Below, piece by piece: positions 1 through 52,953 of a DNA stretch of 52,953 nucleotides. The notes beneath the pieces are model-generated. The model searched no databases, had not been told where the DNA came from, and saw only the letters and a program-made list of their open reading frames with translations. Location of the stretch: the NCBI GenBank assembly GCA_040755095.1, contig JBFMBH010000011.1:1-52953 (forward strand), written 5' to 3'. How positions within the stretch are numbered: the first letter of the stretch is position 1; each line of letters starts with the position of its first letter. The DNA is from Thermodesulfobacteriota bacterium. GTDB lineage: Bacteria > Desulfobacterota > Desulfobulbia > Desulfobulbales > JBFMBH01. The translations under genes and the position numbers were made by a program.

Positions 1-2
1 CG

Positions 3-638
3 TCCGCCCCCCCGGCGAGGCGCCGGGCCGCGGCCGTCTTCTACGCGCCGGCCGCCGAGCCGCAACGGTTGGCCAGCCCCGGTATGGCTGCAGCCCGGAT
101 CGTGGAGGATCCGGCCATCCCGGCCAAGGACTGCCCGGAGTGTGGCCGCAGCATGATCCTCAAGGAGGACCGCTTCGGCCGCTTCTGGTCCTGCAGCGGC
201 TTTCCGGCCTGCCGCCATTCCCAGTCCTTCGAGAAGGCGAAAGAACAGGAGGTGCCGTGCCCGTTGTGCGGCACCGGTCAGATCCTCCGCAAGCGCACCC
301 CGGCCGGCCGCACCTTCTTTGTCTGCTCCCAGAGCAGCTGCGACCTCATGGCCTGGTCGCGGCCCCACGGTGAGCCTTGCCAGCTGTGCGGCTCTCCGTA
401 CCTGGTGGAAAAGGCCACGGTGGACGGCCGGGTGGTGCTGCGCTGCCCCCGGGCCGGCTGCCGCTACCAGCAGCCCCTGCCCGGGGAAGACGGTCTCGAT
501 CTGGTGACCGGAGCGGGGCTGGCGCCGGGGTCGGCCGATGCGGCCGCACCGGCCAAGGTGCGACGTCTGGTGCGGCGGGTCAGCGGCTCCGGGGGAGGCG
601 GCAAGAAGCGCCGGGTGGTGGTACGGCGGAAGAGCTGA
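3..638 (+). CDS. topoisomerase-type C4 zinc finger protein (5' end open)
   Basis: The frame is open to the left edge, so the true start may lie outside the window. Inside, possible starts are TTG 69 and ATG 84, neither with a good ribosome site. Three consecutive four-cysteine modules are visible (CPECG...CSGFPAC, CPLCG...CSQSSC, CQLCG...CPRAGC), the pattern of the zf-C4_Topoisom domain at the C-terminus of bacterial type I topoisomerases, where it binds single-stranded DNA. The tail is strongly basic (KKRRVVVRRK). The Ala/Pro-rich stretch before the first finger could be a linker in TopA. It is therefore either the 3' end of topA or a stand-alone zinc-finger protein; the window cannot decide. 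Confidence 0.7.
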   Translation, partial: SAPPARRRAAAVFYAPAAEPQRLASPGMAAARIVEDPAIPAKDCPECGRSMILKEDRFGRFWSCSGFPACRHSQSFEKAKEQEVPCPLCGTGQILRKRTPAGRTFFVCSQSSCDLMAWSRPHGEPCQLCGSPYLVEKATVDGRVVLRCPRAGCRYQQPLPGEDGLDLVTGAGLAPGSADAAAPAKVRRLVRRVSGSGGGGKKRRVVVRRKS

Positions 639-681
639 TCGGGCCCCCCCGCAACCGTACGAGTCAACTGGACGGATCGTT

Positions 682-1179
682 ATGCCCATCTACGAATTCT
701 ACTGCCAGGACTGCAACACCCTCTTCAATTTTCTGTCCCGCCGGATCGATACCACCACCCAGCCCTGGTGTCCCCGTTGCCGGAACGTGCGGCTGCGCCG
801 CCGGCCCTCCCTGTTCGCCCGGGTCGGTCGGGCCAAAGAGGAGGGCGAGGGCCCGGATCTGCCGGTGGATGAGGGCCGGATGGAGCGGGTCATCGAAGGG
901 CTGGCCCGGGAGGCCGAGGGGCTCAGTGAGGATGATCCCCGGCAGATGGCCCGCCTCATGCGCCGCTTCAGCGACGGCACTGGCCTCAGGCTCGGCAGTG
1001 CCATGGAAGAGGCCCTGAGCCGGATGGAGGCCGGCGAGGATCCGGACCAGCTGGAGGCGGAGATGGGGGACCTTCTGGAGTCCGAGGAGCCGTTCGCGCT
1101 GGAGGGCGGCAAGAAGGTCGGGGCCGTTCCGGTCAGCCGCAGTGCGCCCCGGCGGGACGACACCCTTTACGAGCTCTGA
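682..1179 (+). CDS. FmdB-type zinc ribbon protein
   Basis: A protein of 165 residues starting MPIYEFYCQDC, the usual opening of the FmdB/CxxC_CXXC_SSSS family. Two CxxC pairs (C9/C12 and C31/C34) form a small zinc ribbon. The rest is an acidic, charged helical region with no known domain. FmdB-like proteins are named after a regulator of formamidase, but most have no established function, so only the fold can be claimed. ATG 682 was chosen because the family begins exactly there; the frame runs further upstream without sense. It lies 43 bases after the zinc-finger gene, possibly in the same transcript. Confidence 0.75.
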   Translation: MPIYEFYCQDCNTLFNFLSRRIDTTTQPWCPRCRNVRLRRRPSLFARVGRAKEEGEGPDLPVDEGRMERVIEGLAREAEGLSEDDPRQMARLMRRFSDGTGLRLGSAMEEALSRMEAGEDPDQLEAEMGDLLESEEPFALEGGKKVGAVPVSRSAPRRDDTLYEL

Positions 1180-1197
1180 TCGGCGCCCGAGGACCGG

Positions 1198-2040
1198 TCA
1201 GAGCCCCAGGCCCTGCACATAGCGGCCCAGCTCTGCCGCCAGCGCCGGGCTGTCCACCCGGAGCGACAGCTCGCGGTTCACGCCCAGGGCGGCGTGGGTC
1301 AGGTTGTGGCTGCCCAGAAGCGCCAGCCGCCGGTCGATCACCACCACCTTGGCGTGGGTGGTGACCTCCGGCCGGTCGAACCGCACCGTCACCCCTTTCT
1401 TCCGCAGCAGCCTGGCCGTGGCCCGGTTGGCGGCATCGAGCTCCTGGTCCCGCTCCGACCGCTCCAGGCACACCGTCACTGTCACCCCCCGCCGCTGGGC
1501 CGCGATGAGGGCCTCCGCCACCTGCCGCGGCCGGTTGTCCGGCGCATCCCCGGTCTTGAACAGGAACATGGCCATCTCGATGCTGGTCCGGGCGGCCGTC
1601 AGATCCTGCAGGAGGACGGGCAGGAGGTCGCCATCCGCCAGCAGGACTATGTCCCCCGGTCGGGTGCCGATGGCCGCCTGGACAGAGACGCTGGCCCCTG
1701 GTACCTTGGGGGCCTCGTCCCCCAGCAGCAGGTAGGGCCGGATGGCCTCCAGGGTCTGGGGGCCGATCTCCGGCACGGCCAGGAGCTGCTCGGCGCTTCG
1801 GATCGGGCCGTGGCTCTGCCGGAAGCGGATGATGGCCTGGGCCCGCTCGGCACCGATGAAGGGCAGGCTCTCCAGCTCGGCGGCGGTTGCCCGGTTGGGA
1901 TCGAGACGGGGCACCGGCTCGGCGCGGCTGCCGGCCGGCAGCAGGGCCAGGACCAAGAGGAGGAGCAGCAGCATGGCGGCCAGCGGCCAGCTGCTGGGTT
2001 GTCTCTCGGGGAACGGAGCGGGGCGCGTTCTGCTGGGCAT
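1198..2040 (-). CDS. secreted HhH-phospholipase D family nuclease-like protein
   Basis: A 280-residue protein on the minus strand. ATG at 2040 is preceded by an AGGAGA ribosome site. Residues 18-40 form a hydrophobic signal segment. Residues 46-104 are a ComEA-like helix-hairpin-helix pair (LDPNRATAAELESLPFIG, then VPEIG), which normally binds DNA backbone. The C-terminal half is a phospholipase D domain with one complete HKD motif (H229, K231, D236, then G243-S244-N246), as in Nuc-type endonucleases that work as dimers. The inferred job is a periplasmic or secreted DNA-acting phosphodiesterase. The reading frame continues upstream into the antisense of the HD gene, but that part is a shadow. 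A lipid substrate cannot be excluded. Confidence 0.85.
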   Translation of the reverse strand: MPSRTRPAPFPERQPSSWPLAAMLLLLLLVLALLPAGSRAEPVPRLDPNRATAAELESLPFIGAERAQAIIRFRQSHGPIRSAEQLLAVPEIGPQTLEAIRPYLLLGDEAPKVPGASVSVQAAIGTRPGDIVLLADGDLLPVLLQDLTAARTSIEMAMFLFKTGDAPDNRPRQVAEALIAAQRRGVTVTVCLERSERDQELDAANRATARLLRKKGVTVRFDRPEVTTHAKVVVIDRRLALLGSHNLTHAALGVNRELSLRVDSPALAAELGRYVQGLGL

Positions 2041-2226
2041 GGCATTCTCCTGGCCTGGAAGGGAACGGCCTTCATTGTCCTTGATCGCAGCCGCCCCGGC
2101 AAGGGCGCTGGTGCCGGGGCGGGCGAATTCCTCGGACCGGTCGGACCGGTCTGACTCGCCGGACCCGTCCGAGGGGGAATCGCCGGCCTGACCATCGGCT
2201 GCGTCGATCAAGCTACTGGAGCAGGC

Positions 2227-2832
2227 ATGCCGATTCCCAATCCTGTGGAGAGCCTGGAGCTTCTGGCCCGCTACCGGGTGCCGGCGCACGTGGTGGCCCA
2301 TTCCCAGCGGGTGGCCCAGATCGGGGTGCTGCTGGCCGCGGACCTGGCTGCCGCCGGGGTCGCGCTCTCCGTCGACCTGGTGGAGGCGGGCGGCCTTCTC
2401 CATGACATCGCCAAGATGATCGCCATGGAGGACGGCGGCAACCATGCCGTCCGGGGGGAAGACCTCCTGGCCAAGCTGGGCTACCCGGAGGTGGGGCGGC
2501 TGGTGGGCCAGCACATCCTCCTGACCGACTGGCAGCCCGGCGAGGATCCCAACGAGGCGGCCCTGGTCTTTTACGCCGACAAGAGGGTCCGCCACGAAGA
2601 GGTGGTCTCCCTGGCGGACCGCTTCGTGGATCTCATGGCCCGCTACGGCCGGACCCCGGAGATCCGCCAGCGGCTCGACCGCATGAACCAGCACACCTTT
2701 GCCCTGGAGGAGACCATTTTCAGCCGGCTGTCCTACCCGCCGGAGCGCCTGAACGACCTCAACCGCGAGCCCCTGCCCGGTTTGGCCCGGGCCGGCATCC
2801 TGGCCTCCGGCCCCTTGCTGGCCGGCCGCTGA
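2227..2832 (+). CDS. HD domain phosphohydrolase
   Basis: A protein of 201 residues with the metal-binding signature of the HD superfamily: H25, the H59-D60 pair in GGLLHDIAK, later histidines around residues 73 and 96, and the closing aspartate in the ADKRVR segment near residue 118. Such enzymes hydrolyse nucleotides or other phosphoesters. The arrangement resembles YqeK-like small HD proteins, but the substrate cannot be read from the sequence. ATG 2227 is preceded by a GGAG ribosome site. The gene is divergent from the HhH-PLD gene, and its stop is two bases from the next start, so it is probably co-transcribed with the Nudix gene. Confidence 0.85.
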   Translation: MPIPNPVESLELLARYRVPAHVVAHSQRVAQIGVLLAADLAAAGVALSVDLVEAGGLLHDIAKMIAMEDGGNHAVRGEDLLAKLGYPEVGRLVGQHILLTDWQPGEDPNEAALVFYADKRVRHEEVVSLADRFVDLMARYGRTPEIRQRLDRMNQHTFALEETIFSRLSYPPERLNDLNREPLPGLARAGILASGPLLAGR

Positions 2833-2834
2833 CC

Positions 2835-3326
2835 ATGGCCGCCTACACCCCCATCGTCGGCACCCTGGGCTACGTCCTCTCCCCGGACCGGCGCCAGACC
2901 CTCCTGGTCCTTCGCAACGCCCGCAAAGGCGACACCCATTTCAATAAATACAATGGCCTGGGGGGCAAGCTGAAGCCCGACGAGGATGTCCTGTCCGGCA
3001 TGCGGCGGGAGATCCTGGAGGAGGCCGGGATCGTGGCTGAGGCCCTGGTGCTGCGGGGCACCATCAACTGGACCGGCTTCGGCCCGGCCGCCGAGGACTG
3101 GCTGGGCTTCATCTTCCGCATCGACCGCTTCTCCGGCACCCCTTTTGCCCGTAACGAGGAGGGGTCCCTGGAGTGGGTGCCCCTGGCCCGCCTGCCGGAG
3201 CTGCCCATGTGGCCCGGCGACCGCTTCTTCCTGCCCCTGGTCTTCGACGACGACCCCCGCATCTTCCACGGCTATATGCCGTACGCCGGCGGCCAGCCGG
3301 TGACCTGGCAGTGCCAGCGGCTGTGA
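2835..3326 (+). CDS. Nudix hydrolase, MTH1-like (oxidised purine nucleotide sanitising)
   Basis: A 163-residue Nudix protein with a perfect box (G44-x5-E50-x7-R58-E59-x2-E62-E63-x-G65). Residues beyond the box also resemble MTH1/NUDT1: the KYNGLGGK approach, the MWPGDRFFLPL segment (human MTH1 has MWPDDSYWFPL), and a closing FHGY. MTH1 proteins hydrolyse 8-oxo-dGTP and 2-OH-dATP to monophosphates, keeping oxidised bases out of DNA. The start lies two bases after the HD gene, suggesting a two-gene unit acting on nucleotides. The MTH1-type specificity is inferred from these motifs only. Confidence 0.85.
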   Translation: MAAYTPIVGTLGYVLSPDRRQTLLVLRNARKGDTHFNKYNGLGGKLKPDEDVLSGMRREILEEAGIVAEALVLRGTINWTGFGPAAEDWLGFIFRIDRFSGTPFARNEEGSLEWVPLARLPELPMWPGDRFFLPLVFDDDPRIFHGYMPYAGGQPVTWQCQRL

Positions 3327-3363
3327 GCGGCCGCAAGGCCGTCCGCGAGCGCGCAAAAAAGGC

Positions 3364-3392
3364 TTGCACGGGCGCCGATTTCCGGCTATATG
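3364..3392 (+). promoter_or_regulatory. putative sigma70 promoter of the TetR gene
   Basis: TTGCAC (3364-3369) and TATATG (3387-3392) are separated by 17 bp. The predicted transcription start, near 3399, is only about seven bases before the tetR ATG at 3406, so the message would be almost leaderless. The -10 element overlaps the inverted repeat at 3388-3407. Confidence 0.45.
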
Positions 3393-3407
3393 ACCGCCTG
3401 GTCATAT
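3388..3407. promoter_or_regulatory. inverted-repeat operator overlapping the tetR start
   Basis: A perfect palindrome with 8-base arms (ATATGACC / GGTCATAT) and a 4-base centre. It covers the -10 region, the predicted transcription start and the first two bases of the tetR start codon. TetR-family repressors commonly bind such repeats in their own promoters, so autoregulation is the likely role. Confidence 0.6.
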
Positions 3408-4125
3408 GGAAAGCCCGCTCACCAAGCCCACCGACACCTTCTGGAACCTGCCGGCGGACAAGCGCGGCCGCATCCTGGCGGAGGCGGCTGAGGAGTTCGC
3501 GGCCAAGGGGTATGCCAAGGCCAGCCTCAACGCCGTGGTGCGGCGGCTCGGCATCGCCAAGGGCTCGGTCTACCAGTACTTTGCGAACAAGGAGGCCCTG
3601 TTCCTCTTTGTCTTCGAAGAGCTGACCCGGGAGGTCAAGCGCAGCCTCACCGCGGCCCTGGCCGCTCTGCCGGAGCAGGAGCTTCGTTCCTCGCTCCGGG
3701 AGGCGCTCTTCTGCGGCATGCGCTTCATTGACCAGCACCCCGCCTTCTTCCGCCTGTATCTGCGGATCGTCTCCGAGGACGATCTGCCCCACCGGGAGCA
3801 GCTCCTGGCCCGGGTTCGCCTCTTCTCGCGGGATTTCTTCCTGCCCCTGTGCACGGCAGCCCAGGCAGCTGGCCAGCTGGAGGCCCGGCTCGATCCCGAG
3901 GCCATGGCCTTTGTCCTGGACGCTGTCTTCGACCGTTTCCTCCAGAGCTATGCGGCGCCCAGCCCGGGCGTCAGCTTCTCCCGGCCTGAGGGCGCCGATT
4001 GGACCAGCCGGGTGCAGCAGCTCCTGGACGTCTTTTCCATGGCCTGGCAGACGGGGGAGGCCGCCGGCGATGGCCGGGATGCGGACCGGCCCGCGGCTGC
4101 CCCTTGCCTTGCCGCCCTGTCGTGA
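3406..4125 (+). CDS. TetR/AcrR family transcriptional regulator
   Basis: A 239-residue protein with the N-terminal TetR helix-turn-helix at about residues 17-62 (ILAEAAEEFAAKGY, then VVRRLGIAKGSVYQYF) and a helical ligand-binding C-terminal part, including the DQHPAFFRLYL motif seen in many members. The ATG lies inside the operator-like palindrome and has no ribosome site, consistent with a nearly leaderless transcript. The menaquinone gene mqnE begins 11 bases after the stop, so tetR is probably the first gene of that operon. The effector is unknown. A direct role in controlling quinone synthesis is inferred from position only. Confidence 0.9.
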   Translation: MESPLTKPTDTFWNLPADKRGRILAEAAEEFAAKGYAKASLNAVVRRLGIAKGSVYQYFANKEALFLFVFEELTREVKRSLTAALAALPEQELRSSLREALFCGMRFIDQHPAFFRLYLRIVSEDDLPHREQLLARVRLFSRDFFLPLCTAAQAAGQLEARLDPEAMAFVLDAVFDRFLQSYAAPSPGVSFSRPEGADWTSRVQQLLDVFSMAWQTGEAAGDGRDADRPAAAPCLAALS

Positions 4126-4136
4126 GGAGAGACCCC

Positions 4137-5276
4137 ATGCTGGCCAGCCTTGCCCCTGTTCCCCCTGATCCCGAGGCCTTCATTGCCGAGGCGGGCCTGG
4201 CCGACATCCTGGACAAGGTCCGGGCCGGGAAACGGCTTTCCCGGCAGGATGGCCTGCGGTTGTACGCCAACCCCAGCATCCTGGCGGTCGGCTATCTCGC
4301 CAACCTGGTGCGGGAGGCCAAGAACGGCGCCGACGCCTACTTCATCGTCAACCAGCACATCAACTACTCGAACATCTGCACCAACCTGTGCAAGTTCTGC
4401 GCCTTTGGCAAGGACCGCTCCTCGCCCCTGGCCTACGAGATGACGGTGGACGAGGTGCTGGCCAAGGTCACGGAGCGTCTGGCCGAGTCCATCAGCGAGA
4501 TCCACATGGTGGGCGGCATCCATCCCGACCTGCCCTACAGCTACTATCTGGAGCTGCTGTCCGGCATCAGGCAGCTGCGGCCGGAGGTCCATATCCAGGC
4601 CTTCACCTGCGTCGAGATTGCCCATCTGGCCGGGCTGGCGGGCAAGTCGGTGGCCGACACCCTGACCGAGCTGCGGGCCGCGGGCCTGGGCTCCATCCCG
4701 GGCGGCGGTGCCGAGGTCTTCAGCCCGCGGATCCGCCAGCTGACCTGCGACAAGAAGCTTTCCGGCGAGGCCTGGCTGGAGGTGGCCAAGACCGCCCACC
4801 GGCTGGGCATCCACTCCAACGCCACCATGCTCTACGGCCACATCGAGACCCCCGAGGAGCGGGTGGAGCACCTGGAGCTGCTGCGGCAGGCCCAGGACGA
4901 GACGAAGGGCTTTCTTGCCTTCATCCCCCTGGCCTTCCACCCCAAGAATACCGAGCTGGCCAATGTCCACCGGGCGGGCGGCCTGGAGGACCTGCGCAAC
5001 ATCGCCGTGGCCCGGCTCCTGCTCGACAACTTCCCCCACATCAAGGCCTACTGGGTGATGATCGGCCCCAAGCTGGCCCAACTGGCCCTGGCCTTCGGTG
5101 CTGACGACGTGGACGGCACGGTGAAGGAGGAGATCATCACCCACATGGCCGGCGCCGACACCGAGCAGGCGATGACCCGGGAGCAGCTCCTGGGCCTGAT
5201 CCGGGAGGCCGGCCGCATCCCGGTGGAGCGGGACACCCTCTACAACCCGATCCGGCGCTACGAGGTCGCGGCATGA
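4137..5276 (+). CDS. mqnE: aminofutalosine synthase MqnE
   Basis: A 379-residue radical SAM enzyme with the cluster cysteines C81-x3-C85-x2-C88 in NICTNLCKFCAF and the family segments GGIHPDLPY and SIPGGGAE. MqnE joins the radical derived from SAM to 3-[(1-carboxyvinyl)oxy]benzoate (the MqnA product) to give 6-amino-6-deoxyfutalosine. ATG 4137 follows a GAGGAGA ribosome site. The long N-terminal frame extension inside tetR is discarded. The gene overlaps mqnC by four bases (ATGA). MqnE and MqnC are paralogous; the IVNQHINYSN region and the order in the operon favour MqnE here. Confidence 0.92.
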   Translation: MLASLAPVPPDPEAFIAEAGLADILDKVRAGKRLSRQDGLRLYANPSILAVGYLANLVREAKNGADAYFIVNQHINYSNICTNLCKFCAFGKDRSSPLAYEMTVDEVLAKVTERLAESISEIHMVGGIHPDLPYSYYLELLSGIRQLRPEVHIQAFTCVEIAHLAGLAGKSVADTLTELRAAGLGSIPGGGAEVFSPRIRQLTCDKKLSGEAWLEVAKTAHRLGIHSNATMLYGHIETPEERVEHLELLRQAQDETKGFLAFIPLAFHPKNTELANVHRAGGLEDLRNIAVARLLLDNFPHIKAYWVMIGPKLAQLALAFGADDVDGTVKEEIITHMAGADTEQAMTREQLLGLIREAGRIPVERDTLYNPIRRYEVAA

Positions 5277-6358
5277 GCGCGAGCAGCATCTGTCAGCGGG
5301 TGGCGGCAGGGGAGAGGATCGGCGCTGCCGATGCCCTGGCCCTGGCCGAGCACGCGGATCTCTATCAGCTGGGCATGCTGGCCGACCGGGTGCGGCGGCG
5401 GCTGCACCCGGAGCCGCTGGTCACCTACGTCATCGACCGCAACATCAACTACACCGATGTCTGCATCTCCGGCTGCCGGTTCTGCGCCTTCTACAAATCC
5501 CCGGAGAAGGGGGAGGGCTATGTCCTGTCCCGGGCCGAGCTGGGGCAGAAGATCGACGAGACCCTGGCCCTGGGCGGCACCCAGATCCTGCTCCAGGGCG
5601 GTCTCCATCCGGACCTGGACCTGCCCTTCTATGAAGGGATGCTCCGCTTCATCAAGGCCGAGCATCCCATCCACATCCACGGCTTTTCGCCGCCGGAGAT
5701 CAGCCACTTCGCGGCCCGGTCCGGCCTGCCGGTGCGGCAGGTGCTGGCGCGGCTGATCGCCTCCGGCCTCGACTCCATTCCCGGCGGCGGCGCCGAGATC
5801 CTGGTGGACCGGGTGCGCAGCCAGATCAGCCCCGACAAGTGCACGGCCGACCAGTGGCTGGCGGTGATGGCAGAGGCCCACGGCCTGGGCCTGCGCACCA
5901 CCGCCACCATGATGTTCGGCCACATCGAGACCTGGGCCGAGCGGCTGGAGCACCTGCTGAAGATCCGGGATCTTCAGGACCGCACCGGCGGCTTCACCGC
6001 CTTCATCCCCTGGCCGTTCCAGCCCCGCAACACCGCCCTGGCGGGCATCCGCGCCGCCAATGCCGTGGATTACCTGCGCACCCTGGCCCTGTCTCGGATC
6101 GTGCTCGACAATGTTCCCAACCTCCAGGCCTCCTGGGTCACCCAGGGGCCGCAGGTGGCGCAGCTGTCCCTGTTTTTCGGGGCCAACGACTTTGGCAGCA
6201 CCATGATCGAGGAGAACGTGGTGGCCGCCACCGGCGTCTCCTTCCGGCTGTCCGAGGCCGAGATCCGGCGCCTGGTGACCGGCGCCGGCTTTGTCCCACG
6301 GCAGCGGCGCATGGACTACCAGCTGCTGGGCGAGGCCGAGCGCCGGCTGGCCAACTGA
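5273..6358 (+). CDS. mqnC: cyclic dehypoxanthinyl futalosine synthase MqnC
   Basis: A 361-residue radical SAM protein with C64-x3-C68-x2-C71 (VCISGCRFC) and the MqnC hallmark GGTQILLQGGLHPDL, followed by SIPGGGAEIL. MqnC cyclises dehypoxanthine futalosine to the spiro compound that becomes the naphthoquinone ring. The start is translationally coupled to mqnE (ATGA overlap). It sits next to its paralogue and upstream of the deaminase gene, so three successive steps of the futalosine pathway are adjacent. Confidence 0.92.
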   Translation: MSASSICQRVAAGERIGAADALALAEHADLYQLGMLADRVRRRLHPEPLVTYVIDRNINYTDVCISGCRFCAFYKSPEKGEGYVLSRAELGQKIDETLALGGTQILLQGGLHPDLDLPFYEGMLRFIKAEHPIHIHGFSPPEISHFAARSGLPVRQVLARLIASGLDSIPGGGAEILVDRVRSQISPDKCTADQWLAVMAEAHGLGLRTTATMMFGHIETWAERLEHLLKIRDLQDRTGGFTAFIPWPFQPRNTALAGIRAANAVDYLRTLALSRIVLDNVPNLQASWVTQGPQVAQLSLFFGANDFGSTMIEENVVAATGVSFRLSEAEIRRLVTGAGFVPRQRRMDYQLLGEAERRLAN

Positions 6359-6380
6359 GGGCAGGGCGCCTGCCACGGCC

Positions 6381-7637
6381 ATGGCTGGACCGATCCTGCA
6401 CCGGGCGCCCTGGGTGGTGCCGGTGGTGCGGCCGCCTCTGGCCGACGGCGCGGTGCTGGCCGCCGGCGGCCGCATTCAGGCGGTGGGTCCCTGGGCGGAG
6501 CTGGCGGCGGGATTCTTCGGCCCGGTGCGGGACTACCCGGACCAGGTGCTGATGCCCGGCCTGGTCAATGCCCATGGCCACCTGGAGCTGGCCGGGTGTA
6601 CGGCCCTGGGCCAGGGAGCCCCGCAGCCGGCCGCCACCTTTGTGCACTGGCTCCGGGGCCTCTTGGCCGCCCGGGCCAAGGTGGGGGTGGAAGGGACCGA
6701 TTGGGTCGGTCTCGCCCAGGAGGCGGGCCGCGGGATGGTGGCCCGGGGCATCGGGCTGGCCCTCGATACCGGCAACGCGCTGGCCAGTGCCGGGCTGTGG
6801 CAAGGGCAGGGCGGGGCAGGCCCCTTCCTCCTGGAGGTGTACGGTCTTGGCCGCCAGAGCAAGACTGCAGCGCTCCAGGCCCTGGCGGCGACCATTCCGG
6901 CCAGCCAGCCGGTGACAGCGCACGCGCCATACTCCACAGCGGCCGAGCTGCTGGTGCTGGTGAAGGAGCGCAGCCGCCGGCTGGGGCACCCCTTCTCCAT
7001 CCACCTGGCCGAGTCCCCGGAGGAGGTGGAGCTCCTGGCCACCGGCCGGGGGCCGATGCAGGATTTCCTGGCTGAGCGGGGCTTCTGGGACGGCTCCTTT
7101 GTGGCCCCGGGCTGCGGCGGGGCGGAGTATCTCGACCGCCTGGACCTCTTGGACCGGGGCACCATCTGTGTGCATGGGGTGCAGCTGACCGGCCGGGAGA
7201 TCGATCTCCTGGCCCAGCGCCGGGCCGGCATCTGCCTGTGTCCGGGCTCGAACCGGCGGCTGGGGGTGGGCAAGCCCAGGCTGGCCGCCATGTTGGCTGC
7301 CGGGCTGGCCCCGGCCCTGGGCACCGACAGCCTGGCCAGCAACGACCGGCTTTGTCTGTGGCGCGAGATGGCGCTCCTGCGCCAGGATCATCCCGGGGTG
7401 ACCCCGGCGCAGGTCCTGGCCATGGCCACGGAAAACGGCGCCCGGCTCCTGGGCCAGGCCGGCTCCTGGGGCAGCCTGGCGCCGGGCCGGCGTGACCGCT
7501 TTCTGGCCGTAAGCTGTCAGGCCGCCACGGCTGCCGAGCTGGAGAATCGTCTCACCACCGCTCTGGAGGGGTTGCCATGCCAGTGGGTGCTGCCCAGCCC
7601 GGCAGAGGAGGATCGACCTTGCGGATCGGCATGGTGA
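6381..7637 (+). CDS. mqnX: amidohydrolase, probable aminodeoxyfutalosine deaminase (MqnX-like)
   Basis: A 418-residue metal-dependent amidohydrolase: HxH at residues 65/67 (NAHGHLEL), a third histidine in TAHAPYS, a metal or substrate residue in IHLAESPEE, and a closing aspartate in GTDSLASN. These are the signatures of the cytosine/adenosine deaminase-like branch. Between mqnC and mqnA, the fitting reaction is deamination of aminodeoxyfutalosine to futalosine. ATG 6381 starts 22 bases after mqnC. The assignment to this substrate rests on context; the family also holds other nucleoside or guanine-type deaminases. Confidence 0.8.
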   Translation: MAGPILHRAPWVVPVVRPPLADGAVLAAGGRIQAVGPWAELAAGFFGPVRDYPDQVLMPGLVNAHGHLELAGCTALGQGAPQPAATFVHWLRGLLAARAKVGVEGTDWVGLAQEAGRGMVARGIGLALDTGNALASAGLWQGQGGAGPFLLEVYGLGRQSKTAALQALAATIPASQPVTAHAPYSTAAELLVLVKERSRRLGHPFSIHLAESPEEVELLATGRGPMQDFLAERGFWDGSFVAPGCGGAEYLDRLDLLDRGTICVHGVQLTGREIDLLAQRRAGICLCPGSNRRLGVGKPRLAAMLAAGLAPALGTDSLASNDRLCLWREMALLRQDHPGVTPAQVLAMATENGARLLGQAGSWGSLAPGRRDRFLAVSCQAATAAELENRLTTALEGLPCQWVLPSPAEEDRPCGSAW

Positions 7638-8482
7638 GCTTCATCAACACCGCCCCCCTCTGTGAGGTCTGGCGGGAGTCGGTGCACGAGCCGGCCTGGC
7701 GAGTCATCGAGGCGCCGCCCCGGGCCCTGTGTCAGCTGCTCGCGGCCGGCGACCTGGATCTGGGTCTCGTCTCCAGCCAGGAGTATGCGGTGCGGCCCGA
7801 GGGCTACGCCATCCTCGCCGATCTGTCCCTCAGCGCCTCCGGGCCGGTGGGCAGCGTCTTTCTCCTGAGCCAACGGCCGGTGTCGGAGCTGGCCGGGGAG
7901 ACCGTGCTCCTGTCGCCCCAGTCCCAGACCTCCAACAGCCTGGCGGCAGTGGTGTGCGAGGAGCTCCTGGGCGTCCGGCCCCGCTTCGTGCTGCCGGGGC
8001 CGGGGCCGGAGCCACCGGCGGCCGGCCGGGTGGCCATTGGCGACCAGGCCCTGCAGCTGGCAGCAACGGGGGCCTGGCCCCATCAGCTGGACCTGGCCGA
8101 GGTCTGGCGCCGGCACACCGGCCTGCCCTTTGTCTTCGCCCTGTGGGTGGTGCGGCGCCAAGTCTGGCAGGATCGGCCCGGGGAGGTGCTGGCAGTGCAC
8201 CGGCAGCTTGGTCGCTGCGCCGCCGAGGGCCGTGCCCGGCTGGCCGAGATCGGCCGCAAGGTGGCGCCCCGCATCCCCATGACCCCGGAGGCCTGCCAGC
8301 GCTATCTGGCCGGTATCGAGTATGACCTGGGCCCGGCCAAGATCCGGGCCCTGGAGCGGTATTTCGCCATCCTCATCGGCAGGGGCGAGGCCAGCCCGCG
8401 GGCTTTGCCCCTGCAGCTCATCGGCGGGCAGCTGCCGGTGCCGGAGCGGGCACCGGCCTTGCCCTGCGGTCTTTGCCCATGA
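7619..8482 (+). CDS. mqnA: chorismate dehydratase MqnA
   Basis: A 287-residue periplasmic-binding-fold enzyme that dehydrates chorismate to 3-[(1-carboxyvinyl)oxy]benzoate, the first committed step of the futalosine pathway. The opening RIGMVSFINTAPL and the later LLSPQSQTSNSLAAVV and EYDLGPAK segments are typical. TTG 7619 was chosen over ATG 7577 because AGAGGAGG lies about eight bases upstream and the family starts with exactly this RIG motif. It overlaps the 3' end of the deaminase gene by 19 bases and the following gene by four (ATGA). Confidence 0.9.
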   Translation: MRIGMVSFINTAPLCEVWRESVHEPAWRVIEAPPRALCQLLAAGDLDLGLVSSQEYAVRPEGYAILADLSLSASGPVGSVFLLSQRPVSELAGETVLLSPQSQTSNSLAAVVCEELLGVRPRFVLPGPGPEPPAAGRVAIGDQALQLAATGAWPHQLDLAEVWRRHTGLPFVFALWVVRRQVWQDRPGEVLAVHRQLGRCAAEGRARLAEIGRKVAPRIPMTPEACQRYLAGIEYDLGPAKIRALERYFAILIGRGEASPRALPLQLIGGQLPVPERAPALPCGLCP

Positions 8483-9201
8483 CGGTTCCCAGCCCGGCCC
8501 TGAAGAAGGCCTTTGTCCGCGAGAAGTTTGCGGCCATCGCCAAGCGCTATGATCTGCTGAACTCGGTCCTCTCCATGCAGGTGGACCGCTACTGGCGGTA
8601 CGTCACCACCCGGCTCCTGGCCGAGTTTCCTGCCGGGCCGGTTCTGGATCTGTGCGCCGGCACCTTGCCCCTGTCCCTGGAGCTGGCCCGCCAGGCCCGG
8701 GATCGCCGGGTGGTGGCCATCGATTTCTGCGAGGACATGCTCCGGGCCGGCCGGGCGGTGCTGCCGGCGGATGGCCGGCGGGGGCGGATCTTTCCGGTCT
8801 GTGGCGACGGCGAGGAGATCCCGGCCAGGAGCGACGCCTTCTGGGGTATCACCGTGGCCTTCGGGGTCCGCAACCTCTCCCGCACCGAGCGGGGTCTGGC
8901 GGAGATGCACCGGGTGCTGAAGCCCGGCGGCCGCCTCCTGATCCTGGAGTTCTCCCGGCCCAGCTCCTCCTGGTTCGGTCCCTTGTACCGCTTCTACCTG
9001 AACCGGGTGCTGCCCAAGGTGGCGGGGGCGGTCTCCGGGGACCGGGAGGCCTACGAGTATCTGGCCTCCTCCATCGCCGCCTTCTATGAGCCGGCCGAGC
9101 TTTTGGCCATGATGACCCGGGCCGGCTTCGTCGCCGTCGAGGCCAGGCCCCTCACCATGGGCATCGTCACCATCTACTCCGGCCGCAAGGCGAGGCCATG
9201 A
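8479..9201 (+). CDS. ubiE: demethylmenaquinone methyltransferase (UbiE/MenG)
   Basis: A 240-residue class I SAM methyltransferase. It has the UbiE motif near the N-terminus (KFAAIAKRYDLLNSVLS), the SAM-binding LDLCAGT around residue 57, and the FGVRNL and LKPGGRLLILEFSRP signatures. It performs the last step of menaquinone synthesis, C-methylation of demethylmenaquinol. The ATG overlaps the mqnA stop (ATGA), and the stop overlaps the ubiX start in the same way. The TTG two codons earlier is less likely. Confidence 0.92.
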   Translation: MTVPSPALKKAFVREKFAAIAKRYDLLNSVLSMQVDRYWRYVTTRLLAEFPAGPVLDLCAGTLPLSLELARQARDRRVVAIDFCEDMLRAGRAVLPADGRRGRIFPVCGDGEEIPARSDAFWGITVAFGVRNLSRTERGLAEMHRVLKPGGRLLILEFSRPSSSWFGPLYRFYLNRVLPKVAGAVSGDREAYEYLASSIAAFYEPAELLAMMTRAGFVAVEARPLTMGIVTIYSGRKARP

Positions 9202-9779
9202 AGGACGAGCGCCAGCGGGCGCTGGTGGCCATCACCGGCGCCTCCGGCAGCCTTTATGCCCTGCATGTGCTGGCCCAGTTGGCCCGGCTGGGCGTCGAGG
9301 TGCACGGCATCGTCTCCGAGGCCGGCCGCCAGGTGCTGGCCCTGGAGACGGATCGGGAGCCGGCTTCCCTGGCGGAAGTGGCGGTGTGGCACCGGGTGAC
9401 GGATCTCGCGGCGGCGCCGGCCAGCGGCTCCAGCCGCTATGCGGCCATGATCGTGGTGCCCTGCTCCATGGGCACCCTGGCGGCCATCGCCGGCGGCCTG
9501 TCCCGGAACCTCATCCACCGGGCCGCTGACGTCACGCTCAAGGAGCGGCGGCCCCTGGTGCTGGCGGTCCGGGAGAGTCCGGTGGGCCGCATCCACCTTG
9601 CGAACATGCTGGCGGCCCATGATGCCGGCGCCATCATCTGCCCGGCCATGCCCGCCTTCTACCATCGGCCTGCCTCCCTGGACGAGATGGCAGGCTACTT
9701 CGCCGGCCGGCTGTGCGAGCTGGCCGGTTTCCCGATTCCGGACCTGGCGCGGTGGCGAGGTGTCGACAATGGTGAATAA
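9198..9779 (+). CDS. ubiX: flavin prenyltransferase UbiX
   Basis: A 193-residue flavoprotein with the UbiX/Pad1 signatures GASGSLYALHVL, VPCSMGTLAAIAGG and CPAMPAFYH. UbiX makes prenylated FMN from dimethylallyl phosphate and FMN for a UbiD-type decarboxylase. In futalosine-pathway bacteria the UbiD/UbiX pair decarboxylates the 1,4-dihydroxy-6-naphthoate intermediate. The UbiD partner is not in this window. The gene is coupled to ubiE by an ATGA overlap and overlaps the next gene by 11 bases. Confidence 0.93.
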   Translation: MKDERQRALVAITGASGSLYALHVLAQLARLGVEVHGIVSEAGRQVLALETDREPASLAEVAVWHRVTDLAAAPASGSSRYAAMIVVPCSMGTLAAIAGGLSRNLIHRAADVTLKERRPLVLAVRESPVGRIHLANMLAAHDAGAIICPAMPAFYHRPASLDEMAGYFAGRLCELAGFPIPDLARWRGVDNGE

Positions 9780-10620
9780 GATCCGGACCCTTCTTGAGAT
9801 GATCAAGTTCGAGCACACGGTCTTTGCCCTGCCTTTTGCCTTCATGGGCGCCTTTCTGGCCGCCCGGGGTGTGCCGGACAGCCGGATCGCCGGCTGGGTG
9901 CTCCTGGCCATGGTGGGCGCCCGCACCGCTGCCATGGGCTTCAACCGCATCGTTGACCTGCCCTTCGACCGGGACAACCCGCGCACCGCCAATCGGGCCC
10001 TGGCCTCCGGCGCGGTGCGGCCCTGGGAGGCCTGGCTCATGGTGGTCGTCGCCGGCAGCCTCTTCTTCCTGGCCTGCCACCGGCTCAATCCCCTGACTCT
10101 CCTGGTGTCGCCGGTGATGATGGCCTTTGTTTTGGGCTACTCCTATACCAAGCGCTTCACCTGGCTGTGCCACGTGGTCCTGGGCATTGCCCTGAGTCTG
10201 TCGCCCCTGGGCGGCTGGATAGCGGTGACCGGCAGTCTGGCCGGCTTTCCGGCTGTGCTTTCCCTGGGGGTGCTTTTCTGGGTGGCCGGCTTCGATACCG
10301 TCTACGCCTGCCTGGACGCCGACTTCGACCGCAGTCGCGGGCTTTGCAGCCTGCCGGCCCGTTTCGGCCGCCGCCGGGCCTTCCAGCTGGCGGTGCTCTT
10401 CCACGTCATCGCCTTCGCCCTCTTCGTCAGCACCGGCCTGGTGGCCGGCCTCAACGCCTTCTATTACCTGGGCATCGCCGCTACCGCTGCGGCCCTTTTC
10501 TACCAGCACATCGTGGTCAACCCCCGGGACCTGTCCCGCATCCAGCTCTCCTTTTTCACCTTGAACGGCGCCATCAGCCTGACCCTGTTCGTGGCCACCT
10601 GGCTGGCCCTGGTCGTGTGA
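9769..10620 (+). CDS. mqnP: UbiA-family prenyltransferase (MqnP-like)
   Basis: A 283-residue polytopic membrane protein with about eight hydrophobic segments and the two aspartate-rich UbiA motifs, NRIVDLPFDRDNPRT and DADFDRSRG. These bind Mg-polyprenyl diphosphate. In this operon it should attach the isoprenoid chain to the dihydroxynaphthoate ring in the inner membrane. ATG 9769 is inside the end of ubiX. The longer reading frame from 9598 is antisense-like overlap with ubiX and is rejected. It is the last gene of the menaquinone cluster. Confidence 0.88.
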   Translation: MVNKIRTLLEMIKFEHTVFALPFAFMGAFLAARGVPDSRIAGWVLLAMVGARTAAMGFNRIVDLPFDRDNPRTANRALASGAVRPWEAWLMVVVAGSLFFLACHRLNPLTLLVSPVMMAFVLGYSYTKRFTWLCHVVLGIALSLSPLGGWIAVTGSLAGFPAVLSLGVLFWVAGFDTVYACLDADFDRSRGLCSLPARFGRRRAFQLAVLFHVIAFALFVSTGLVAGLNAFYYLGIAATAAALFYQHIVVNPRDLSRIQLSFFTLNGAISLTLFVATWLALVV

Positions 10621-10634
10621 CGGCTTTCCTGTCC

Positions 10635-10684
10635 GGGAGGCGACCTTGGCGTCGGAAAGGCTTCATTCCTGGCGGTCACCTCCC
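10635..10684 (+). other. long-stem hairpin between mqnP and the NifV-like gene
   Basis: Arms GGGAGGCGACC (10635-10645) and GGTCACCTCCC (10674-10684) pair over 11 bases with one mismatch, around a loop of about 28 bases. No T run follows, so it is not a standard intrinsic terminator. It may be a structured leader of the next gene or a Rho-dependent end of the menaquinone operon. No known riboswitch was recognised. Confidence 0.35.
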
Positions 10685-10778
10685 CCTTCGCCCGCCCCAG
10701 AAGCCGGGCATCGAACCTGCAAGCCTTCCTGTCCAGCGATTCATGTCCCAGGCTCTGCTGGTTGCGGGAGGATAGATC

Positions 10779-11933
10779 ATGCACGGACTGATCGACACCA
10801 CCTTGCGGGAAGGGGCCCAGACCGTCGGGGTATCGTTTGACCTGGCCGCGGCGAGGGCGATGGTCGATGGCCTGGTCGCGGTGGGGGTCGAGGAGATCGA
10901 GCTGGGCTGGGCGGCTGCCCAGGCCGAGCGGCTGGCCCCCCTCCTGGCCCATGCCCGGCGGAGGTCACCAGCGACCAGACTCGCCTTGTGGTGCCGGTGC
11001 CTGAAGGCCGACATCCGCCAGGCCGCCGCCCTGGGGCCCGACGTCCTGGCCCTGTCCCTGCCGGTTTCGGATCGGCATCTGGTCACCCGCCTGGGCCGTT
11101 CCCGGGAGTGGGCCGTGGCGGCCCTGGAGGAGGCGGTGGCCGAGGCGCGCCGCTCTGGGGGCCAGATCCTGGCCTTGGGCCTGGAGGATGCCACCCGGGC
11201 GGACGAGCCCTTCCTGCTGGCGGTGGCTGAGCGGGCGGCCACGTTGGGCGTCCAGCGGCTACGGCTGGCCGACACGGTGGGTGTAGCCAGCCCGGCCCGG
11301 ATCGCCGGTCTCATCCGGCGGCTGGCGGCTGTGCCCTGCCAGCTGGCGGTCCACACCCACAACGACTTCGGGATGGCCACCGCCAACGCCGTGGCGGCCC
11401 TGGAGGCCGGGGCGGCCTGGGCCGATGTCACCGTGCTGGGGCTGGGGGAGCGGGCCGGACTCGCCCGCCTGGAGGAGGTGGCGGCCTTTGCCGCCCTGCA
11501 CTGGGGGCGGGCTTACGACCTGGCGGCCCTGGCGCCGCTGTGCCGCACCGTGGCTGCCGCGGCCGGCAGCGCCATCCCGCCGGCCCATCCTGTGGTGGGA
11601 GAGCGGGTCTTCGCCTGTGAGACGGGCCTCCATCTCCAGGGACTGTACGCTGATCCCGCCACCTACGAACCGTTTCCTCCCGAACGGGTGGGCGGCCAGC
11701 GCCGGCTGCTGCTGGGCGCCAAGGCCGGCCGGCGGGCGGTGGCGGCCGCCCTTTCCCGCCTGGGGCGGCCGGTGGCGAATCCGGAGCTGGCATCCCTCAC
11801 CGGCGCCCTGCGCCGGCTGGCCGGCCACCTGCATCGCCCGCTTTCTGACGCCGAGCTGTTGGCCGCAGCCGGCCAAACCGGACCGCACGAGGCCCGGTGC
11901 GGGACCGGGGAGCCCTGCCCGCGACCGGGCTGA
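10779..11933 (+). CDS. homocitrate/isopropylmalate synthase family protein (NifV-like)
   Basis: A 384-residue acyltransferase of the HMGL/LeuA TIM-barrel family. The catalytic opening DTTLREGAQ (residues 6-14) and the metal-binding HTHNDFG are intact, followed by a short helical tail rather than the large LeuA regulatory domain. This length and build fit NifV/AksA-type homocitrate synthases, which condense acetyl-CoA with 2-oxoglutarate or a longer 2-oxoacid. No nitrogenase, lysine or coenzyme B genes are near, so the substrate is uncertain. A GGGAGGA ribosome site precedes ATG 10779. Confidence 0.75.
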   Translation: MHGLIDTTLREGAQTVGVSFDLAAARAMVDGLVAVGVEEIELGWAAAQAERLAPLLAHARRRSPATRLALWCRCLKADIRQAAALGPDVLALSLPVSDRHLVTRLGRSREWAVAALEEAVAEARRSGGQILALGLEDATRADEPFLLAVAERAATLGVQRLRLADTVGVASPARIAGLIRRLAAVPCQLAVHTHNDFGMATANAVAALEAGAAWADVTVLGLGERAGLARLEEVAAFAALHWGRAYDLAALAPLCRTVAAAAGSAIPPAHPVVGERVFACETGLHLQGLYADPATYEPFPPERVGGQRRLLLGAKAGRRAVAAALSRLGRPVANPELASLTGALRRLAGHLHRPLSDAELLAAAGQTGPHEARCGTGEPCPRPG

Positions 11934-12026
11934 GCGCCGGCGCCACCTCGGATTGGTCTGCCGGAAACGAGGGCGGCAGAGCGCTTGCGCAGCCGGTCAA
12001 GCACCGCCATTCCCTGCAAAATTCGG

Positions 12027-12055
12027 TTGTCCCGCTATCGGAGATCCTTTATTCT
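12027..12055 (+). promoter_or_regulatory. putative sigma70 promoter upstream of the OB-fold lipoprotein
   Basis: TTGTCC (12027-12032) and TATTCT (12050-12055) are 17 bp apart in the 276-base gap before the lipoprotein. This is a locally A/T-richer patch. The leader would be about 150 bases. The overlapping small frames in this gap look like shadows. Confidence 0.4.
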
Positions 12056-12209
12056 GTAGGGCCGAGACTTTTGGCCCCGGCCGGTCATGGGTGCTGCCTG
12101 CAGGGCGGCGCGGCGGCGGGGCTTGCTCGTTGGCGGCCGGGGCTCCAGCCGGAGCTGCAGCCGGATTGCTCAGCTCAGACACTACCCTTGGGGTACAGGA
12201 GAGGGCTCG

Positions 12210-13097
12210 ATGAAGAAGCAGAGCTTGTTGTTGGCGATGGCGGCGATACTGGCAGTGGCGGGGTGCAGCAAGGAGGGCGAGCCGCCGGCCCAGGCACCGG
12301 CCACTGGCAGCGCCCCGGCGTCCTCCTCCGGCGCGCCGGCCGGCGAGACCGCCACCAGCTGGGCCTTTGCCGGCAAGGTGGCCGAGACCATGAATGCCAG
12401 CGGCTACACCTATCTGCTGGTGGACAGTGGTCAGGAGAAGAAGTGGGTGGCCGTGCCCATGGTGCAGGTGACCCTGGGCGAGGAGGTGTCCTTCCAGGAC
12501 GGCCTCATCATGCGCAATTTTGAAAGCAAGGCCCTGGGCCGGGTCTTCGAGGAGGTGGTGTTCTCCTCGGGTATCGTCGGCAAGGCACCGGCCGGGATGC
12601 CGGGCGGCATGCCCCCGGCCATGGGCGGCAGCGCCCCGGCCCCTGGCGCGGCTGCCCCGGGCGGTGAGGCCGGCTCGTTTGCCGACGCCCTCAAGGCCGA
12701 GGGCGGAGCCGGCGGCCCTGCCCAGGCCATGCCGCCGGGCAGCGGCAAGGCGGTGGTGCCCTTTGCCGATGTCCGGGTGGAGAAGGCCCCTGGGCCCAAC
12801 GGCCACAGTGTTGCCGATCTCTTTGCCCGCGCCGGTGAGCTTTCGGGCAAGGAGGTGCAGGTGCGGGGCAAGGTGACCAAGGTGTCCCGGAACATCATGG
12901 GCAAGAACTGGATCCACCTCCAGGACGGAACCGGTGATCCGGTGGCGAATACCCACGATCTGGTGGTCACCTCCCAGGAGGCACCCAATGTCGGCGACGT
13001 TGTCCTCGCCTCCGGCGTCCTGGAGGCCAACAAGGATTTCGGCTCCGGCTACAACTACCAGGTGATCGTCGAGGACGTCAAGGTCACCAAGGAGTAA
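12210..13097 (+). CDS. OB-fold lipoprotein, two-domain
   Basis: A 295-residue protein with a lipoprotein signal peptide (MKKQSLLLAMAAILAVAGC, modified cysteine at residue 19), so it is anchored in the envelope. The C-terminal 90 residues form an OB-fold-like module of the nucleic-acid-binding/tRNA-anticodon type (GKEVQVRGKVTKVS, then WIHLQDGTGD). The N-terminal half contains a shorter, similar beta-rich unit (SWAFAGKVAETMNASGYTYLL), joined by a Gly/Pro/Ala/Met-rich linker. Function unknown; no catalytic residues are evident. A GGAGAGGG ribosome site precedes ATG 12210. The longer upstream frame is ignored. Confidence 0.8.
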   Translation: MKKQSLLLAMAAILAVAGCSKEGEPPAQAPATGSAPASSSGAPAGETATSWAFAGKVAETMNASGYTYLLVDSGQEKKWVAVPMVQVTLGEEVSFQDGLIMRNFESKALGRVFEEVVFSSGIVGKAPAGMPGGMPPAMGGSAPAPGAAAPGGEAGSFADALKAEGGAGGPAQAMPPGSGKAVVPFADVRVEKAPGPNGHSVADLFARAGELSGKEVQVRGKVTKVSRNIMGKNWIHLQDGTGDPVANTHDLVVTSQEAPNVGDVVLASGVLEANKDFGSGYNYQVIVEDVKVTKE

Positions 13098-13154
13098 GCG
13101 TGGCCGGGAGAGCCTCCGGCACGCCGGTGCCACACAACCGGAGGCAGAGGACCG

Positions 13155-14111
13155 ATGGTCTCGGTGGTGGTTGGCCCCGGCTCCCTGGGCTGTCTTTTTG
13201 CCGCCTTCCTGGCCGCTGATGCCGGCGCGGAGGTCTGGCTCCTGGACAAGCGGCCGGAACGGGCTGCTTACCTGGCTGCCCAGGGGATCATCATCGAGGC
13301 CGCTGGCCGGACCCGCCGGGTGCGGGTCCGGGCCACGGCCCAGCCAGGGGAGATCCCGGCCTGCGATCTCGTCCTGTTGACCGTCAAGGCCCATGCCGTG
13401 GCCGCTGCCCTGGCCCGTCTGCCGGCAGGGCTCTTTCGCCCCCAAGGCCTGCTCGTCACCCTGGAGAATGGCATCGCCCATCTGCCCCTGCTGGCGACCT
13501 GGACGACAGCGCCGGCCGCCCTGGGGGTGACCGCCCAGGGCGCCACGTTGTTGGCTACCGGCCAGGTGCGCCACGCCGGCCAGGGGCCGACCTGGCTCGG
13601 CTTTTCCGCTGCGGTGTCGCAGGATTTGGCCAGTCGCCTGGAGGCGGTGGCGGCGCACCTGACCCGGGTGGGGCTGCCGGCGCAGGTGGCGCCGGACATC
13701 CTGGGCCAGGTGTGGCTGAAGCTCATGGTCAACGCCGGTATCAATGCCCTGACCGCGCTCCTGGATTGCCCGAACGGTGCGCTGCCGGAGCGGCCCGAGG
13801 CGAGGGCCCTCCTGGAGCAGGCAGTGGCCGAGACGGTCGCGGTGGCCCGCAAGAAGGGGGTGGCGGTCCCGGAGGATCCCGTCGCCATGACCGTGGCGGT
13901 CTGCCAGGCCACGGCGGCCAACATCTCCTCCATGCTGCAGGACGTCCGGGCCGGCCGGCCCACCGAGATCGAGGCCATCAACGGCGCGGTGGCGGCGGAG
14001 GCCAGGCGCCTGGGGATGGCAGCGCCGGTCAACGAGGCCTTGTGCCGGGCGGTGCAGGCGGTTTCCGCCGGCCGGCCCCCCGAGATGCCCGGCCTGCAGG
14101 CCCGGCCGTAG
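13155..14111 (+). CDS. panE: 2-dehydropantoate 2-reductase (ApbA/PanE family)
   Basis: A 318-residue NADP-dependent ketopantoate reductase. The N-terminal Rossmann glycine motif GPGSLGCLFA, the catalytic-lysine region VWLKLMVNAGINALTAL and the C-terminal SSMLQDVRAGRPTEIEAINGAV are all present. The enzyme makes pantoate for pantothenate and CoA synthesis. Start ATG 13155 has a GAGG stretch about nine bases upstream. It lies 57 bases after the lipoprotein and 75 before metK; no pathway partner is adjacent. Confidence 0.9.
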   Translation: MVSVVVGPGSLGCLFAAFLAADAGAEVWLLDKRPERAAYLAAQGIIIEAAGRTRRVRVRATAQPGEIPACDLVLLTVKAHAVAAALARLPAGLFRPQGLLVTLENGIAHLPLLATWTTAPAALGVTAQGATLLATGQVRHAGQGPTWLGFSAAVSQDLASRLEAVAAHLTRVGLPAQVAPDILGQVWLKLMVNAGINALTALLDCPNGALPERPEARALLEQAVAETVAVARKKGVAVPEDPVAMTVAVCQATAANISSMLQDVRAGRPTEIEAINGAVAAEARRLGMAAPVNEALCRAVQAVSAGRPPEMPGLQARP

Positions 14112-14186
14112 ACCGTCCTTCCGATCTGTCAACTCGTGGCTTTTTCGTCCCCATACCATCCATAACGGAATCAAGAAGGAGGATCC

Positions 14187-15368
14187 ATGGGCAGCTATCT
14201 CTTCACCTCGGAGTCGGTGACCGAGGGCCATCCGGACAAGGTCGCTGATCAGATCTCGGATGCCATTCTGGACGCCATCATGGCCAAGGACCCCCGGTGC
14301 CGGGTGGCCTGCGAGACCCTGGTCACCACCGGCCTGGCCTTGATCGCCGGCGAGATCACCACCTCGGCCTGGGTGGACATGCCGCAGGTGGTGCGCGACA
14401 CCATCGCCGAGATCGGCTACACCTCGCCGGAGTATGGCTTTGATGCCAAGACCTGCGCCGTGCTTACCAGCATCGACAAGCAGTCGCCGGACATCGCCCT
14501 GGGGGTGAACGAGGGCACCGGTCTCGACCTGGAGCAGGGGGCCGGCGACCAGGGCCTGATGTTCGGCTACGCCTGCCGGGAGACCCGGGTGTTGATGCCC
14601 ATGCCCATCATCTATGCCCACCGCCTCACCAAGCGCCTGGCGGACGTGCGGCGGGCTGGCCGGCTGCCCTGGCTGCGGCCGGACGGCAAGAGCCAAGTCA
14701 CCATCGAATACCAGGACGGCAAGCCCAAGCGGGTGGAGGCCATCGTCCTGTCCACCCAGCACGACCCGTCGGTGGAGTACAGCGAGCTCAAGGAAGGGGT
14801 GATGGAGGAGATCGTGAAGCCCATCATCCCGGAGGGGATGGTGGACGCCCAGACAAAATACTTCATCAACCCGACCGGCCGCTTCGTGATCGGCGGCCCG
14901 GTGGCGGACTGCGGCGTCACCGGCCGGAAGATCATCGTCGACACGTACGGCGGCATGGGCTCCCACGGTGGCGGTGCCTTCTCCGGCAAGGATCCTTCCA
15001 AGGTGGACCGCTCCTCCTCCTACATGGGCCGCTATGTGGCCAAGAATCTGGTGGCCGCCGGCATTGCCGACCAGGTCGAGGTGCAGATCGCGTATGCCAT
15101 CGGCATCTCCCGGCCGGTATCGGTGAACGTCAACACCTTTGGCAACGGCCGCATCGACGAGGAGCGGATCAAGACCCTCATCACAGAGCATTTCGACCTC
15201 CGGCCCCGGGGGATCATCCAGCATCTGGACCTCCTGCGGCCCATCTTCAAGAAGACCGCGGCCTACGGCCACTTCGGCCGGGAATGGGAGGAGTTCACCT
15301 GGGAGCGCACCGACAAGGCGGAGGCCCTGCGGGATGCTGCCGGCCTGCCGGCGAAGGAGGCCTGCTGA
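14187..15368 (+). CDS. metK: S-adenosylmethionine synthetase MetK
   Basis: A 393-residue protein matching MetK throughout: [20 protein letters not shown] at the N-terminus, [12 protein letters not shown], and the phosphate-binding [16 protein letters not shown]. It forms SAM from methionine and ATP. A strong AAGGAGGATCC ribosome site precedes ATG 14187. The stop overlaps the ahcY start by one base (TGATG), linking SAM production to SAH removal. I see no SAM or SAH riboswitch in the 75 bases upstream. SAM is used by the radical SAM and methyltransferase enzymes elsewhere in the window. Confidence 0.97.
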
Positions 15369-16663
15369 TGGGCGCCGATCAGGATTACAAGGTGGCGGAT
15401 CTGGCCCTGGCCGAGTGGGGCCGCAAGGAGATCCGCATCGCCGAGACCGAGATGCCCGGGCTCATGGCCCTGCGGAACGAGCTTGCCGGCCGGCAGCCCC
15501 TGGCCGGGGCCCGCATCGCCGGCTGCCTGCACATGACCATCCAGACCGCGGTGCTCATGGAGACCCTCATCGCCCTGGGCGCCGAGATCCGCTGGTCGTC
15601 GTGCAACATCTTCTCCACCCAGGACCATGCGGCTGCGGCCATGGCGGCTGCCGGCATCCCGGTCTTTGCCTGGAAGGGGGAGACCGAAGAGGAGTTCTGG
15701 TGGTGCATCGACAGGACCATCTTCGGGCCGGACGGCTGGCGGCCGAACATGATCCTGGACGATGGCGGTGATCTCACCCAGGTGTTGCATGCCAAATACC
15801 CGGAGCTCATGGCCGGTGTTCGCGGCATCAGCGAAGAGACCACTACCGGCGTGCACCGTCTGTACGAGATGACCAGGAAGGGCGAGCTGTTGGCCCCGGC
15901 CATCAATGTCAACGACTCGGTGACCAAGTCCAAGTTCGACAACCTCTACGGCTGCCGGGAGTCCCTGATCGACGGCATCAAACGGGGCACCGACGTCATG
16001 ATCGCCGGCAAGATCGCGGTGGTCTGCGGCTACGGGGATGTGGGCAAGGGCTGCGCCCAGGCCTTCCGCGGCATGGGCGCCACGGTCTGGGTGACGGAGG
16101 TGGATCCCATCTGCGCCCTGCAGGCGGTCATGGAGGGCTACCGGGTGGTGACCATGGAGGAGGCGGCGCCGGTCGCCGACATCTTCGTCACCGCCACCGG
16201 CAACGTGCGGGTGATCACCCGGGCCCACATGGAGGCGATGAAGGATCAGGCCATCGTCTGCAACATCGGCCACTTCGATGCCGAGATCGACATCGCCAGC
16301 ATCCGGAGCCTGCCCTGGGAGAACATCAAGCCCCAGGTGGACCACGTGATCTTCCCGGACGGCAAGAGGATCATCATCCTGGCCGAGGGCCGGCTGGTGA
16401 ACCTGGGCTGCGCCACCGGCCATCCCAGCTTTGTGATGAGCAACTCCTTCACCAACCAGGTGATCGCCCAGCTCGAGCTTTGGCAGCACAGTGATCGCTA
16501 CGAAAGGCGGGTCTATCTGCTGCCCAAGCACCTGGACGAGCGGGTGGCCCGGCTGCACCTGGCCAAAGCAGGGGCCAAGCTGACCGCTCTCACCTCCGAG
16601 CAGGCCGCCTACATCGGCGTGCCGGTGGAAGGGCCCTACAAGCCCGAGTACTACCGCTATTAG
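15368..16663 (+). CDS. ahcY: adenosylhomocysteinase AhcY
   Basis: A 431-residue S-adenosylhomocysteine hydrolase. Diagnostic segments are [15 protein letters not shown], the NAD-binding [19 protein letters not shown] and the C-terminal KPEYYRY. The family's long insertion is absent, as in many bacteria and archaea. It splits SAH into adenosine and homocysteine, relieving product inhibition of methyltransferases. The ATG at 15368 shares its first base with the metK stop, so translation is coupled. The gene ends just before the inverted 9-base-period repeat. Confidence 0.97.
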
Positions 16664-16687
16664 CCCTGAGGGCCGTGTCGGCCCGGG

Positions 16688-16782
16688 ATGGACGGTATGG
16701 ACCAGATGGACCAGATGGACAGGATGGACAGAATGGGCCGGGGTGTCGGGTCCATGGAGTCCATGCTGTCCATCCTGTCCAT
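16688..16782. repeat. inverted arrays of a 9-bp-period ATGGAC/GTCCAT repeat
   Basis: Five copies of ATGGACnnn start at 16688, 16697, 16706, 16715 and 16724. After a 20-base spacer, four copies of the reverse complement GTCCATnnn start at 16750, 16759, 16768 and 16777. All have an exact 9-base period. The arms can pair into a hairpin of about 35 bp interrupted only at some of the variable triplets. The element sits between the convergent ahcY and birA genes and may serve as a two-way transcription barrier. No long T run is present. Confidence 0.85.
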
Positions 16783-16799
16783 GCTGCCCGGGGACCTCT

Positions 16800-17612
16800 T
16801 CACGGAAGCCTTGGCCGCCGCCCCAGCCGCAGGTCGCCGCTCAGGACCGCATGGCGGCGGCCGCTAGCCTCCTGCACCTGCAGCACCCCCTGGTCGTCGG
16901 GCCCCAGGCTCCAGCCGGCGACGACGCGGCCATCCACCGCCACCACCTCCAGCCATTGACCGGCCAGGGCGTCCCGCTGCCGCCAGGCAGCCAGGATGCG
17001 GGCAAAGCCGCCGGCCTCCAGCTCCGCCAGCACGCCCTCCAGCTCCAGAAGGATCGCGGCCAGGATGACACCCCGCTCCAGGGGAGCGCTGGTGTGGGCA
17101 GACAGCCAGGTGGCCCGGGCGGCCAGCGCCGCCGGCAGGCCACCGGGCGGCTCCTTGCTGTTGAGGCCAAGGCCCAGCACCACCACCGGTCCGCCAGGGG
17201 AGGGCCCGGTCTCGGCCAGGATGCCGCCGCACTTGCGGCCAGCGAGCAGGAGATCGTTGGGCCATTTCAGGCCCGGCGCCAAACCGGCGGCTCGTGCCAA
17301 TGCCCGGCAGACGGCCAGGCCGGCGGCCAGGGTCAGCTTGGGCAGATCGGCGGCCGCCAGCTGGGGCCGCAGGATGAGGGAGGCGTACAGGCCGGCGCCC
17401 GGCGGCGAGTGCCAGGAATGGCCCAGCCGTCCCCGGCCGGCGGTCTGGCGGTCCGCCAGGAAGAGGGCCCCCGCCGGCGCGCCGGCCGCGGCAGCCGCCA
17501 GGGCATCGGCATTGGTGGATCCGGTTTCCGTAAGAGCGGTGACAGGCCCGCGGCCCAGGAAGCGGGTGGCCAGGCGGGCCTGCCAGGCCTGGGGGGTAAG
17601 GAGGTCGGTCAT
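16800..17612 (-). CDS. birA: biotin--[acetyl-CoA-carboxylase] ligase BirA (no repressor domain)
   Basis: A 270-residue biotin protein ligase. The catalytic core shows ETGSTNADAL, TAGRGRLGHSW, the biotin/AMP lysine region LKWPNDLLLAGRKCGGIL and a GLGLN segment, followed by a small C-terminal SH3-like cap. It activates biotin as biotinyl-AMP and transfers it to the carboxylase carrier protein. The N-terminal winged-helix repressor domain of E. coli BirA is missing, so it is an enzyme-only (group I) form. It is convergent with ahcY and divergent from the tautomerase gene. Confidence 0.92.
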   Translation of the reverse strand: MTDLLTPQAWQARLATRFLGRGPVTALTETGSTNADALAAAAAGAPAGALFLADRQTAGRGRLGHSWHSPPGAGLYASLILRPQLAAADLPKLTLAAGLAVCRALARAAGLAPGLKWPNDLLLAGRKCGGILAETGPSPGGPVVVLGLGLNSKEPPGGLPAALAARATWLSAHTSAPLERGVILAAILLELEGVLAELEAGGFARILAAWRQRDALAGQWLEVVAVDGRVVAGWSLGPDDQGVLQVQEASGRRHAVLSGDLRLGRRPRLP

Positions 17613-17692
17613 GGCGCTGCAGTGTCATCCCAGGGCCGCAGCCTGTCAACAGGGCCGTTCCGGCAAGGCTGCGGGCGGGCCCCAAATAACCT

Positions 17693-17719
17693 TTGACAAG
17701 GCCGGCTGAGGCATAGCAT
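17693..17719 (+). promoter_or_regulatory. putative promoter of the tautomerase-ligA-acyP group
   Basis: A consensus TTGACA (17693-17698) is followed after 15 bp by TAGCAT (17714-17719), about 45 bases upstream of the tautomerase ATG. The spacer is short, so the -10 assignment is tentative. Confidence 0.45.
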
Positions 17720-17764
17720 CTTGGGGCCTGCACGGATGCCCCGTTCTTTCCCCTGGAGGCCCCC

Positions 17765-17944
17765 ATGCCCTATGTGAACATCCGGGTTGCCGGCACCCTG
17801 AGCCGGGAGCAGAAGGCCGCCATCTGCCAGGAGGTCACCGAGGTGATCGCCCGGCTGGCCAACAAGCCCAAGGACTCCATCCTGATCTTCATCGACGAGG
17901 TGCCCCGGGAGAGCATCGCCTCCGGCGGTGAGCTCCTGGGTTAG
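17765..17944 (+). CDS. 4-oxalocrotonate tautomerase family protein
   Basis: A short 59-residue protein beginning MPYVNIRVAG. Pro2 becomes the N-terminal catalytic base after methionine removal, the defining residue of the tautomerase superfamily. It has the beta-alpha-beta length and the later IFIDEVPRESI strand typical of DmpI/XylH-like 4-OT subunits, which assemble as hexamers. The physiological substrate is unknown; no aromatic-degradation genes are near. A TGGAGG ribosome site lies upstream. The ligA start follows 21 bases after the stop. Confidence 0.85.
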   Translation: MPYVNIRVAGTLSREQKAAICQEVTEVIARLANKPKDSILIFIDEVPRESIASGGELLG

Positions 17945-19963
<2,019 letters not shown>

Positions 19964-19977
19964 GGAGGTGACGGAGG

Positions 19978-20259
19978 ATGGCGCAACGGCGGGTCCACGT
20001 GATCGTTGAAGGCCGGGTGCAAGGCGTGTTCTTCCGGGCGTACACCCGGGACGAAGCCAGAAGGAACGGCCTGGTGGGCTGGGTGCGTAACCGGCCGGAT
20101 GGCTCCGTGGAGAGCCTGGTGGAAGGCGAGGCCGCGGCGGTCGAGCGCATGCTGGCGTGGTTTGCGCAAGGCTCGCCCATGTCCCTGGTCACCCGGGTGC
20201 GGACCCGGGAGGAGGAGCCGGTGGGAGAGCACAGCGAGTTTGCCATCCACACGTATTGA
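19978..20259 (+). CDS. acyP: acylphosphatase
   Basis: A 93-residue acylphosphatase. The signature GRVQGVFFRAYTRDEARRNG carries the catalytic arginine, and GWVRNRPDGSVE carries the catalytic asparagine. It hydrolyses carboxyl-phosphate bonds such as acetyl phosphate or carbamoyl phosphate. ATG 19978 follows a GGAGGTGACGG ribosome site, 14 bases after ligA. Confidence 0.95.
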   Translation: MAQRRVHVIVEGRVQGVFFRAYTRDEARRNGLVGWVRNRPDGSVESLVEGEAAAVERMLAWFAQGSPMSLVTRVRTREEEPVGEHSEFAIHTY

Positions 20260-20376
20260 CATTGGCCGGCTGGCCGGGTAAAACCTGCCGCCGCGGCCTG
20301 GCTGAATGCGCCCCGGCCGGCCGCATTGCAGGCGCTCGCCCGAGCGCCCCCTCAGGGCCTGCAGCCGGTCTTGCTC

Positions 20377-20622
20377 ATGCCCAAAGGCTCGGTCGCCGTT
20401 CAGGCACCACGCATCGTCTGCCCCAACTGCGGCAACGACTCCGAGTTCTACGAGGTGGCCGACGGCGTGGTCCTCACTACCCGCTACTTCCAGAACGAGG
20501 ACGGCAGCTTCTCGGCGGACGGGGACGAGTCCGAGATCCATGGCGAGATCCGCCTCTTCTGCGGCGAGTGCCATGCCGATCTGTCCCAGTTCCACCAGCG
20601 CTTCCGGGAGATGCTCTTTTGA
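20377..20622 (+). CDS. small zinc-ribbon protein
   Basis: An 81-residue protein with two CxxC pairs, CPNCGND near residue 12 and CGECH near residue 65, which together should bind one zinc. Between them is an acidic, mixed strand region (SEFYEVADGVVLTTRYFQNEDGSF is split by no known motif). ATG 20377 is preferred; a TTG at 20326 would add 17 low-complexity residues. Function unknown. Its stop overlaps the next start, so it is translationally linked with the ATP-grasp protein and may act with it. Confidence 0.7.
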   Translation: MPKGSVAVQAPRIVCPNCGNDSEFYEVADGVVLTTRYFQNEDGSFSADGDESEIHGEIRLFCGECHADLSQFHQRFREMLF

Positions 20623-21389
20623 GCGCCGGCCGACGGCTGATCACGGACAACGCCAGCTGGCGGGCTCAGCACCACCACCTCGTGTCTGGGGATGTCATCG
20701 CCTGCCGGCTGGGCTTGAAGCCCGGGGAGGAGCATCTCCTGGTGGATCTCCTGGAGCGGGGCGTCACCCTCTTCCCTTCAGCCACGGCCCAGCTGGCCTC
20801 CCGCTCCAAGGTCTTGCAGGCCGCCCTCTTTGGCCCCTGGATGGTGCCGCACACCCTGGCCATCCGGGATCAGCACGAGCTGGTCGCCGCCTTTCCCCGT
20901 TACGCCCAGGCGGGCGTCGGCCCGGTGATCACCAAGAGCGACCGGGCCAACGCCGGCATGGGCATCCTGCGCTGGCCGGATCTGGAAGCGGTCTTTGCCC
21001 AGGCCAGCCTGGGCACCCTGGCCTATCCCTTCGTGCTCCAGCCCTTCGTGGCCGGTGCCACGGACATCCGGGCCATCTTCCTGGGTGACCATCACGAGGC
21101 CTACCGGCGCCACAACCCCCACAACTTCCGGCACAATCTGCACTTCGGCGGCAGCCGCCAGCCGGTGGCGCTCACCGCCGCCCAGGAGCGCCTGTGCGGC
21201 GAGGTCATGGCCCGGGGCCGCTTCCCCTACGGCCACTTGGATCTTCTGGTCGGGGCGGATGGGGTCAGCTACCTGTCGGAGATCAACCTGCGGGGCGGGC
21301 TCAAAGGCGCCCGGATCAAGGGCGCCGCCTACCTGACCCGGCTGGCTGCGATCCACGCCGACTTTTGTGCTCGGCTCGCCGAAGCCTGA
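20619..21389 (+). CDS. ATP-grasp/RimK-like domain protein
   Basis: About 256 residues from TTG 20619, which overlaps the stop of the zinc-ribbon gene, with GGGAG upstream. It has features of the ATP-grasp fold: GPVITKSDRANAGMGI as a glycine-rich loop, FVLQPFVAGATDIRAIFLGD as the central strand pair, a GHLDLLVGADGVSYLSEINLRG stretch matching the metal-binding acidic and asparagine residues, then a Gly/Lys-rich end. RimK and glutathione-synthetase relatives couple ATP cleavage to carboxylate-amine ligation. The substrate is unknown. The pair with a tiny zinc-ribbon protein is unusual. Confidence 0.7.
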   Translation: MSAGRRLITDNASWRAQHHHLVSGDVIACRLGLKPGEEHLLVDLLERGVTLFPSATAQLASRSKVLQAALFGPWMVPHTLAIRDQHELVAAFPRYAQAGVGPVITKSDRANAGMGILRWPDLEAVFAQASLGTLAYPFVLQPFVAGATDIRAIFLGDHHEAYRRHNPHNFRHNLHFGGSRQPVALTAAQERLCGEVMARGRFPYGHLDLLVGADGVSYLSEINLRGGLKGARIKGAAYLTRLAAIHADFCARLAEA

Positions 21390-21414
21390 CCGCGGCAGCG
21401 ACCGTTTTTCGGGC

Positions 21415-21447
21415 AAAAAAAAAGGAGGACAGCCGTCGCTGTCCTCC
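21415..21447 (-). terminator. intrinsic terminator of dsrC
   Basis: A perfect 10-bp stem (GGAGGACAGC / GCTGTCCTCC, 21424-21447) with a 4-base loop is followed on the minus strand by nine T residues (21423 to 21415). It lies 28 bases beyond the dsrC stop. Confidence 0.92.
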
Positions 21448-21474
21448 AGGGGATCCCCCAGGCTCGGTTGCAGA

Positions 21475-21795
21475 TCACACGCAGCCGGTCGGCTTGGGCA
21501 GGCCAGCCATCTTGCAGGCTCCCTTGCCCGGTCCCGACGGGAACAGCTCGTAGATCCTCTTGAGCGGGAAGCCGGTGGTCTTGGACAGGATCCGGACCAT
21601 GGGGGCGATACCGTTCTTCTTGTAATAGTCCTGCAGGGTGTTGATGATGTTCCAGTGCTCGTCGGTCAGGGCCTCGATGCCTTCGATGTGCTTGACATAG
21701 TCAACCCATTCCGTGCACCACTCTTCCATGCCCTTGGCCAGGAAGCCGTCCTCGTCGACTTCAAACGTCTTGCCACCAAATTCGATGGTTGCCAT
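21475..21795 (-). CDS. dsrC: DsrC, sulfur-carrier protein of dissimilatory sulfur metabolism
   Basis: A 106-residue protein of the DsrC/TusE family. The flexible C-terminal arm KGACKMAGLPKPTGCV has both conserved cysteines, C94 and C105, separated by ten residues. This marks true DsrC rather than TusE-like homologues that keep only the last one. DsrC receives sulfur from dissimilatory sulfite reductase DsrAB as a trisulfide, which is reduced by the membrane complex DsrMKJOP. The gene has its own promoter and a strong terminator, so it is monocistronic, as is usual for this highly expressed gene. A GGAGGAGG ribosome site lies upstream. No dsrAB is in the window. Confidence 0.96.
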   Translation of the reverse strand: MATIEFGGKTFEVDEDGFLAKGMEEWCTEWVDYVKHIEGIEALTDEHWNIINTLQDYYKKNGIAPMVRILSKTTGFPLKRIYELFPSGPGKGACKMAGLPKPTGCV

Positions 21796-21853
21796 GCTCC
21801 TCCTCCTTGCTGAATTTGCCTTGTGGGGTTATGCGGCTGCCAAACACTGTGTG

Positions 21854-21882
21854 TACTTACACTAGGCCGTCTCCTTTGTCAA
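21854..21882 (-). promoter_or_regulatory. dsrC promoter
   Basis: On the minus strand a consensus TTGACA (21882-21877) is followed after 17 bp by TAAGTA (21859-21854). This is about 60 bases upstream of the dsrC ATG. The -35 is perfect and the -10 weak. Confidence 0.55.
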
Positions 21883-21901
21883 GCTGTCCTGGCCGGGTGC
21901 G

Positions 21902-21921
21902 AAAAAAAATGAGTGCTCATT
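21902..21921 (-). terminator. hairpin with T run after nrdG (or TetR-type operator)
   Basis: AATGAG-CA-CTCATT on the minus strand is followed by a T run ending at 21902, about 22 bases after the nrdG stop, so it could terminate the nrdD operon. The stem is short and A/T-rich. The same palindrome resembles TetR-family operators (TGAGTGCTCATTCA) and lies upstream of the dsrC promoter, so a regulatory role is an alternative. Confidence 0.5.
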
Positions 21922-21943
21922 CATTTGCCGGGATGGGAAGCGG

Positions 21944-22615
21944 TCAGGCCAGCTCGGCCTGCAGGGCATCCAGCTGGGCGGGGCTGAAGGTGGGGCGGTC
22001 CCGGAAGGCGGGATCCAGGGTGGTCAGGGGGCGGAAGCCCTGCAGCACCCGGCGGCCCGAGGGGGGCAGCGACCGGTGCCAGGCGCGGACCGCCGCAGCG
22101 TCGTGGAGGCCCGGCACCACGGTGAGGCGGAACTGGTGCGGAATGCCGCTGGCGGCCAGGAGGTCGATGCTGGCCCGGATGGCCGCCAAGTCCACGGCCA
22201 CGCCGGCGGCCTGGGCATAAGGCTCCGGCTCCAGGGGCGCCTTGACGTCCATGGCCACCATATCCAGGAGACCGGCGGCCAGGAGGCCCTCCAGCACCTC
22301 GGGCCGGCTGCCGTTGGTGTCCAGCTTCACCGGCCAGCCGTCGTCCCGCAGCTCAGCAGCCAGCCGGGGCAGCTCGGGGTCCAGGGTGGGCTCGCCGCCG
22401 CTCACGGTGATCCCCCCCAGCCAGCGCCGCCGGCTGCGCAGGCGCAGCCGTTCCTCCGGCCAGGGCAGGGACGGCAGCTGGCCGGGCGCAAGGACCAGCT
22501 CGTGGTTGTGGCAGAAGGGGCAGCGGAAGTTGCAGCCGGCCAGAAAGAGCACCGCGCACATCCGGCCCGGCCAGTCCACGAAGGAGGTGTCGAGGCAGCC
22601 TTTCAGCCGTTGCAT
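21944..22615 (-). CDS. nrdG: anaerobic ribonucleotide reductase activating protein NrdG
   Basis: A 223-residue radical SAM activase with the 4Fe-4S cysteines C28-x3-C32-x2-C35 (GCNFRCPFC) and the GGEPTLD segment. It installs the glycyl radical on NrdD using SAM. The opening LKGCLDTSFVDWPGRMCAVLF is typical for activases of the NrdD/NrdG system. It is the third gene of the minus-strand operon nrdD-redoxin-nrdG. A hairpin with a T run follows the stop. Confidence 0.9.
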   Translation of the reverse strand: MQRLKGCLDTSFVDWPGRMCAVLFLAGCNFRCPFCHNHELVLAPGQLPSLPWPEERLRLRSRRRWLGGITVSGGEPTLDPELPRLAAELRDDGWPVKLDTNGSRPEVLEGLLAAGLLDMVAMDVKAPLEPEPYAQAAGVAVDLAAIRASIDLLAASGIPHQFRLTVVPGLHDAAAVRAWHRSLPPSGRRVLQGFRPLTTLDPAFRDRPTFSPAQLDALQAELA

Positions 22616-22648
22616 GGGTGGCTCGGGATGGGATGCCGGGGCCCCCGG

Positions 22649-22960
22649 CTACAGGGCGCAGGCCCCGGCGGCACAGGCGTTCGGTGCCGGCGCCTCCAGG
22701 GGCAACATGCCGTGGCGCCGGGCCCGGCTCTGGAGATGGGCCTCGATGAGGGCGTAGTCCACGACCGACGAGGAGTCGTCCAGGACCAGGATGGGCAGGG
22801 ACTTGCGGGCCTGCTCCACCAGGCCGTGCCAGGCCAGGTGCGCCAGGGCAGCGGCATCGTTGCGGTCCAGGATCTCCACCGCCACCCCCATGGCCTCCAG
22901 GTCGAACCGGGCGGTGATGCGCTTGCACAGGGTACAGTCGTCCTTGGTGAACAGGGTCAT
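22649..22960 (-). CDS. glutaredoxin/NrdH-like redoxin in the nrdD operon
   Basis: A 103-residue thioredoxin-fold protein with an active-site CxxC (C9-T-L-C12) preceded by a short strand (TLFTKDDC), as in glutaredoxin-like proteins. The middle contains the cis-proline strand LPILVLDD. A second cysteine pair lies at the extreme C-terminus (C96, C101), which is unusual for NrdH. Its place between nrdD and nrdG suggests it supplies electrons to the reductase, in place of the formate used by E. coli NrdD. This role is inferred from context. Confidence 0.8.
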   Translation of the reverse strand: MTLFTKDDCTLCKRITARFDLEAMGVAVEILDRNDAAALAHLAWHGLVEQARKSLPILVLDDSSSVVDYALIEAHLQSRARRHGMLPLEAPAPNACAAGACAL

Positions 22961-22981
22961 GAGGTGCCTCCTTAGGTGTGC

Positions 22982-25096
22982 TTAGCAGGCCTGGAATTGG
23001 CCGTGGTTGCGGTAGCGGTCGTGGAGCTCGCCGCGCTTGCCCTTGTTCCAGCTGGAGACCTTGGTGAAGTAGCCGGTGATGCGGGTGATGCCGTCCACAT
23101 GGCTGGACTGGCAGCAGGGACAGGCATCCCGCAGCCCCCGGGAGGTGCGGCCGCAGTCCAGGCAGGAGGTGAACTCCGGTGAAAACGCCACCTGGTCGTT
23201 CTGGGTGTAGCGGAAGATCTTGGTGACGAAGTCGGCCAGGGCCACCGGATCGGGGTGGGCCTCCCCCAGCCAGATGTGCGTGAGGGAGCCGGCCTCGATG
23301 AGGGGGTGGAAGAGTCCCTCCCGCTCCACCCGGTCGATGGGGCTCATGGCCGAGCCGGCCTTGAACAGGGTGGAGTTGGTGTAGTAGATCTCGCCCCGGG
23401 CGTGGCTGCCCTGCACCACCCGGCTGGCCTCGGCGCCGAGGTGGAGCATGTCCAGCTTGGCGAAGCGGTGGGCGGTGCTTTCGGCGGGGGTCTGCTCCAG
23501 TACGAAGCGCATCCCGGCCTCCTGGCTCATCTTGTGGCACAGGAGGTTCATGTGGGCGATGACCTTGAGGCCGAGCTTCATGGCCTCCGGGGACTCGTGC
23601 AGCTCCTGACCCAGGTGCACCCGGACCAGCTCGTTGAGGCCCACCATGCCGATGAGGTGGGTGCAGCGGTGCAAGCGCAGGTACGGCTGGCCATCCAGGC
23701 GCATGGCCAGGAGAGACAGCGGACCGTTTTCCCCGAAGGCCATCAGCTTTTCGATGAAGCGCTTCTTCTGCTCGTGCGCCCGCACCGCCAGCATCACCTG
23801 GTCGGTGAGGAGGGAGAAGAGCCGGGTGTCGTCGCCCTTGGCCCGGAAGGCCAGGCGGGGCAGGTTGATGGTGATGTTCTGCAAGGCGGAGTAGCGCATC
23901 CGCCAAGGCTCTTTGGCATCCTCGAAGTCCGAGGCCTCCAGCTTGAAGGACAGGCGGCAGCACTCGGAGATCTTGGCGGTCTCGCCCCGGTCGAAGACGA
24001 AGTAGGTGTTGCCCTTGTCTGCCGCCACGTCGCAGATGTGGTGCAGGAACTCCTGGTGGCCCTTGGTGCGGAAGAACTTCTCGGTGATGTGCACCAGGGG
24101 CTTGGGGAAGAAGAAGGGCCGGCCGGCGGCATCCCCCTCCTTGTAGACCTCGAAGAGGGCCCAGGCGAAGCGCTGCGCCTGCTCTTCATATTCGCCGTAA
24201 GTCTTGCCGGTATAGCTGCCCCCGGGGCCGATGGCCGGCACCTCCTCGAAGTGCTTGGGTACCTCCCAGTAGATGTTGATGTCCGAGAAGATCGCCTGGC
24301 CGCCCCGGGCCACCGCCTGCTGGGAGAACTCGAAGATGAGCATCTGGGCCAGCTGCTTGACCGCCCGGTCGTCCAGCTCTTCGAGATAGGGCGCGTAGAA
24401 GAGGTTGACCGCATCCCAACCGATGGCCCCGGCAAAGTGGCTCTGCAGGGCCGCGGCAAACTTGACCATATGGGCCAGCAGCACTTCCGGATGCTTGGCC
24501 GGTGCCGCCATGGACAGGGCGTGGGGCAGGTTGAGCCCGAACTTCTTGATGTATTCCAGGGACTGGCCGGAGCAGTATGGCCGGTCGACGAAGCCCAGGT
24601 CGTGGATATGGATGTCGCCGGCCAGATGGGCGTCCGCCACGTCCGGGGTGAAGACGTGCAACAGGGCGTATTCCTTCTTGATGCCCTCGGCCAGGGTCAG
24701 GTTGGTGGCCTCCGGGCCGTGGGGCACGTTGGCGTTCTCCTTGTTGGGATGGACCAGGAGCTGGTCCACATCATAGAGGGGCACGCCCAGGCGGGTGTGC
24801 ATGCGCCGGGCCTGTTCCAGGCCCAGCTCCAGGAGCTTGGCGTTGACCAGCTCCCGGATCAGAGGGCCGGTTACGGTCTTGACCTGGGCGGTGCGCACCG
24901 TCTGCTCCACATCCTGGCTGATGCGGTCAGCGGTGTCCCGGTCCACAAAGGTCTCCCGGAGCAGGGCGTCGATGATCCGCTGCCGATCCCAGCCGATGAT
25001 GTTCTCTTCTGTGGTGCGGACAAACAGGGCCAGATCCGTCGTCTCCTCCCGCGCAGCCATTTCCTTTTCCGGTTTGAGCGGCATGACGAGGGCCAT
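22982..25096 (-). CDS. nrdD: anaerobic (class III) ribonucleoside-triphosphate reductase NrdD
   Basis: A 704-residue glycyl radical enzyme that reduces ribonucleotides to deoxyribonucleotides without oxygen. An ATP-cone lies at about residues 25-115 (allosteric control), the barrel follows, then a C-terminal zinc site C645/C648/C659/C662 and the radical glycine near 675 in RITGYF. The start is ATG 25096 with an AAAGGAGA ribosome site; 16 extra codons upstream are rejected. It is first in an operon with a redoxin and nrdG, under two NrdR-type boxes. A CC pair in SECCRLSF fits thiol-dependent reduction, but the subtype needs alignment. Confidence 0.95.
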   Translation of the reverse strand: MALVMPLKPEKEMAAREETTDLALFVRTTEENIIGWDRQRIIDALLRETFVDRDTADRISQDVEQTVRTAQVKTVTGPLIRELVNAKLLELGLEQARRMHTRLGVPLYDVDQLLVHPNKENANVPHGPEATNLTLAEGIKKEYALLHVFTPDVADAHLAGDIHIHDLGFVDRPYCSGQSLEYIKKFGLNLPHALSMAAPAKHPEVLLAHMVKFAAALQSHFAGAIGWDAVNLFYAPYLEELDDRAVKQLAQMLIFEFSQQAVARGGQAIFSDINIYWEVPKHFEEVPAIGPGGSYTGKTYGEYEEQAQRFAWALFEVYKEGDAAGRPFFFPKPLVHITEKFFRTKGHQEFLHHICDVAADKGNTYFVFDRGETAKISECCRLSFKLEASDFEDAKEPWRMRYSALQNITINLPRLAFRAKGDDTRLFSLLTDQVMLAVRAHEQKKRFIEKLMAFGENGPLSLLAMRLDGQPYLRLHRCTHLIGMVGLNELVRVHLGQELHESPEAMKLGLKVIAHMNLLCHKMSQEAGMRFVLEQTPAESTAHRFAKLDMLHLGAEASRVVQGSHARGEIYYTNSTLFKAGSAMSPIDRVEREGLFHPLIEAGSLTHIWLGEAHPDPVALADFVTKIFRYTQNDQVAFSPEFTSCLDCGRTSRGLRDACPCCQSSHVDGITRITGYFTKVSSWNKGKRGELHDRYRNHGQFQAC

Positions 25097-25166
25097 GACT
25101 TGTCTCCTTTGTGACCTGGGGTGGCGAGCGACTGTGCGGCCCACCGCGGAAGACCTCCGGGGTGAG

Positions 25167-25218
25167 GCACGATATGTTGTGTCCGGTCTTTTTATTACGA
25201 CTAGATGTGGTGTGTCAA
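25167..25218 (-). promoter_or_regulatory. nrdD promoter with two tandem NrdR boxes
   Basis: On the minus strand TTGACA (25218-25213) is followed after 17 bp by ATAAAA (25195-25190). Two NrdR-like boxes are present: ACACCACATCTAGTCG (25213-25198, about 11 of 16 to the consensus ACACWATATATWGTGT) and ACACAACATATCGTGC (25182-25167, 13 of 16). Their starts are exactly 31 bp apart, three helical turns, the spacing known for NrdR pairs. They flank the -10, the expected arrangement for repression by NrdR-ATP/dATP. The leader to the ATG is about 85 bases. Confidence 0.8.
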
Positions 25219-25306
25219 GGCGAAAAAAGCCTCTTGCGGCCGGCGAGACAAAAAGGACAGACTATCAAAGGGATAGGAATTGGCGGCCGGGCGGTGGAGG
25301 AGGGTC

Positions 25307-25323
25307 GCCGGGCACAGCCCGGC
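25307..25323 (-). other. hairpin after nadB
   Basis: A perfect 7-bp GC stem (GCCGGGC/GCCCGGC) with a 3-base loop lies 12 bases past the nadB stop. No T run follows directly, so it is at most a weak terminator between nadB and the nrdD promoter. Confidence 0.35.
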
Positions 25324-25334
25324 AGGGCAGGGGG

Positions 25335-26951
25335 TCAGGCGCCCTTGTGCAGCACCGTGTCCCGCCGCCAGGCGGCGTCATCGGGCCGGGGGTGGTCGAG
25401 GTTGCAGTGGATGCCCCGGGACTCCTTGCGGCTGATGGCGCAGCGGACGATGAGCTCGGCGACCAGGGCAATGTTGCGCAGCTCCACCAGGTCGGCGGTC
25501 AGAAGGTAGCTCCGGTAGTGGCTGGCCACCTCGGCGCTGATCGGCGCCAGGCGGCTGTGCGCCAGGGCCAGGCGCTGGTCGGAGCGGACGATGCCGACAT
25601 AGTTCCACATCAGCCGCCGGATCTGGTCCCAGTTGTGGTTCACCAGGATGCACTCCTCGAGACGCCGGGCCGGGCCGGGATTCCAGTCCACCACCGCCGG
25701 CAGCTGGCGGTGGGACAGCCGTGGCCAGTCCGCTTCGACCCGGGCCGCCGCCTGGTCGGCGAAGACCACGGCCTCCAGGAGGGAGTTGGAGGCCAGCCGG
25801 TTGCCACCGTGCAGGCCGGTGCAGGCGGTCTCCCCCAGGGCATAGAGGCCCTCCAGGCTGGTCTGGCCGCCAAGATCGGTGACCACGCCCCCGCACATGT
25901 AATGGGCTGCCGGCACCACCGGGATCGGCTCCCGGGTGATGTCGATGCCGTAGGCGAGACAGGTGGCGTGGATATGGGGAAAGCGCCGGCGGACAAACTC
26001 CGCCGGCCGGTGGGAGATGTCCAGGTAGACGCAGTCGTCGCCGGAGGCCTTCATCTCGGCGTCGATGGCCCTGGCGACGGCATCCCGGGTGGCCAGCTCC
26101 CGCCGGGGGTCGTACTTGGCCATGAAGGCCTGGCCCCGCTGGTCCCGGAGGATGGCGCCTTCGCCCCGCACCGCCTCCGAGATCAGAAAGTTCTTGGCAC
26201 GGGGGTGGTACAGGCAGGTGGGGTGAAACTGCATGAACTCCAGGTTGGCCACCCGGGCTCCGGCCCGCCAGGCCATGGCGATGCCGTCGCCGGTGGCGAT
26301 GTCCGGGTTGGTGGTATAGAGGTAGACCTTACCGCTGCCGCCGGTGCACAGCACCGTCACCCGGGCCAGATAGGTGGCGATGCCCCCTCCCAGCCGGTCG
26401 AGGACATAGGCGCCGAGGCAGACATCGCCGAACCGGCCATCATCCGGCTGCACCCCGGCCCGGGAGCCGATGAGCAGATCCACGGCCAGGCGGTCCTCCA
26501 GCACCGTGATGTTGGGGTGCTCACCAGTGGCCCGCACCAGGGCCCGCTCGATCTCCTGGCCGGTGAGATCCCGAGCGTGGACGATGCGCCGGGCGCTGTG
26601 GCCGCCTTCCCGGCCCAGATCCAGGCGGTCCGGCTCGTCGTCCCGGACACTGAAGGCGACGCCGATGTCCATGAGCTCCCGGATGCAGGCCGGACCACGC
26701 TCCACCACCATCCGGACCGCGTCCTCGTGACAGAGACCGGCGCCGGCAGCCAGGGTATCCTGCACGTGGAGGGCAAAGGAGTCTTCCCGGCTCAGTACCG
26801 CCGCCACCCCTCCCTGGGCAAGGTTGGTGGCGCTGGTCACCCGGTCCTTCTTGGTGACAATGGTGACGCGGGCAAACCGTGCCACCTTGAGGGCGAAGGA
26901 CAGCCCGGCAACGCCGCTGCCGATCACCAGCACATCGGTTTCATGAATCAT
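25335..26951 (-). CDS. nadB: L-aspartate oxidase NadB
   Basis: A 538-residue flavoprotein of the succinate dehydrogenase/fumarate reductase family. The N-terminal FAD motif GSGVAGLSFALKVA, ATNLAQGGVAAV, the substrate-loop region EFMQFHPTCLY and the C-terminal SRGIHCN are all NadB-like. It oxidises aspartate to iminoaspartate for quinolinate and NAD synthesis. In anaerobes it can use fumarate or quinone as acceptor. It starts at ATG 26951 and is divergent from the HAD gene. nadA and nadC are not in the window. Confidence 0.95.
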   Translation of the reverse strand: MIHETDVLVIGSGVAGLSFALKVARFARVTIVTKKDRVTSATNLAQGGVAAVLSREDSFALHVQDTLAAGAGLCHEDAVRMVVERGPACIRELMDIGVAFSVRDDEPDRLDLGREGGHSARRIVHARDLTGQEIERALVRATGEHPNITVLEDRLAVDLLIGSRAGVQPDDGRFGDVCLGAYVLDRLGGGIATYLARVTVLCTGGSGKVYLYTTNPDIATGDGIAMAWRAGARVANLEFMQFHPTCLYHPRAKNFLISEAVRGEGAILRDQRGQAFMAKYDPRRELATRDAVARAIDAEMKASGDDCVYLDISHRPAEFVRRRFPHIHATCLAYGIDITREPIPVVPAAHYMCGGVVTDLGGQTSLEGLYALGETACTGLHGGNRLASNSLLEAVVFADQAAARVEADWPRLSHRQLPAVVDWNPGPARRLEECILVNHNWDQIRRLMWNYVGIVRSDQRLALAHSRLAPISAEVASHYRSYLLTADLVELRNIALVAELIVRCAISRKESRGIHCNLDHPRPDDAAWRRDTVLHKGA

Positions 26952-26983
26952 GGCAAGCCCCGAGCACGCGGCGGCGGGCAGCC

Positions 26984-27012
26984 TTGACAGCCCGACCGCC
27001 GTCCAGTATCAC
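26984..27012 (+). promoter_or_regulatory. putative promoter of the HAD hydrolase gene
   Basis: TTGACA (26984-26989) and TATCAC (27007-27012) are 17 bp apart, in the nadB-HAD divergent gap. The start point would be near 27019, at the edge of the palindrome. Confidence 0.5.
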
Positions 27013-27018
27013 TGGGTC

Positions 27019-27038
27019 GGTCGCCCGGCCGGGCGACC
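27019..27038. promoter_or_regulatory. 20-bp perfect palindrome flanked by CCAGTATC direct repeats
   Basis: GGTCGCCCGG is immediately followed by its reverse complement CCGGGCGACC. Eight-base direct repeats CCAGTATC begin at 27003 and 27037, on either side. The element sits at the predicted transcription start in the nadB-HAD divergent region, so it may be an operator or a transcript hairpin. Confidence 0.6.
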
Positions 27039-27079
27039 AGTATCGATTGCGCGCTCCACCATACCGCGAGACCTGTGCC

Positions 27080-27703
27080 ATGGGCAAACCCCAACTGGTC
27101 GTCTTCGATTGCGATGGCGTCATGTTCGACTCCCGCCGCGCCAACGAGGTCTATTACAACCAGCTGCTGGCCCACTTCGGCCGGCCGCCCATGAGCCGGG
27201 AGGAGTTGGACTTCGTGCACATCCATCATGTCGGGGCGGCGGTGGCGCACATCTTCCGGCACTACCCTGGCGAGGCGGCAGCCGCCGACCAGCATCGCCG
27301 CACCCTGGACTACCGGCCGTTCCTCGCCGAGCTGGTCATGGCCCCGGACCTGCCGGCCTTTCTGGCGGCCATCCGGCCCCCGGCCCGCACCGCCATCAGC
27401 ACCAACCGCACCAGCACCATGGCGGCGATCCTGGAGGAGTTCGGCCTGGCCGGCTCCTTCGACCTGGTGGTCACCGCCCAGGACGTGGCGCGGCCCAAGC
27501 CCCATCCCGAGGCCCTGGAGCGGATCCTGGCCCACTTCGACCTCCGGTCCGAGCAGGGCCTCTTCATCGGCGATTCGATCATCGACCAGGAGCACGCCGC
27601 CGCCGCCGGCATGCCTCTGGTCGCCTACCGTAACCCGGCTCTGCAGGCCGATTTCCACGTGAGCAGCTTCATGGAGATCCTGGGGCTGCCGGTGTTCGGG
27701 TAG
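27080..27703 (+). CDS. HAD-superfamily hydrolase
   Basis: A 207-residue phosphatase-like protein. The nucleophile motif VVFDCDGVMFDS (D10 and D12) is followed by a helical cap. STNR supplies motif II, the lysine of motif III is in RPKPHPEAL, and motif IV is FIGDSIIDQEHA. This matches phosphoglycolate phosphatase or beta-phosphoglucomutase-like enzymes, but the substrate cannot be read. ATG 27080 follows the palindromic promoter region; upstream in-frame codons are non-coding. Its stop lies immediately before the left copy of the 56-bp inverted repeat. Confidence 0.85.
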   Translation: MGKPQLVVFDCDGVMFDSRRANEVYYNQLLAHFGRPPMSREELDFVHIHHVGAAVAHIFRHYPGEAAAADQHRRTLDYRPFLAELVMAPDLPAFLAAIRPPARTAISTNRTSTMAAILEEFGLAGSFDLVVTAQDVARPKPHPEALERILAHFDLRSEQGLFIGDSIIDQEHAAAAGMPLVAYRNPALQADFHVSSFMEILGLPVFG

Positions 27704-27705
27704 AG

Positions 27706-27761
27706 CGAATATCGAATGTCCAACAAGGAATGTCCAATGTCGAAGGGACCGGCAGGGAACG
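27706..27761 (+). repeat. 56-bp inverted repeat, left copy
   Basis: This copy is identical to the reverse complement of 28350-28405 at 55 of 56 positions, and weaker similarity runs about ten bases further inward. Inside it, GAATGTCCAA occurs twice (27714 and 27728). It begins three bases after the HAD stop. It is A/T-richer than the surroundings, and it resembles intergenic repeats of this composition that I recall from other environmental bacteria. Confidence 0.9.
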
Positions 27762-27799
27762 TCCGGATGGTTGAGGGGCTGTGAAAGGTGAGGTGAGCT

Positions 27800-28312
27800 A
27801 TGCAGGTCATTCACGAGATCCTGGTGCCGGCGGCGGATCTGGCCACGGCCAGCCAGCGGGTGCGGCGCTTCTTCGACCAGTACCAGCTGGTGCGCTACGA
27901 TGCGGCGCAGGTGCGGGCCGAGGCGTCGTGGCCGGCCTCCCGGCCGGAGCTCTGGCAGGCGGTGGACCGGGGCGAGGCCGCCAACCGCCAGGCGGTGGCC
28001 AACCTGCTCCGGGATCTCGGCGCCCTGGGGTTGGCTGGCCTGCCCGACTTGGCCAACCTCGAGCAGGGCTATCCCAGTAAGCTCCTCCACACCCTGGCCC
28101 ATTTCCTGGATGGCTTTTTCGGCGTCGACTCCGCCTTTTACAACCTGGCGGAAGACTCCCACTGGCTGTCCGCCTCCCTCCGGCAGCGGATCGCGGCCGA
28201 GCCGGACGGCTATTGGCTGCTGACCGTGGCGGCGACCTTCTGCGGGGTGAGCGCCGACCGTACCGGCCTTCTGCGCGGCCCGGCCGCGGCCCAGACAACC
28301 GGCTGCCCGTGA
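27800..28312 (+). CDS. protein of unknown function bracketed by inverted repeats
   Basis: A 170-residue cytoplasmic-looking protein beginning MQVIHEILVPAADL; no family was recognised. It is mostly helical, with a Trp/Tyr/Phe-rich central part (HFLDGFFGVDSAFYNLAEDSHWL) that reads as HFLDGFFGVDSAF then YNLAEDSHWL, and no signal peptide, membrane segment or cysteine cluster. A GAGGTGAG ribosome site precedes ATG 27800. The gene plus its leader is the only cargo between two near-identical 56-bp inverted repeats. Base composition is like that of the neighbours, so recent transfer is not obvious. Confidence 0.65.
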   Translation: MQVIHEILVPAADLATASQRVRRFFDQYQLVRYDAAQVRAEASWPASRPELWQAVDRGEAANRQAVANLLRDLGALGLAGLPDLANLEQGYPSKLLHTLAHFLDGFFGVDSAFYNLAEDSHWLSASLRQRIAAEPDGYWLLTVAATFCGVSADRTGLLRGPAAAQTTGCP

Positions 28313-28349
28313 CCGGCGCCCGGACTCCGGTCTGATTCCTCATCCGAAC

Positions 28350-28405
28350 CGTTCCCTGCCGGTCCCTTCGATATTGGACATTCCTTGTTGGACATTCGAT
28401 ATTCG
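28350..28405 (-). repeat. 56-bp inverted repeat, right copy
   Basis: Reverse-complement partner of 27706-27761 with one mismatch. It ends 27 bases before the start codon of the CoA-binding gene, so it forms most of that gene's upstream region. Confidence 0.9.
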
Positions 28406-28432
28406 TTCTTCTCTTCCCCGTCCGAGGTCTTC

Positions 28433-28855
28433 ATGGTCACCATACCGGAGCTTCTCGCCTTCGCCCGCCGTATCGCGGTGGTGGGCCTGTCCCCCAAGCC
28501 GGAGCGGCCCAGCCACCAGGTGGCGCGCTACCTTCTGGCTGCCGGCTTCGAGGTCATCCCGGTCAATCCCGGCCTGGCCTTTGTCCTGGACCGACCCTGC
28601 TATCCGAGCCTGGCCGCGGTGCCCGGACCGGTGGACATCGTCGACATCTTCCGGCGGCCGGAGGAGGTGCCGGCCCTTGTCCGGGAGGCGATCCGGATCG
28701 GTGCCCGGGCGGTCTGGATGCAGCAGGGCATTGTCCACGCCGCGGCGGCGGCCGAGGCACGGGCTGCCGGACTCATGGTGGTCATGGACCGCTGTCTCAA
28801 GGTCGAGCACCAGCGCCTGGCGGCCGGCATCCTGCCAGGCCTGGGCCCGGCTTGA
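28433..28855 (+). CDS. CoA-binding domain protein (YccU-like)
   Basis: A 140-residue single-domain Rossmann-like protein of the CoA_binding_2 family. It shows RIAVVGLSPKPERPSHQVARYL at the N-terminus, broken here as RIAVVGLSPKPERP and SHQVARYL, then VIPVNPG, VDIVDIFRRPEEVP and the conserved WMQQGIVH. Related proteins bind CoA; the physiological role is unknown. The start ATG 28433 has GAGG upstream. The longer frame from 28385 reads into the inverted repeat and is not used. Confidence 0.88.
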   Translation: MVTIPELLAFARRIAVVGLSPKPERPSHQVARYLLAAGFEVIPVNPGLAFVLDRPCYPSLAAVPGPVDIVDIFRRPEEVPALVREAIRIGARAVWMQQGIVHAAAAAEARAAGLMVVMDRCLKVEHQRLAAGILPGLGPA

Positions 28856-28959
28856 CTTCCGGCCGGGCGGCTGGTATGAATGACCGTTTGCCGTCCGGCG
28901 GTCCGGGGAGCGCCCGGCAGGGCTGGTGGCAAGGCCGCAACGAGCGGGAGGCCAGTCGC

Positions 28960-30258
28960 GTGGAGATGCAGGCCCTCAAGGGCTTCAAGGATATCCTGCC
29001 CGTCGAGTCGGGCACCTGGCAGGCCATGGAGGCCCGGGCGCGGGAGGTGCTGGCGCGGCACGGCTGCGCCGAGATCCGGGTGCCGCTTCTGGAGAAGACC
29101 GAGCTTTTTGCCCGTAGCATCGGCCAGGCCACGGACATCGTGGAAAAGGAGATGTACAGCTTCACCGACCGCAACGGCGAGTCGGTGACCCTGCGGCCGG
29201 AGGGGACTGCCTCGGTGCTGCGGGCCTTTGTCGAGCACGGTCTCCACACCGTGCAGGCGGTGCAGCGCCTCTACACCCTGGGGCCGATGTTCCGGCACGA
29301 GCGGCCGCAAAAAGGGCGCCTGCGCCAGTTCCATCAGCTGTCGGTGGAGGTGATCGGCTCGGCCAGCCCCTATGTGGATGCCGAGGTCATGGCCATGGCC
29401 TGGTCGGTCCTGGCCGCCAACGGCGTGGCGGCGAGCCTTGAGATCAACTCCCTGGGCTGCCCGGGCTGCCGGCCCGCCTACCGGGAGCTCCTGCTCACCT
29501 TCCTGAACGACCTGGCCGCCGAGCTGTGTCCTGACTGCCAGCGCCGCCGCAGCACCAACCCGCTGCGGGTCATGGACTGCAAGAGCAGCCACTGCCAGGA
29601 GCGCTACCAGGGCCTGCCCAAGATGAAGGACCATCTGTGCGGTGCCTGCCAGGAGCATTTCGTCCGGGTGCAGGGGTCCCTCCAGGCCCTGGGCATTCCC
29701 TATGCCGTCAATCCGGCCATGGTCCGGGGCCTCGACTATTATGTGCGCACCGCCTTTGAGCTGGTCACCGATCAGCTCGGCGCCCAGGCGGCGGTGGGCG
29801 CCGGCGGCCGCTACGACGGTCTGATCGCGGCCCTGGGCGGCCCGGATCTGCCGGCCATCGGCTTTGCCATCGGCCTGGAACGGCTGGCTCTTCTGGTCGA
29901 GCAGGCCGCGGCGGCAGCGGTAAGCCCGCCGGCCCTGGATCTCTTCCTGGTGGGCCTGGGACAGGAGGCCACCGGGCGGCTGATGGCCCTGGCCCACGCG
30001 GCCCGCGGTCTGGGGCTGCGGGTGGGCCAGGATTTCGAGGGCCGCAGCCTCAAGGCCCAGCTCAAGCTGGCAGACCGGCTGGGGGCCCGCTGGGTCCTGG
30101 TCCTGGGCGACAACGAGCTGCGGCAAGGTCAGGCCCTCATGAAGGAGATGGCCTCCGGCCGGCAGCAGCCGCTGCCGGTGGCGCCGGCGCCCAGGGCCTG
30201 GGCAGAAGCCCTTATGCCCCTGTGCCAGCCATCCTCCACGACTCCGGGGCCGATCTGA
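28960..30258 (+). CDS. hisS: histidyl-tRNA synthetase HisS
   Basis: A 432-residue class II aminoacyl-tRNA synthetase. Motif 2 ([17 protein letters not shown]) and the histidine-specific motifs [12 protein letters not shown] and [12 protein letters not shown] are clear, as is a C-terminal anticodon-binding domain. Cysteine-rich pairs in the insertion (CPGC, CPDC, CGAC) are common in this HisS subgroup. The start is GTG 28960, about eight bases after GGGAGG; ATG 28966 is an alternative. aspS follows 47 bases later, the common hisS-aspS arrangement. Confidence 0.95.
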
Positions 30259-30305
30259 CCCCCTGCCGGTCCCTTTTCCAACCTCGCGATCCGGGAGATC
30301 TCCCC

Positions 30306-32090
30306 ATGTTCGATTCCCTGGCTGGGCTCAGGCGGAGCCATTCCTGCAACGACCTCCGGGCCGGGCACGCCGGCGCCCAGGTGGTGCTCATGGGCTGGGT
30401 GCTGCGCCGCCGGGACCATGGCGGTGTCATCTTCATCGATCTCCGGGACCGCTGGGGGCTGACCCAGGTGGTGCTCAACCCGGAGCGCAGCCCCGCGGCC
30501 CACGCTCAGGCCCACCGCCTGCGCAGCGAGTGGGTGATCGCTGTCCGGGGCACGGTTTGCCCGCGGCCGGCCGGCATGGAGAACCCGAATCTGGCCACCG
30601 GCGCCGTGGAGGTGATGGTGGATGATCTCCGTACCCTGAACAGCTCTCTGACTCCGCCCTTTCCCCTGGACGAGGAGGTCGAGATCTCGGAGAGCCTGCG
30701 GCTGCGGTACCGCTACCTGGACCTGCGGCGGCCGCAGAGCGCCGCGCCGTTGATCCTCCGCCACCGCACCGCCCAGACCATCCGCCGCTTCCTGGATGGC
30801 CACGACTTCCTGGAGATCGAAACCCCGGTCCTCACCCGCAGCACCCCGGAAGGGGCTCGGGACTACCTGGTGCCCAGCCGGGTCAACCCGGGCCGCTTCT
30901 ACGCCCTGCCCCAGTCGCCGCAGCTTTTCAAGCAGCTGCTCATGTGTGCCGGTCTGGAGCGCTACTACCAGATCGTCAAGTGCTTCCGGGACGAGGATCT
31001 GCGGGCGGACCGCCAGCCGGAGTTCACCCAGGTGGACATGGAGCTGTCCTTTGTGGATGAGGCCGAGATCCAAGGCCTCATCGAGGGCATGCTGCAGGCG
31101 CTTTTCCGGGAGGTGCTGGGCAGGGAGCTGGCTGCCCCTTTCCCCAGCCTGACGTACGGGGAGGCCATGGCTCGCTTCGGGGTGGACAAGCCCGACCTGC
31201 GCTTCGGCCTGGAGCTTGTGGACCTCACCGCCATCGTGACCGACTGCCAGTTGACGGTCTTCCGCAACGCGGTGGCCGCCGGCGGCCTGGTGAAGGCCAT
31301 CAACGCCAAGGGCGCGGCCCACCTCTCCCGCAAGGACCTCGACGACCTCACCGCCTTCGTCGCGCCGTTCGGTGCCAAGGGCCTGGCCTGGGTCAAGGTC
31401 AAGGAGGGCGGTGATTGGCAGTCGCCCATTGCCAAGTTCTTCACCGAAGAGGAGCGGACCGGGATGGCGGCGGCCCTTGGCATGGCCCCGGGCGACCTGG
31501 TGCTCTTCGTCGCTGACCAGCCCAAGGTGGTGCACCAGGCCCTGGCCGAGCTGCGCCTGGAGCTGGCCCGCCGTCTCGATCTGGTGGATCGGGGGGCCTT
31601 CTCCTTCCTGTGGGTGACCGATTTCCCCATGCTGGAATACGACGGCGACGAGAAGCGCTGGGTGGCGGTGCACCACCCCTTCACCGCGCCTCGGGACGAG
31701 GACCTGTCCCTTCTGGCCAGCGACCCTGGCGCGGTGCGCAGCCGGGCCTACGATCTCGTGCTGAACGGCTACGAGGTGGGCGGCGGCAGCATCCGCATCC
31801 ACCGGAAGGATCTCCAGGAGCAGGTCTTCACCGCCCTGGGCATCGGGGCCGAGGAGGCGGCCGGCAAGTTCGGCTTTCTTCTGAACGCTCTCGAGCTGGG
31901 CGCCCCCCCCCACGGCGGCATTGCCCTGGGCCTCGACCGGCTGATGATGCTCCTGGCCGGCAAGGAGAGCATCCGGGACGTCATCGCCTTCCCCAAGACC
32001 CAGAAGGCCACCTGTCCCCTGACCGAGGCACCGGCCGCCGTGGCCCGCCGGCAGCTCACCGAGCTGTCCCTGCGGCCGGACTGGGAATGA
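30306..32090 (+). CDS. aspS: aspartyl-tRNA synthetase AspS
   Basis: A 594-residue bacterial-type AspRS. The N-terminal OB-fold anticodon domain includes [20 protein letters not shown], split here as [11 protein letters not shown] and VIFIDLRDR. The catalytic core has [17 protein letters not shown] (motif 2), and the large GAD insertion domain is present. The C-terminal [20 protein letters not shown] is motif 3. It charges tRNA-Asp (and tRNA-Asn if the enzyme is non-discriminating, which cannot be judged here). ATG 30306 is a typical MFDSL start. Together with hisS it probably forms one transcript running into mltG. Confidence 0.96.
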
Positions 32091-32139
32091 GCCTGGCGGT
32101 GCTGCCGGCCTGGGGGTCGGTTCCGGCCGTGGAGGGCCT

Positions 32140-33144
32140 ATGAGGGACCGGTGGCTGCTCCTGGGGAGCCTGCTGCTCGGTACGCCTTTGTGGCTTGCCC
32201 TCTGGCTGGGCGGTTACGCCGTCCTCCCCGGCCCGGGGTCGGCCCAGGAGGTCCGGCGCGTCGTCATCCCGGCGGGGACCGGGCTGCGCGGCATCAGCCG
32301 CCTCCTGGCCGAGGCCGGGGTGATCCGACCGGACGTCCGTTTCGCCGTCCTGGCCCGCCTCCGCGGCCAAGCCGGCCGGCTCCAGGCCGGTGTCTACCGC
32401 CTGAGCGCCGGCCTGGCACCCGTGGAGGTCCTGGCGGCCCTGGTCCGGGGGGGCACCGCCCGCCAGCCGGTCACCATTCCCGAAGGCCTGACCGCGGCAG
32501 CGGTGGCCGATCTTCTGGCCGGCGCCGGCCTGGCGGACCGGGAGCGTTTCCTGGAGCTGACCGGCAGCGACACCCTGGCCCAGGAGCTGGGGATCGCCGC
32601 GACGCACCTTGAGGGCTACCTCTTCCCGGACAGCTATGCCCTGGTGCCGGGAATGGACGAGGAGACGATCGTCCGGCTCATGGTCAACCGTTTTGCCTCG
32701 GTTTACCAGGACTTGGCTCACCGGTATCCGGGGGCTGCCCTGGACCGCCACGGGGTGGTCACCCTGGCCTCCATCGTCGAAAAGGAGACCGGCCGTGCCC
32801 AGGAGCGGCCCCTGGTGGCGGCGGTGTTTCTGAACCGCCTGCGCCTCGACATGCCGCTGCAGGCCGACCCGACGGTGATCTATGGCCTGGAGCGCTTTGA
32901 TGGCAACCTCACCCGCCAGCATCTCGCCTCCGACTCCCCCTACAACACCTATGTCCATCGCGGCCTGCCGCCAGGCCCCATCGCCAATCCTGGCCGGGCC
33001 GCCCTGGAGGCGGTGCTGGCACCCGCCGCGGTGCCCTACCTCTACTTTGTGGCGAAAAACGACGGCAGCCACCAGTTTTCCACCGATTTCGCTGCCCATA
33101 GCCAGGCGGTTCGCCGCTACCAGGGCGACAGCCGCCGGCCGTGA
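32140..33144 (+). CDS. mltG: endolytic murein transglycosylase MltG
   Basis: A 334-residue YceG/MltG protein. One N-terminal transmembrane segment (residues 5-28) anchors it in the inner membrane. A LysM-like part follows, then the YceG catalytic domain with LEGYLFPDSY, the catalytic glutamate in LASIVEKETG, and the closing LPPGPIANPG. It cuts nascent peptidoglycan strands and sets glycan length. It starts 49 bases after aspS. The predicted 333-residue product is full-length for the family. Confidence 0.93.
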   Translation: MRDRWLLLGSLLLGTPLWLALWLGGYAVLPGPGSAQEVRRVVIPAGTGLRGISRLLAEAGVIRPDVRFAVLARLRGQAGRLQAGVYRLSAGLAPVEVLAALVRGGTARQPVTIPEGLTAAAVADLLAGAGLADRERFLELTGSDTLAQELGIAATHLEGYLFPDSYALVPGMDEETIVRLMVNRFASVYQDLAHRYPGAALDRHGVVTLASIVEKETGRAQERPLVAAVFLNRLRLDMPLQADPTVIYGLERFDGNLTRQHLASDSPYNTYVHRGLPPGPIANPGRAALEAVLAPAAVPYLYFVAKNDGSHQFSTDFAAHSQAVRRYQGDSRRP

Positions 33145-33181
33145 GCAGGTCTGATCTCGGGTCGGTCCGGGGCAAAAGAGC

Positions 33182-33210
33182 TTGACACGGGTAAAAGGCG
33201 CACGTTATAA
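33182..33210 (+). promoter_or_regulatory. strong promoter of the YjbE-like gene
   Basis: TTGACA (33182-33187) is followed after 17 bp by TTATAA (33205-33210), or after 18 bp by TATAAG. The nearly consensus elements lie about 60 bases upstream of the YjbE-like start. This is one of the best-matched promoters in the window. Confidence 0.75.
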
Positions 33211-33269
33211 GAGCTTCTAGCTTACGCCCGTAGGGGCGGTTGATTCATCAACACTGGGAGGAGGCAACC

Positions 33270-33710
33270 GTGGCGAAGAAGCTGCTTGTTCCATTTCTGG
33301 TTCTGGCGATGCTGCTGGCTGGTGCGCCCATGACCTACGCTGAGGCCGGTGCCGCCGGCGGTGCCGGCGCGGGGGGTGGCACGGGTACAGGCACAGGAGC
33401 GGGCACCGGCGGTGGCACCGGGGCTGGTGCTGGCGCGGGTGGCGGAACCGGTGCCGGCGCCGGTACTGGTGCAGGGGCTGGTGCCGGTGCTGGCGGAGGT
33501 GCAGGCGCCGGGGCCGGGGCTGCCGGCGCCGGGGCAGGGGCCGGCGCAGGAGTGGGGGCCGGGGTTGGCGCGGGCGTCGGGCTGGGCGGTGCCACCCTGG
33601 GCACGGCGCTGGCGGTTGGTGCGGCGGTGGCGGTGGGTATCACTGCTGCGGCCCTGGCCAGCGACGACGAGACGACCCCCAGCCACACGGCCACCACCCA
33701 CCACCACTAG
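33270..33710 (+). CDS. secreted Gly/Ala-rich YjbE-like protein
   Basis: A 146-residue protein starting at GTG 33270 behind a strong GGGAGGAGG site. A signal peptide (about residues 1-24, ending MTYAEA) precedes some 90 residues made almost only of Gly, Ala and a few Thr/Val. Then come a hydrophobic GTALAVGAAVAVGITAAALA stretch and a Thr/His tail. E. coli YjbE has the same plan (signal, low-complexity small residues, hydrophobic patch, Thr tail) and precedes yjbFGH. Here the next gene is YjbH-like, which supports the call. The exact function of YjbE is not established, beyond its link to exopolysaccharide. Confidence 0.7.
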   Translation: MAKKLLVPFLVLAMLLAGAPMTYAEAGAAGGAGAGGGTGTGTGAGTGGGTGAGAGAGGGTGAGAGTGAGAGAGAGGGAGAGAGAAGAGAGAGAGVGAGVGAGVGLGGATLGTALAVGAAVAVGITAAALASDDETTPSHTATTHHH

Positions 33711-33730
33711 ACGGTTTCATTCCGGATGTT

Positions 33731-33750
33731 GCTGCGCACCTCTGCGCAGC
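33731..33750 (+). other. perfect 8-bp hairpin upstream of the terminator
   Basis: GCTGCGCA and TGCGCAGC with a 4-base loop lie between the YjbE-like stop and the intrinsic terminator. It may stabilise the 3' end of the yjbE-like message. Confidence 0.5.
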
Positions 33751-33767
33751 GGCCATCCCTGTTGAAC

Positions 33768-33811
33768 AACGACACTGGCTCCGCTCCCGGGTGGGGTCAG
33801 TGTCGTTTTTT
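33768..33811 (+). terminator. intrinsic terminator between the YjbE-like and YjbH-like genes
   Basis: A perfect 10-bp stem, AACGACACTG / CAGTGTCGTT, is followed by T residues to 33811. It lies only 18 bases before the YjbH-like start. It probably reduces read-through, so that the small secreted protein is made in excess over the outer-membrane protein. Confidence 0.88.
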
Positions 33812-33828
33812 GTCTTGGCGGAGGATGC

Positions 33829-36048
33829 ATGCTCGGCGGGTCTGGGACTCGGCTAGCCAGCATTCGCAGTCGACTGAGGCCATCGCTTGGCGTTACGTTG
33901 CGGTGTATGCCTTTTCAGTGGGGACGTCTTTCCCCAGGGCTCACATCCCTCCTGGTCGCCGTTCTGCTGTCGGCCTCCCCTGCGGACCTCCAGGCTGCAT
34001 CTCCTCCCGCCATCTACCCCTTCCCGAGCCATGGCGGCGGCAGCGGTCTTCTGGACATGCCCTCCGCCCGCCTGCTGCCGGACTGGACGGTACGGGCCGG
34101 CTACACCTGGGCGGATCCGTACGCCACCTATGCCCTGAGCGCCGCGCTTATGCCGTGGTTGGAGGTGAGCGGTCGGCTCACCGAGGTGTCCGGGCTCGGC
34201 ACCCGTTTCGGAGCCGGGTATGGCGACTACAAGGACAAGGCCATCGATGTCAAGGTGCGCCTTCTGGAGGAATCCGGCGGCCATCCTGCCGTGGCCATCG
34301 GCGCTACCGACATCCACGGCACCGGCCTGTTCACCTCGCGCTATCTGGTCCTCTCGCGCCGCCTTGGTGCCCTGGACCTGACCCTGGGCGCTGGCCAGGG
34401 CATCCTGGCCGGCGATCAGACCAAGGGGGCCGGCTCGGCAGGTCCGGCCTCGGAAGATGCGGCGGTGGACTTCCTCACCAGCGGAGAAACCCACACCCGC
34501 CTCTTCGGCGGCGCCGAGCTTCACCTCACCGAGGAGCTGTCGGCGGTGGGTGAGTATTCCAGCCTGGAGTATGAGACCATGTTCGGCCTGGCCCAGGTGA
34601 GCGACCCCGGCAGCAGTCCGCTGAACTTCGGGCTGCGCTACCGCCTGACGCCGCACCTGCTCATGTCCTTGACCGCCCTGCGGGGTGAGCGTCTGGGCTG
34701 GTCCCTGGCCGGCATCTGGCCCTTCGAGCCGGAAGGGATGTTGCCCTGGAAGAAACAGCCGTACTGGGTGGCCGACGAGGAGCTCCGCCGCCGGGCGGCG
34801 TCGGCGGGCAACGATGAGCTGGCGCTGTTCATCCGGGAGGAGGTGGTGGCGGAGCACTTCTCCAACGTCCAGGTGGCGGTGAGCGACCGGGCGGTCTGGC
34901 TGGAGATCGAGAACCCCACCTATCTTTCGGACGTCAAGGCCATGGGGCGGGCGGCCCGCGCCACCCTGTCCATGCTGCCGGAGCGGATCGAGTGGCTCTC
35001 GGTGAGCCTCAAGACCAAGAATATCATTTTGGTGACCATGACCATGGGCCGCCAGGACTTTGCGGCCTTTCTCGACAACCGGCTCGACGCGGCAACACTG
35101 CTGACGTTTAGTGGGTTGACCACCGACGGCGGGGAGGCGCGGCGGATGTTTTTCTGGCAGGAGCCCAGTGCCTCGCCGCTGACGCCGGAAGGAGGCTCCA
35201 GCCTGCTGCGCTACGGCGTGCGTCCCAGCTGGCGCACCCTGCTCAATGATCCTTCCGGATTTTTGAAGAACAACATCGGGCTCGTTTGGCACGCCTCTCT
35301 TTTTCCCTGGACGGGCGTTTTGGGCCGGCTGGCTGTGCATACCCCCCTTTACAACAACGTCAGTACCAGCAACCGGGTGGAGGAGCCCAATCCGTCCCGT
35401 ACCGATTTCGTCTCCTACATGGCGCAGACCGATCTGCGGGTGGAGACCCTGGCCTTCGACCAGGTCGTGGACCTGCCTGGCCACTGGCTGGCCCGGGGGG
35501 CGCTCGGCTTCTTCGAGTCAGCCTACGGTGGCTTCGGGGCCGAGATCTTCCGGCTGGCGCCGTCAGGGCGCTGGGGGGCGGGCCTGGAGTCGGAGTGGGT
35601 CTGGAAACGGGGGTTGGATCGTGAATTCCACCTGCAAGGCGCCCAGGACTATCGCACCCTTTTTTGCAATCTCTACGGGGCGCTGCTGCCGGCCTACGGG
35701 GTTGACCTGGGGCTGAAGGTGGGCCGGTTCCTGGCCGGTGACTGGGGTGGCCGTCTGGATGTCAGCCGCACCTTCCGCCACTTCACCGTGGGCGTCTGGT
35801 ACTCGATCACCGATACCAGCGGCTTTGTCGCTTCGTACAACCGGGGCTACCACGACAAGGGCATCTACCTCACCATCCCCTTCAGCCTCTTTACCGACCG
35901 GGATGTGCCGCGCAAGCTCAGCTACTCGTTGCGGCCCTGGACCAGGGATCCAGGCCAGACGGTGGGCCAGATCAACGCTCTTTACCCCATGGCCAACCGA
36001 GGCAACCCCGACACCCTGAGCCGTCACCTCGACGAGCTGCGGGACTGA
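33829..36048 (+). CDS. YjbH-like outer-membrane exopolysaccharide protein
   Basis: A protein of up to 739 residues from ATG 33829 with GGCGGAGG just upstream. An internal ATG at 33907 starts a better signal peptide (ending SPADLQA). The mature part is beta-rich with alternating aromatic residues, as in YjbH/DUF940 proteins (E. coli YjbH is about 700 residues). The opening GLLDMPSARLLPDWTVRAGY fits, and so does the C-terminal FVASYNRGYHDKGIYLTIPF. YjbH is an outer-membrane beta-barrel protein linked to polysaccharide export. It follows the YjbE-like gene, but the yjbF and yjbG genes are missing. Confidence 0.8.
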   Translation: MLGGSGTRLASIRSRLRPSLGVTLRCMPFQWGRLSPGLTSLLVAVLLSASPADLQAASPPAIYPFPSHGGGSGLLDMPSARLLPDWTVRAGYTWADPYATYALSAALMPWLEVSGRLTEVSGLGTRFGAGYGDYKDKAIDVKVRLLEESGGHPAVAIGATDIHGTGLFTSRYLVLSRRLGALDLTLGAGQGILAGDQTKGAGSAGPASEDAAVDFLTSGETHTRLFGGAELHLTEELSAVGEYSSLEYETMFGLAQVSDPGSSPLNFGLRYRLTPHLLMSLTALRGERLGWSLAGIWPFEPEGMLPWKKQPYWVADEELRRRAASAGNDELALFIREEVVAEHFSNVQVAVSDRAVWLEIENPTYLSDVKAMGRAARATLSMLPERIEWLSVSLKTKNIILVTMTMGRQDFAAFLDNRLDAATLLTFSGLTTDGGEARRMFFWQEPSASPLTPEGGSSLLRYGVRPSWRTLLNDPSGFLKNNIGLVWHASLFPWTGVLGRLAVHTPLYNNVSTSNRVEEPNPSRTDFVSYMAQTDLRVETLAFDQVVDLPGHWLARGALGFFESAYGGFGAEIFRLAPSGRWGAGLESEWVWKRGLDREFHLQGAQDYRTLFCNLYGALLPAYGVDLGLKVGRFLAGDWGGRLDVSRTFRHFTVGVWYSITDTSGFVASYNRGYHDKGIYLTIPFSLFTDRDVPRKLSYSLRPWTRDPGQTVGQINALYPMANRGNPDTLSRHLDELRD

Positions 36049-36079
36049 GCGCTCCGGGACCAGCGGCGGGAAAAGGGGG

Positions 36080-36108
36080 TTGACAGCCCGGGGGAAAAGC
36101 GGTTTTCT
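36080..36108 (+). promoter_or_regulatory. putative promoter of the UDP-xylose synthase-like gene
   Basis: TTGACA (36080-36085) is followed after 17 bp by TTTTCT (36103-36108), about 36 bases upstream of the ATG at 36144. The -10 is weak. Confidence 0.45.
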
Positions 36109-36143
36109 TGACCTCTTGTTCACTCCGTTCTTCCGGGAGCCCC

Positions 36144-37145
36144 ATGACCAGCTATCCTGCCTCCTCACCGCCCTATTCCTCCCTGGCCCGCAAGCGGGTG
36201 CTGATCACCGGTGGGGCCGGTTTTCTCGGCAGCCATCTCTGTGAGCGCCTGCTGGCCCGGGGCTGCGAGGTGCTGTGTCTGGACAATTTCTTTACCGGCA
36301 CCAAGGCCAATGTGGAGCATCTGCTCGCCAGCCCCTATTTCGAGATCATCCGCCACGACATCTGCCAGCCGCTCTTTGTCGAGGCGGATGAGATCTACAA
36401 CCTGGCCTGCCCAGCCTCGCCCATCCATTACCAGTACAACCCGGTGCACACCACCAAGACCTCGGTGATGGGCGCCTTGAACATGCTGGGCCTGGCCAAG
36501 CGGGTGCGGGCCCGGATCCTGCAAGCTTCCACCTCCGAGGTGTACGGTGACCCGGCTGTCCACCCCCAGCGGGAGGACTACTGGGGCAACGTCAACCCCA
36601 TCGGCGTCCGCTCCTGCTACGACGAGGGCAAGCGCTGTGCCGAGACCCTTTTCTTCGATTACCGGCGCCAGCATGACCTGACCATCAAGGTGGCCCGCAT
36701 CTTCAACACCTATGGGCCGCGGATGCATCCCCATGATGGCCGGGTGGTGAGCAACTTCATCGTCCAGGCCCTCCAGGGCCAGGACCTCACCGTTTATGGT
36801 GACGGCCGTCAGACCCGCTCCTTCTGCTATGTGGACGATCTGGTGGAGGGCCTCATCCGGCTCATGGCCACGGACCATGCCGTGACCGGCCCGGTCAACC
36901 TGGGCAATCCGGCCGAGTTCACCATTCTGGAATTGGCCGAAAAGGTGCTGGCCATGACCGGCAGCCGGGGGCGGATCGTCTTCCGGCCCCTGCCCAGCGA
37001 CGATCCCCTACAGCGGCGGCCGGACATCAGCCAGGCCCGGGCAGAGCTGGATTGGCAGCCGCAGGTCGATCTCGACCGCGGTCTCGTGCGGACAATCGAC
37101 TACTTCCGCTGCCTGCTGGCCGAAGGAACAGCGACGGTCCCATGA
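36144..37145 (+). CDS. UDP-glucuronate decarboxylase (UDP-xylose synthase)-like epimerase
   Basis: A 333-residue extended SDR enzyme. The NAD motif is [12 protein letters not shown], and the active site contains [10 protein letters not shown] with Y/K in SCYDEGKR. The segment [19 protein letters not shown] is that of UXS, which oxidises and decarboxylates UDP-glucuronate to UDP-xylose. It would supply a pentose for the exopolysaccharide. ATG 36144 has GGGAG upstream. The stop overlaps the next ATG (ATGA). A dTDP-glucose dehydratase is less likely. Confidence 0.85.
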
Positions 37146-38077
37146 ACCATATCGTCTTCGTGATCATGGACAGCTGCCGCCACGACACCTTTGTGGCCGC
37201 GGCCACCCCCAGTGTGGACGCCTTCGCCGCCGCCAACGGCACCGGGGTGGAGAAGCGCTATTCCTACGCCTCCTGGACCTCACCGGCCCATTACGCCTAT
37301 CTCATGGGCATGATGCCCCACACCTCCCCCAGAGGGGTGTTTGCCTCCGAGGTCTACAAGGAGGAGTTCAGCAAGTGGGTGGAGCGGATCGGCCAGGAGG
37401 GCCTGTCCTTCCGGACCTTTGTGCCGGAGCTTTCCCTGCCCAAGGTGTTGAAGGACCTGGGCTATCGCACCGTGGCCCGGGTCTCCATGCCGGTCCTCAA
37501 TCCCATGACCTCCATGGCCGTGCATTTCGATGACTACCGGCTCATGGACAGCCACAACGACTTTGCCGGCATGATCGACGGCCTGGACTTCGGGGGCCCG
37601 GCGCCGGTGTTCTCGTTCCTCAACCTGGGCGAGACCCATTACCCGTACATGCTCCAGGGTGAGGATCTGCCCCACATCTCCGGCGTGCACGGTGTCTTCA
37701 AGCACATGGACGACCTGCTGCGGGACAAGGGCAAGGGGGCGGGACAGCCGGAGGAGAAACGGTTTTTCGATCCCCAGGAGATGGAGCGGCTCCGGCAGCA
37801 GCAGGTGCGCTGTGTGGAATACCTGGACGGCCAGTACCGGCGCCTGTTCGGGAAGGCACCGGAAGGCACCCATATCATCATCACCTCGGACCATGGCGAG
37901 CTCTTCGGCGAGGACGGCTATTTTGGCCATGGACCGGTGATGCACGAGAAGTGCTTCGAAGTGCCGTTTCTGGAAGGCAAGGTGACCGCTGGCCTCAAGG
38001 CGCAGCTGGCGGCCCCCGGCGGTCCGCCTGCCAGGAAGCCCGGCTTTCTGGGCGGGCTGTTTGGCCGTCACTCCTGA
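37142..38077 (+). CDS. sulfatase-like/alkaline phosphatase superfamily protein
   Basis: A 311-residue metal-dependent hydrolase fold. The metal-binding MDSCRHD at residues 9-15 and the C-terminal [17 protein letters not shown] match the sulfatase family (PF00884). The usual formylglycine motif CxPxR is replaced by SWTSPAH, so the nucleophile is probably Thr or Ser. This points to phospho-transfer or a phosphodiesterase, rather than a classic sulfatase. There is no signal peptide, so it is cytoplasmic. It is coupled to the UXS gene by ATGA. The role in the polysaccharide locus is inferred only. Confidence 0.75.
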
Positions 38078-38282
38078 GAGGCCACGCTGGAACGGAGGCG
38101 GGCCGGGGCGGCCGGCGGCAGGCAGCCCTGTTCACCGGGAGCTCGCGGAGGAACAGAGACTGGCATGCCCGCACCCCGGCCGTCCCCCGCTGGGGGAGGG
38201 GGCGCGTGGAGCCAGGGGCGGCGGGGCCGGGCAACGCCTTACTGCAGCGGAGCGAAGACCGGTGGGGGGAACGGTTTCGGCC
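38078..38282. other. non-coding gap at the left edge of the accessory island
   Basis: A 205-base GC-rich gap between the sulfatase-like gene and the first MntA gene. It holds a small hairpin (TCCCCC-GCT-GGGGGA, 38183-38197). No convincing promoter or gene was seen. A similar hairpin motif (CTCCC...GGGAG) occurs in the gap at the other edge of the island. Confidence 0.5.
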
Positions 38283-38702
38283 ATGGCGGATCTGGTTCAG
38301 CTCGGCCGGCAGCTCGCGGAGTACTTTTCCTTCCGGCCGGAGGTGTTGGCGGTCTACGTGTTCGGTTCGGTGGCCGCGGGCCGGGAGCGTCCTGGCAGTG
38401 ACGTGGACATCGCCGTCCTGCTCCAGTCCGCAAGGAACCTGGATCGCAAGGCCCTTCTGGACCAGTGGCTGCCTGACCTTTGCCGGTTGCTGCGGCGGGA
38501 TGTGGACATCCTCGTGCTCAACGACGCCTCGGACGTGGCCCGCATGCAGGTGTTTCGCCGAGGCCGGCTGGTTCTGGCCGTCGATCCCGGCCAGCTGGCC
38601 CGCTTCCGGATGACCAGCCTGGTGCAGTACCTGGATTTTCTGCCCCATCTGAGGCGGATGCAGGCGCGGCTCATGGACAGGTTTGCCAGCCATGGTGGAT
38701 AG
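38283..38702 (+). CDS. mntA: MntA-type nucleotidyltransferase antitoxin (pair 1)
   Basis: A 139-residue minimal nucleotidyltransferase. The catalytic GS-x10-DxD motif is exact (FGSVAAGRERPGSDVDIAV), and the third acidic residue lies in DVDILVLN. In characterised MntA/HepT systems this protein adds AMP to a tyrosine of the HEPN toxin and so neutralises it. ATG 38283 begins the conserved core; the longer frame upstream is noise. The stop lies inside the following hepT gene (11-base overlap), which is the usual coupling. Confidence 0.88.
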   Translation: MADLVQLGRQLAEYFSFRPEVLAVYVFGSVAAGRERPGSDVDIAVLLQSARNLDRKALLDQWLPDLCRLLRRDVDILVLNDASDVARMQVFRRGRLVLAVDPGQLARFRMTSLVQYLDFLPHLRRMQARLMDRFASHGG

Positions 38703-39108
38703 GGATCTCGTCTGCGCCAAGGCCGGAGCCATCGCCCGGCATCTCGACCGGGTCCGCAGCAAGCGGGACGTGCCCCTGGACGTTTTTGTGGCTGACCTGG
38801 ACCGTCAGGAAAGCGTCCTTTTCAACTTGCAAATGGCGGTGCAGGGGTGCATCGACCTGGCAGCCCACCTGGTGAGCGACCTGGATCTTGGGGTGGCCGG
38901 CAGCACGAGTGAGCTCTTCTATCTGTTGGAGCGGGAGGGGATCCTCGATCCGGCCCTCGTGGAGCAGATGGTACGGGCCGTGGGGTTCCGCAACCTGCTG
39001 GTGCACGAATACGCTCGCATCGACCTGGGCCAAGTCCATCGCATTGCCCAGGACGTGGTCGCCACCCTCGAGAGTTTTCTGGCCGTCATTGGCGGGCGTT
39101 GGCTGTGA
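38692..39108 (+). CDS. hepT: HepT-type HEPN toxin (pair 1)
   Basis: A 138-residue all-helical HEPN (DUF86) protein. The RNase/toxin motif R-x4-H-x-Y is intact in RNLLVHEY, including the tyrosine that MntA modifies. HEPN toxins of this group cut RNA when unmodified. It starts inside the mntA gene, giving stoichiometric coupled translation. It ends 18 bases before the broken second pair. Confidence 0.9.
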   Translation: MVDRDLVCAKAGAIARHLDRVRSKRDVPLDVFVADLDRQESVLFNLQMAVQGCIDLAAHLVSDLDLGVAGSTSELFYLLEREGILDPALVEQMVRAVGFRNLLVHEYARIDLGQVHRIAQDVVATLESFLAVIGGRWL

Positions 39109-39126
39109 ACTTCTCGGGGGAGCGGC

Positions 39127-39421
39127 ATGTCTGTCAGCCGAGGTAGCCCAAACGACCTGGGGCACAGAGCACTCCGCACGGCCCTGCGGAGCCCCGGCGT
39201 GCCGGCAAAGCGGGCGGCTCTGGATCTGCCGGCTCTTCAAGGCCATGTGCTGAGGATCTTTCAGCCCTTCGCTCCGGAGCTGATCATCCTTTGTGGCTCC
39301 CCTGGCCCGGGAGGACTGGGACGAGTTCAGTGACGTCGACCTCGTCGTTGTGTGCCAGACGGGCAAACGTTTTCTGGACCGCCTTGGGGCGCTTTATCTG
39401 CGCTGGGATCTGCCATCCTGA
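39127..39421 (+). pseudogene. frameshifted MntA-type nucleotidyltransferase (pair 2)
   Basis: Reading from ATG 39127, the protein runs to ELIILCGS, then goes out of frame. Dropping one C from the CCCC run at 39299-39302 restores GSLAREDWDEFSDVDLVVV, a perfect GS-x10-DxD core, which continues to a stop at 39421. So this is an MNT gene broken by a +1 frameshift and cut short after about 96 codons. The remaining C-terminal part is missing. A sequencing error in the C run cannot be excluded for the frameshift, but it would not explain the short 3' end. Confidence 0.8.
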
Positions 39422-39518
39422 GGCCGGCGGAGCGGATGGCCTCCCTGCGGCAAGTCCTTTCCGCCATGGCCCAGCCGGCCGCGCCTTGTATTGTCCATCA
39501 TGGTCGGGGAGAAACGCC

Positions 39519-39956
39519 ATGCATCGTGCCACCCCTCGTCGTCTTCGCTGTGCCCGTCAGAAGGGCTTTTCCCTCATCGAGCTTCTGGTGGTTATCGTCA
39601 TCCTGGGGATGCTGGCCTCTCTGGTGGGGCCCCGTCTCTTCGGCAAGCTGGGCATGGCCAAGCAGAAGACGGCCAAGACCCAGATCGAGATGCTGATGAC
39701 GGCCCTGGACGCTTACCGGCTGGACGTGGGCAGCTATCCGTCCCAGGGCGAGGGCCTGGAGGCCCTGGTGAGAAACCCGGGCAGTGACCGCTGGACTGGG
39801 CCGTATCTGGCCAAGGATCTGCCCCGGGATCCCTGGGACCGCGGCTACCACTACCAGAACCCCGGCGAGCATGGCGAGGTGGATATCTTTTCCTACGGCA
39901 ACGACGATCGGCCTGGAGGCGATGGCGAGGATGCCGATGTCGGCAGCTGGCAGTGA
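39519..39956 (+). CDS. gspG: type II secretion major pseudopilin GspG (orphan)
   Basis: A 145-residue type IV pilin-like protein. The prepilin peptidase site is K-G16/F17-S-L-I-E21, followed by the hydrophobic helix LLVVIVILGMLASLVGPRL. The C-terminal part has YPSQGEGL, WGY-like RGYHYQNPG, and the calcium-binding GspG end SYGNDDRPGGDGEDADVGSW. A GGGGAG ribosome site precedes ATG 39519. No other gsp gene is nearby. It stands between the two halves of a broken MntA/HEPN pair, which suggests insertion or rearrangement at this point. Confidence 0.9.
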   Translation: MHRATPRRLRCARQKGFSLIELLVVIVILGMLASLVGPRLFGKLGMAKQKTAKTQIEMLMTALDAYRLDVGSYPSQGEGLEALVRNPGSDRWTGPYLAKDLPRDPWDRGYHYQNPGEHGEVDIFSYGNDDRPGGDGEDADVGSWQ

Positions 39957-40100
39957 GTAGGGTATCCCGACGCCTTTCCCGGCGGGGCACCCTTCGAGAT
40001 GATCGGCCGGCAGCAGGCCGAACGGGCTCTGGCTGCAGCTGAGGCGGTCTTCGCCATCGTTTGTGCCCGCCTGGACAAGGATGGGCTCACCCGCAGGTGA
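39957..40100 (+). pseudogene. C-terminal remnant of a HEPN protein (pair 2)
   Basis: Directly after the gspG stop, in the same frame, the reading YPDAFPGGAPFEMIGRQQAERA, given here as YPDAFPGGAPFE then MIGRQQAERALAAAEAV, ends at a stop at 40100. HEPN-domain proteins of the COG2250 type commonly end with a YPDAF...edAeeAl..A pattern. There is no start codon and the N-terminal HEPN helices are gone. With the MNT fragment at 39127-39421 it would have formed a second MNT/HEPN pair. Confidence 0.65.
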
Positions 40101-40168
40101 TCTGAGCGGTCCGCAAGGATGCTCGGAGAGCCGGGTGCGGTGGCAGGGGGAGGGGTACCGGCGCTGGA

Positions 40169-41314
40169 ATGGAACTGCTTGACCGGGTCGAGCGACTGAT
40201 CGCTCAGGCTGAAAACAGCGGCGTCGAATTCAAGTCCGCCGGAGCGCATCCGGACTCGCTGGCCCGCGAACTGGTCGCCTTTGCCAACTCCCAGGGGGGA
40301 ACCATCCTGCTCGGCATCGATGATGCTGGCAGGGTCGAGGGGCTGGATGACTCACGCTCATGGGAGGAGTGGATCGCCAACATCGCGCGCCAGAACGTGG
40401 TGCCACCCCTGTCGCCGACGTACCAGGAGGTGGTCTGGCAGGGGAAGCGTCTGGCGGTCATCGATGTCCCCAAGGGCAAGGAAAGGCCCTACCAGACCAG
40501 CCGTAACCTCTTCCTGGTGCGGGTGGGATCCACGAGCCGGGCGGCATCTCAGGGGGAGCTGATGCGCCTGTTTCAGCAGGCAGGCGTCTTCCATTACGAT
40601 CTGACCGGGGTCGAGAAGACCGGTATCCGGGATCTGAACCTGGCCAAGATCGCGGTCTATTTTCAGCGTTACGACATCGATCTTGCCCAGGAAGAAGACC
40701 CTGCGAGCCTGTTGCGCAACACCGACATCCTCACCGAGACTGGCGAGGCGACGGTGGCCGGCCTTCTGGTCTTTGGCATCCAACCGCAGCGCCACCTGCG
40801 GAACAGCAGCATCAGCTTCGCCCACTATGCCGGTCGCCGGCCGGATGCCGAGCTGGTGGACCGCCAGGTCATCGAAGGGAACCTGGATTACCAGGTGGAT
40901 ACGGCGCTGGCAGTGATCCGGAACAACCTCCGACAGCCCTCGGTCATCGAAGGGGCACAGCGGCGGGAGCTGGAGCCAACCTATCCGGACAAGGTCTTTC
41001 GGGAGCTTCTGGTCAACGCCTGCGTGCACCGCAATTATGCCATTGCCGGCTCCCGGACCCGGGTGCTGCTGTTCGACGACCGGCTGGAGGTCATCAGCCC
41101 GGGTCGGCTGCCCAACACCGTCACCGTCGAAAAGCTTCGCCGGGGGGTTTCCTATGCGGTCAACCCGGTGATCGTCAAGTTCATGGAGAACCTGCGGTAC
41201 ATCGACAAGCTTGGACCTGGCCTGCCCATGGTCTGCCAGGAGGCCGAAAGACGGGGGCGCCAGGTCGCCATGGCCGAGGTGGGCGAGGAGTTCCAGGTGG
41301 TGTTGCCGATGTGA
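40169..41314 (+). CDS. AlbA_2 (schlafen-type) and ATPase C-terminal domain protein
   Basis: A 381-residue protein. The N-terminal AlbA_2/schlafen domain has the conserved E-F-K of ENSGVEFKSA and the GGTILLGIDDAG loop. The C-terminal HATPase_c_4-like region includes FRELLVNACVHRNY and a GPGLPMVCQEAE end. Such proteins are annotated as RecG-like ATP-dependent helicases or transcriptional regulators. They are frequent in mobile and defence islands. The function is unproven. No classical helicase motifs I-VI are present. ATG 40169 has a G-rich segment upstream but poor spacing. Confidence 0.85.
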   Translation: MELLDRVERLIAQAENSGVEFKSAGAHPDSLARELVAFANSQGGTILLGIDDAGRVEGLDDSRSWEEWIANIARQNVVPPLSPTYQEVVWQGKRLAVIDVPKGKERPYQTSRNLFLVRVGSTSRAASQGELMRLFQQAGVFHYDLTGVEKTGIRDLNLAKIAVYFQRYDIDLAQEEDPASLLRNTDILTETGEATVAGLLVFGIQPQRHLRNSSISFAHYAGRRPDAELVDRQVIEGNLDYQVDTALAVIRNNLRQPSVIEGAQRRELEPTYPDKVFRELLVNACVHRNYAIAGSRTRVLLFDDRLEVISPGRLPNTVTVEKLRRGVSYAVNPVIVKFMENLRYIDKLGPGLPMVCQEAERRGRQVAMAEVGEEFQVVLPM

Positions 41315-41335
41315 TGACTCCTGAATCCAAAACGT

Positions 41336-41683
41336 ATGTCTATTCCTGGCTTCGAAATTGCGTCGATCCCGCCGGCGAAGATAGCCGAATACATACTCTC
41401 GTTACGCCATCCGGTCGGGAAAGCGAAGGCCAAGTTTTTCCGTTCTCACGGGTATTCTGACGAAAACACACAGATTTTCGCCGAGGATCTCCGCCGTATC
41501 GCCGCCGTGGGGCGGGTCGTCGAACAGGAGAGCACACCATACGGGATGAAGTATGTCATCGAAGGCTCTATAGTTACCCCGAGAAGCACAACCATCGTGG
41601 TGAGAACCGTCTGGTTCGCCGATCGTGAAGGCGGTCCGCCGCGATTTGTAACCGCTTATTATCCCGGAGGAGAACGAAGATGA
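41336..41683 (+). CDS. DUF6883-type protein (candidate toxin partner)
   Basis: A 115-residue protein. The motifs AEYILSLRHPVGKAKAKFF, YGMKYVIEG and the closing VRTVWF...RFVTAYYPG match the pattern I recognise as DUF6883. Related domains occur at the C-terminus of polymorphic toxins and as stand-alone genes. Its stop overlaps the next start by four bases (ATGA). The DNA here is visibly A/T-richer than the flanks. The toxin role is inferred from architecture and pairing, not from catalytic evidence. Confidence 0.75.
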   Translation: MSIPGFEIASIPPAKIAEYILSLRHPVGKAKAKFFRSHGYSDENTQIFAEDLRRIAAVGRVVEQESTPYGMKYVIEGSIVTPRSTTIVVRTVWFADREGGPPRFVTAYYPGGERR

Positions 41684-41907
41684 TTCAAGAACTGGATACG
41701 GTGGTTTTGGCGCACGATATCGAGGAGCACGGGCTGAGCACTGGCGACATCGGGGCGGTCGTGCTGTCCCATAGCGACGGAGAGGCGTTCGAGGTGGAGT
41801 TCGTGACGGGCGAAGGCCAAACGGTTGCGGTTCTGACTCTCCGAGCACAAGAAATACGACCTATGCAAGCTCACGAAATTCTCCACGCACGTCAACTCGC
41901 GGCATAG
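41680..41907 (+). CDS. DUF4926-type small protein (candidate antitoxin/immunity)
   Basis: A 75-residue protein with LDTVVLAHDIEEHGLSTGDIG and GEAFEVEFVTGEG, the all-beta SH3-like pattern of DUF4926. Proteins of this family are short, and I recall them next to DUF6883 genes. ATG 41680 overlaps the preceding stop, so the two are made together. GGAGGAG precedes the start. Confidence 0.78.
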   Translation: MIQELDTVVLAHDIEEHGLSTGDIGAVVLSHSDGEAFEVEFVTGEGQTVAVLTLRAQEIRPMQAHEILHARQLAA

Positions 41908-41984
41908 CTGTTCGCCCATCGGATATCGGCGTTGCGAAAAACTCGGCCGCGACAGGCACGAAGCCTTGGATGAGGCTATGCGTC

Positions 41985-42413
41985 ATGGGTATTCCAGGGA
42001 AGGCCTACCGTGCGACCCGGGAGGAGAAGACCAGGATCCGTGCCGCCCTTGCCGCGGCCCTGGAGGCGCGGCCGGAGATCCGCTTCGCCTGGTTGCACGG
42101 CTCGTTCCTGGGCGATCTGGCCTTTCACGATATCGACGTCGCGGTCATCACGGCTGGCCGGCCGGACAACCCGTTGCTCCAGGCCGCCCAGCTGGCCGGA
42201 GCCCTCGGCGAGCTGGCCGCTTATCCGGTGGACGTGCGCATCGTCAACGAGGCGCCAGTGTCCTTTCTGTTCTCGGTGATCCGCGGCGAAATCCTCGTGG
42301 ACCGGGACCCGGAGGAGCGCTGCCGTTTTGCGGAGGAGGTGGCCAGGCGCTACCTGGACATCAAGCCGATTTTAGTGCAGGCCACCCGGGAGGCCTTCGG
42401 CCGTGCCCCTTGA
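41985..42413 (+). CDS. mntA: MntA-type nucleotidyltransferase antitoxin (pair 3)
   Basis: A 142-residue minimal nucleotidyltransferase with HGSFLGDLAFHDIDVAV. The spacing is GS-x8-DxD, two residues shorter than the usual GS-x10-DxD. A later acidic residue is in YPVDVRIVN. ATG 41985 has a GAGG about nine bases upstream; ATG 41970 in frame is an alternative. Its 3' end overlaps the HepT gene by 11 bases. It should modify and silence the partner toxin, as in pair 1. Confidence 0.82.
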   Translation: MGIPGKAYRATREEKTRIRAALAAALEARPEIRFAWLHGSFLGDLAFHDIDVAVITAGRPDNPLLQAAQLAGALGELAAYPVDVRIVNEAPVSFLFSVIRGEILVDRDPEERCRFAEEVARRYLDIKPILVQATREAFGRAP

Positions 42414-42819
42414 CCCGGAGCTGGTCCGGACCCGATGCCAGGAGATCACCGACTCCGTTGCCCGCCTGCAACGGATCGGTGTCGAGCCGCTGGAGCGCTT
42501 CCTGGCCGATGCGGATCTTCAGGACATCGCCTGCTACCGGCTGCAGATCGCCATTGAGGCGGCGCTGGCCCTCTGTTACCATGTTGCGGCCCGCCGGCTG
42601 CGTATCGTGCCCGAGGACTATGCCGCCTGCTTTCGCGCTTTGGCTGTCCACGGTCTTCTGCCCGGGGACCTGGCTGAGCGGCTGCAAAGAATGGCGCGGC
42701 TCCGCAACCTCCTGGTGCACATGTACTGGAAGGTGGACTACCGGATGATTCGTGATATCATCCAGCGGCACCTTGGCGATCTGGCGCAGTTCGTGGACCT
42801 GATCGTTGACCTGGGCTGA
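42403..42819 (+). CDS. hepT: HepT-type HEPN toxin (pair 3)
   Basis: A 138-residue HEPN/DUF86 protein starting at GTG 42403 inside the mntA gene. The R-x4-H-x-Y motif is intact (RNLLVHMYW), so the RNase-type active site and modifiable tyrosine are both kept. Overall sequence differs clearly from HepT of pair 1, so the two pairs are not a recent duplication. Confidence 0.88.
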   Translation: MPLDPELVRTRCQEITDSVARLQRIGVEPLERFLADADLQDIACYRLQIAIEAALALCYHVAARRLRIVPEDYAACFRALAVHGLLPGDLAERLQRMARLRNLLVHMYWKVDYRMIRDIIQRHLGDLAQFVDLIVDLG

Positions 42820-42981
42820 GCCTGAGCCCCTGTAGGCCCCCCCTCGGCGCCGGACCCGGGGGGCAGACTCTCTCCCGCTAAGGGAGGGGGCAAAACATCC
42901 CGGCATCGAGTTTGTAGGCCTCCTCCCTCCAGCGGGAGCTGATGTCGGAACGGTTGGACCTGGAACAAGAACACCAACGGA
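42820..42981. other. gap at the right edge of the accessory island
   Basis: A 162-base stretch between hepT and the SLBB export gene. It contains stacked G/C inverted segments (a C-rich run at about 42838 with a G-run at about 42858, and CTCCC-GCTAA-GGGAG at 42872-42886). This may end the hepT transcript or be a repeat remnant. No clear promoter for the large export gene was identified. Confidence 0.5.
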
Positions 42982-45900
42982 GTGTTGAGCTTGAAGCACG
43001 CGATCGTATCTTCATGGGGGAGCCGACTAGCCACCCTCGTCGTGGCATGGCTGCTACTGGCCGCCAGCCCCGCAGGGGCCCAGGAGGGCGCTGCCGCCAT
43101 CGCCCAGTCACCGGCGGTACAGGCCGCGGTGGCCTCCGGCCAAGTGACCCCGGCCCAGGTGCAGCAGGGCCTGCAGATGCTGGAAAGCGGGCAGATCAGC
43201 CCCGAACAGGCGGCAGCTGCTCGGGAGCGGTTGGCCCACGGCACCCTCACCCCCGCCGAGATCGAGACCGGTCGCCGGCTCCTGGAAGGCGCGCGGCAGT
43301 CCGAGACCGCGAGCGGGGCGGCTCCCGATGCCACGGGCGGCGAAGCCGGACCGGAGCAGCAGCGGGCGCCGGAGGGCATCGTAGCCGGGCAGCCGGCCTT
43401 TGCCCAGCGGATGTTCGGTCCGGCTGCCAAGGGTCTCACCATCTTCGGCCAGGATCTCTTCTCCCGGCCGGCCGAGACCTTCTCGCCCCTGCGGGATGTG
43501 CCGGTGTCCGAGGACTATGTGGTCGGCCCTGGCGACGCCATCAAGGTGATCATGTGGGGCCGCCTGGAAGGCAGCTACGAGCTGGAGGTGACCCCGGAGG
43601 GGGAGATCAACTTCCCGAAGCTGGGCACCCTGAGTGTCGCTGGCCTCACCTTGCGGGAGGTCAAGGCCCTCATCAGCCAGCAGGCGGAGAGCATCACCGG
43701 CGTGTCGGTGAGCGTCTCCATGGGCAAGCTGCGCACCATCCAGGTCTTCGTTCTGGGCGAAGTGAAGCGGCCGGGACTGTACTCCGTGAGCGCCCTGGCC
43801 ACGGCGGTGCACGCCTTGCTCGCCGCCGGCGGTCCTACGCCCCTGGGCTCCCTGCGGGGCCTGGAGCTGAAGCGCAACGGCGAGATTACCAGCCGCATCG
43901 ATCTCTACCGCTTCCTCCAGCGGGGCGACATCAGTGACGACACCCGTCTCATGGCAGGCGACGTGGTGTTTGTTCCGGCGGTGGGCCCCCTGGTGGCGGT
44001 GACCGGCAACGTCAAGCGGCCAGGCATCTACGAGATGCAAGGTGAGCGAACCCTGCAGGGGGTGCTGGCCCTGGCTGGCGGCCTGGCGCCCCGGGCCTAC
44101 AACCAGCGGCTGCAGATCGAGCGGGCCTTCGCCAACCAGCAGGAGATCATCCTCGACATCCCGTACGACACGGTGGAGAAGCAGCAGCCGGTGCCCGTGG
44201 CGGACGGCGACGTGGTCAAGGTCTTCTCCCTCATGCCGGTTGCCGCCAACGCCGTGACCCTGATCGGCAACGTGGCCCGGCCGGGCGAGTACGCCTTCCG
44301 GCCCGGCCTGCGGGTGCGGGATGTGCTGCCGGACGTGGAGAGCCTGCTGCCAGACGCCCATTACTCGTATGCCCTCATCAAGCGCTACCACTTGCAGGAC
44401 ATGAGCACCGAGCTCATCCCTTTCGACTTGGGTGCTCTCCTGGCAGGGGTGCCGGGCAGCCACAACATCGCCCTCCAGCCCATGGATGAGATCCATGTCT
44501 TTTCGAAATGGGCCTTCGAAGACAAGCCCAAGGCCCTTATCGAGGGGGAGGTGCGGAAGCCCGGCAGCTACCCGGTGGAGCGGATGCGGGTCAAGGATCT
44601 CATCCAGAAAGCCGGCAGCCTCACCGAGACCGCCTATCTTGCCAAGGCCGAGCTGATCCGCACCGACGAGGCCCAGAGACAACACACCCTGTACTTCGAC
44701 GTTGCCGCTGCCCTGGCCGATGATCCCCAGCACAACTTGGCCGTGCAGAACCTGGATCGGGTGCGGATCCATTCGGTGTGGGAGGAGCGCTGGCAGGAAT
44801 TCGCCAGCATCGATGGCGAGATCAAGGAGCCCAAGGCCTATCCCCTCACCCAGGGCATGCGGGTCAAGGACTTGGTCTTCAAGGCCGGCGGCTTCACTCG
44901 GGATGCCTCCATGACCACCGGCCATCTCTATCGTACCGACTGGCGCACCAAGGAGGTGACCATCCTCACCTTCGAGCTGGACAAGGCCCTGGCCGGCGAT
45001 CCGGACTACAACCTCATCCTCCAGGATTTGGACCGGGTGGTGGTTCACAGTGTCTGGGAATACAAGGAGCACCATACCGTGCAGGCCAAGGGCATGCTGA
45101 ACAAGCCCGGCTCCTATCCCTATGCCGCCAATATGACCGTCCGCGACCTGGTACTGGTGGCCGGCAGCCCCCGAGAGGCTGCCTATCTGGACCGCGCCGA
45201 GATCGTCCGCTACCGGATCGTCGACGGCCGCCAGGTGGAGACATCCCTCGTCGAGATCAACCTCCGCCAGGCCCTGGCGGGCGACTTGCGGCACAATATC
45301 GCCTTGCAGCCCTGGGACGTGCTCACCGTCAAACGGATCCCGGAGTGGGGCGAGACCGCCGAGGTGCGGATCTCTGGGGAGGTGAATTTCCCAGGCTCCT
45401 ACACCATCCGCAAAGGGGAACGATTGAGTTCCCTCATCGAGCGGGCGGGCGGCTTCACGCCCCTGGCCTACTTCCGGGGCGCCCGCTTTACCCGGGAATC
45501 GGCCCGGGTCCAGCAGCAGGAGCGCATGAGTGAGCTGGTGGATCGCCTGGCCGGTGAGCTGGCCCGGGGCGCCACCCAGGAACTCACCGAGACCCTGACC
45601 AAAGAGGATATCGAGGCCGAGAAGCAGACCATGGACGCCCAGCGCACCCTCATCGAGCGGCTGCGCAGGATCAAGGCCACCGGCCGTGTTGTCATGAAGC
45701 TGGCCCCCGGACCGGGGTTTGCGGACAGCGAGTTTGACGTGCTCCTGGAAGACGGCGACGATCTGCATGTACCGCCGGTCCGCCGTACTGTGGCCGTCCT
45801 GGGCGAGGTCTACAACCCCACCACCCTGATTTGCGGCCTGGAGGGCACCACCATTACCGTGGCCCTGGGCCAGACCGGCGGGCCCACCAAGTACGCCGAA

Positions 45901-46137
45901 GAGGACGAAATCTATGTCATCCAGGCCGACGGCTCGGTGCATGGCAAGAGACAACGCGGCTACGTGACTACCGTCTTCTCCAGCTTCGAGGACCGGCCTC
46001 TCTATCCCGGCGACACCCTGGTGGTACCACCGAAGCTCATCCACACCAGCCTGAAGCGGGACATCAAGGACGTCACCTCCATCCTCTATGAGATGGCGGT
46101 GGCGGCTGGCATTGTCATCACTCAGGTGTTCGATTGA
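42982..46137 (+). CDS. multi-SLBB polysaccharide export outer-membrane protein
   Basis: A protein of about 1051 residues, much longer than Wza (about 380). A signal peptide (ending SPAGAQ) precedes a Gln/Ala-rich spacer, then the poly-export domain (YVVGPGDAIKVIMWG near residue 182). Eight SLBB-type repeats follow, opening G-x2-x-x-P-G-x-Y near residues 259, 341, 429, 522, 612, 704, 799 and 942. It probably forms the outer-membrane export channel of the exopolysaccharide. Start codons GTG 42982, TTG 42985 and TTG 42991 are all possible; the last has the best-spaced GGAG. wzz follows. Confidence 0.88.
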   Translation: MLSLKHAIVSSWGSRLATLVVAWLLLAASPAGAQEGAAAIAQSPAVQAAVASGQVTPAQVQQGLQMLESGQISPEQAAAARERLAHGTLTPAEIETGRRLLEGARQSETASGAAPDATGGEAGPEQQRAPEGIVAGQPAFAQRMFGPAAKGLTIFGQDLFSRPAETFSPLRDVPVSEDYVVGPGDAIKVIMWGRLEGSYELEVTPEGEINFPKLGTLSVAGLTLREVKALISQQAESITGVSVSVSMGKLRTIQVFVLGEVKRPGLYSVSALATAVHALLAAGGPTPLGSLRGLELKRNGEITSRIDLYRFLQRGDISDDTRLMAGDVVFVPAVGPLVAVTGNVKRPGIYEMQGERTLQGVLALAGGLAPRAYNQRLQIERAFANQQEIILDIPYDTVEKQQPVPVADGDVVKVFSLMPVAANAVTLIGNVARPGEYAFRPGLRVRDVLPDVESLLPDAHYSYALIKRYHLQDMSTELIPFDLGALLAGVPGSHNIALQPMDEIHVFSKWAFEDKPKALIEGEVRKPGSYPVERMRVKDLIQKAGSLTETAYLAKAELIRTDEAQRQHTLYFDVAAALADDPQHNLAVQNLDRVRIHSVWEERWQEFASIDGEIKEPKAYPLTQGMRVKDLVFKAGGFTRDASMTTGHLYRTDWRTKEVTILTFELDKALAGDPDYNLILQDLDRVVVHSVWEYKEHHTVQAKGMLNKPGSYPYAANMTVRDLVLVAGSPREAAYLDRAEIVRYRIVDGRQVETSLVEINLRQALAGDLRHNIALQPWDVLTVKRIPEWGETAEVRISGEVNFPGSYTIRKGERLSSLIERAGGFTPLAYFRGARFTRESARVQQQERMSELVDRLAGELARGATQELTETLTKEDIEAEKQTMDAQRTLIERLRRIKATGRVVMKLAPGPGFADSEFDVLLEDGDDLHVPPVRRTVAVLGEVYNPTTLICGLEGTTITVALGQTGGPTKYAEEDEIYVIQADGSVHGKRQRGYVTTVFSSFEDRPLYPGDTLVVPPKLIHTSLKRDIKDVTSILYEMAVAAGIVITQVFD

Positions 46138-46179
46138 TGCAGCCAGCGCCATTGCTATCCTGGCCCGGTGGTCCTGCCC

Positions 46180-47142
46180 ATGAATGATCCGGTTGCCACA
46201 GCACTTGTGGATTCAACGGCACCAGCGGGCGGTGTGGGGGAGATCAACCTCCTGGACCTTCTGTTGGTGATCCTCGCCGCCAGGCGCATCATCCTTGGCT
46301 TGGCTCTGGCGGCCGGGGCTGCCGCGGCTGCTGTCGCCTTCGGACTGCTCCCGAATGTCTATCGCTCGGAGGCGACCCTGACCGTGCTTCCAGGCACGAA
46401 GCAGACGGACCTGGCCGCGGCAGGCGGTCTCGGTGGCATGGCTACCGACCTGTTCGGTGGGGGCGGCAGCAAGGAACTGGCCCGGCTCGAGGTCACGGCG
46501 AAAAGTCGAGAGCTGGCGCGCCGGGTGATCGCCGAGCACGACCTGATGCCCGTTCTGTTTCCAAAGCTGTGGGATCCCCAAGTCAAGACATGGCGGGGGC
46601 AGAAGATACCCACCGAGCAGGATGGCATCAGACGGTTGATGGCCATGCGCTCGGTGACCACGGAGGTCAAGAAGGGGGTGCTGGTGCTGGCCGTCGAGCA
46701 TCGGGATCCAGTCATGGCTAAGGCGATGGTGGAGTGGTACCTGGGCGGACTGAGCGAGATCCTTCGAGAGGCGGTCCTGCGGGAGGCCATCGACAACCAG
46801 CGATTCTTTCAGGAGCAGCTGCAGCATACGGCCGATGCTCTGTTGCGGGACAAGCTGGCCGGCCTGCTCGCCAAGGAGATAGAGCGGGAGACCTTCGCCC
46901 GTGCCCAACACTACTACAGCTTCGAGGTGGTGGACCCGCCGTTGCAGATAGACGAGGACAAGAAGGTGCGTCCGAATCGGCCGCTTATTTGTGTCATGGC
47001 GGTGGTGGTCGCCTTGGCCTTTGGGGTGATCGCAGCTTTTCTGCGGGAATTCGGGCGGAGTATGAAGGCCAACGCTGACCCGGCGCAACTGGCTCGTCTG
47101 CGGCAGGCTCTGCCCTGGGGCACCCGCTGGTTGGCCTCCTGA
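46180..47142 (+). CDS. Wzz-like polysaccharide chain-length determinant
   Basis: About 320 residues with two transmembrane helices, near residues 33-60 and 270-290, flanking a periplasmic helical domain. This is the Wzz/polysaccharide co-polymerase topology. The YRSEATLTVLPG segment after the first helix and the PNRPLICVMAVVVALAFGVIAAFL second helix (given here in two pieces: PNRPLICVMAV, VVALAFGVIAAFL) are typical. There is no cytoplasmic kinase domain. It acts with the polymerase and the SLBB exporter to set chain length. ATG 46180 was chosen; GTG 46168 is an alternative. Confidence 0.82.
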   Translation: MNDPVATALVDSTAPAGGVGEINLLDLLLVILAARRIILGLALAAGAAAAAVAFGLLPNVYRSEATLTVLPGTKQTDLAAAGGLGGMATDLFGGGGSKELARLEVTAKSRELARRVIAEHDLMPVLFPKLWDPQVKTWRGQKIPTEQDGIRRLMAMRSVTTEVKKGVLVLAVEHRDPVMAKAMVEWYLGGLSEILREAVLREAIDNQRFFQEQLQHTADALLRDKLAGLLAKEIERETFARAQHYYSFEVVDPPLQIDEDKKVRPNRPLICVMAVVVALAFGVIAAFLREFGRSMKANADPAQLARLRQALPWGTRWLAS

Positions 47143-47198
47143 TCGCCTCGATTCTGAAGCAGCCTCTGTACCCTGGGGATAGAGCGGAGGAGGGTTCC

Positions 47199-48254
47199 TT
47201 GGCACATCCACTCGCGGGATCGCGAATCTTCATCACCGGTGCTTGCGGTACGGTAGGCTCGGAGCTGATCCGGCAGCTGCTGGGCAATCCCTTGTACGAT
47301 CCGGCTGAGGTTATCGGCATCGACAACAACGAAAGTGAGCTCTTCTTCCTGGATCAGCGGTATCTCGCCGATTCGCGCGCCAGTTTCTTCCTCGGGGACA
47401 TCCGGGACCGGGATAAGTTGTATCGCCGCATGCGCGGAATTGACATCGTCTTCCACGCTGCGGCCCTTAAGCATGTGATTCTTTGTGAACGTTCCCCTTT
47501 CGAGGCGGTGCAAACCAACATCCTGGGGGTTCAAAATATCATCGCCGCCGCCTTCGAGAACCGGGTCCGCAAGGTGATCTTCACGAGTTCCGACAAGGCG
47601 GTCAACCCCACCAATGTCATGGGCACCTCCAAGCTTATGGGCGAGCGACTTATGACCGCGGCTAACAGTAGCCGGGGCGAAGGCGGCCCAGTCTTCACCT
47701 CCACCCGCTTCGGCAATGTCCTCGGCTCGCGGGGCTCGGTGATACCCATCTTCCGGCAGCAGATCGCCCGGGGAGGGCCAGTCACCTTGACCCACCGGGA
47801 GATGACCCGCTTCGTCATGAGCATTGAGGAGGCGGTGCGCCTGGTGATTGATTCCGTGGAGCTGGCGCGGGGTGGTGAGGTGTTCATCACCAAGATGCCA
47901 GTGGTCACCATCGAGGACTTGGCTGCGGTGATGATCGAGGAACTGGCCCCCCAGCATGGGCGCGACCCCCGAACCATCGAGGTGTCGGAGATCGGCGTCA
48001 AGCCTGGCGAGAAGCTCTATGAGGAGCTCATGAACGGCGAGGAGACCCGTCGCGCTGTGGAACTGGGTCGCTATTTCGTGGTGCTGCCGGCGTTTCGTGG
48101 CCTGTACGAAGGCATCGGCTACGACTACCCTGACGTGCTCTCCACCACCGTCACCAACCCCTACGTCTCCTCCCGGGAGACGGCCATCGACCGGGAGACG
48201 GTTCGCTCGTTCTTGCGGCAGAACGGCCTGCTCGGGCAAGACAACGAGTCCTGA
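47199..48254 (+). CDS. sugar-nucleotide 4,6-dehydratase/epimerase (PseB/CapD-type SDR)
   Basis: A 351-residue extended SDR. NAD motif TGACGTVGSELIRQLL, the dehydratase-type TSSDKAVNPTNVMGTSK with catalytic lysine, and FGNVLGSRGSVIPIF place it with UDP-GlcNAc 4,6-dehydratases such as PseB, FlaA1 and CapD. It should make a 4-keto-6-deoxy UDP sugar for the polymer. TTG 47199 lies behind GGAGGAGGG. sqdB follows with only three bases between. Confidence 0.88.
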   Translation: MAHPLAGSRIFITGACGTVGSELIRQLLGNPLYDPAEVIGIDNNESELFFLDQRYLADSRASFFLGDIRDRDKLYRRMRGIDIVFHAAALKHVILCERSPFEAVQTNILGVQNIIAAAFENRVRKVIFTSSDKAVNPTNVMGTSKLMGERLMTAANSSRGEGGPVFTSTRFGNVLGSRGSVIPIFRQQIARGGPVTLTHREMTRFVMSIEEAVRLVIDSVELARGGEVFITKMPVVTIEDLAAVMIEELAPQHGRDPRTIEVSEIGVKPGEKLYEELMNGEETRRAVELGRYFVVLPAFRGLYEGIGYDYPDVLSTTVTNPYVSSRETAIDRETVRSFLRQNGLLGQDNES

Positions 48255-48257
48255 GGT

Positions 48258-49451
48258 ATGACACCGACCGCTTTGGAGCAACAACCAGGCAGGAGCGGAG
48301 GCATGCGCGTCCTGATCCTGGGCGGGGATGGCTATCTTGGCTGGCCGACCGCCATGCATTTGTCGGCGCAGGGTTGCGAGGTGGGGGTGGTGGACAGCTA
48401 CCTGCGCCGCCGCCTGGCCCGGGAAGAGGACGTAGAGCCGCTCTACGAGGTGCCGAACCTCCAAGCCCGGATTCGGCGCTGGTCCGGTTATTCCGGCCGG
48501 ACGCTGTGGGCTGCAGTCGGTGACCTTTTGGATTGGGAATTCGTAGCCCGGGTCTTCCGGGAATTCCAGCCGGAGGCGATCGTGCACTATGCCGAGCAGC
48601 CGTCGGCGCCCTATTCCATGCTCCGCCGCCAGGCTGCGGACCTGACTCTTCACAACAACTTGGGAGTGACGGCCAACGTCATCCATGCCATTCGGGAGTT
48701 CTGCCCCCAGGTCCATCTCATCAAGCTGGGAACCATGGGCGAGTATGGCACGCCGGACATCGACATCGAGGAGGGTTGGCTTCAGATCCACCACCAGGGG
48801 CGCAGTGACCGATTTCTGTTTCCGCGCCAGGCAGGCAGTCTGTACCACTCCACCAAGATCATGGACACCGACCTCCTGTGGTTCTATGTCCGGATCTGGG
48901 GGCTGCGGGTGACCGATCTCATGCAGGGACCGGTCTACGGCGTGTTCACGGACGAGAACGAAGGGGACGAGGCTCTTCTACCCTTTTTCAGCTACGACGA
49001 GCTGTTCGGCACCGTCCTCAACCGTTTCGTGGTCCAGGCCGTCGCTGGGGTACCGCTTACCGTCTACGGCAAGGGTGGCCAGACCCGGGGCTACCTCAAC
49101 ATCCGGGACACCTTGAACTGTGTGCGTCTGTCCCTGGAGAATCCGCCTGGGGCCGGGGAGCTCCGCATCTTCAACCAGTTCACCGAAACCTTCACGGTGA
49201 ATGACCTTGCCCAGCGGGTGCAGCGGGTGGGTCAAGCCATGGGGCTGCCGGTGACTGTGCAGCATCTGCCCAACCCCCGGGTGGAGAAGGAGGAGCACTA
49301 CTACAACCCCCGGCACACGGGCCTGCTGGAGCTGGGCCTCCAGCCGCACTTCCTCACCGATGCCGTGCTCCAACAGCTGCTGGCCTTTGTCGTCTGCCAT
49401 CAGGATCGGATCGACCACCACAAGATCTTCCGGGGGACCACATGGGCCTGA
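48258..49451 (+). CDS. sqdB: UDP-sulfoquinovose synthase SqdB
   Basis: A 397-residue SDR enzyme with nearly every SqdB/SQD1 block: LILGGDGYLGWPTAMHLS, EQPSAPYSM, KLGTMGEYGTPDIDIEEG, the catalytic YHSTK, TDLMQGPVYGV, VYGKGGQTRGYLNIRDT, NQFTETFTVNDLA and NPRVEKEEHYYN. SqdB makes UDP-sulfoquinovose from UDP-glucose and sulfite. It adds a C-S bond sugar rarely seen outside sulfolipid synthesis. No sqdX or sqdD follows; the neighbours are polysaccharide genes, so a sulfoquinovose-containing polymer is likely. ATG 48258 starts a short extension; ATG 48303 (MRVLILGG) is the alternative. Confidence 0.92.
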   Translation: MTPTALEQQPGRSGGMRVLILGGDGYLGWPTAMHLSAQGCEVGVVDSYLRRRLAREEDVEPLYEVPNLQARIRRWSGYSGRTLWAAVGDLLDWEFVARVFREFQPEAIVHYAEQPSAPYSMLRRQAADLTLHNNLGVTANVIHAIREFCPQVHLIKLGTMGEYGTPDIDIEEGWLQIHHQGRSDRFLFPRQAGSLYHSTKIMDTDLLWFYVRIWGLRVTDLMQGPVYGVFTDENEGDEALLPFFSYDELFGTVLNRFVVQAVAGVPLTVYGKGGQTRGYLNIRDTLNCVRLSLENPPGAGELRIFNQFTETFTVNDLAQRVQRVGQAMGLPVTVQHLPNPRVEKEEHYYNPRHTGLLELGLQPHFLTDAVLQQLLAFVVCHQDRIDHHKIFRGTTWA

Positions 49452-49506
49452 GGTGGGGAATTCTCGGGGTGCCCTGCCATTCCCTGCGACCGGCTGCTGC
49501 CGCCCG

Positions 49507-50898
49507 ATGACCGTTGTGGACCGGGACGGGCAGCAACGAGGCGTCCACCGGGGGCTGGCCAGGATTCGAGCTGCCCTCGCAGAGCCGTTCGTGCGGGGCA
49601 GCGTCATCACCTTTGCCTGCCACGGGCTGGGAATAGTCCTCGGCTATCTGTTCGCACTTCTTATTAGTAGGCGTCTGGGAGCAGAGGCGATGGGATTGTT
49701 CACCATCGCCTACACCGTGCTCAACATTGCCACCGTATTGGGTCGTCTGGGGCTGGATATCGCCTTGCTGCGCTTCGTGGCGGAATTTTCGGCCAGGGAA
49801 CAGGGCGAGCAGGTGCGGCGTTTTCTGGCGGGCGCGGTAGCGGTGGCCCTGCCCTGCTCGTTGGGCGTGGGGCTGTTGCTGTTCCTGGCCGCCGGCCCGT
49901 TGGCCCGGGATCTCTTCAGGAAGCCGGAGCTGGAGGCGAGTCTGCGGGAAGTGGCGTGCCTGGTGCCGGTCTTGGCCCTCTTCTTCTTGCAGACCGAGAG
50001 CCTGCGGGGCCTGCGGCGGATCGGCGCCTACGGGTTTCTCCAGAACGCCTCCTTGTACCTGTTTTCATGTCTGGCGGCCTTTTTGCTCCTGGAGGGCCTG
50101 GACTGGGAGGGTGCACAGGTACCGATCCAGGCCCTGGGAGCAGCCATCGTCTTGGCGACGGTTATCGGCGGTTTGCTGCTCCACCGCCAGTTGGGGCTGG
50201 CCGGCCTGTACCGTGGAGGCATGGCCGCTATTCGTCCCATGCTGGCGGTATCGCTGCCCCTCATGACCTCCAAGATCATGTTCTTCGTCATGGGGTGGGT
50301 GGACATTCTCCTGCTGGGGGTGTTCCGGACGGGGGCCGAGGTGGGGATCTACAACATCGCCGTGCGCCTGTCTTCGGTAGTGGGCATCGTACTCCTGGTC
50401 ATCAACGTCGTGGTGGCACCGCGGTACGCCCAGCTCCATACTCTGGGGGATAGGGACGGCTTCGTCGGGCTGGTATGGCGCACATCCCGGGTGGTCTTCA
50501 TCTCGTCGTTGCCACTCCTCCTCCTGCTCCTCCTCCTGCCCGGGCCGGTGCTGGGCGTTTTCGGGGAGGAGTTCCGGCAGGGCAGCCAGATTCTGGCCCT
50601 GCTCGCCCTGGGGGAGTTCATCAACGCCAACTGCGGCTCCGTTGGCATCATCCTGCAGATGACCGGCCGGGAGCGGCTGTTCCGGAATATCGCTTGCGCA
50701 GCCACTGTTCTCAATCTGGGCCTCAACTCCGTTTTCATCCCCCGGTTTGGCATCTACGGGGCGGCGGTGACCAACGTGGCTACCGTCTCGTCGTGGAATC
50801 TCCTGGCGGTCTGGCTGGTCTGGCGGGAGTTCGGAGTGCTCACTCCGTATGTTCCGGGCTTGGAAAGGCTGCTCCGGAGGCACCGAGCCGGCCAATGA
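49507..50898 (+). CDS. Wzx-type polysaccharide flippase
   Basis: A 463-residue integral membrane protein with about 12-14 hydrophobic helices, of the polysaccharide biosynthesis/MVF flippase superfamily. The N-terminal RGSVITFACHGLGIVLGYLF begins the first helix and ALLISRRLGAEAMGLF follows, with YNIAVRLSSVVGIV later, all characteristic. It would flip the lipid-linked repeat unit to the periplasm. ATG 49507 is the first sensible start. The frame upstream overlaps sqdB out of phase and is discarded. Confidence 0.88.
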   Translation: MTVVDRDGQQRGVHRGLARIRAALAEPFVRGSVITFACHGLGIVLGYLFALLISRRLGAEAMGLFTIAYTVLNIATVLGRLGLDIALLRFVAEFSAREQGEQVRRFLAGAVAVALPCSLGVGLLLFLAAGPLARDLFRKPELEASLREVACLVPVLALFFLQTESLRGLRRIGAYGFLQNASLYLFSCLAAFLLLEGLDWEGAQVPIQALGAAIVLATVIGGLLLHRQLGLAGLYRGGMAAIRPMLAVSLPLMTSKIMFFVMGWVDILLLGVFRTGAEVGIYNIAVRLSSVVGIVLLVINVVVAPRYAQLHTLGDRDGFVGLVWRTSRVVFISSLPLLLLLLLLPGPVLGVFGEEFRQGSQILALLALGEFINANCGSVGIILQMTGRERLFRNIACAATVLNLGLNSVFIPRFGIYGAAVTNVATVSSWNLLAVWLVWREFGVLTPYVPGLERLLRRHRAGQ

Positions 50899-50917
50899 AC
50901 CGGGAGATCCGCCGCCT

Positions 50918-51898
50918 ATGACCCTGAACCCTGCAAGCACCTTCCGTTCCGGGGCCCGACCCTGTCCGGCCTTTCTCGTGGTGGGCGCCCAGCGCGCTGG
51001 AACCACCTCTCTCTACATGTGCCTCAAGGAGCACCCCCAGCTCTTCCTGCCCAGGATCAAGGAGCCGGCCTTCTTCGCTTTCCATGACGGCGAGATCGCC
51101 TCCCGCTACGGCCGCTATCTGGTCAACACCCCCTTTGTCACCGACTGGCAGCGGTATCAGGAGCTGTTCGCAGAGGCCGGCCCAGCCAGGTTGACCGGAG
51201 AGTGCTCCCCGGAGTATCTCTTCTTCCATGACAAGGCCATCGCCACCATCCGGCAACATGTTGCCGACTGGCAGAAGCTGAAGATCATCGCCATTCTTCG
51301 TCACCCCGTGGATCGTGCTTTGTCTCACTTTCAATTCGTGGCCCAGACCTGTACCGAGGAACTGGATTTCCTGGCCGCTCTGAAGGCCGAGGATGCCCGC
51401 CTGGCCGAGGGCCGTTATCCCATGCGCTATGGCTACAAGACGGTCGGCTGTTACAGTCGCCAGCTGCAGGCCTATGTACAGACGTTTTCCCAGGTGAAGG
51501 TGGTGCTGTTCGAGGATTTTGTGGCCCGACCTGACCTGGTGCTTGGGGAGGTCTACCGGTTCCTGGGCGTTGACGACAGCTTCCGCCAGGAGCTGGCGGT
51601 GAACAACGCCAGCGGTGTCTGCCGCTATCCACTTCTGAAGCCGTTCTACGAGCTGCTGTTCGGGGACGATAACCTGATGCGCAACGCCGCCCGGCATCTC
51701 CTCAGTGACGAGGCGCGGGTCAGGATCCGTAACCACCTCTTCCGCTGGCTGTCCAAGAACGACCGGGCCATGTCCCGGGTCGCCTACGAGCATCTGACCG
51801 CTGCCTTCGCCTTCGAGCTCCGGGCGCTGTGCGCCCTGCTCGACGGATTGGGTGTGGACTACAGCAGCTGGACCCAGCGCCACCGGCTAGCGGCGTGA
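50918..51898 (+). CDS. PAPS-dependent sulfotransferase
   Basis: A 326-residue sulfotransferase. The 5'-phosphosulfate loop is AQRAGTTSLYMCLKEHP near residue 25, and the 3'-phosphate binding motif is ILRHPVDRALSHF near residue 128. An intervening catalytic-type acidic/His pattern is less clear. It transfers sulfate from PAPS to a sugar hydroxyl, so the exopolysaccharide or a lipid-linked precursor is the likely acceptor. ATG 50918 has GGGAG 11 bases upstream. It lies 19 bases after the flippase. Confidence 0.88.
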   Translation: MTLNPASTFRSGARPCPAFLVVGAQRAGTTSLYMCLKEHPQLFLPRIKEPAFFAFHDGEIASRYGRYLVNTPFVTDWQRYQELFAEAGPARLTGECSPEYLFFHDKAIATIRQHVADWQKLKIIAILRHPVDRALSHFQFVAQTCTEELDFLAALKAEDARLAEGRYPMRYGYKTVGCYSRQLQAYVQTFSQVKVVLFEDFVARPDLVLGEVYRFLGVDDSFRQELAVNNASGVCRYPLLKPFYELLFGDDNLMRNAARHLLSDEARVRIRNHLFRWLSKNDRAMSRVAYEHLTAAFAFELRALCALLDGLGVDYSSWTQRHRLAA

Positions 51899-51911
51899 GT
51901 CCGGGGACGGC

Positions 51912-52953
51912 ATGACGATGTTGACGGACACGGCCGGGACCGTCCGCTTGCGGCCCTTGCGCCCGTCGGACTTGGTGGCCGGTGCCCTCGTGCTCTTCGT
52001 CTGCTCGCCCAAGAGCTACATCTTCTTCCGGGACCAGTTCAGCCTTCTTCTGGCGCCAGCCTTCCTGCTCTTCGCTTGGGCTTACCTGGCCTACAGCGGG
52101 CGTAGCCTGGGCAGGATGGCTTTCATTGGCCGTCTTCAGGAGGCCGAGCTGCTCAATATCGTCCTGCTCGCCTCGTTTTCCCTCAATGGTCTGGCAAGCC
52201 TCTTTCTCAACCCGATCTACTGGGTGGTGAGCAACTTTGTGAGCCTCTTCGGCTTCGTACTGGGCTGTTTTGGCATGTTCGAGCTCGGGAGCCGGCAGAC
52301 CACTCAGGCGGACAGCCGGACCATTCTGACGGTTTGCTTCTGGTTCCTTGTTGGCAAAGTCCTCCTGAACATGGCCTACACGGCTGTCGTGCCAACGGGT
52401 GAGTACGATTACCTCGATCGGGACTACCTGATCATCTTCTTCGCGGCCTACTACGTGGTGCGGACGCGACTGGCGTCAGGACTGCGGCAGATCATGGCCT
52501 CGGCGGTGCCCCTGGTGGTGATCACGGCCATTGTGTTGCTTATGAATTCACGGCTCTACGCGTTGAACATGGCGATCCTCCTGCTCTCTCTGGCCTGGCC
52601 GAGCCGGGTCCGTGCTGGCCGGCACCACTGGGGCCGGCGTCTTTTATTCTCCGGAGGCATTCTCCTGGCGATGACTGCGGCCTTTGTCGTGGTGTGGAAC
52701 TCGCCCATCATGGCGGTGCTCCGGGAACGTTTCGAAGTGATCCTGGCTGCGCAGGTTTCCGGAGTTCTGTCCGGCGAGGCCCGCAGCGAGGACGACCTGT
52801 CGTTTTTGCGCTACTATGAGATGATCTACGCCTTCCGGGATGTCTTCTCGCAATGGTCCTTCGCCGATCTCGGCCGGACTCTGGTGGGGAAGGGGATGGG
52901 GGCCTACTTCGTCTTCGACATCGAGAGCTTTCTCGACTTCGACAAGACCCCCT
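51912..52953 (+). CDS. polytopic membrane protein, probable polysaccharide polymerase (3' end cut by window)
   Basis: From ATG 51912 the frame stays open to the right edge, 347 codons with no stop. At least seven hydrophobic segments are visible (for example LVAGALVLFV, LLLAPAFLLFAWAYLAY, FVSLFGFVLGCF, IMASAVPLVVITAIVLLMNS, LFSGGILLAMTAAFVVVW). The order and position after wzx and a sulfotransferase suggest Wzy-type polymerase or O-antigen ligase. The large periplasmic loop typical of these begins near the end. No family motif could be matched, so the function is inferred. Confidence 0.65.
   Translation, partial: MTMLTDTAGTVRLRPLRPSDLVAGALVLFVCSPKSYIFFRDQFSLLLAPAFLLFAWAYLAYSGRSLGRMAFIGRLQEAELLNIVLLASFSLNGLASLFLNPIYWVVSNFVSLFGFVLGCFGMFELGSRQTTQADSRTILTVCFWFLVGKVLLNMAYTAVVPTGEYDYLDRDYLIIFFAAYYVVRTRLASGLRQIMASAVPLVVITAIVLLMNSRLYALNMAILLLSLAWPSRVRAGRHHWGRRLLFSGGILLAMTAAFVVVWNSPIMAVLRERFEVILAAQVSGVLSGEARSEDDLSFLRYYEMIYAFRDVFSQWSFADLGRTLVGKGMGAYFVFDIESFLDFDKTP

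Follow-up and report, generated by a model that had tools for sequence, protein, structure and literature searches.

SQD1 of Arabidopsis (structures 1i24, 1qrr and 1i2b) is the UDP-sulfoquinovose synthase of the sulfolipid pathway, and the SqdB-SqdD pair of Sinorhizobium meliloti, also present in other Proteobacteria, serves sulfolipid as well. Pen of Bacillus thuringiensis is a UDP-GlcNAc 5,6-dehydratase, and Pen and Pal are two SDR enzymes that act successively on 5,6-unsaturated UDP-GlcNAc in the pseudaminic acid pathway. PglF and WbpM, retaining UDP-GlcNAc 4,6-dehydratases, carry the motif TDKxnMx3K (PMC8987622 Table 1), and the SqdB and dehydratase families both pass through 5,6-unsaturated sugars (PMC8987622; PMC4388408). 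Agl3 of Sulfolobus acidocaldarius makes sulfoquinovose for N-glycans (PMC4388408), and like the SqdB homologue described below it has a surface-glycan rather than a lipid setting. The sulfated capsule cluster of Vibrio sp. KMM 8419 resembles our locus in having a sulfotransferase in a polysaccharide cluster, together with PAPS synthesis genes; the abstract of that paper names UDP-Glc and dTDP-Rha as nucleotide sugars and does not name an SqdB-type gene (PMC11641403). The locus analysed here pairs an SqdB-like gene with a dehydratase gene, a cassette that was not found described in the literature searched on sulfoquinovose or SqdB in bacterial exopolysaccharides.

The exopolysaccharide locus

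The window, which is the whole stretch of 52,953 nucleotides analysed from a Thermodesulfobacteriota bacterium, contains Wzx, Wzz and SLBB export components of a Wzx/Wzy pathway that were recognised by Pfam (Table 1). The dehydratase, flippase, PAPS sulfotransferase and Wzy-like protein, which the original prediction had named as neighbours of the SqdB-like gene, were all confirmed by Pfam matches, motifs and topology; the Wzy-like protein had no Pfam or NCBIfam match, and its assignment is the topology of an incomplete protein. The true starts of the flippase and the sulfotransferase are probably near 49507 and 50915, respectively. The dehydratase gene is followed by the SqdB-like gene after 3 bases, and an antisense ORF across this junction (46914-48848, minus strand) was rejected as a false gene from longest-ORF calling; genes for the locus comparison were called by codon score instead. 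No glycosyltransferase domains were found in about two dozen window proteins scanned, and a search of other glycosyltransferase-bearing contigs (C172, C157 and others) for the Wzy continuation and the absent glycosyltransferases gave no clear join.

Table 1. Features of the locus, with window coordinates
Feature	Coordinates	Strand	Basis
DsrC	21475-21795	-	
Exopolysaccharide protein YjbH (EPS region, upstream part)	33829..36048	+	PF06082, 421 bits
Outer-membrane polysaccharide export protein (Wza), repeated SLBB	42982..46137	+	PF02563, PF10531, PF22461; TIGR03027 above cut-off
Wzz/GNVR-type chain-length protein	46168..47142	+	PF02706
Soluble nucleotide-sugar dehydratase (DEH), cassette partner	47199..48254	+	PF02719, 324 bits
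SqdB/SQD1-family enzyme, proline-type subfamily, 397 aa	48258..49451	+	461 bits, 52% identity to SQD1
Codon of Pro115, at the site of SQD1 Arg101 (Agl3 'R101')	48600..48602	+	Alignment
Wzx/MOP-type flippase	49360..50898	+	PF01943, PF13440, PF01554; 9 hydrophobic segments
PAPS-dependent sulfotransferase	50849..51898	+	PF13469, PF00685; both PAPS motifs
Wzy-like polytopic membrane protein	51912..52952	+	7 hydrophobic segments in 347 aa; runs past contig end

The SqdB-like protein and its active site

The SqdB-like protein is homologous to Arabidopsis SQD1 over its full length, and its model superposes on the SQD1 crystals with a Z score of 58.2 (rmsd 1.3 Å over 382 residues), with the next family at Z 34; Pal, at Z 33, falls among the common SDRs and was rejected as the closest relative. 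The alignment shows that Thr145, Met146, Glu148, Tyr149, Ser180, Tyr182 and Lys186 of SQD1 are retained, including the Thr/Tyr/Lys triad, and a comparison by motifs shows that GTMGEYGTP and YHxxK are common to this protein and Agl3. In contrast, the site of SQD1 Arg101 is occupied by proline, not only in the window protein but in all 92 aligned members of its subfamily, whereas arginine is found there in SQD1, in Agl3 (within AEQRSAP) and in 14 of 15 classical SqdBs. Agl3 requires this arginine, as its R101A variant, for which the mutagenesis primer encodes AEQ[A]SAP, is inactive (PMC4388408). The window protein also has YHSTK for YHLSK and QGPVYG for QGVVYG of SQD1, and the combination of YHxTK and QGPVYG in the subfamily is unlike the motifs of the tested enzymes. 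S. meliloti SqdB, 39% identical and of the same enzyme family, is of the arginine type and adjoins an SqdD-like glycosyltransferase, and the window gene has neither feature.

In the phylogenetic tree, the proline-type proteins form a clade (support 100/99) that branches between two arginine-type groups, one of which includes SQD1; proline is also present at the arginine site in L113, which has 62% identity to SQD1 and lies beside an arginine-bearing sister, L114. The window protein scores 424.5 bits against NCBIfam NF041015, under the cut-off of 575, but this cut-off does not separate function and was rejected as a functional test because S. meliloti SqdB also falls under it with 332. No second SqdB homologue was found in the host genome at E≤1e-40. 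The SqdB identity that the original prediction had called unmistakable therefore holds for family, length and fold, while the protein belongs to a separate subfamily with an altered residue at the Agl3-essential site; sulfoquinovose as the product, as originally stated, is called into question by that substitution, which the window protein shares with every close relative. We know of no measured product for the proline-type subfamily.

A conserved pairing with a Met-type dehydratase

The partner dehydratase has no predicted transmembrane segment and carries the motif SSDKAVNPTNVMGTSK, in which Met replaces the catalytic Tyr, as it does in all 79 aligned partner dehydratases. Its closest solved structure is Pen of B. 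thuringiensis (6bwc; 41% identity, Z 42.6), with FlaA1 tied at Z 42.0, and it scores 281 bits against Pen and 168 bits against PglF. The partner is thus nearest to Pen, with Met instead of the Tyr of DKxnYx3K, and it carries the Met triad of PglF/WbpM, sharing the DKxnMx3K motif with these enzymes (PMC8987622 Table 1), from which it differs as a soluble single domain with a weaker match. The partners have DK and Mx3K, and the residue before DK is mostly Ser (SDK), with Thr in 4 of 79.

Among 395 Desulfobacterota genomes, the partner gene adjoins an SqdB homologue in 22 of 23 cases at an identity of at least 54%, and of 25 SqdB homologues at an identity of at least 56%, 22 adjoin the partner; more distant homologues are unpaired, except at one locus with a second SqdB two genes off. 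Across all collections, 81 of 101 subfamily members have the partner on their own strand no more than three genes away, mostly immediately upstream of the SqdB-like gene and separated from it by at most tens of bases, and about one fifth of the subfamily is without a nearby partner, part of them merely from contig ends. In total, about 100 cassettes of dehydratase and proline-type SqdB came from records that carry the labels of many phyla, and their loci are surface-polysaccharide gene clusters, whereas SQD1 belongs to a sulfolipid pathway. Cultured carriers include Desulfatibacillum alkenivorans (L043), Desulfonema magnum (L018) and Motilimonas pumila (L049). Pairwise distances in one protein track those in the other (Mantel r 0.44; 0 of 2000 permutations). 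Because the dehydratase is an almost obligatory partner, a role that the original prediction had overlooked, both enzymes probably serve one pathway.

Possible products of the cassette

The separate branch lacking the arginine, the near-constant pairing and the location in polysaccharide clusters suggest that the cassette product is probably an unusual building block, possibly a sulfonated one, and that it is destined for a polymer and not for a lipid. We propose that the two genes (47199-49451) would give one unusual nucleotide sugar for a Wzx/Wzy-exported surface polysaccharide: the Pen/PglF-like dehydratase would act on a UDP-sugar, probably UDP-GlcNAc, oxidising its C4 and eliminating its C6 hydroxyl, and the SqdB-like enzyme would then follow SqdB-type chemistry on the same sugar, with C4 oxidation, sulfite attack on the C5-C6 enone and C4 reduction. 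The product, a UDP-activated C6-sulfonated hexose or hexosamine, would enter a repeat unit that Wzx flips and Wzy polymerises, and the sulfotransferase would attach O-sulfate in a separate step. The sequential action, sulfite as the nucleophile and the sugar identity are what we infer from the cassette, and the whole route is a tentative proposal with a somewhat less than even chance of being correct, with a C6-sulfonated polymer sugar slightly favoured as the outcome. On the one hand, the full SQD1 fold and the kept SQD1 catalytic residues favour SqdB-type chemistry. On the other hand, the arginine indispensable to Agl3 is proline in all subfamily members, the YHxTK and QGPVYG motifs depart from the tested enzymes, a fraction of the subfamily is unpaired, and a retaining Met-type 4,6-dehydratase would yield a 4-keto-6-deoxy sugar with no obvious sulfite acceptor.

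The sulfur supply was considered for both modifications. The sulfotransferase has the 5'-PSB motif GAQRAGTT and the 3'-PB motif RHPVDRALSHF, and the host genome encodes an ATP-sulfurylase/APS-kinase fusion (PAPS synthase), which makes the expected O-sulfate groups plausible. Sulfite is a core metabolite of the host judging from DsrC in the window and DsrA in the genome, in agreement with the availability originally assumed. (P)APS reductase, a sulfite-forming enzyme, is encoded upstream of the cassette in two members of the window protein's own subclade (L028 and L049, the latter from Motilimonas), where the genes share one strand and either overlap or stand a few bases apart; both reductases score above the curated cut-off and contain the ECGLH motif. 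The one in the Motilimonas operon is a paralogue, with another CysH-motif gene also in that genome. Two Rhodobacteraceae plasmids show a similar pairing with an SqdB of the arginine type. Of the 112 proline-type loci, just 2 have a (P)APS reductase gene next to them. Sulfonation by the cassette is plausible.

A possible alternative, to which we give a minor though substantial share of belief, is that no sulfonation occurs and that the pair forms a split Pen/Pal-like dehydratase route, in which one enzyme forms a UDP-sugar 5,6-ene and the other turns it into a 4-keto-6-deoxy (C5-epimerised) sugar, so that the polymer would be supplied with 6-deoxy or amino sugars. It would account for the loss of the essential arginine and the proximity of the dehydratase to Pen, and SqdB/Agl3 without sulfite gives the 5,6-ene (PMC4388408); moreover, L125, one of the more distant proline-type proteins, is encoded ahead of a LegC aminotransferase, NeuC and NeuB, a position in which a nonulosonic acid pathway should have its 4,6-dehydratase. 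However, most cassettes have no LegC-type gene close by, the second enzyme is SqdB-like and much nearer SQD1 than Pal, and the two (P)APS reductase operons belong to the nearest subclade.

Less probably, the two enzymes could supply separate donors for one repeat unit, with the SqdB-like enzyme making UDP-sulfoquinovose from UDP-Glc, in line with the original prediction, and the dehydratase independently making a 6-deoxy amino sugar such as QuiNAc. This unlikely reading draws on the otherwise complete set of catalytic residues, on the branching between two arginine-type groups, on L113 and its arginine-bearing sister, and on proline-type proteins that occur without the partner (including L127, L128 and L170), but independent donors would hardly remain neighbours across so many unrelated polymers. 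Ordinary sulfolipid (SQDG) synthesis, with the location in the EPS operon due to chance, is very improbable, since SqdD has no match in the host genome (E≤0.01) and is near none of 112 proline-type loci (compared with 6 of 22 arginine-type loci), the EPS setting is conserved, and no further SqdB homologue was found in the genome at the threshold given above, even if SqdX could be among its 18 GT4-type genes located elsewhere. The assignment to a polysaccharide export operon instead of a sulfolipid operon, as originally predicted, is thus supported, and the reported absence of SqdX/SqdD stands for SqdD in the genome and for glycosyltransferases in the scanned window proteins.

Homology annotation alone may label proline-type genes as UDP-sulfoquinovose synthase and so ascribe sulfolipid or sulfoquinovose to many bacteria that are not photosynthetic; such labels need a test because of the separate subfamily, the altered active-site residue and the fixed partner. 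If the cassette adds sulfite as we propose, it would serve as a source of sulfonated surface polymers in a wide range of bacteria, bearing on the sulfonate cycle, on sulfate-reducer biofilms and on the origin of rare sulfosugars such as sulfofucose, for which the biosynthetic pathway is not known (PMC12421959). A more specific version is rather doubtful: the two enzymes would be dedicated to making a C6-sulfonated amino sugar nucleotide, such as UDP-6-sulfo-6-deoxy-GlcNAc, and many bacterial phyla would use this sugar in their surface polymers. If true, both the kind of polymer sugar and the pathway to it would be ones of which our literature search found no description in bacteria.

A 4-epimerase-like SDR is frequent downstream of the cassettes, and in this doubtful version its action might make the product a sulfofucose-type sugar. 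The window SDR at 36108-37145, which clustered with these epimerase-like SDRs, was set aside, as its sequence resembles UDP-glucuronate decarboxylase.

A conserved cassette in a polysaccharide locus

The SqdB-like gene belongs to a conserved two-gene cassette, found in loci for surface polysaccharides, that combines a distinct SqdB-like subfamily with a dehydratase resembling Pen and PglF. The cassette most likely makes a single nucleotide sugar of an unusual kind, modified at C6 and possibly sulfonated. The host, very probably a member of the Desulfobacterota, has a genome of 4.5 Mb in 255 contigs, which contained the SqdB homologue, Wzx, sulfotransferase and Wzy-like genes in a polysaccharide setting, as originally predicted; no glycosyltransferase was found among the window proteins scanned. 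The UDP-glucuronate decarboxylase-like SDR could possibly supply a further sugar of the same polymer, and the HepT-like genes are possible toxin-antitoxin modules in the surroundings of the EPS operon.

Features of the window and of related loci in other genomes (L-numbers)
Locus	Feature	Position	Remark
Window	YjbH-type EPS gene	33829-36048	
Window	UDP-glucuronate decarboxylase-like SDR	36108-37145	UDP-xylose route; after YjbH-type gene
Window	HepT-like gene	38683-39108	PF01934
Window	Nucleotidyltransferase-like/HepT-like pair	41970-42819	judged by eye
Window	Wzz-like and SLBB export proteins		upstream of SqdB homologue
Window	Partner dehydratase	47199-48254 (+)	PF02719
Window	SqdB homologue	48258-49451 (+)	
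Window	Wzx	49360-50898	
Window	Sulfotransferase	50849-51898	both PAPS-binding motifs
Window	Wzy-like protein	to window's end	last gene, cut there
L116	B12-binding radical SAM protein	10636-12729	about 700 aa
L126	B12-binding radical SAM protein	8672-10810	about 700 aa
L125	Divergent proline-type SqdB homologue	6144-7292	
L149	Arginine-type SqdB near reductase	7049-8955	Rhodobacteraceae plasmid
L151	Arginine-type SqdB near reductase	7001-10764	Rhodobacteraceae plasmid
L165	SqdB-aminotransferase fusion	7769-10330	853 aa

The window protein shared 52% identity (461 bits) with Arabidopsis SQD1, and its predicted model (mean pLDDT 88.7) superposed on SQD1 over 382 residues (Z 58, rmsd 1.3 Å; next family Z 34), so that homology and fold both predict a SqdB. 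The catalytic Thr145, Tyr182 and Lys186 (SQD1 numbering) were kept, as were Met146, Glu148, Tyr149 and Ser180. To this extent the original prediction of an unmistakable SqdB held; it was nevertheless overconfident, because the subfamily is a separate clade (support 100/99 in the IQ-TREE tree) and the arginine of AEQRSAP (SQD1 Arg101), present in SQD1 and 14 of 15 classical SqdBs, is proline in the window protein and, without exception, in the 92 relatives that share at least 54% identity. The alanine mutant of this arginine was inactive in Agl3 of Sulfolobus acidocaldarius, the published primer encoding AEQ-A-SAP (PMC4388408). The motifs YHLSK and QGVVYG of SQD1 also differ, reading YHSTK and QGPVYG. 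However, proline at this site occurs in other branches too, among them a protein with 62% identity to SQD1, and the exchange alone is therefore no proof of a different function.

Pairing with the dehydratase and possible shared chemistry

The soluble PF02719 dehydratase gene lies directly upstream, three bases away, and when the gene neighbourhoods of the 80 closest relatives from other genomes were clustered, such a dehydratase lay beside most of them. When each protein was searched separately against one common set of 395 Desulfobacterota genomes, 22 of the 23 partner genes of at least 54% identity adjoined a SqdB homologue, the single unpaired one sitting on a 5.8-kb contig, and 22 of the 25 SqdB homologues of at least 56% identity adjoined the partner. 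More distant homologues, under 48% identity for the partner and under 55% for SqdB, were not paired; the one exception is a second SqdB that lies two genes away from the cassette in L116. Across all loci, the partner lay on the same strand and no more than three genes away for 83 of 112 proline-type genes, as against none of 22 arginine-type genes, six of which had SqdD nearby; the Fisher values for these contrasts take no account of how closely the loci are related. Distances of the two proteins were correlated (Mantel r 0.44). About a fifth of the cassettes (L011, L014, L023 and others) had a third gene adjoining SqdB, a 4-epimerase-like SDR with SSGAPxG and, in the members read, without the acid/base pair; acting on UDP-sulfoquinovose, it would yield a sulfofucose donor.

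Among solved structures, the partner matched best to Pen, the B. thuringiensis UDP-GlcNAc 5,6-dehydratase, with 281 bits and 41% identity; the Z of 42.6 was level with that of FlaA1, and PglF scored lower (168 bits, Z 32). The catalytic Tyr is replaced by Met in all 79 aligned partners, as it is in PglF and WbpM but not in Pen. The product of Pen is UDP-6-deoxy-GlcNAc-5,6-ene, and that of PglF/WbpM a retained 4-keto-6-deoxy sugar (PMC8987622); the SQD1/Agl3 route proceeds via a 4-keto-5,6-ene, the 5,6-ene being released without sulfite (PMC4388408). Since the two neighbouring enzymes both handle C5-C6 unsaturated UDP-sugars, the analogy suggests that they may act in one pathway.

Sulfite, sulfate and the nature of the product

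In L028, the genes of a PAPS reductase and of the partner overlap by roughly 30 bases; Motilimonas pumila (L049) has a tight run of (P)APS reductase, SDR, partner, SqdB and SDR, the first gene encoding an APS-reductase-type protein. Both reductases scored higher than the cut-off curated for phosphoadenylyl-sulfate reductase, and both contain the ECGLH motif; the two loci fall inside the window's own subclade; Motilimonas has an additional CysH-motif gene elsewhere. We counted these operons for sulfite use, together with the arginine-type SqdBs near phosphoadenylyl-sulfate reductase on two Rhodobacteraceae plasmids; against it stand the rarity of the reductase (2 of 112 proline-type loci) and the loss of the essential arginine. 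A sulfate reducer would not need such a supply gene, and dsrA and DsrC were both found in the host, making sulfite a core metabolite, available as the original prediction assumed. A C6-sulfonated product is common to two readings, the preferred one, with both enzymes in one pathway to a C6-sulfonated UDP-sugar, and another in which the SqdB-like enzyme makes UDP-sulfoquinovose and the dehydratase acts separately; jointly, they have a somewhat better than even chance, and sulfoquinovose itself is considerably less probable. As for a sulfolipid, the proposed check for the glycosyltransferase SqdD elsewhere returned no match in the host genome, and none of the 112 proline-type loci had it either; the host genome has no further SqdB homologue at E<=1e-40, but 18 GT4-type genes, among which an SqdX may lie.

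Given both PAPS-binding motifs of the sulfotransferase and a genome-encoded ATP-sulfurylase/APS-kinase fusion, an O-sulfated polymer is plausible. Sulfotransferases of two types lay at most six genes away in only 8 of 112 proline-type loci, and are thus occasional rather than fixed companions.

Other SqdB-family loci

Radical SAM proteins adjoin other proline-type SqdB homologues in L116 and L126, and L176 has a putatively similar gene (746 aa). The L116 and L126 clusters hold NeuB and NeuC, the latter cluster also a 2-hydroxyacid dehydrogenase-like gene, and perhaps represent a modified nonulosonic acid pathway. The L125 homologue, followed by LegC, NeuC and NeuB, occupies the slot expected for the 4,6-dehydratase in nonulosonic acid synthesis. 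A SqdB homologue with Cys at the Arg101 site, from genomes that belong to the order of Microbulbifer, carries a fused class V aminotransferase domain (fusion checked in L165; L166 and L167 have similar proteins of 824-834 aa). The plasmid loci L149 and L151, without SqdD and in L151 with an annotated sulfotransferase and glycosyltransferases, are candidate sulfoquinovose polymer loci, and perhaps fit the originally predicted sulfoquinovose-bearing polymer better than the window does.
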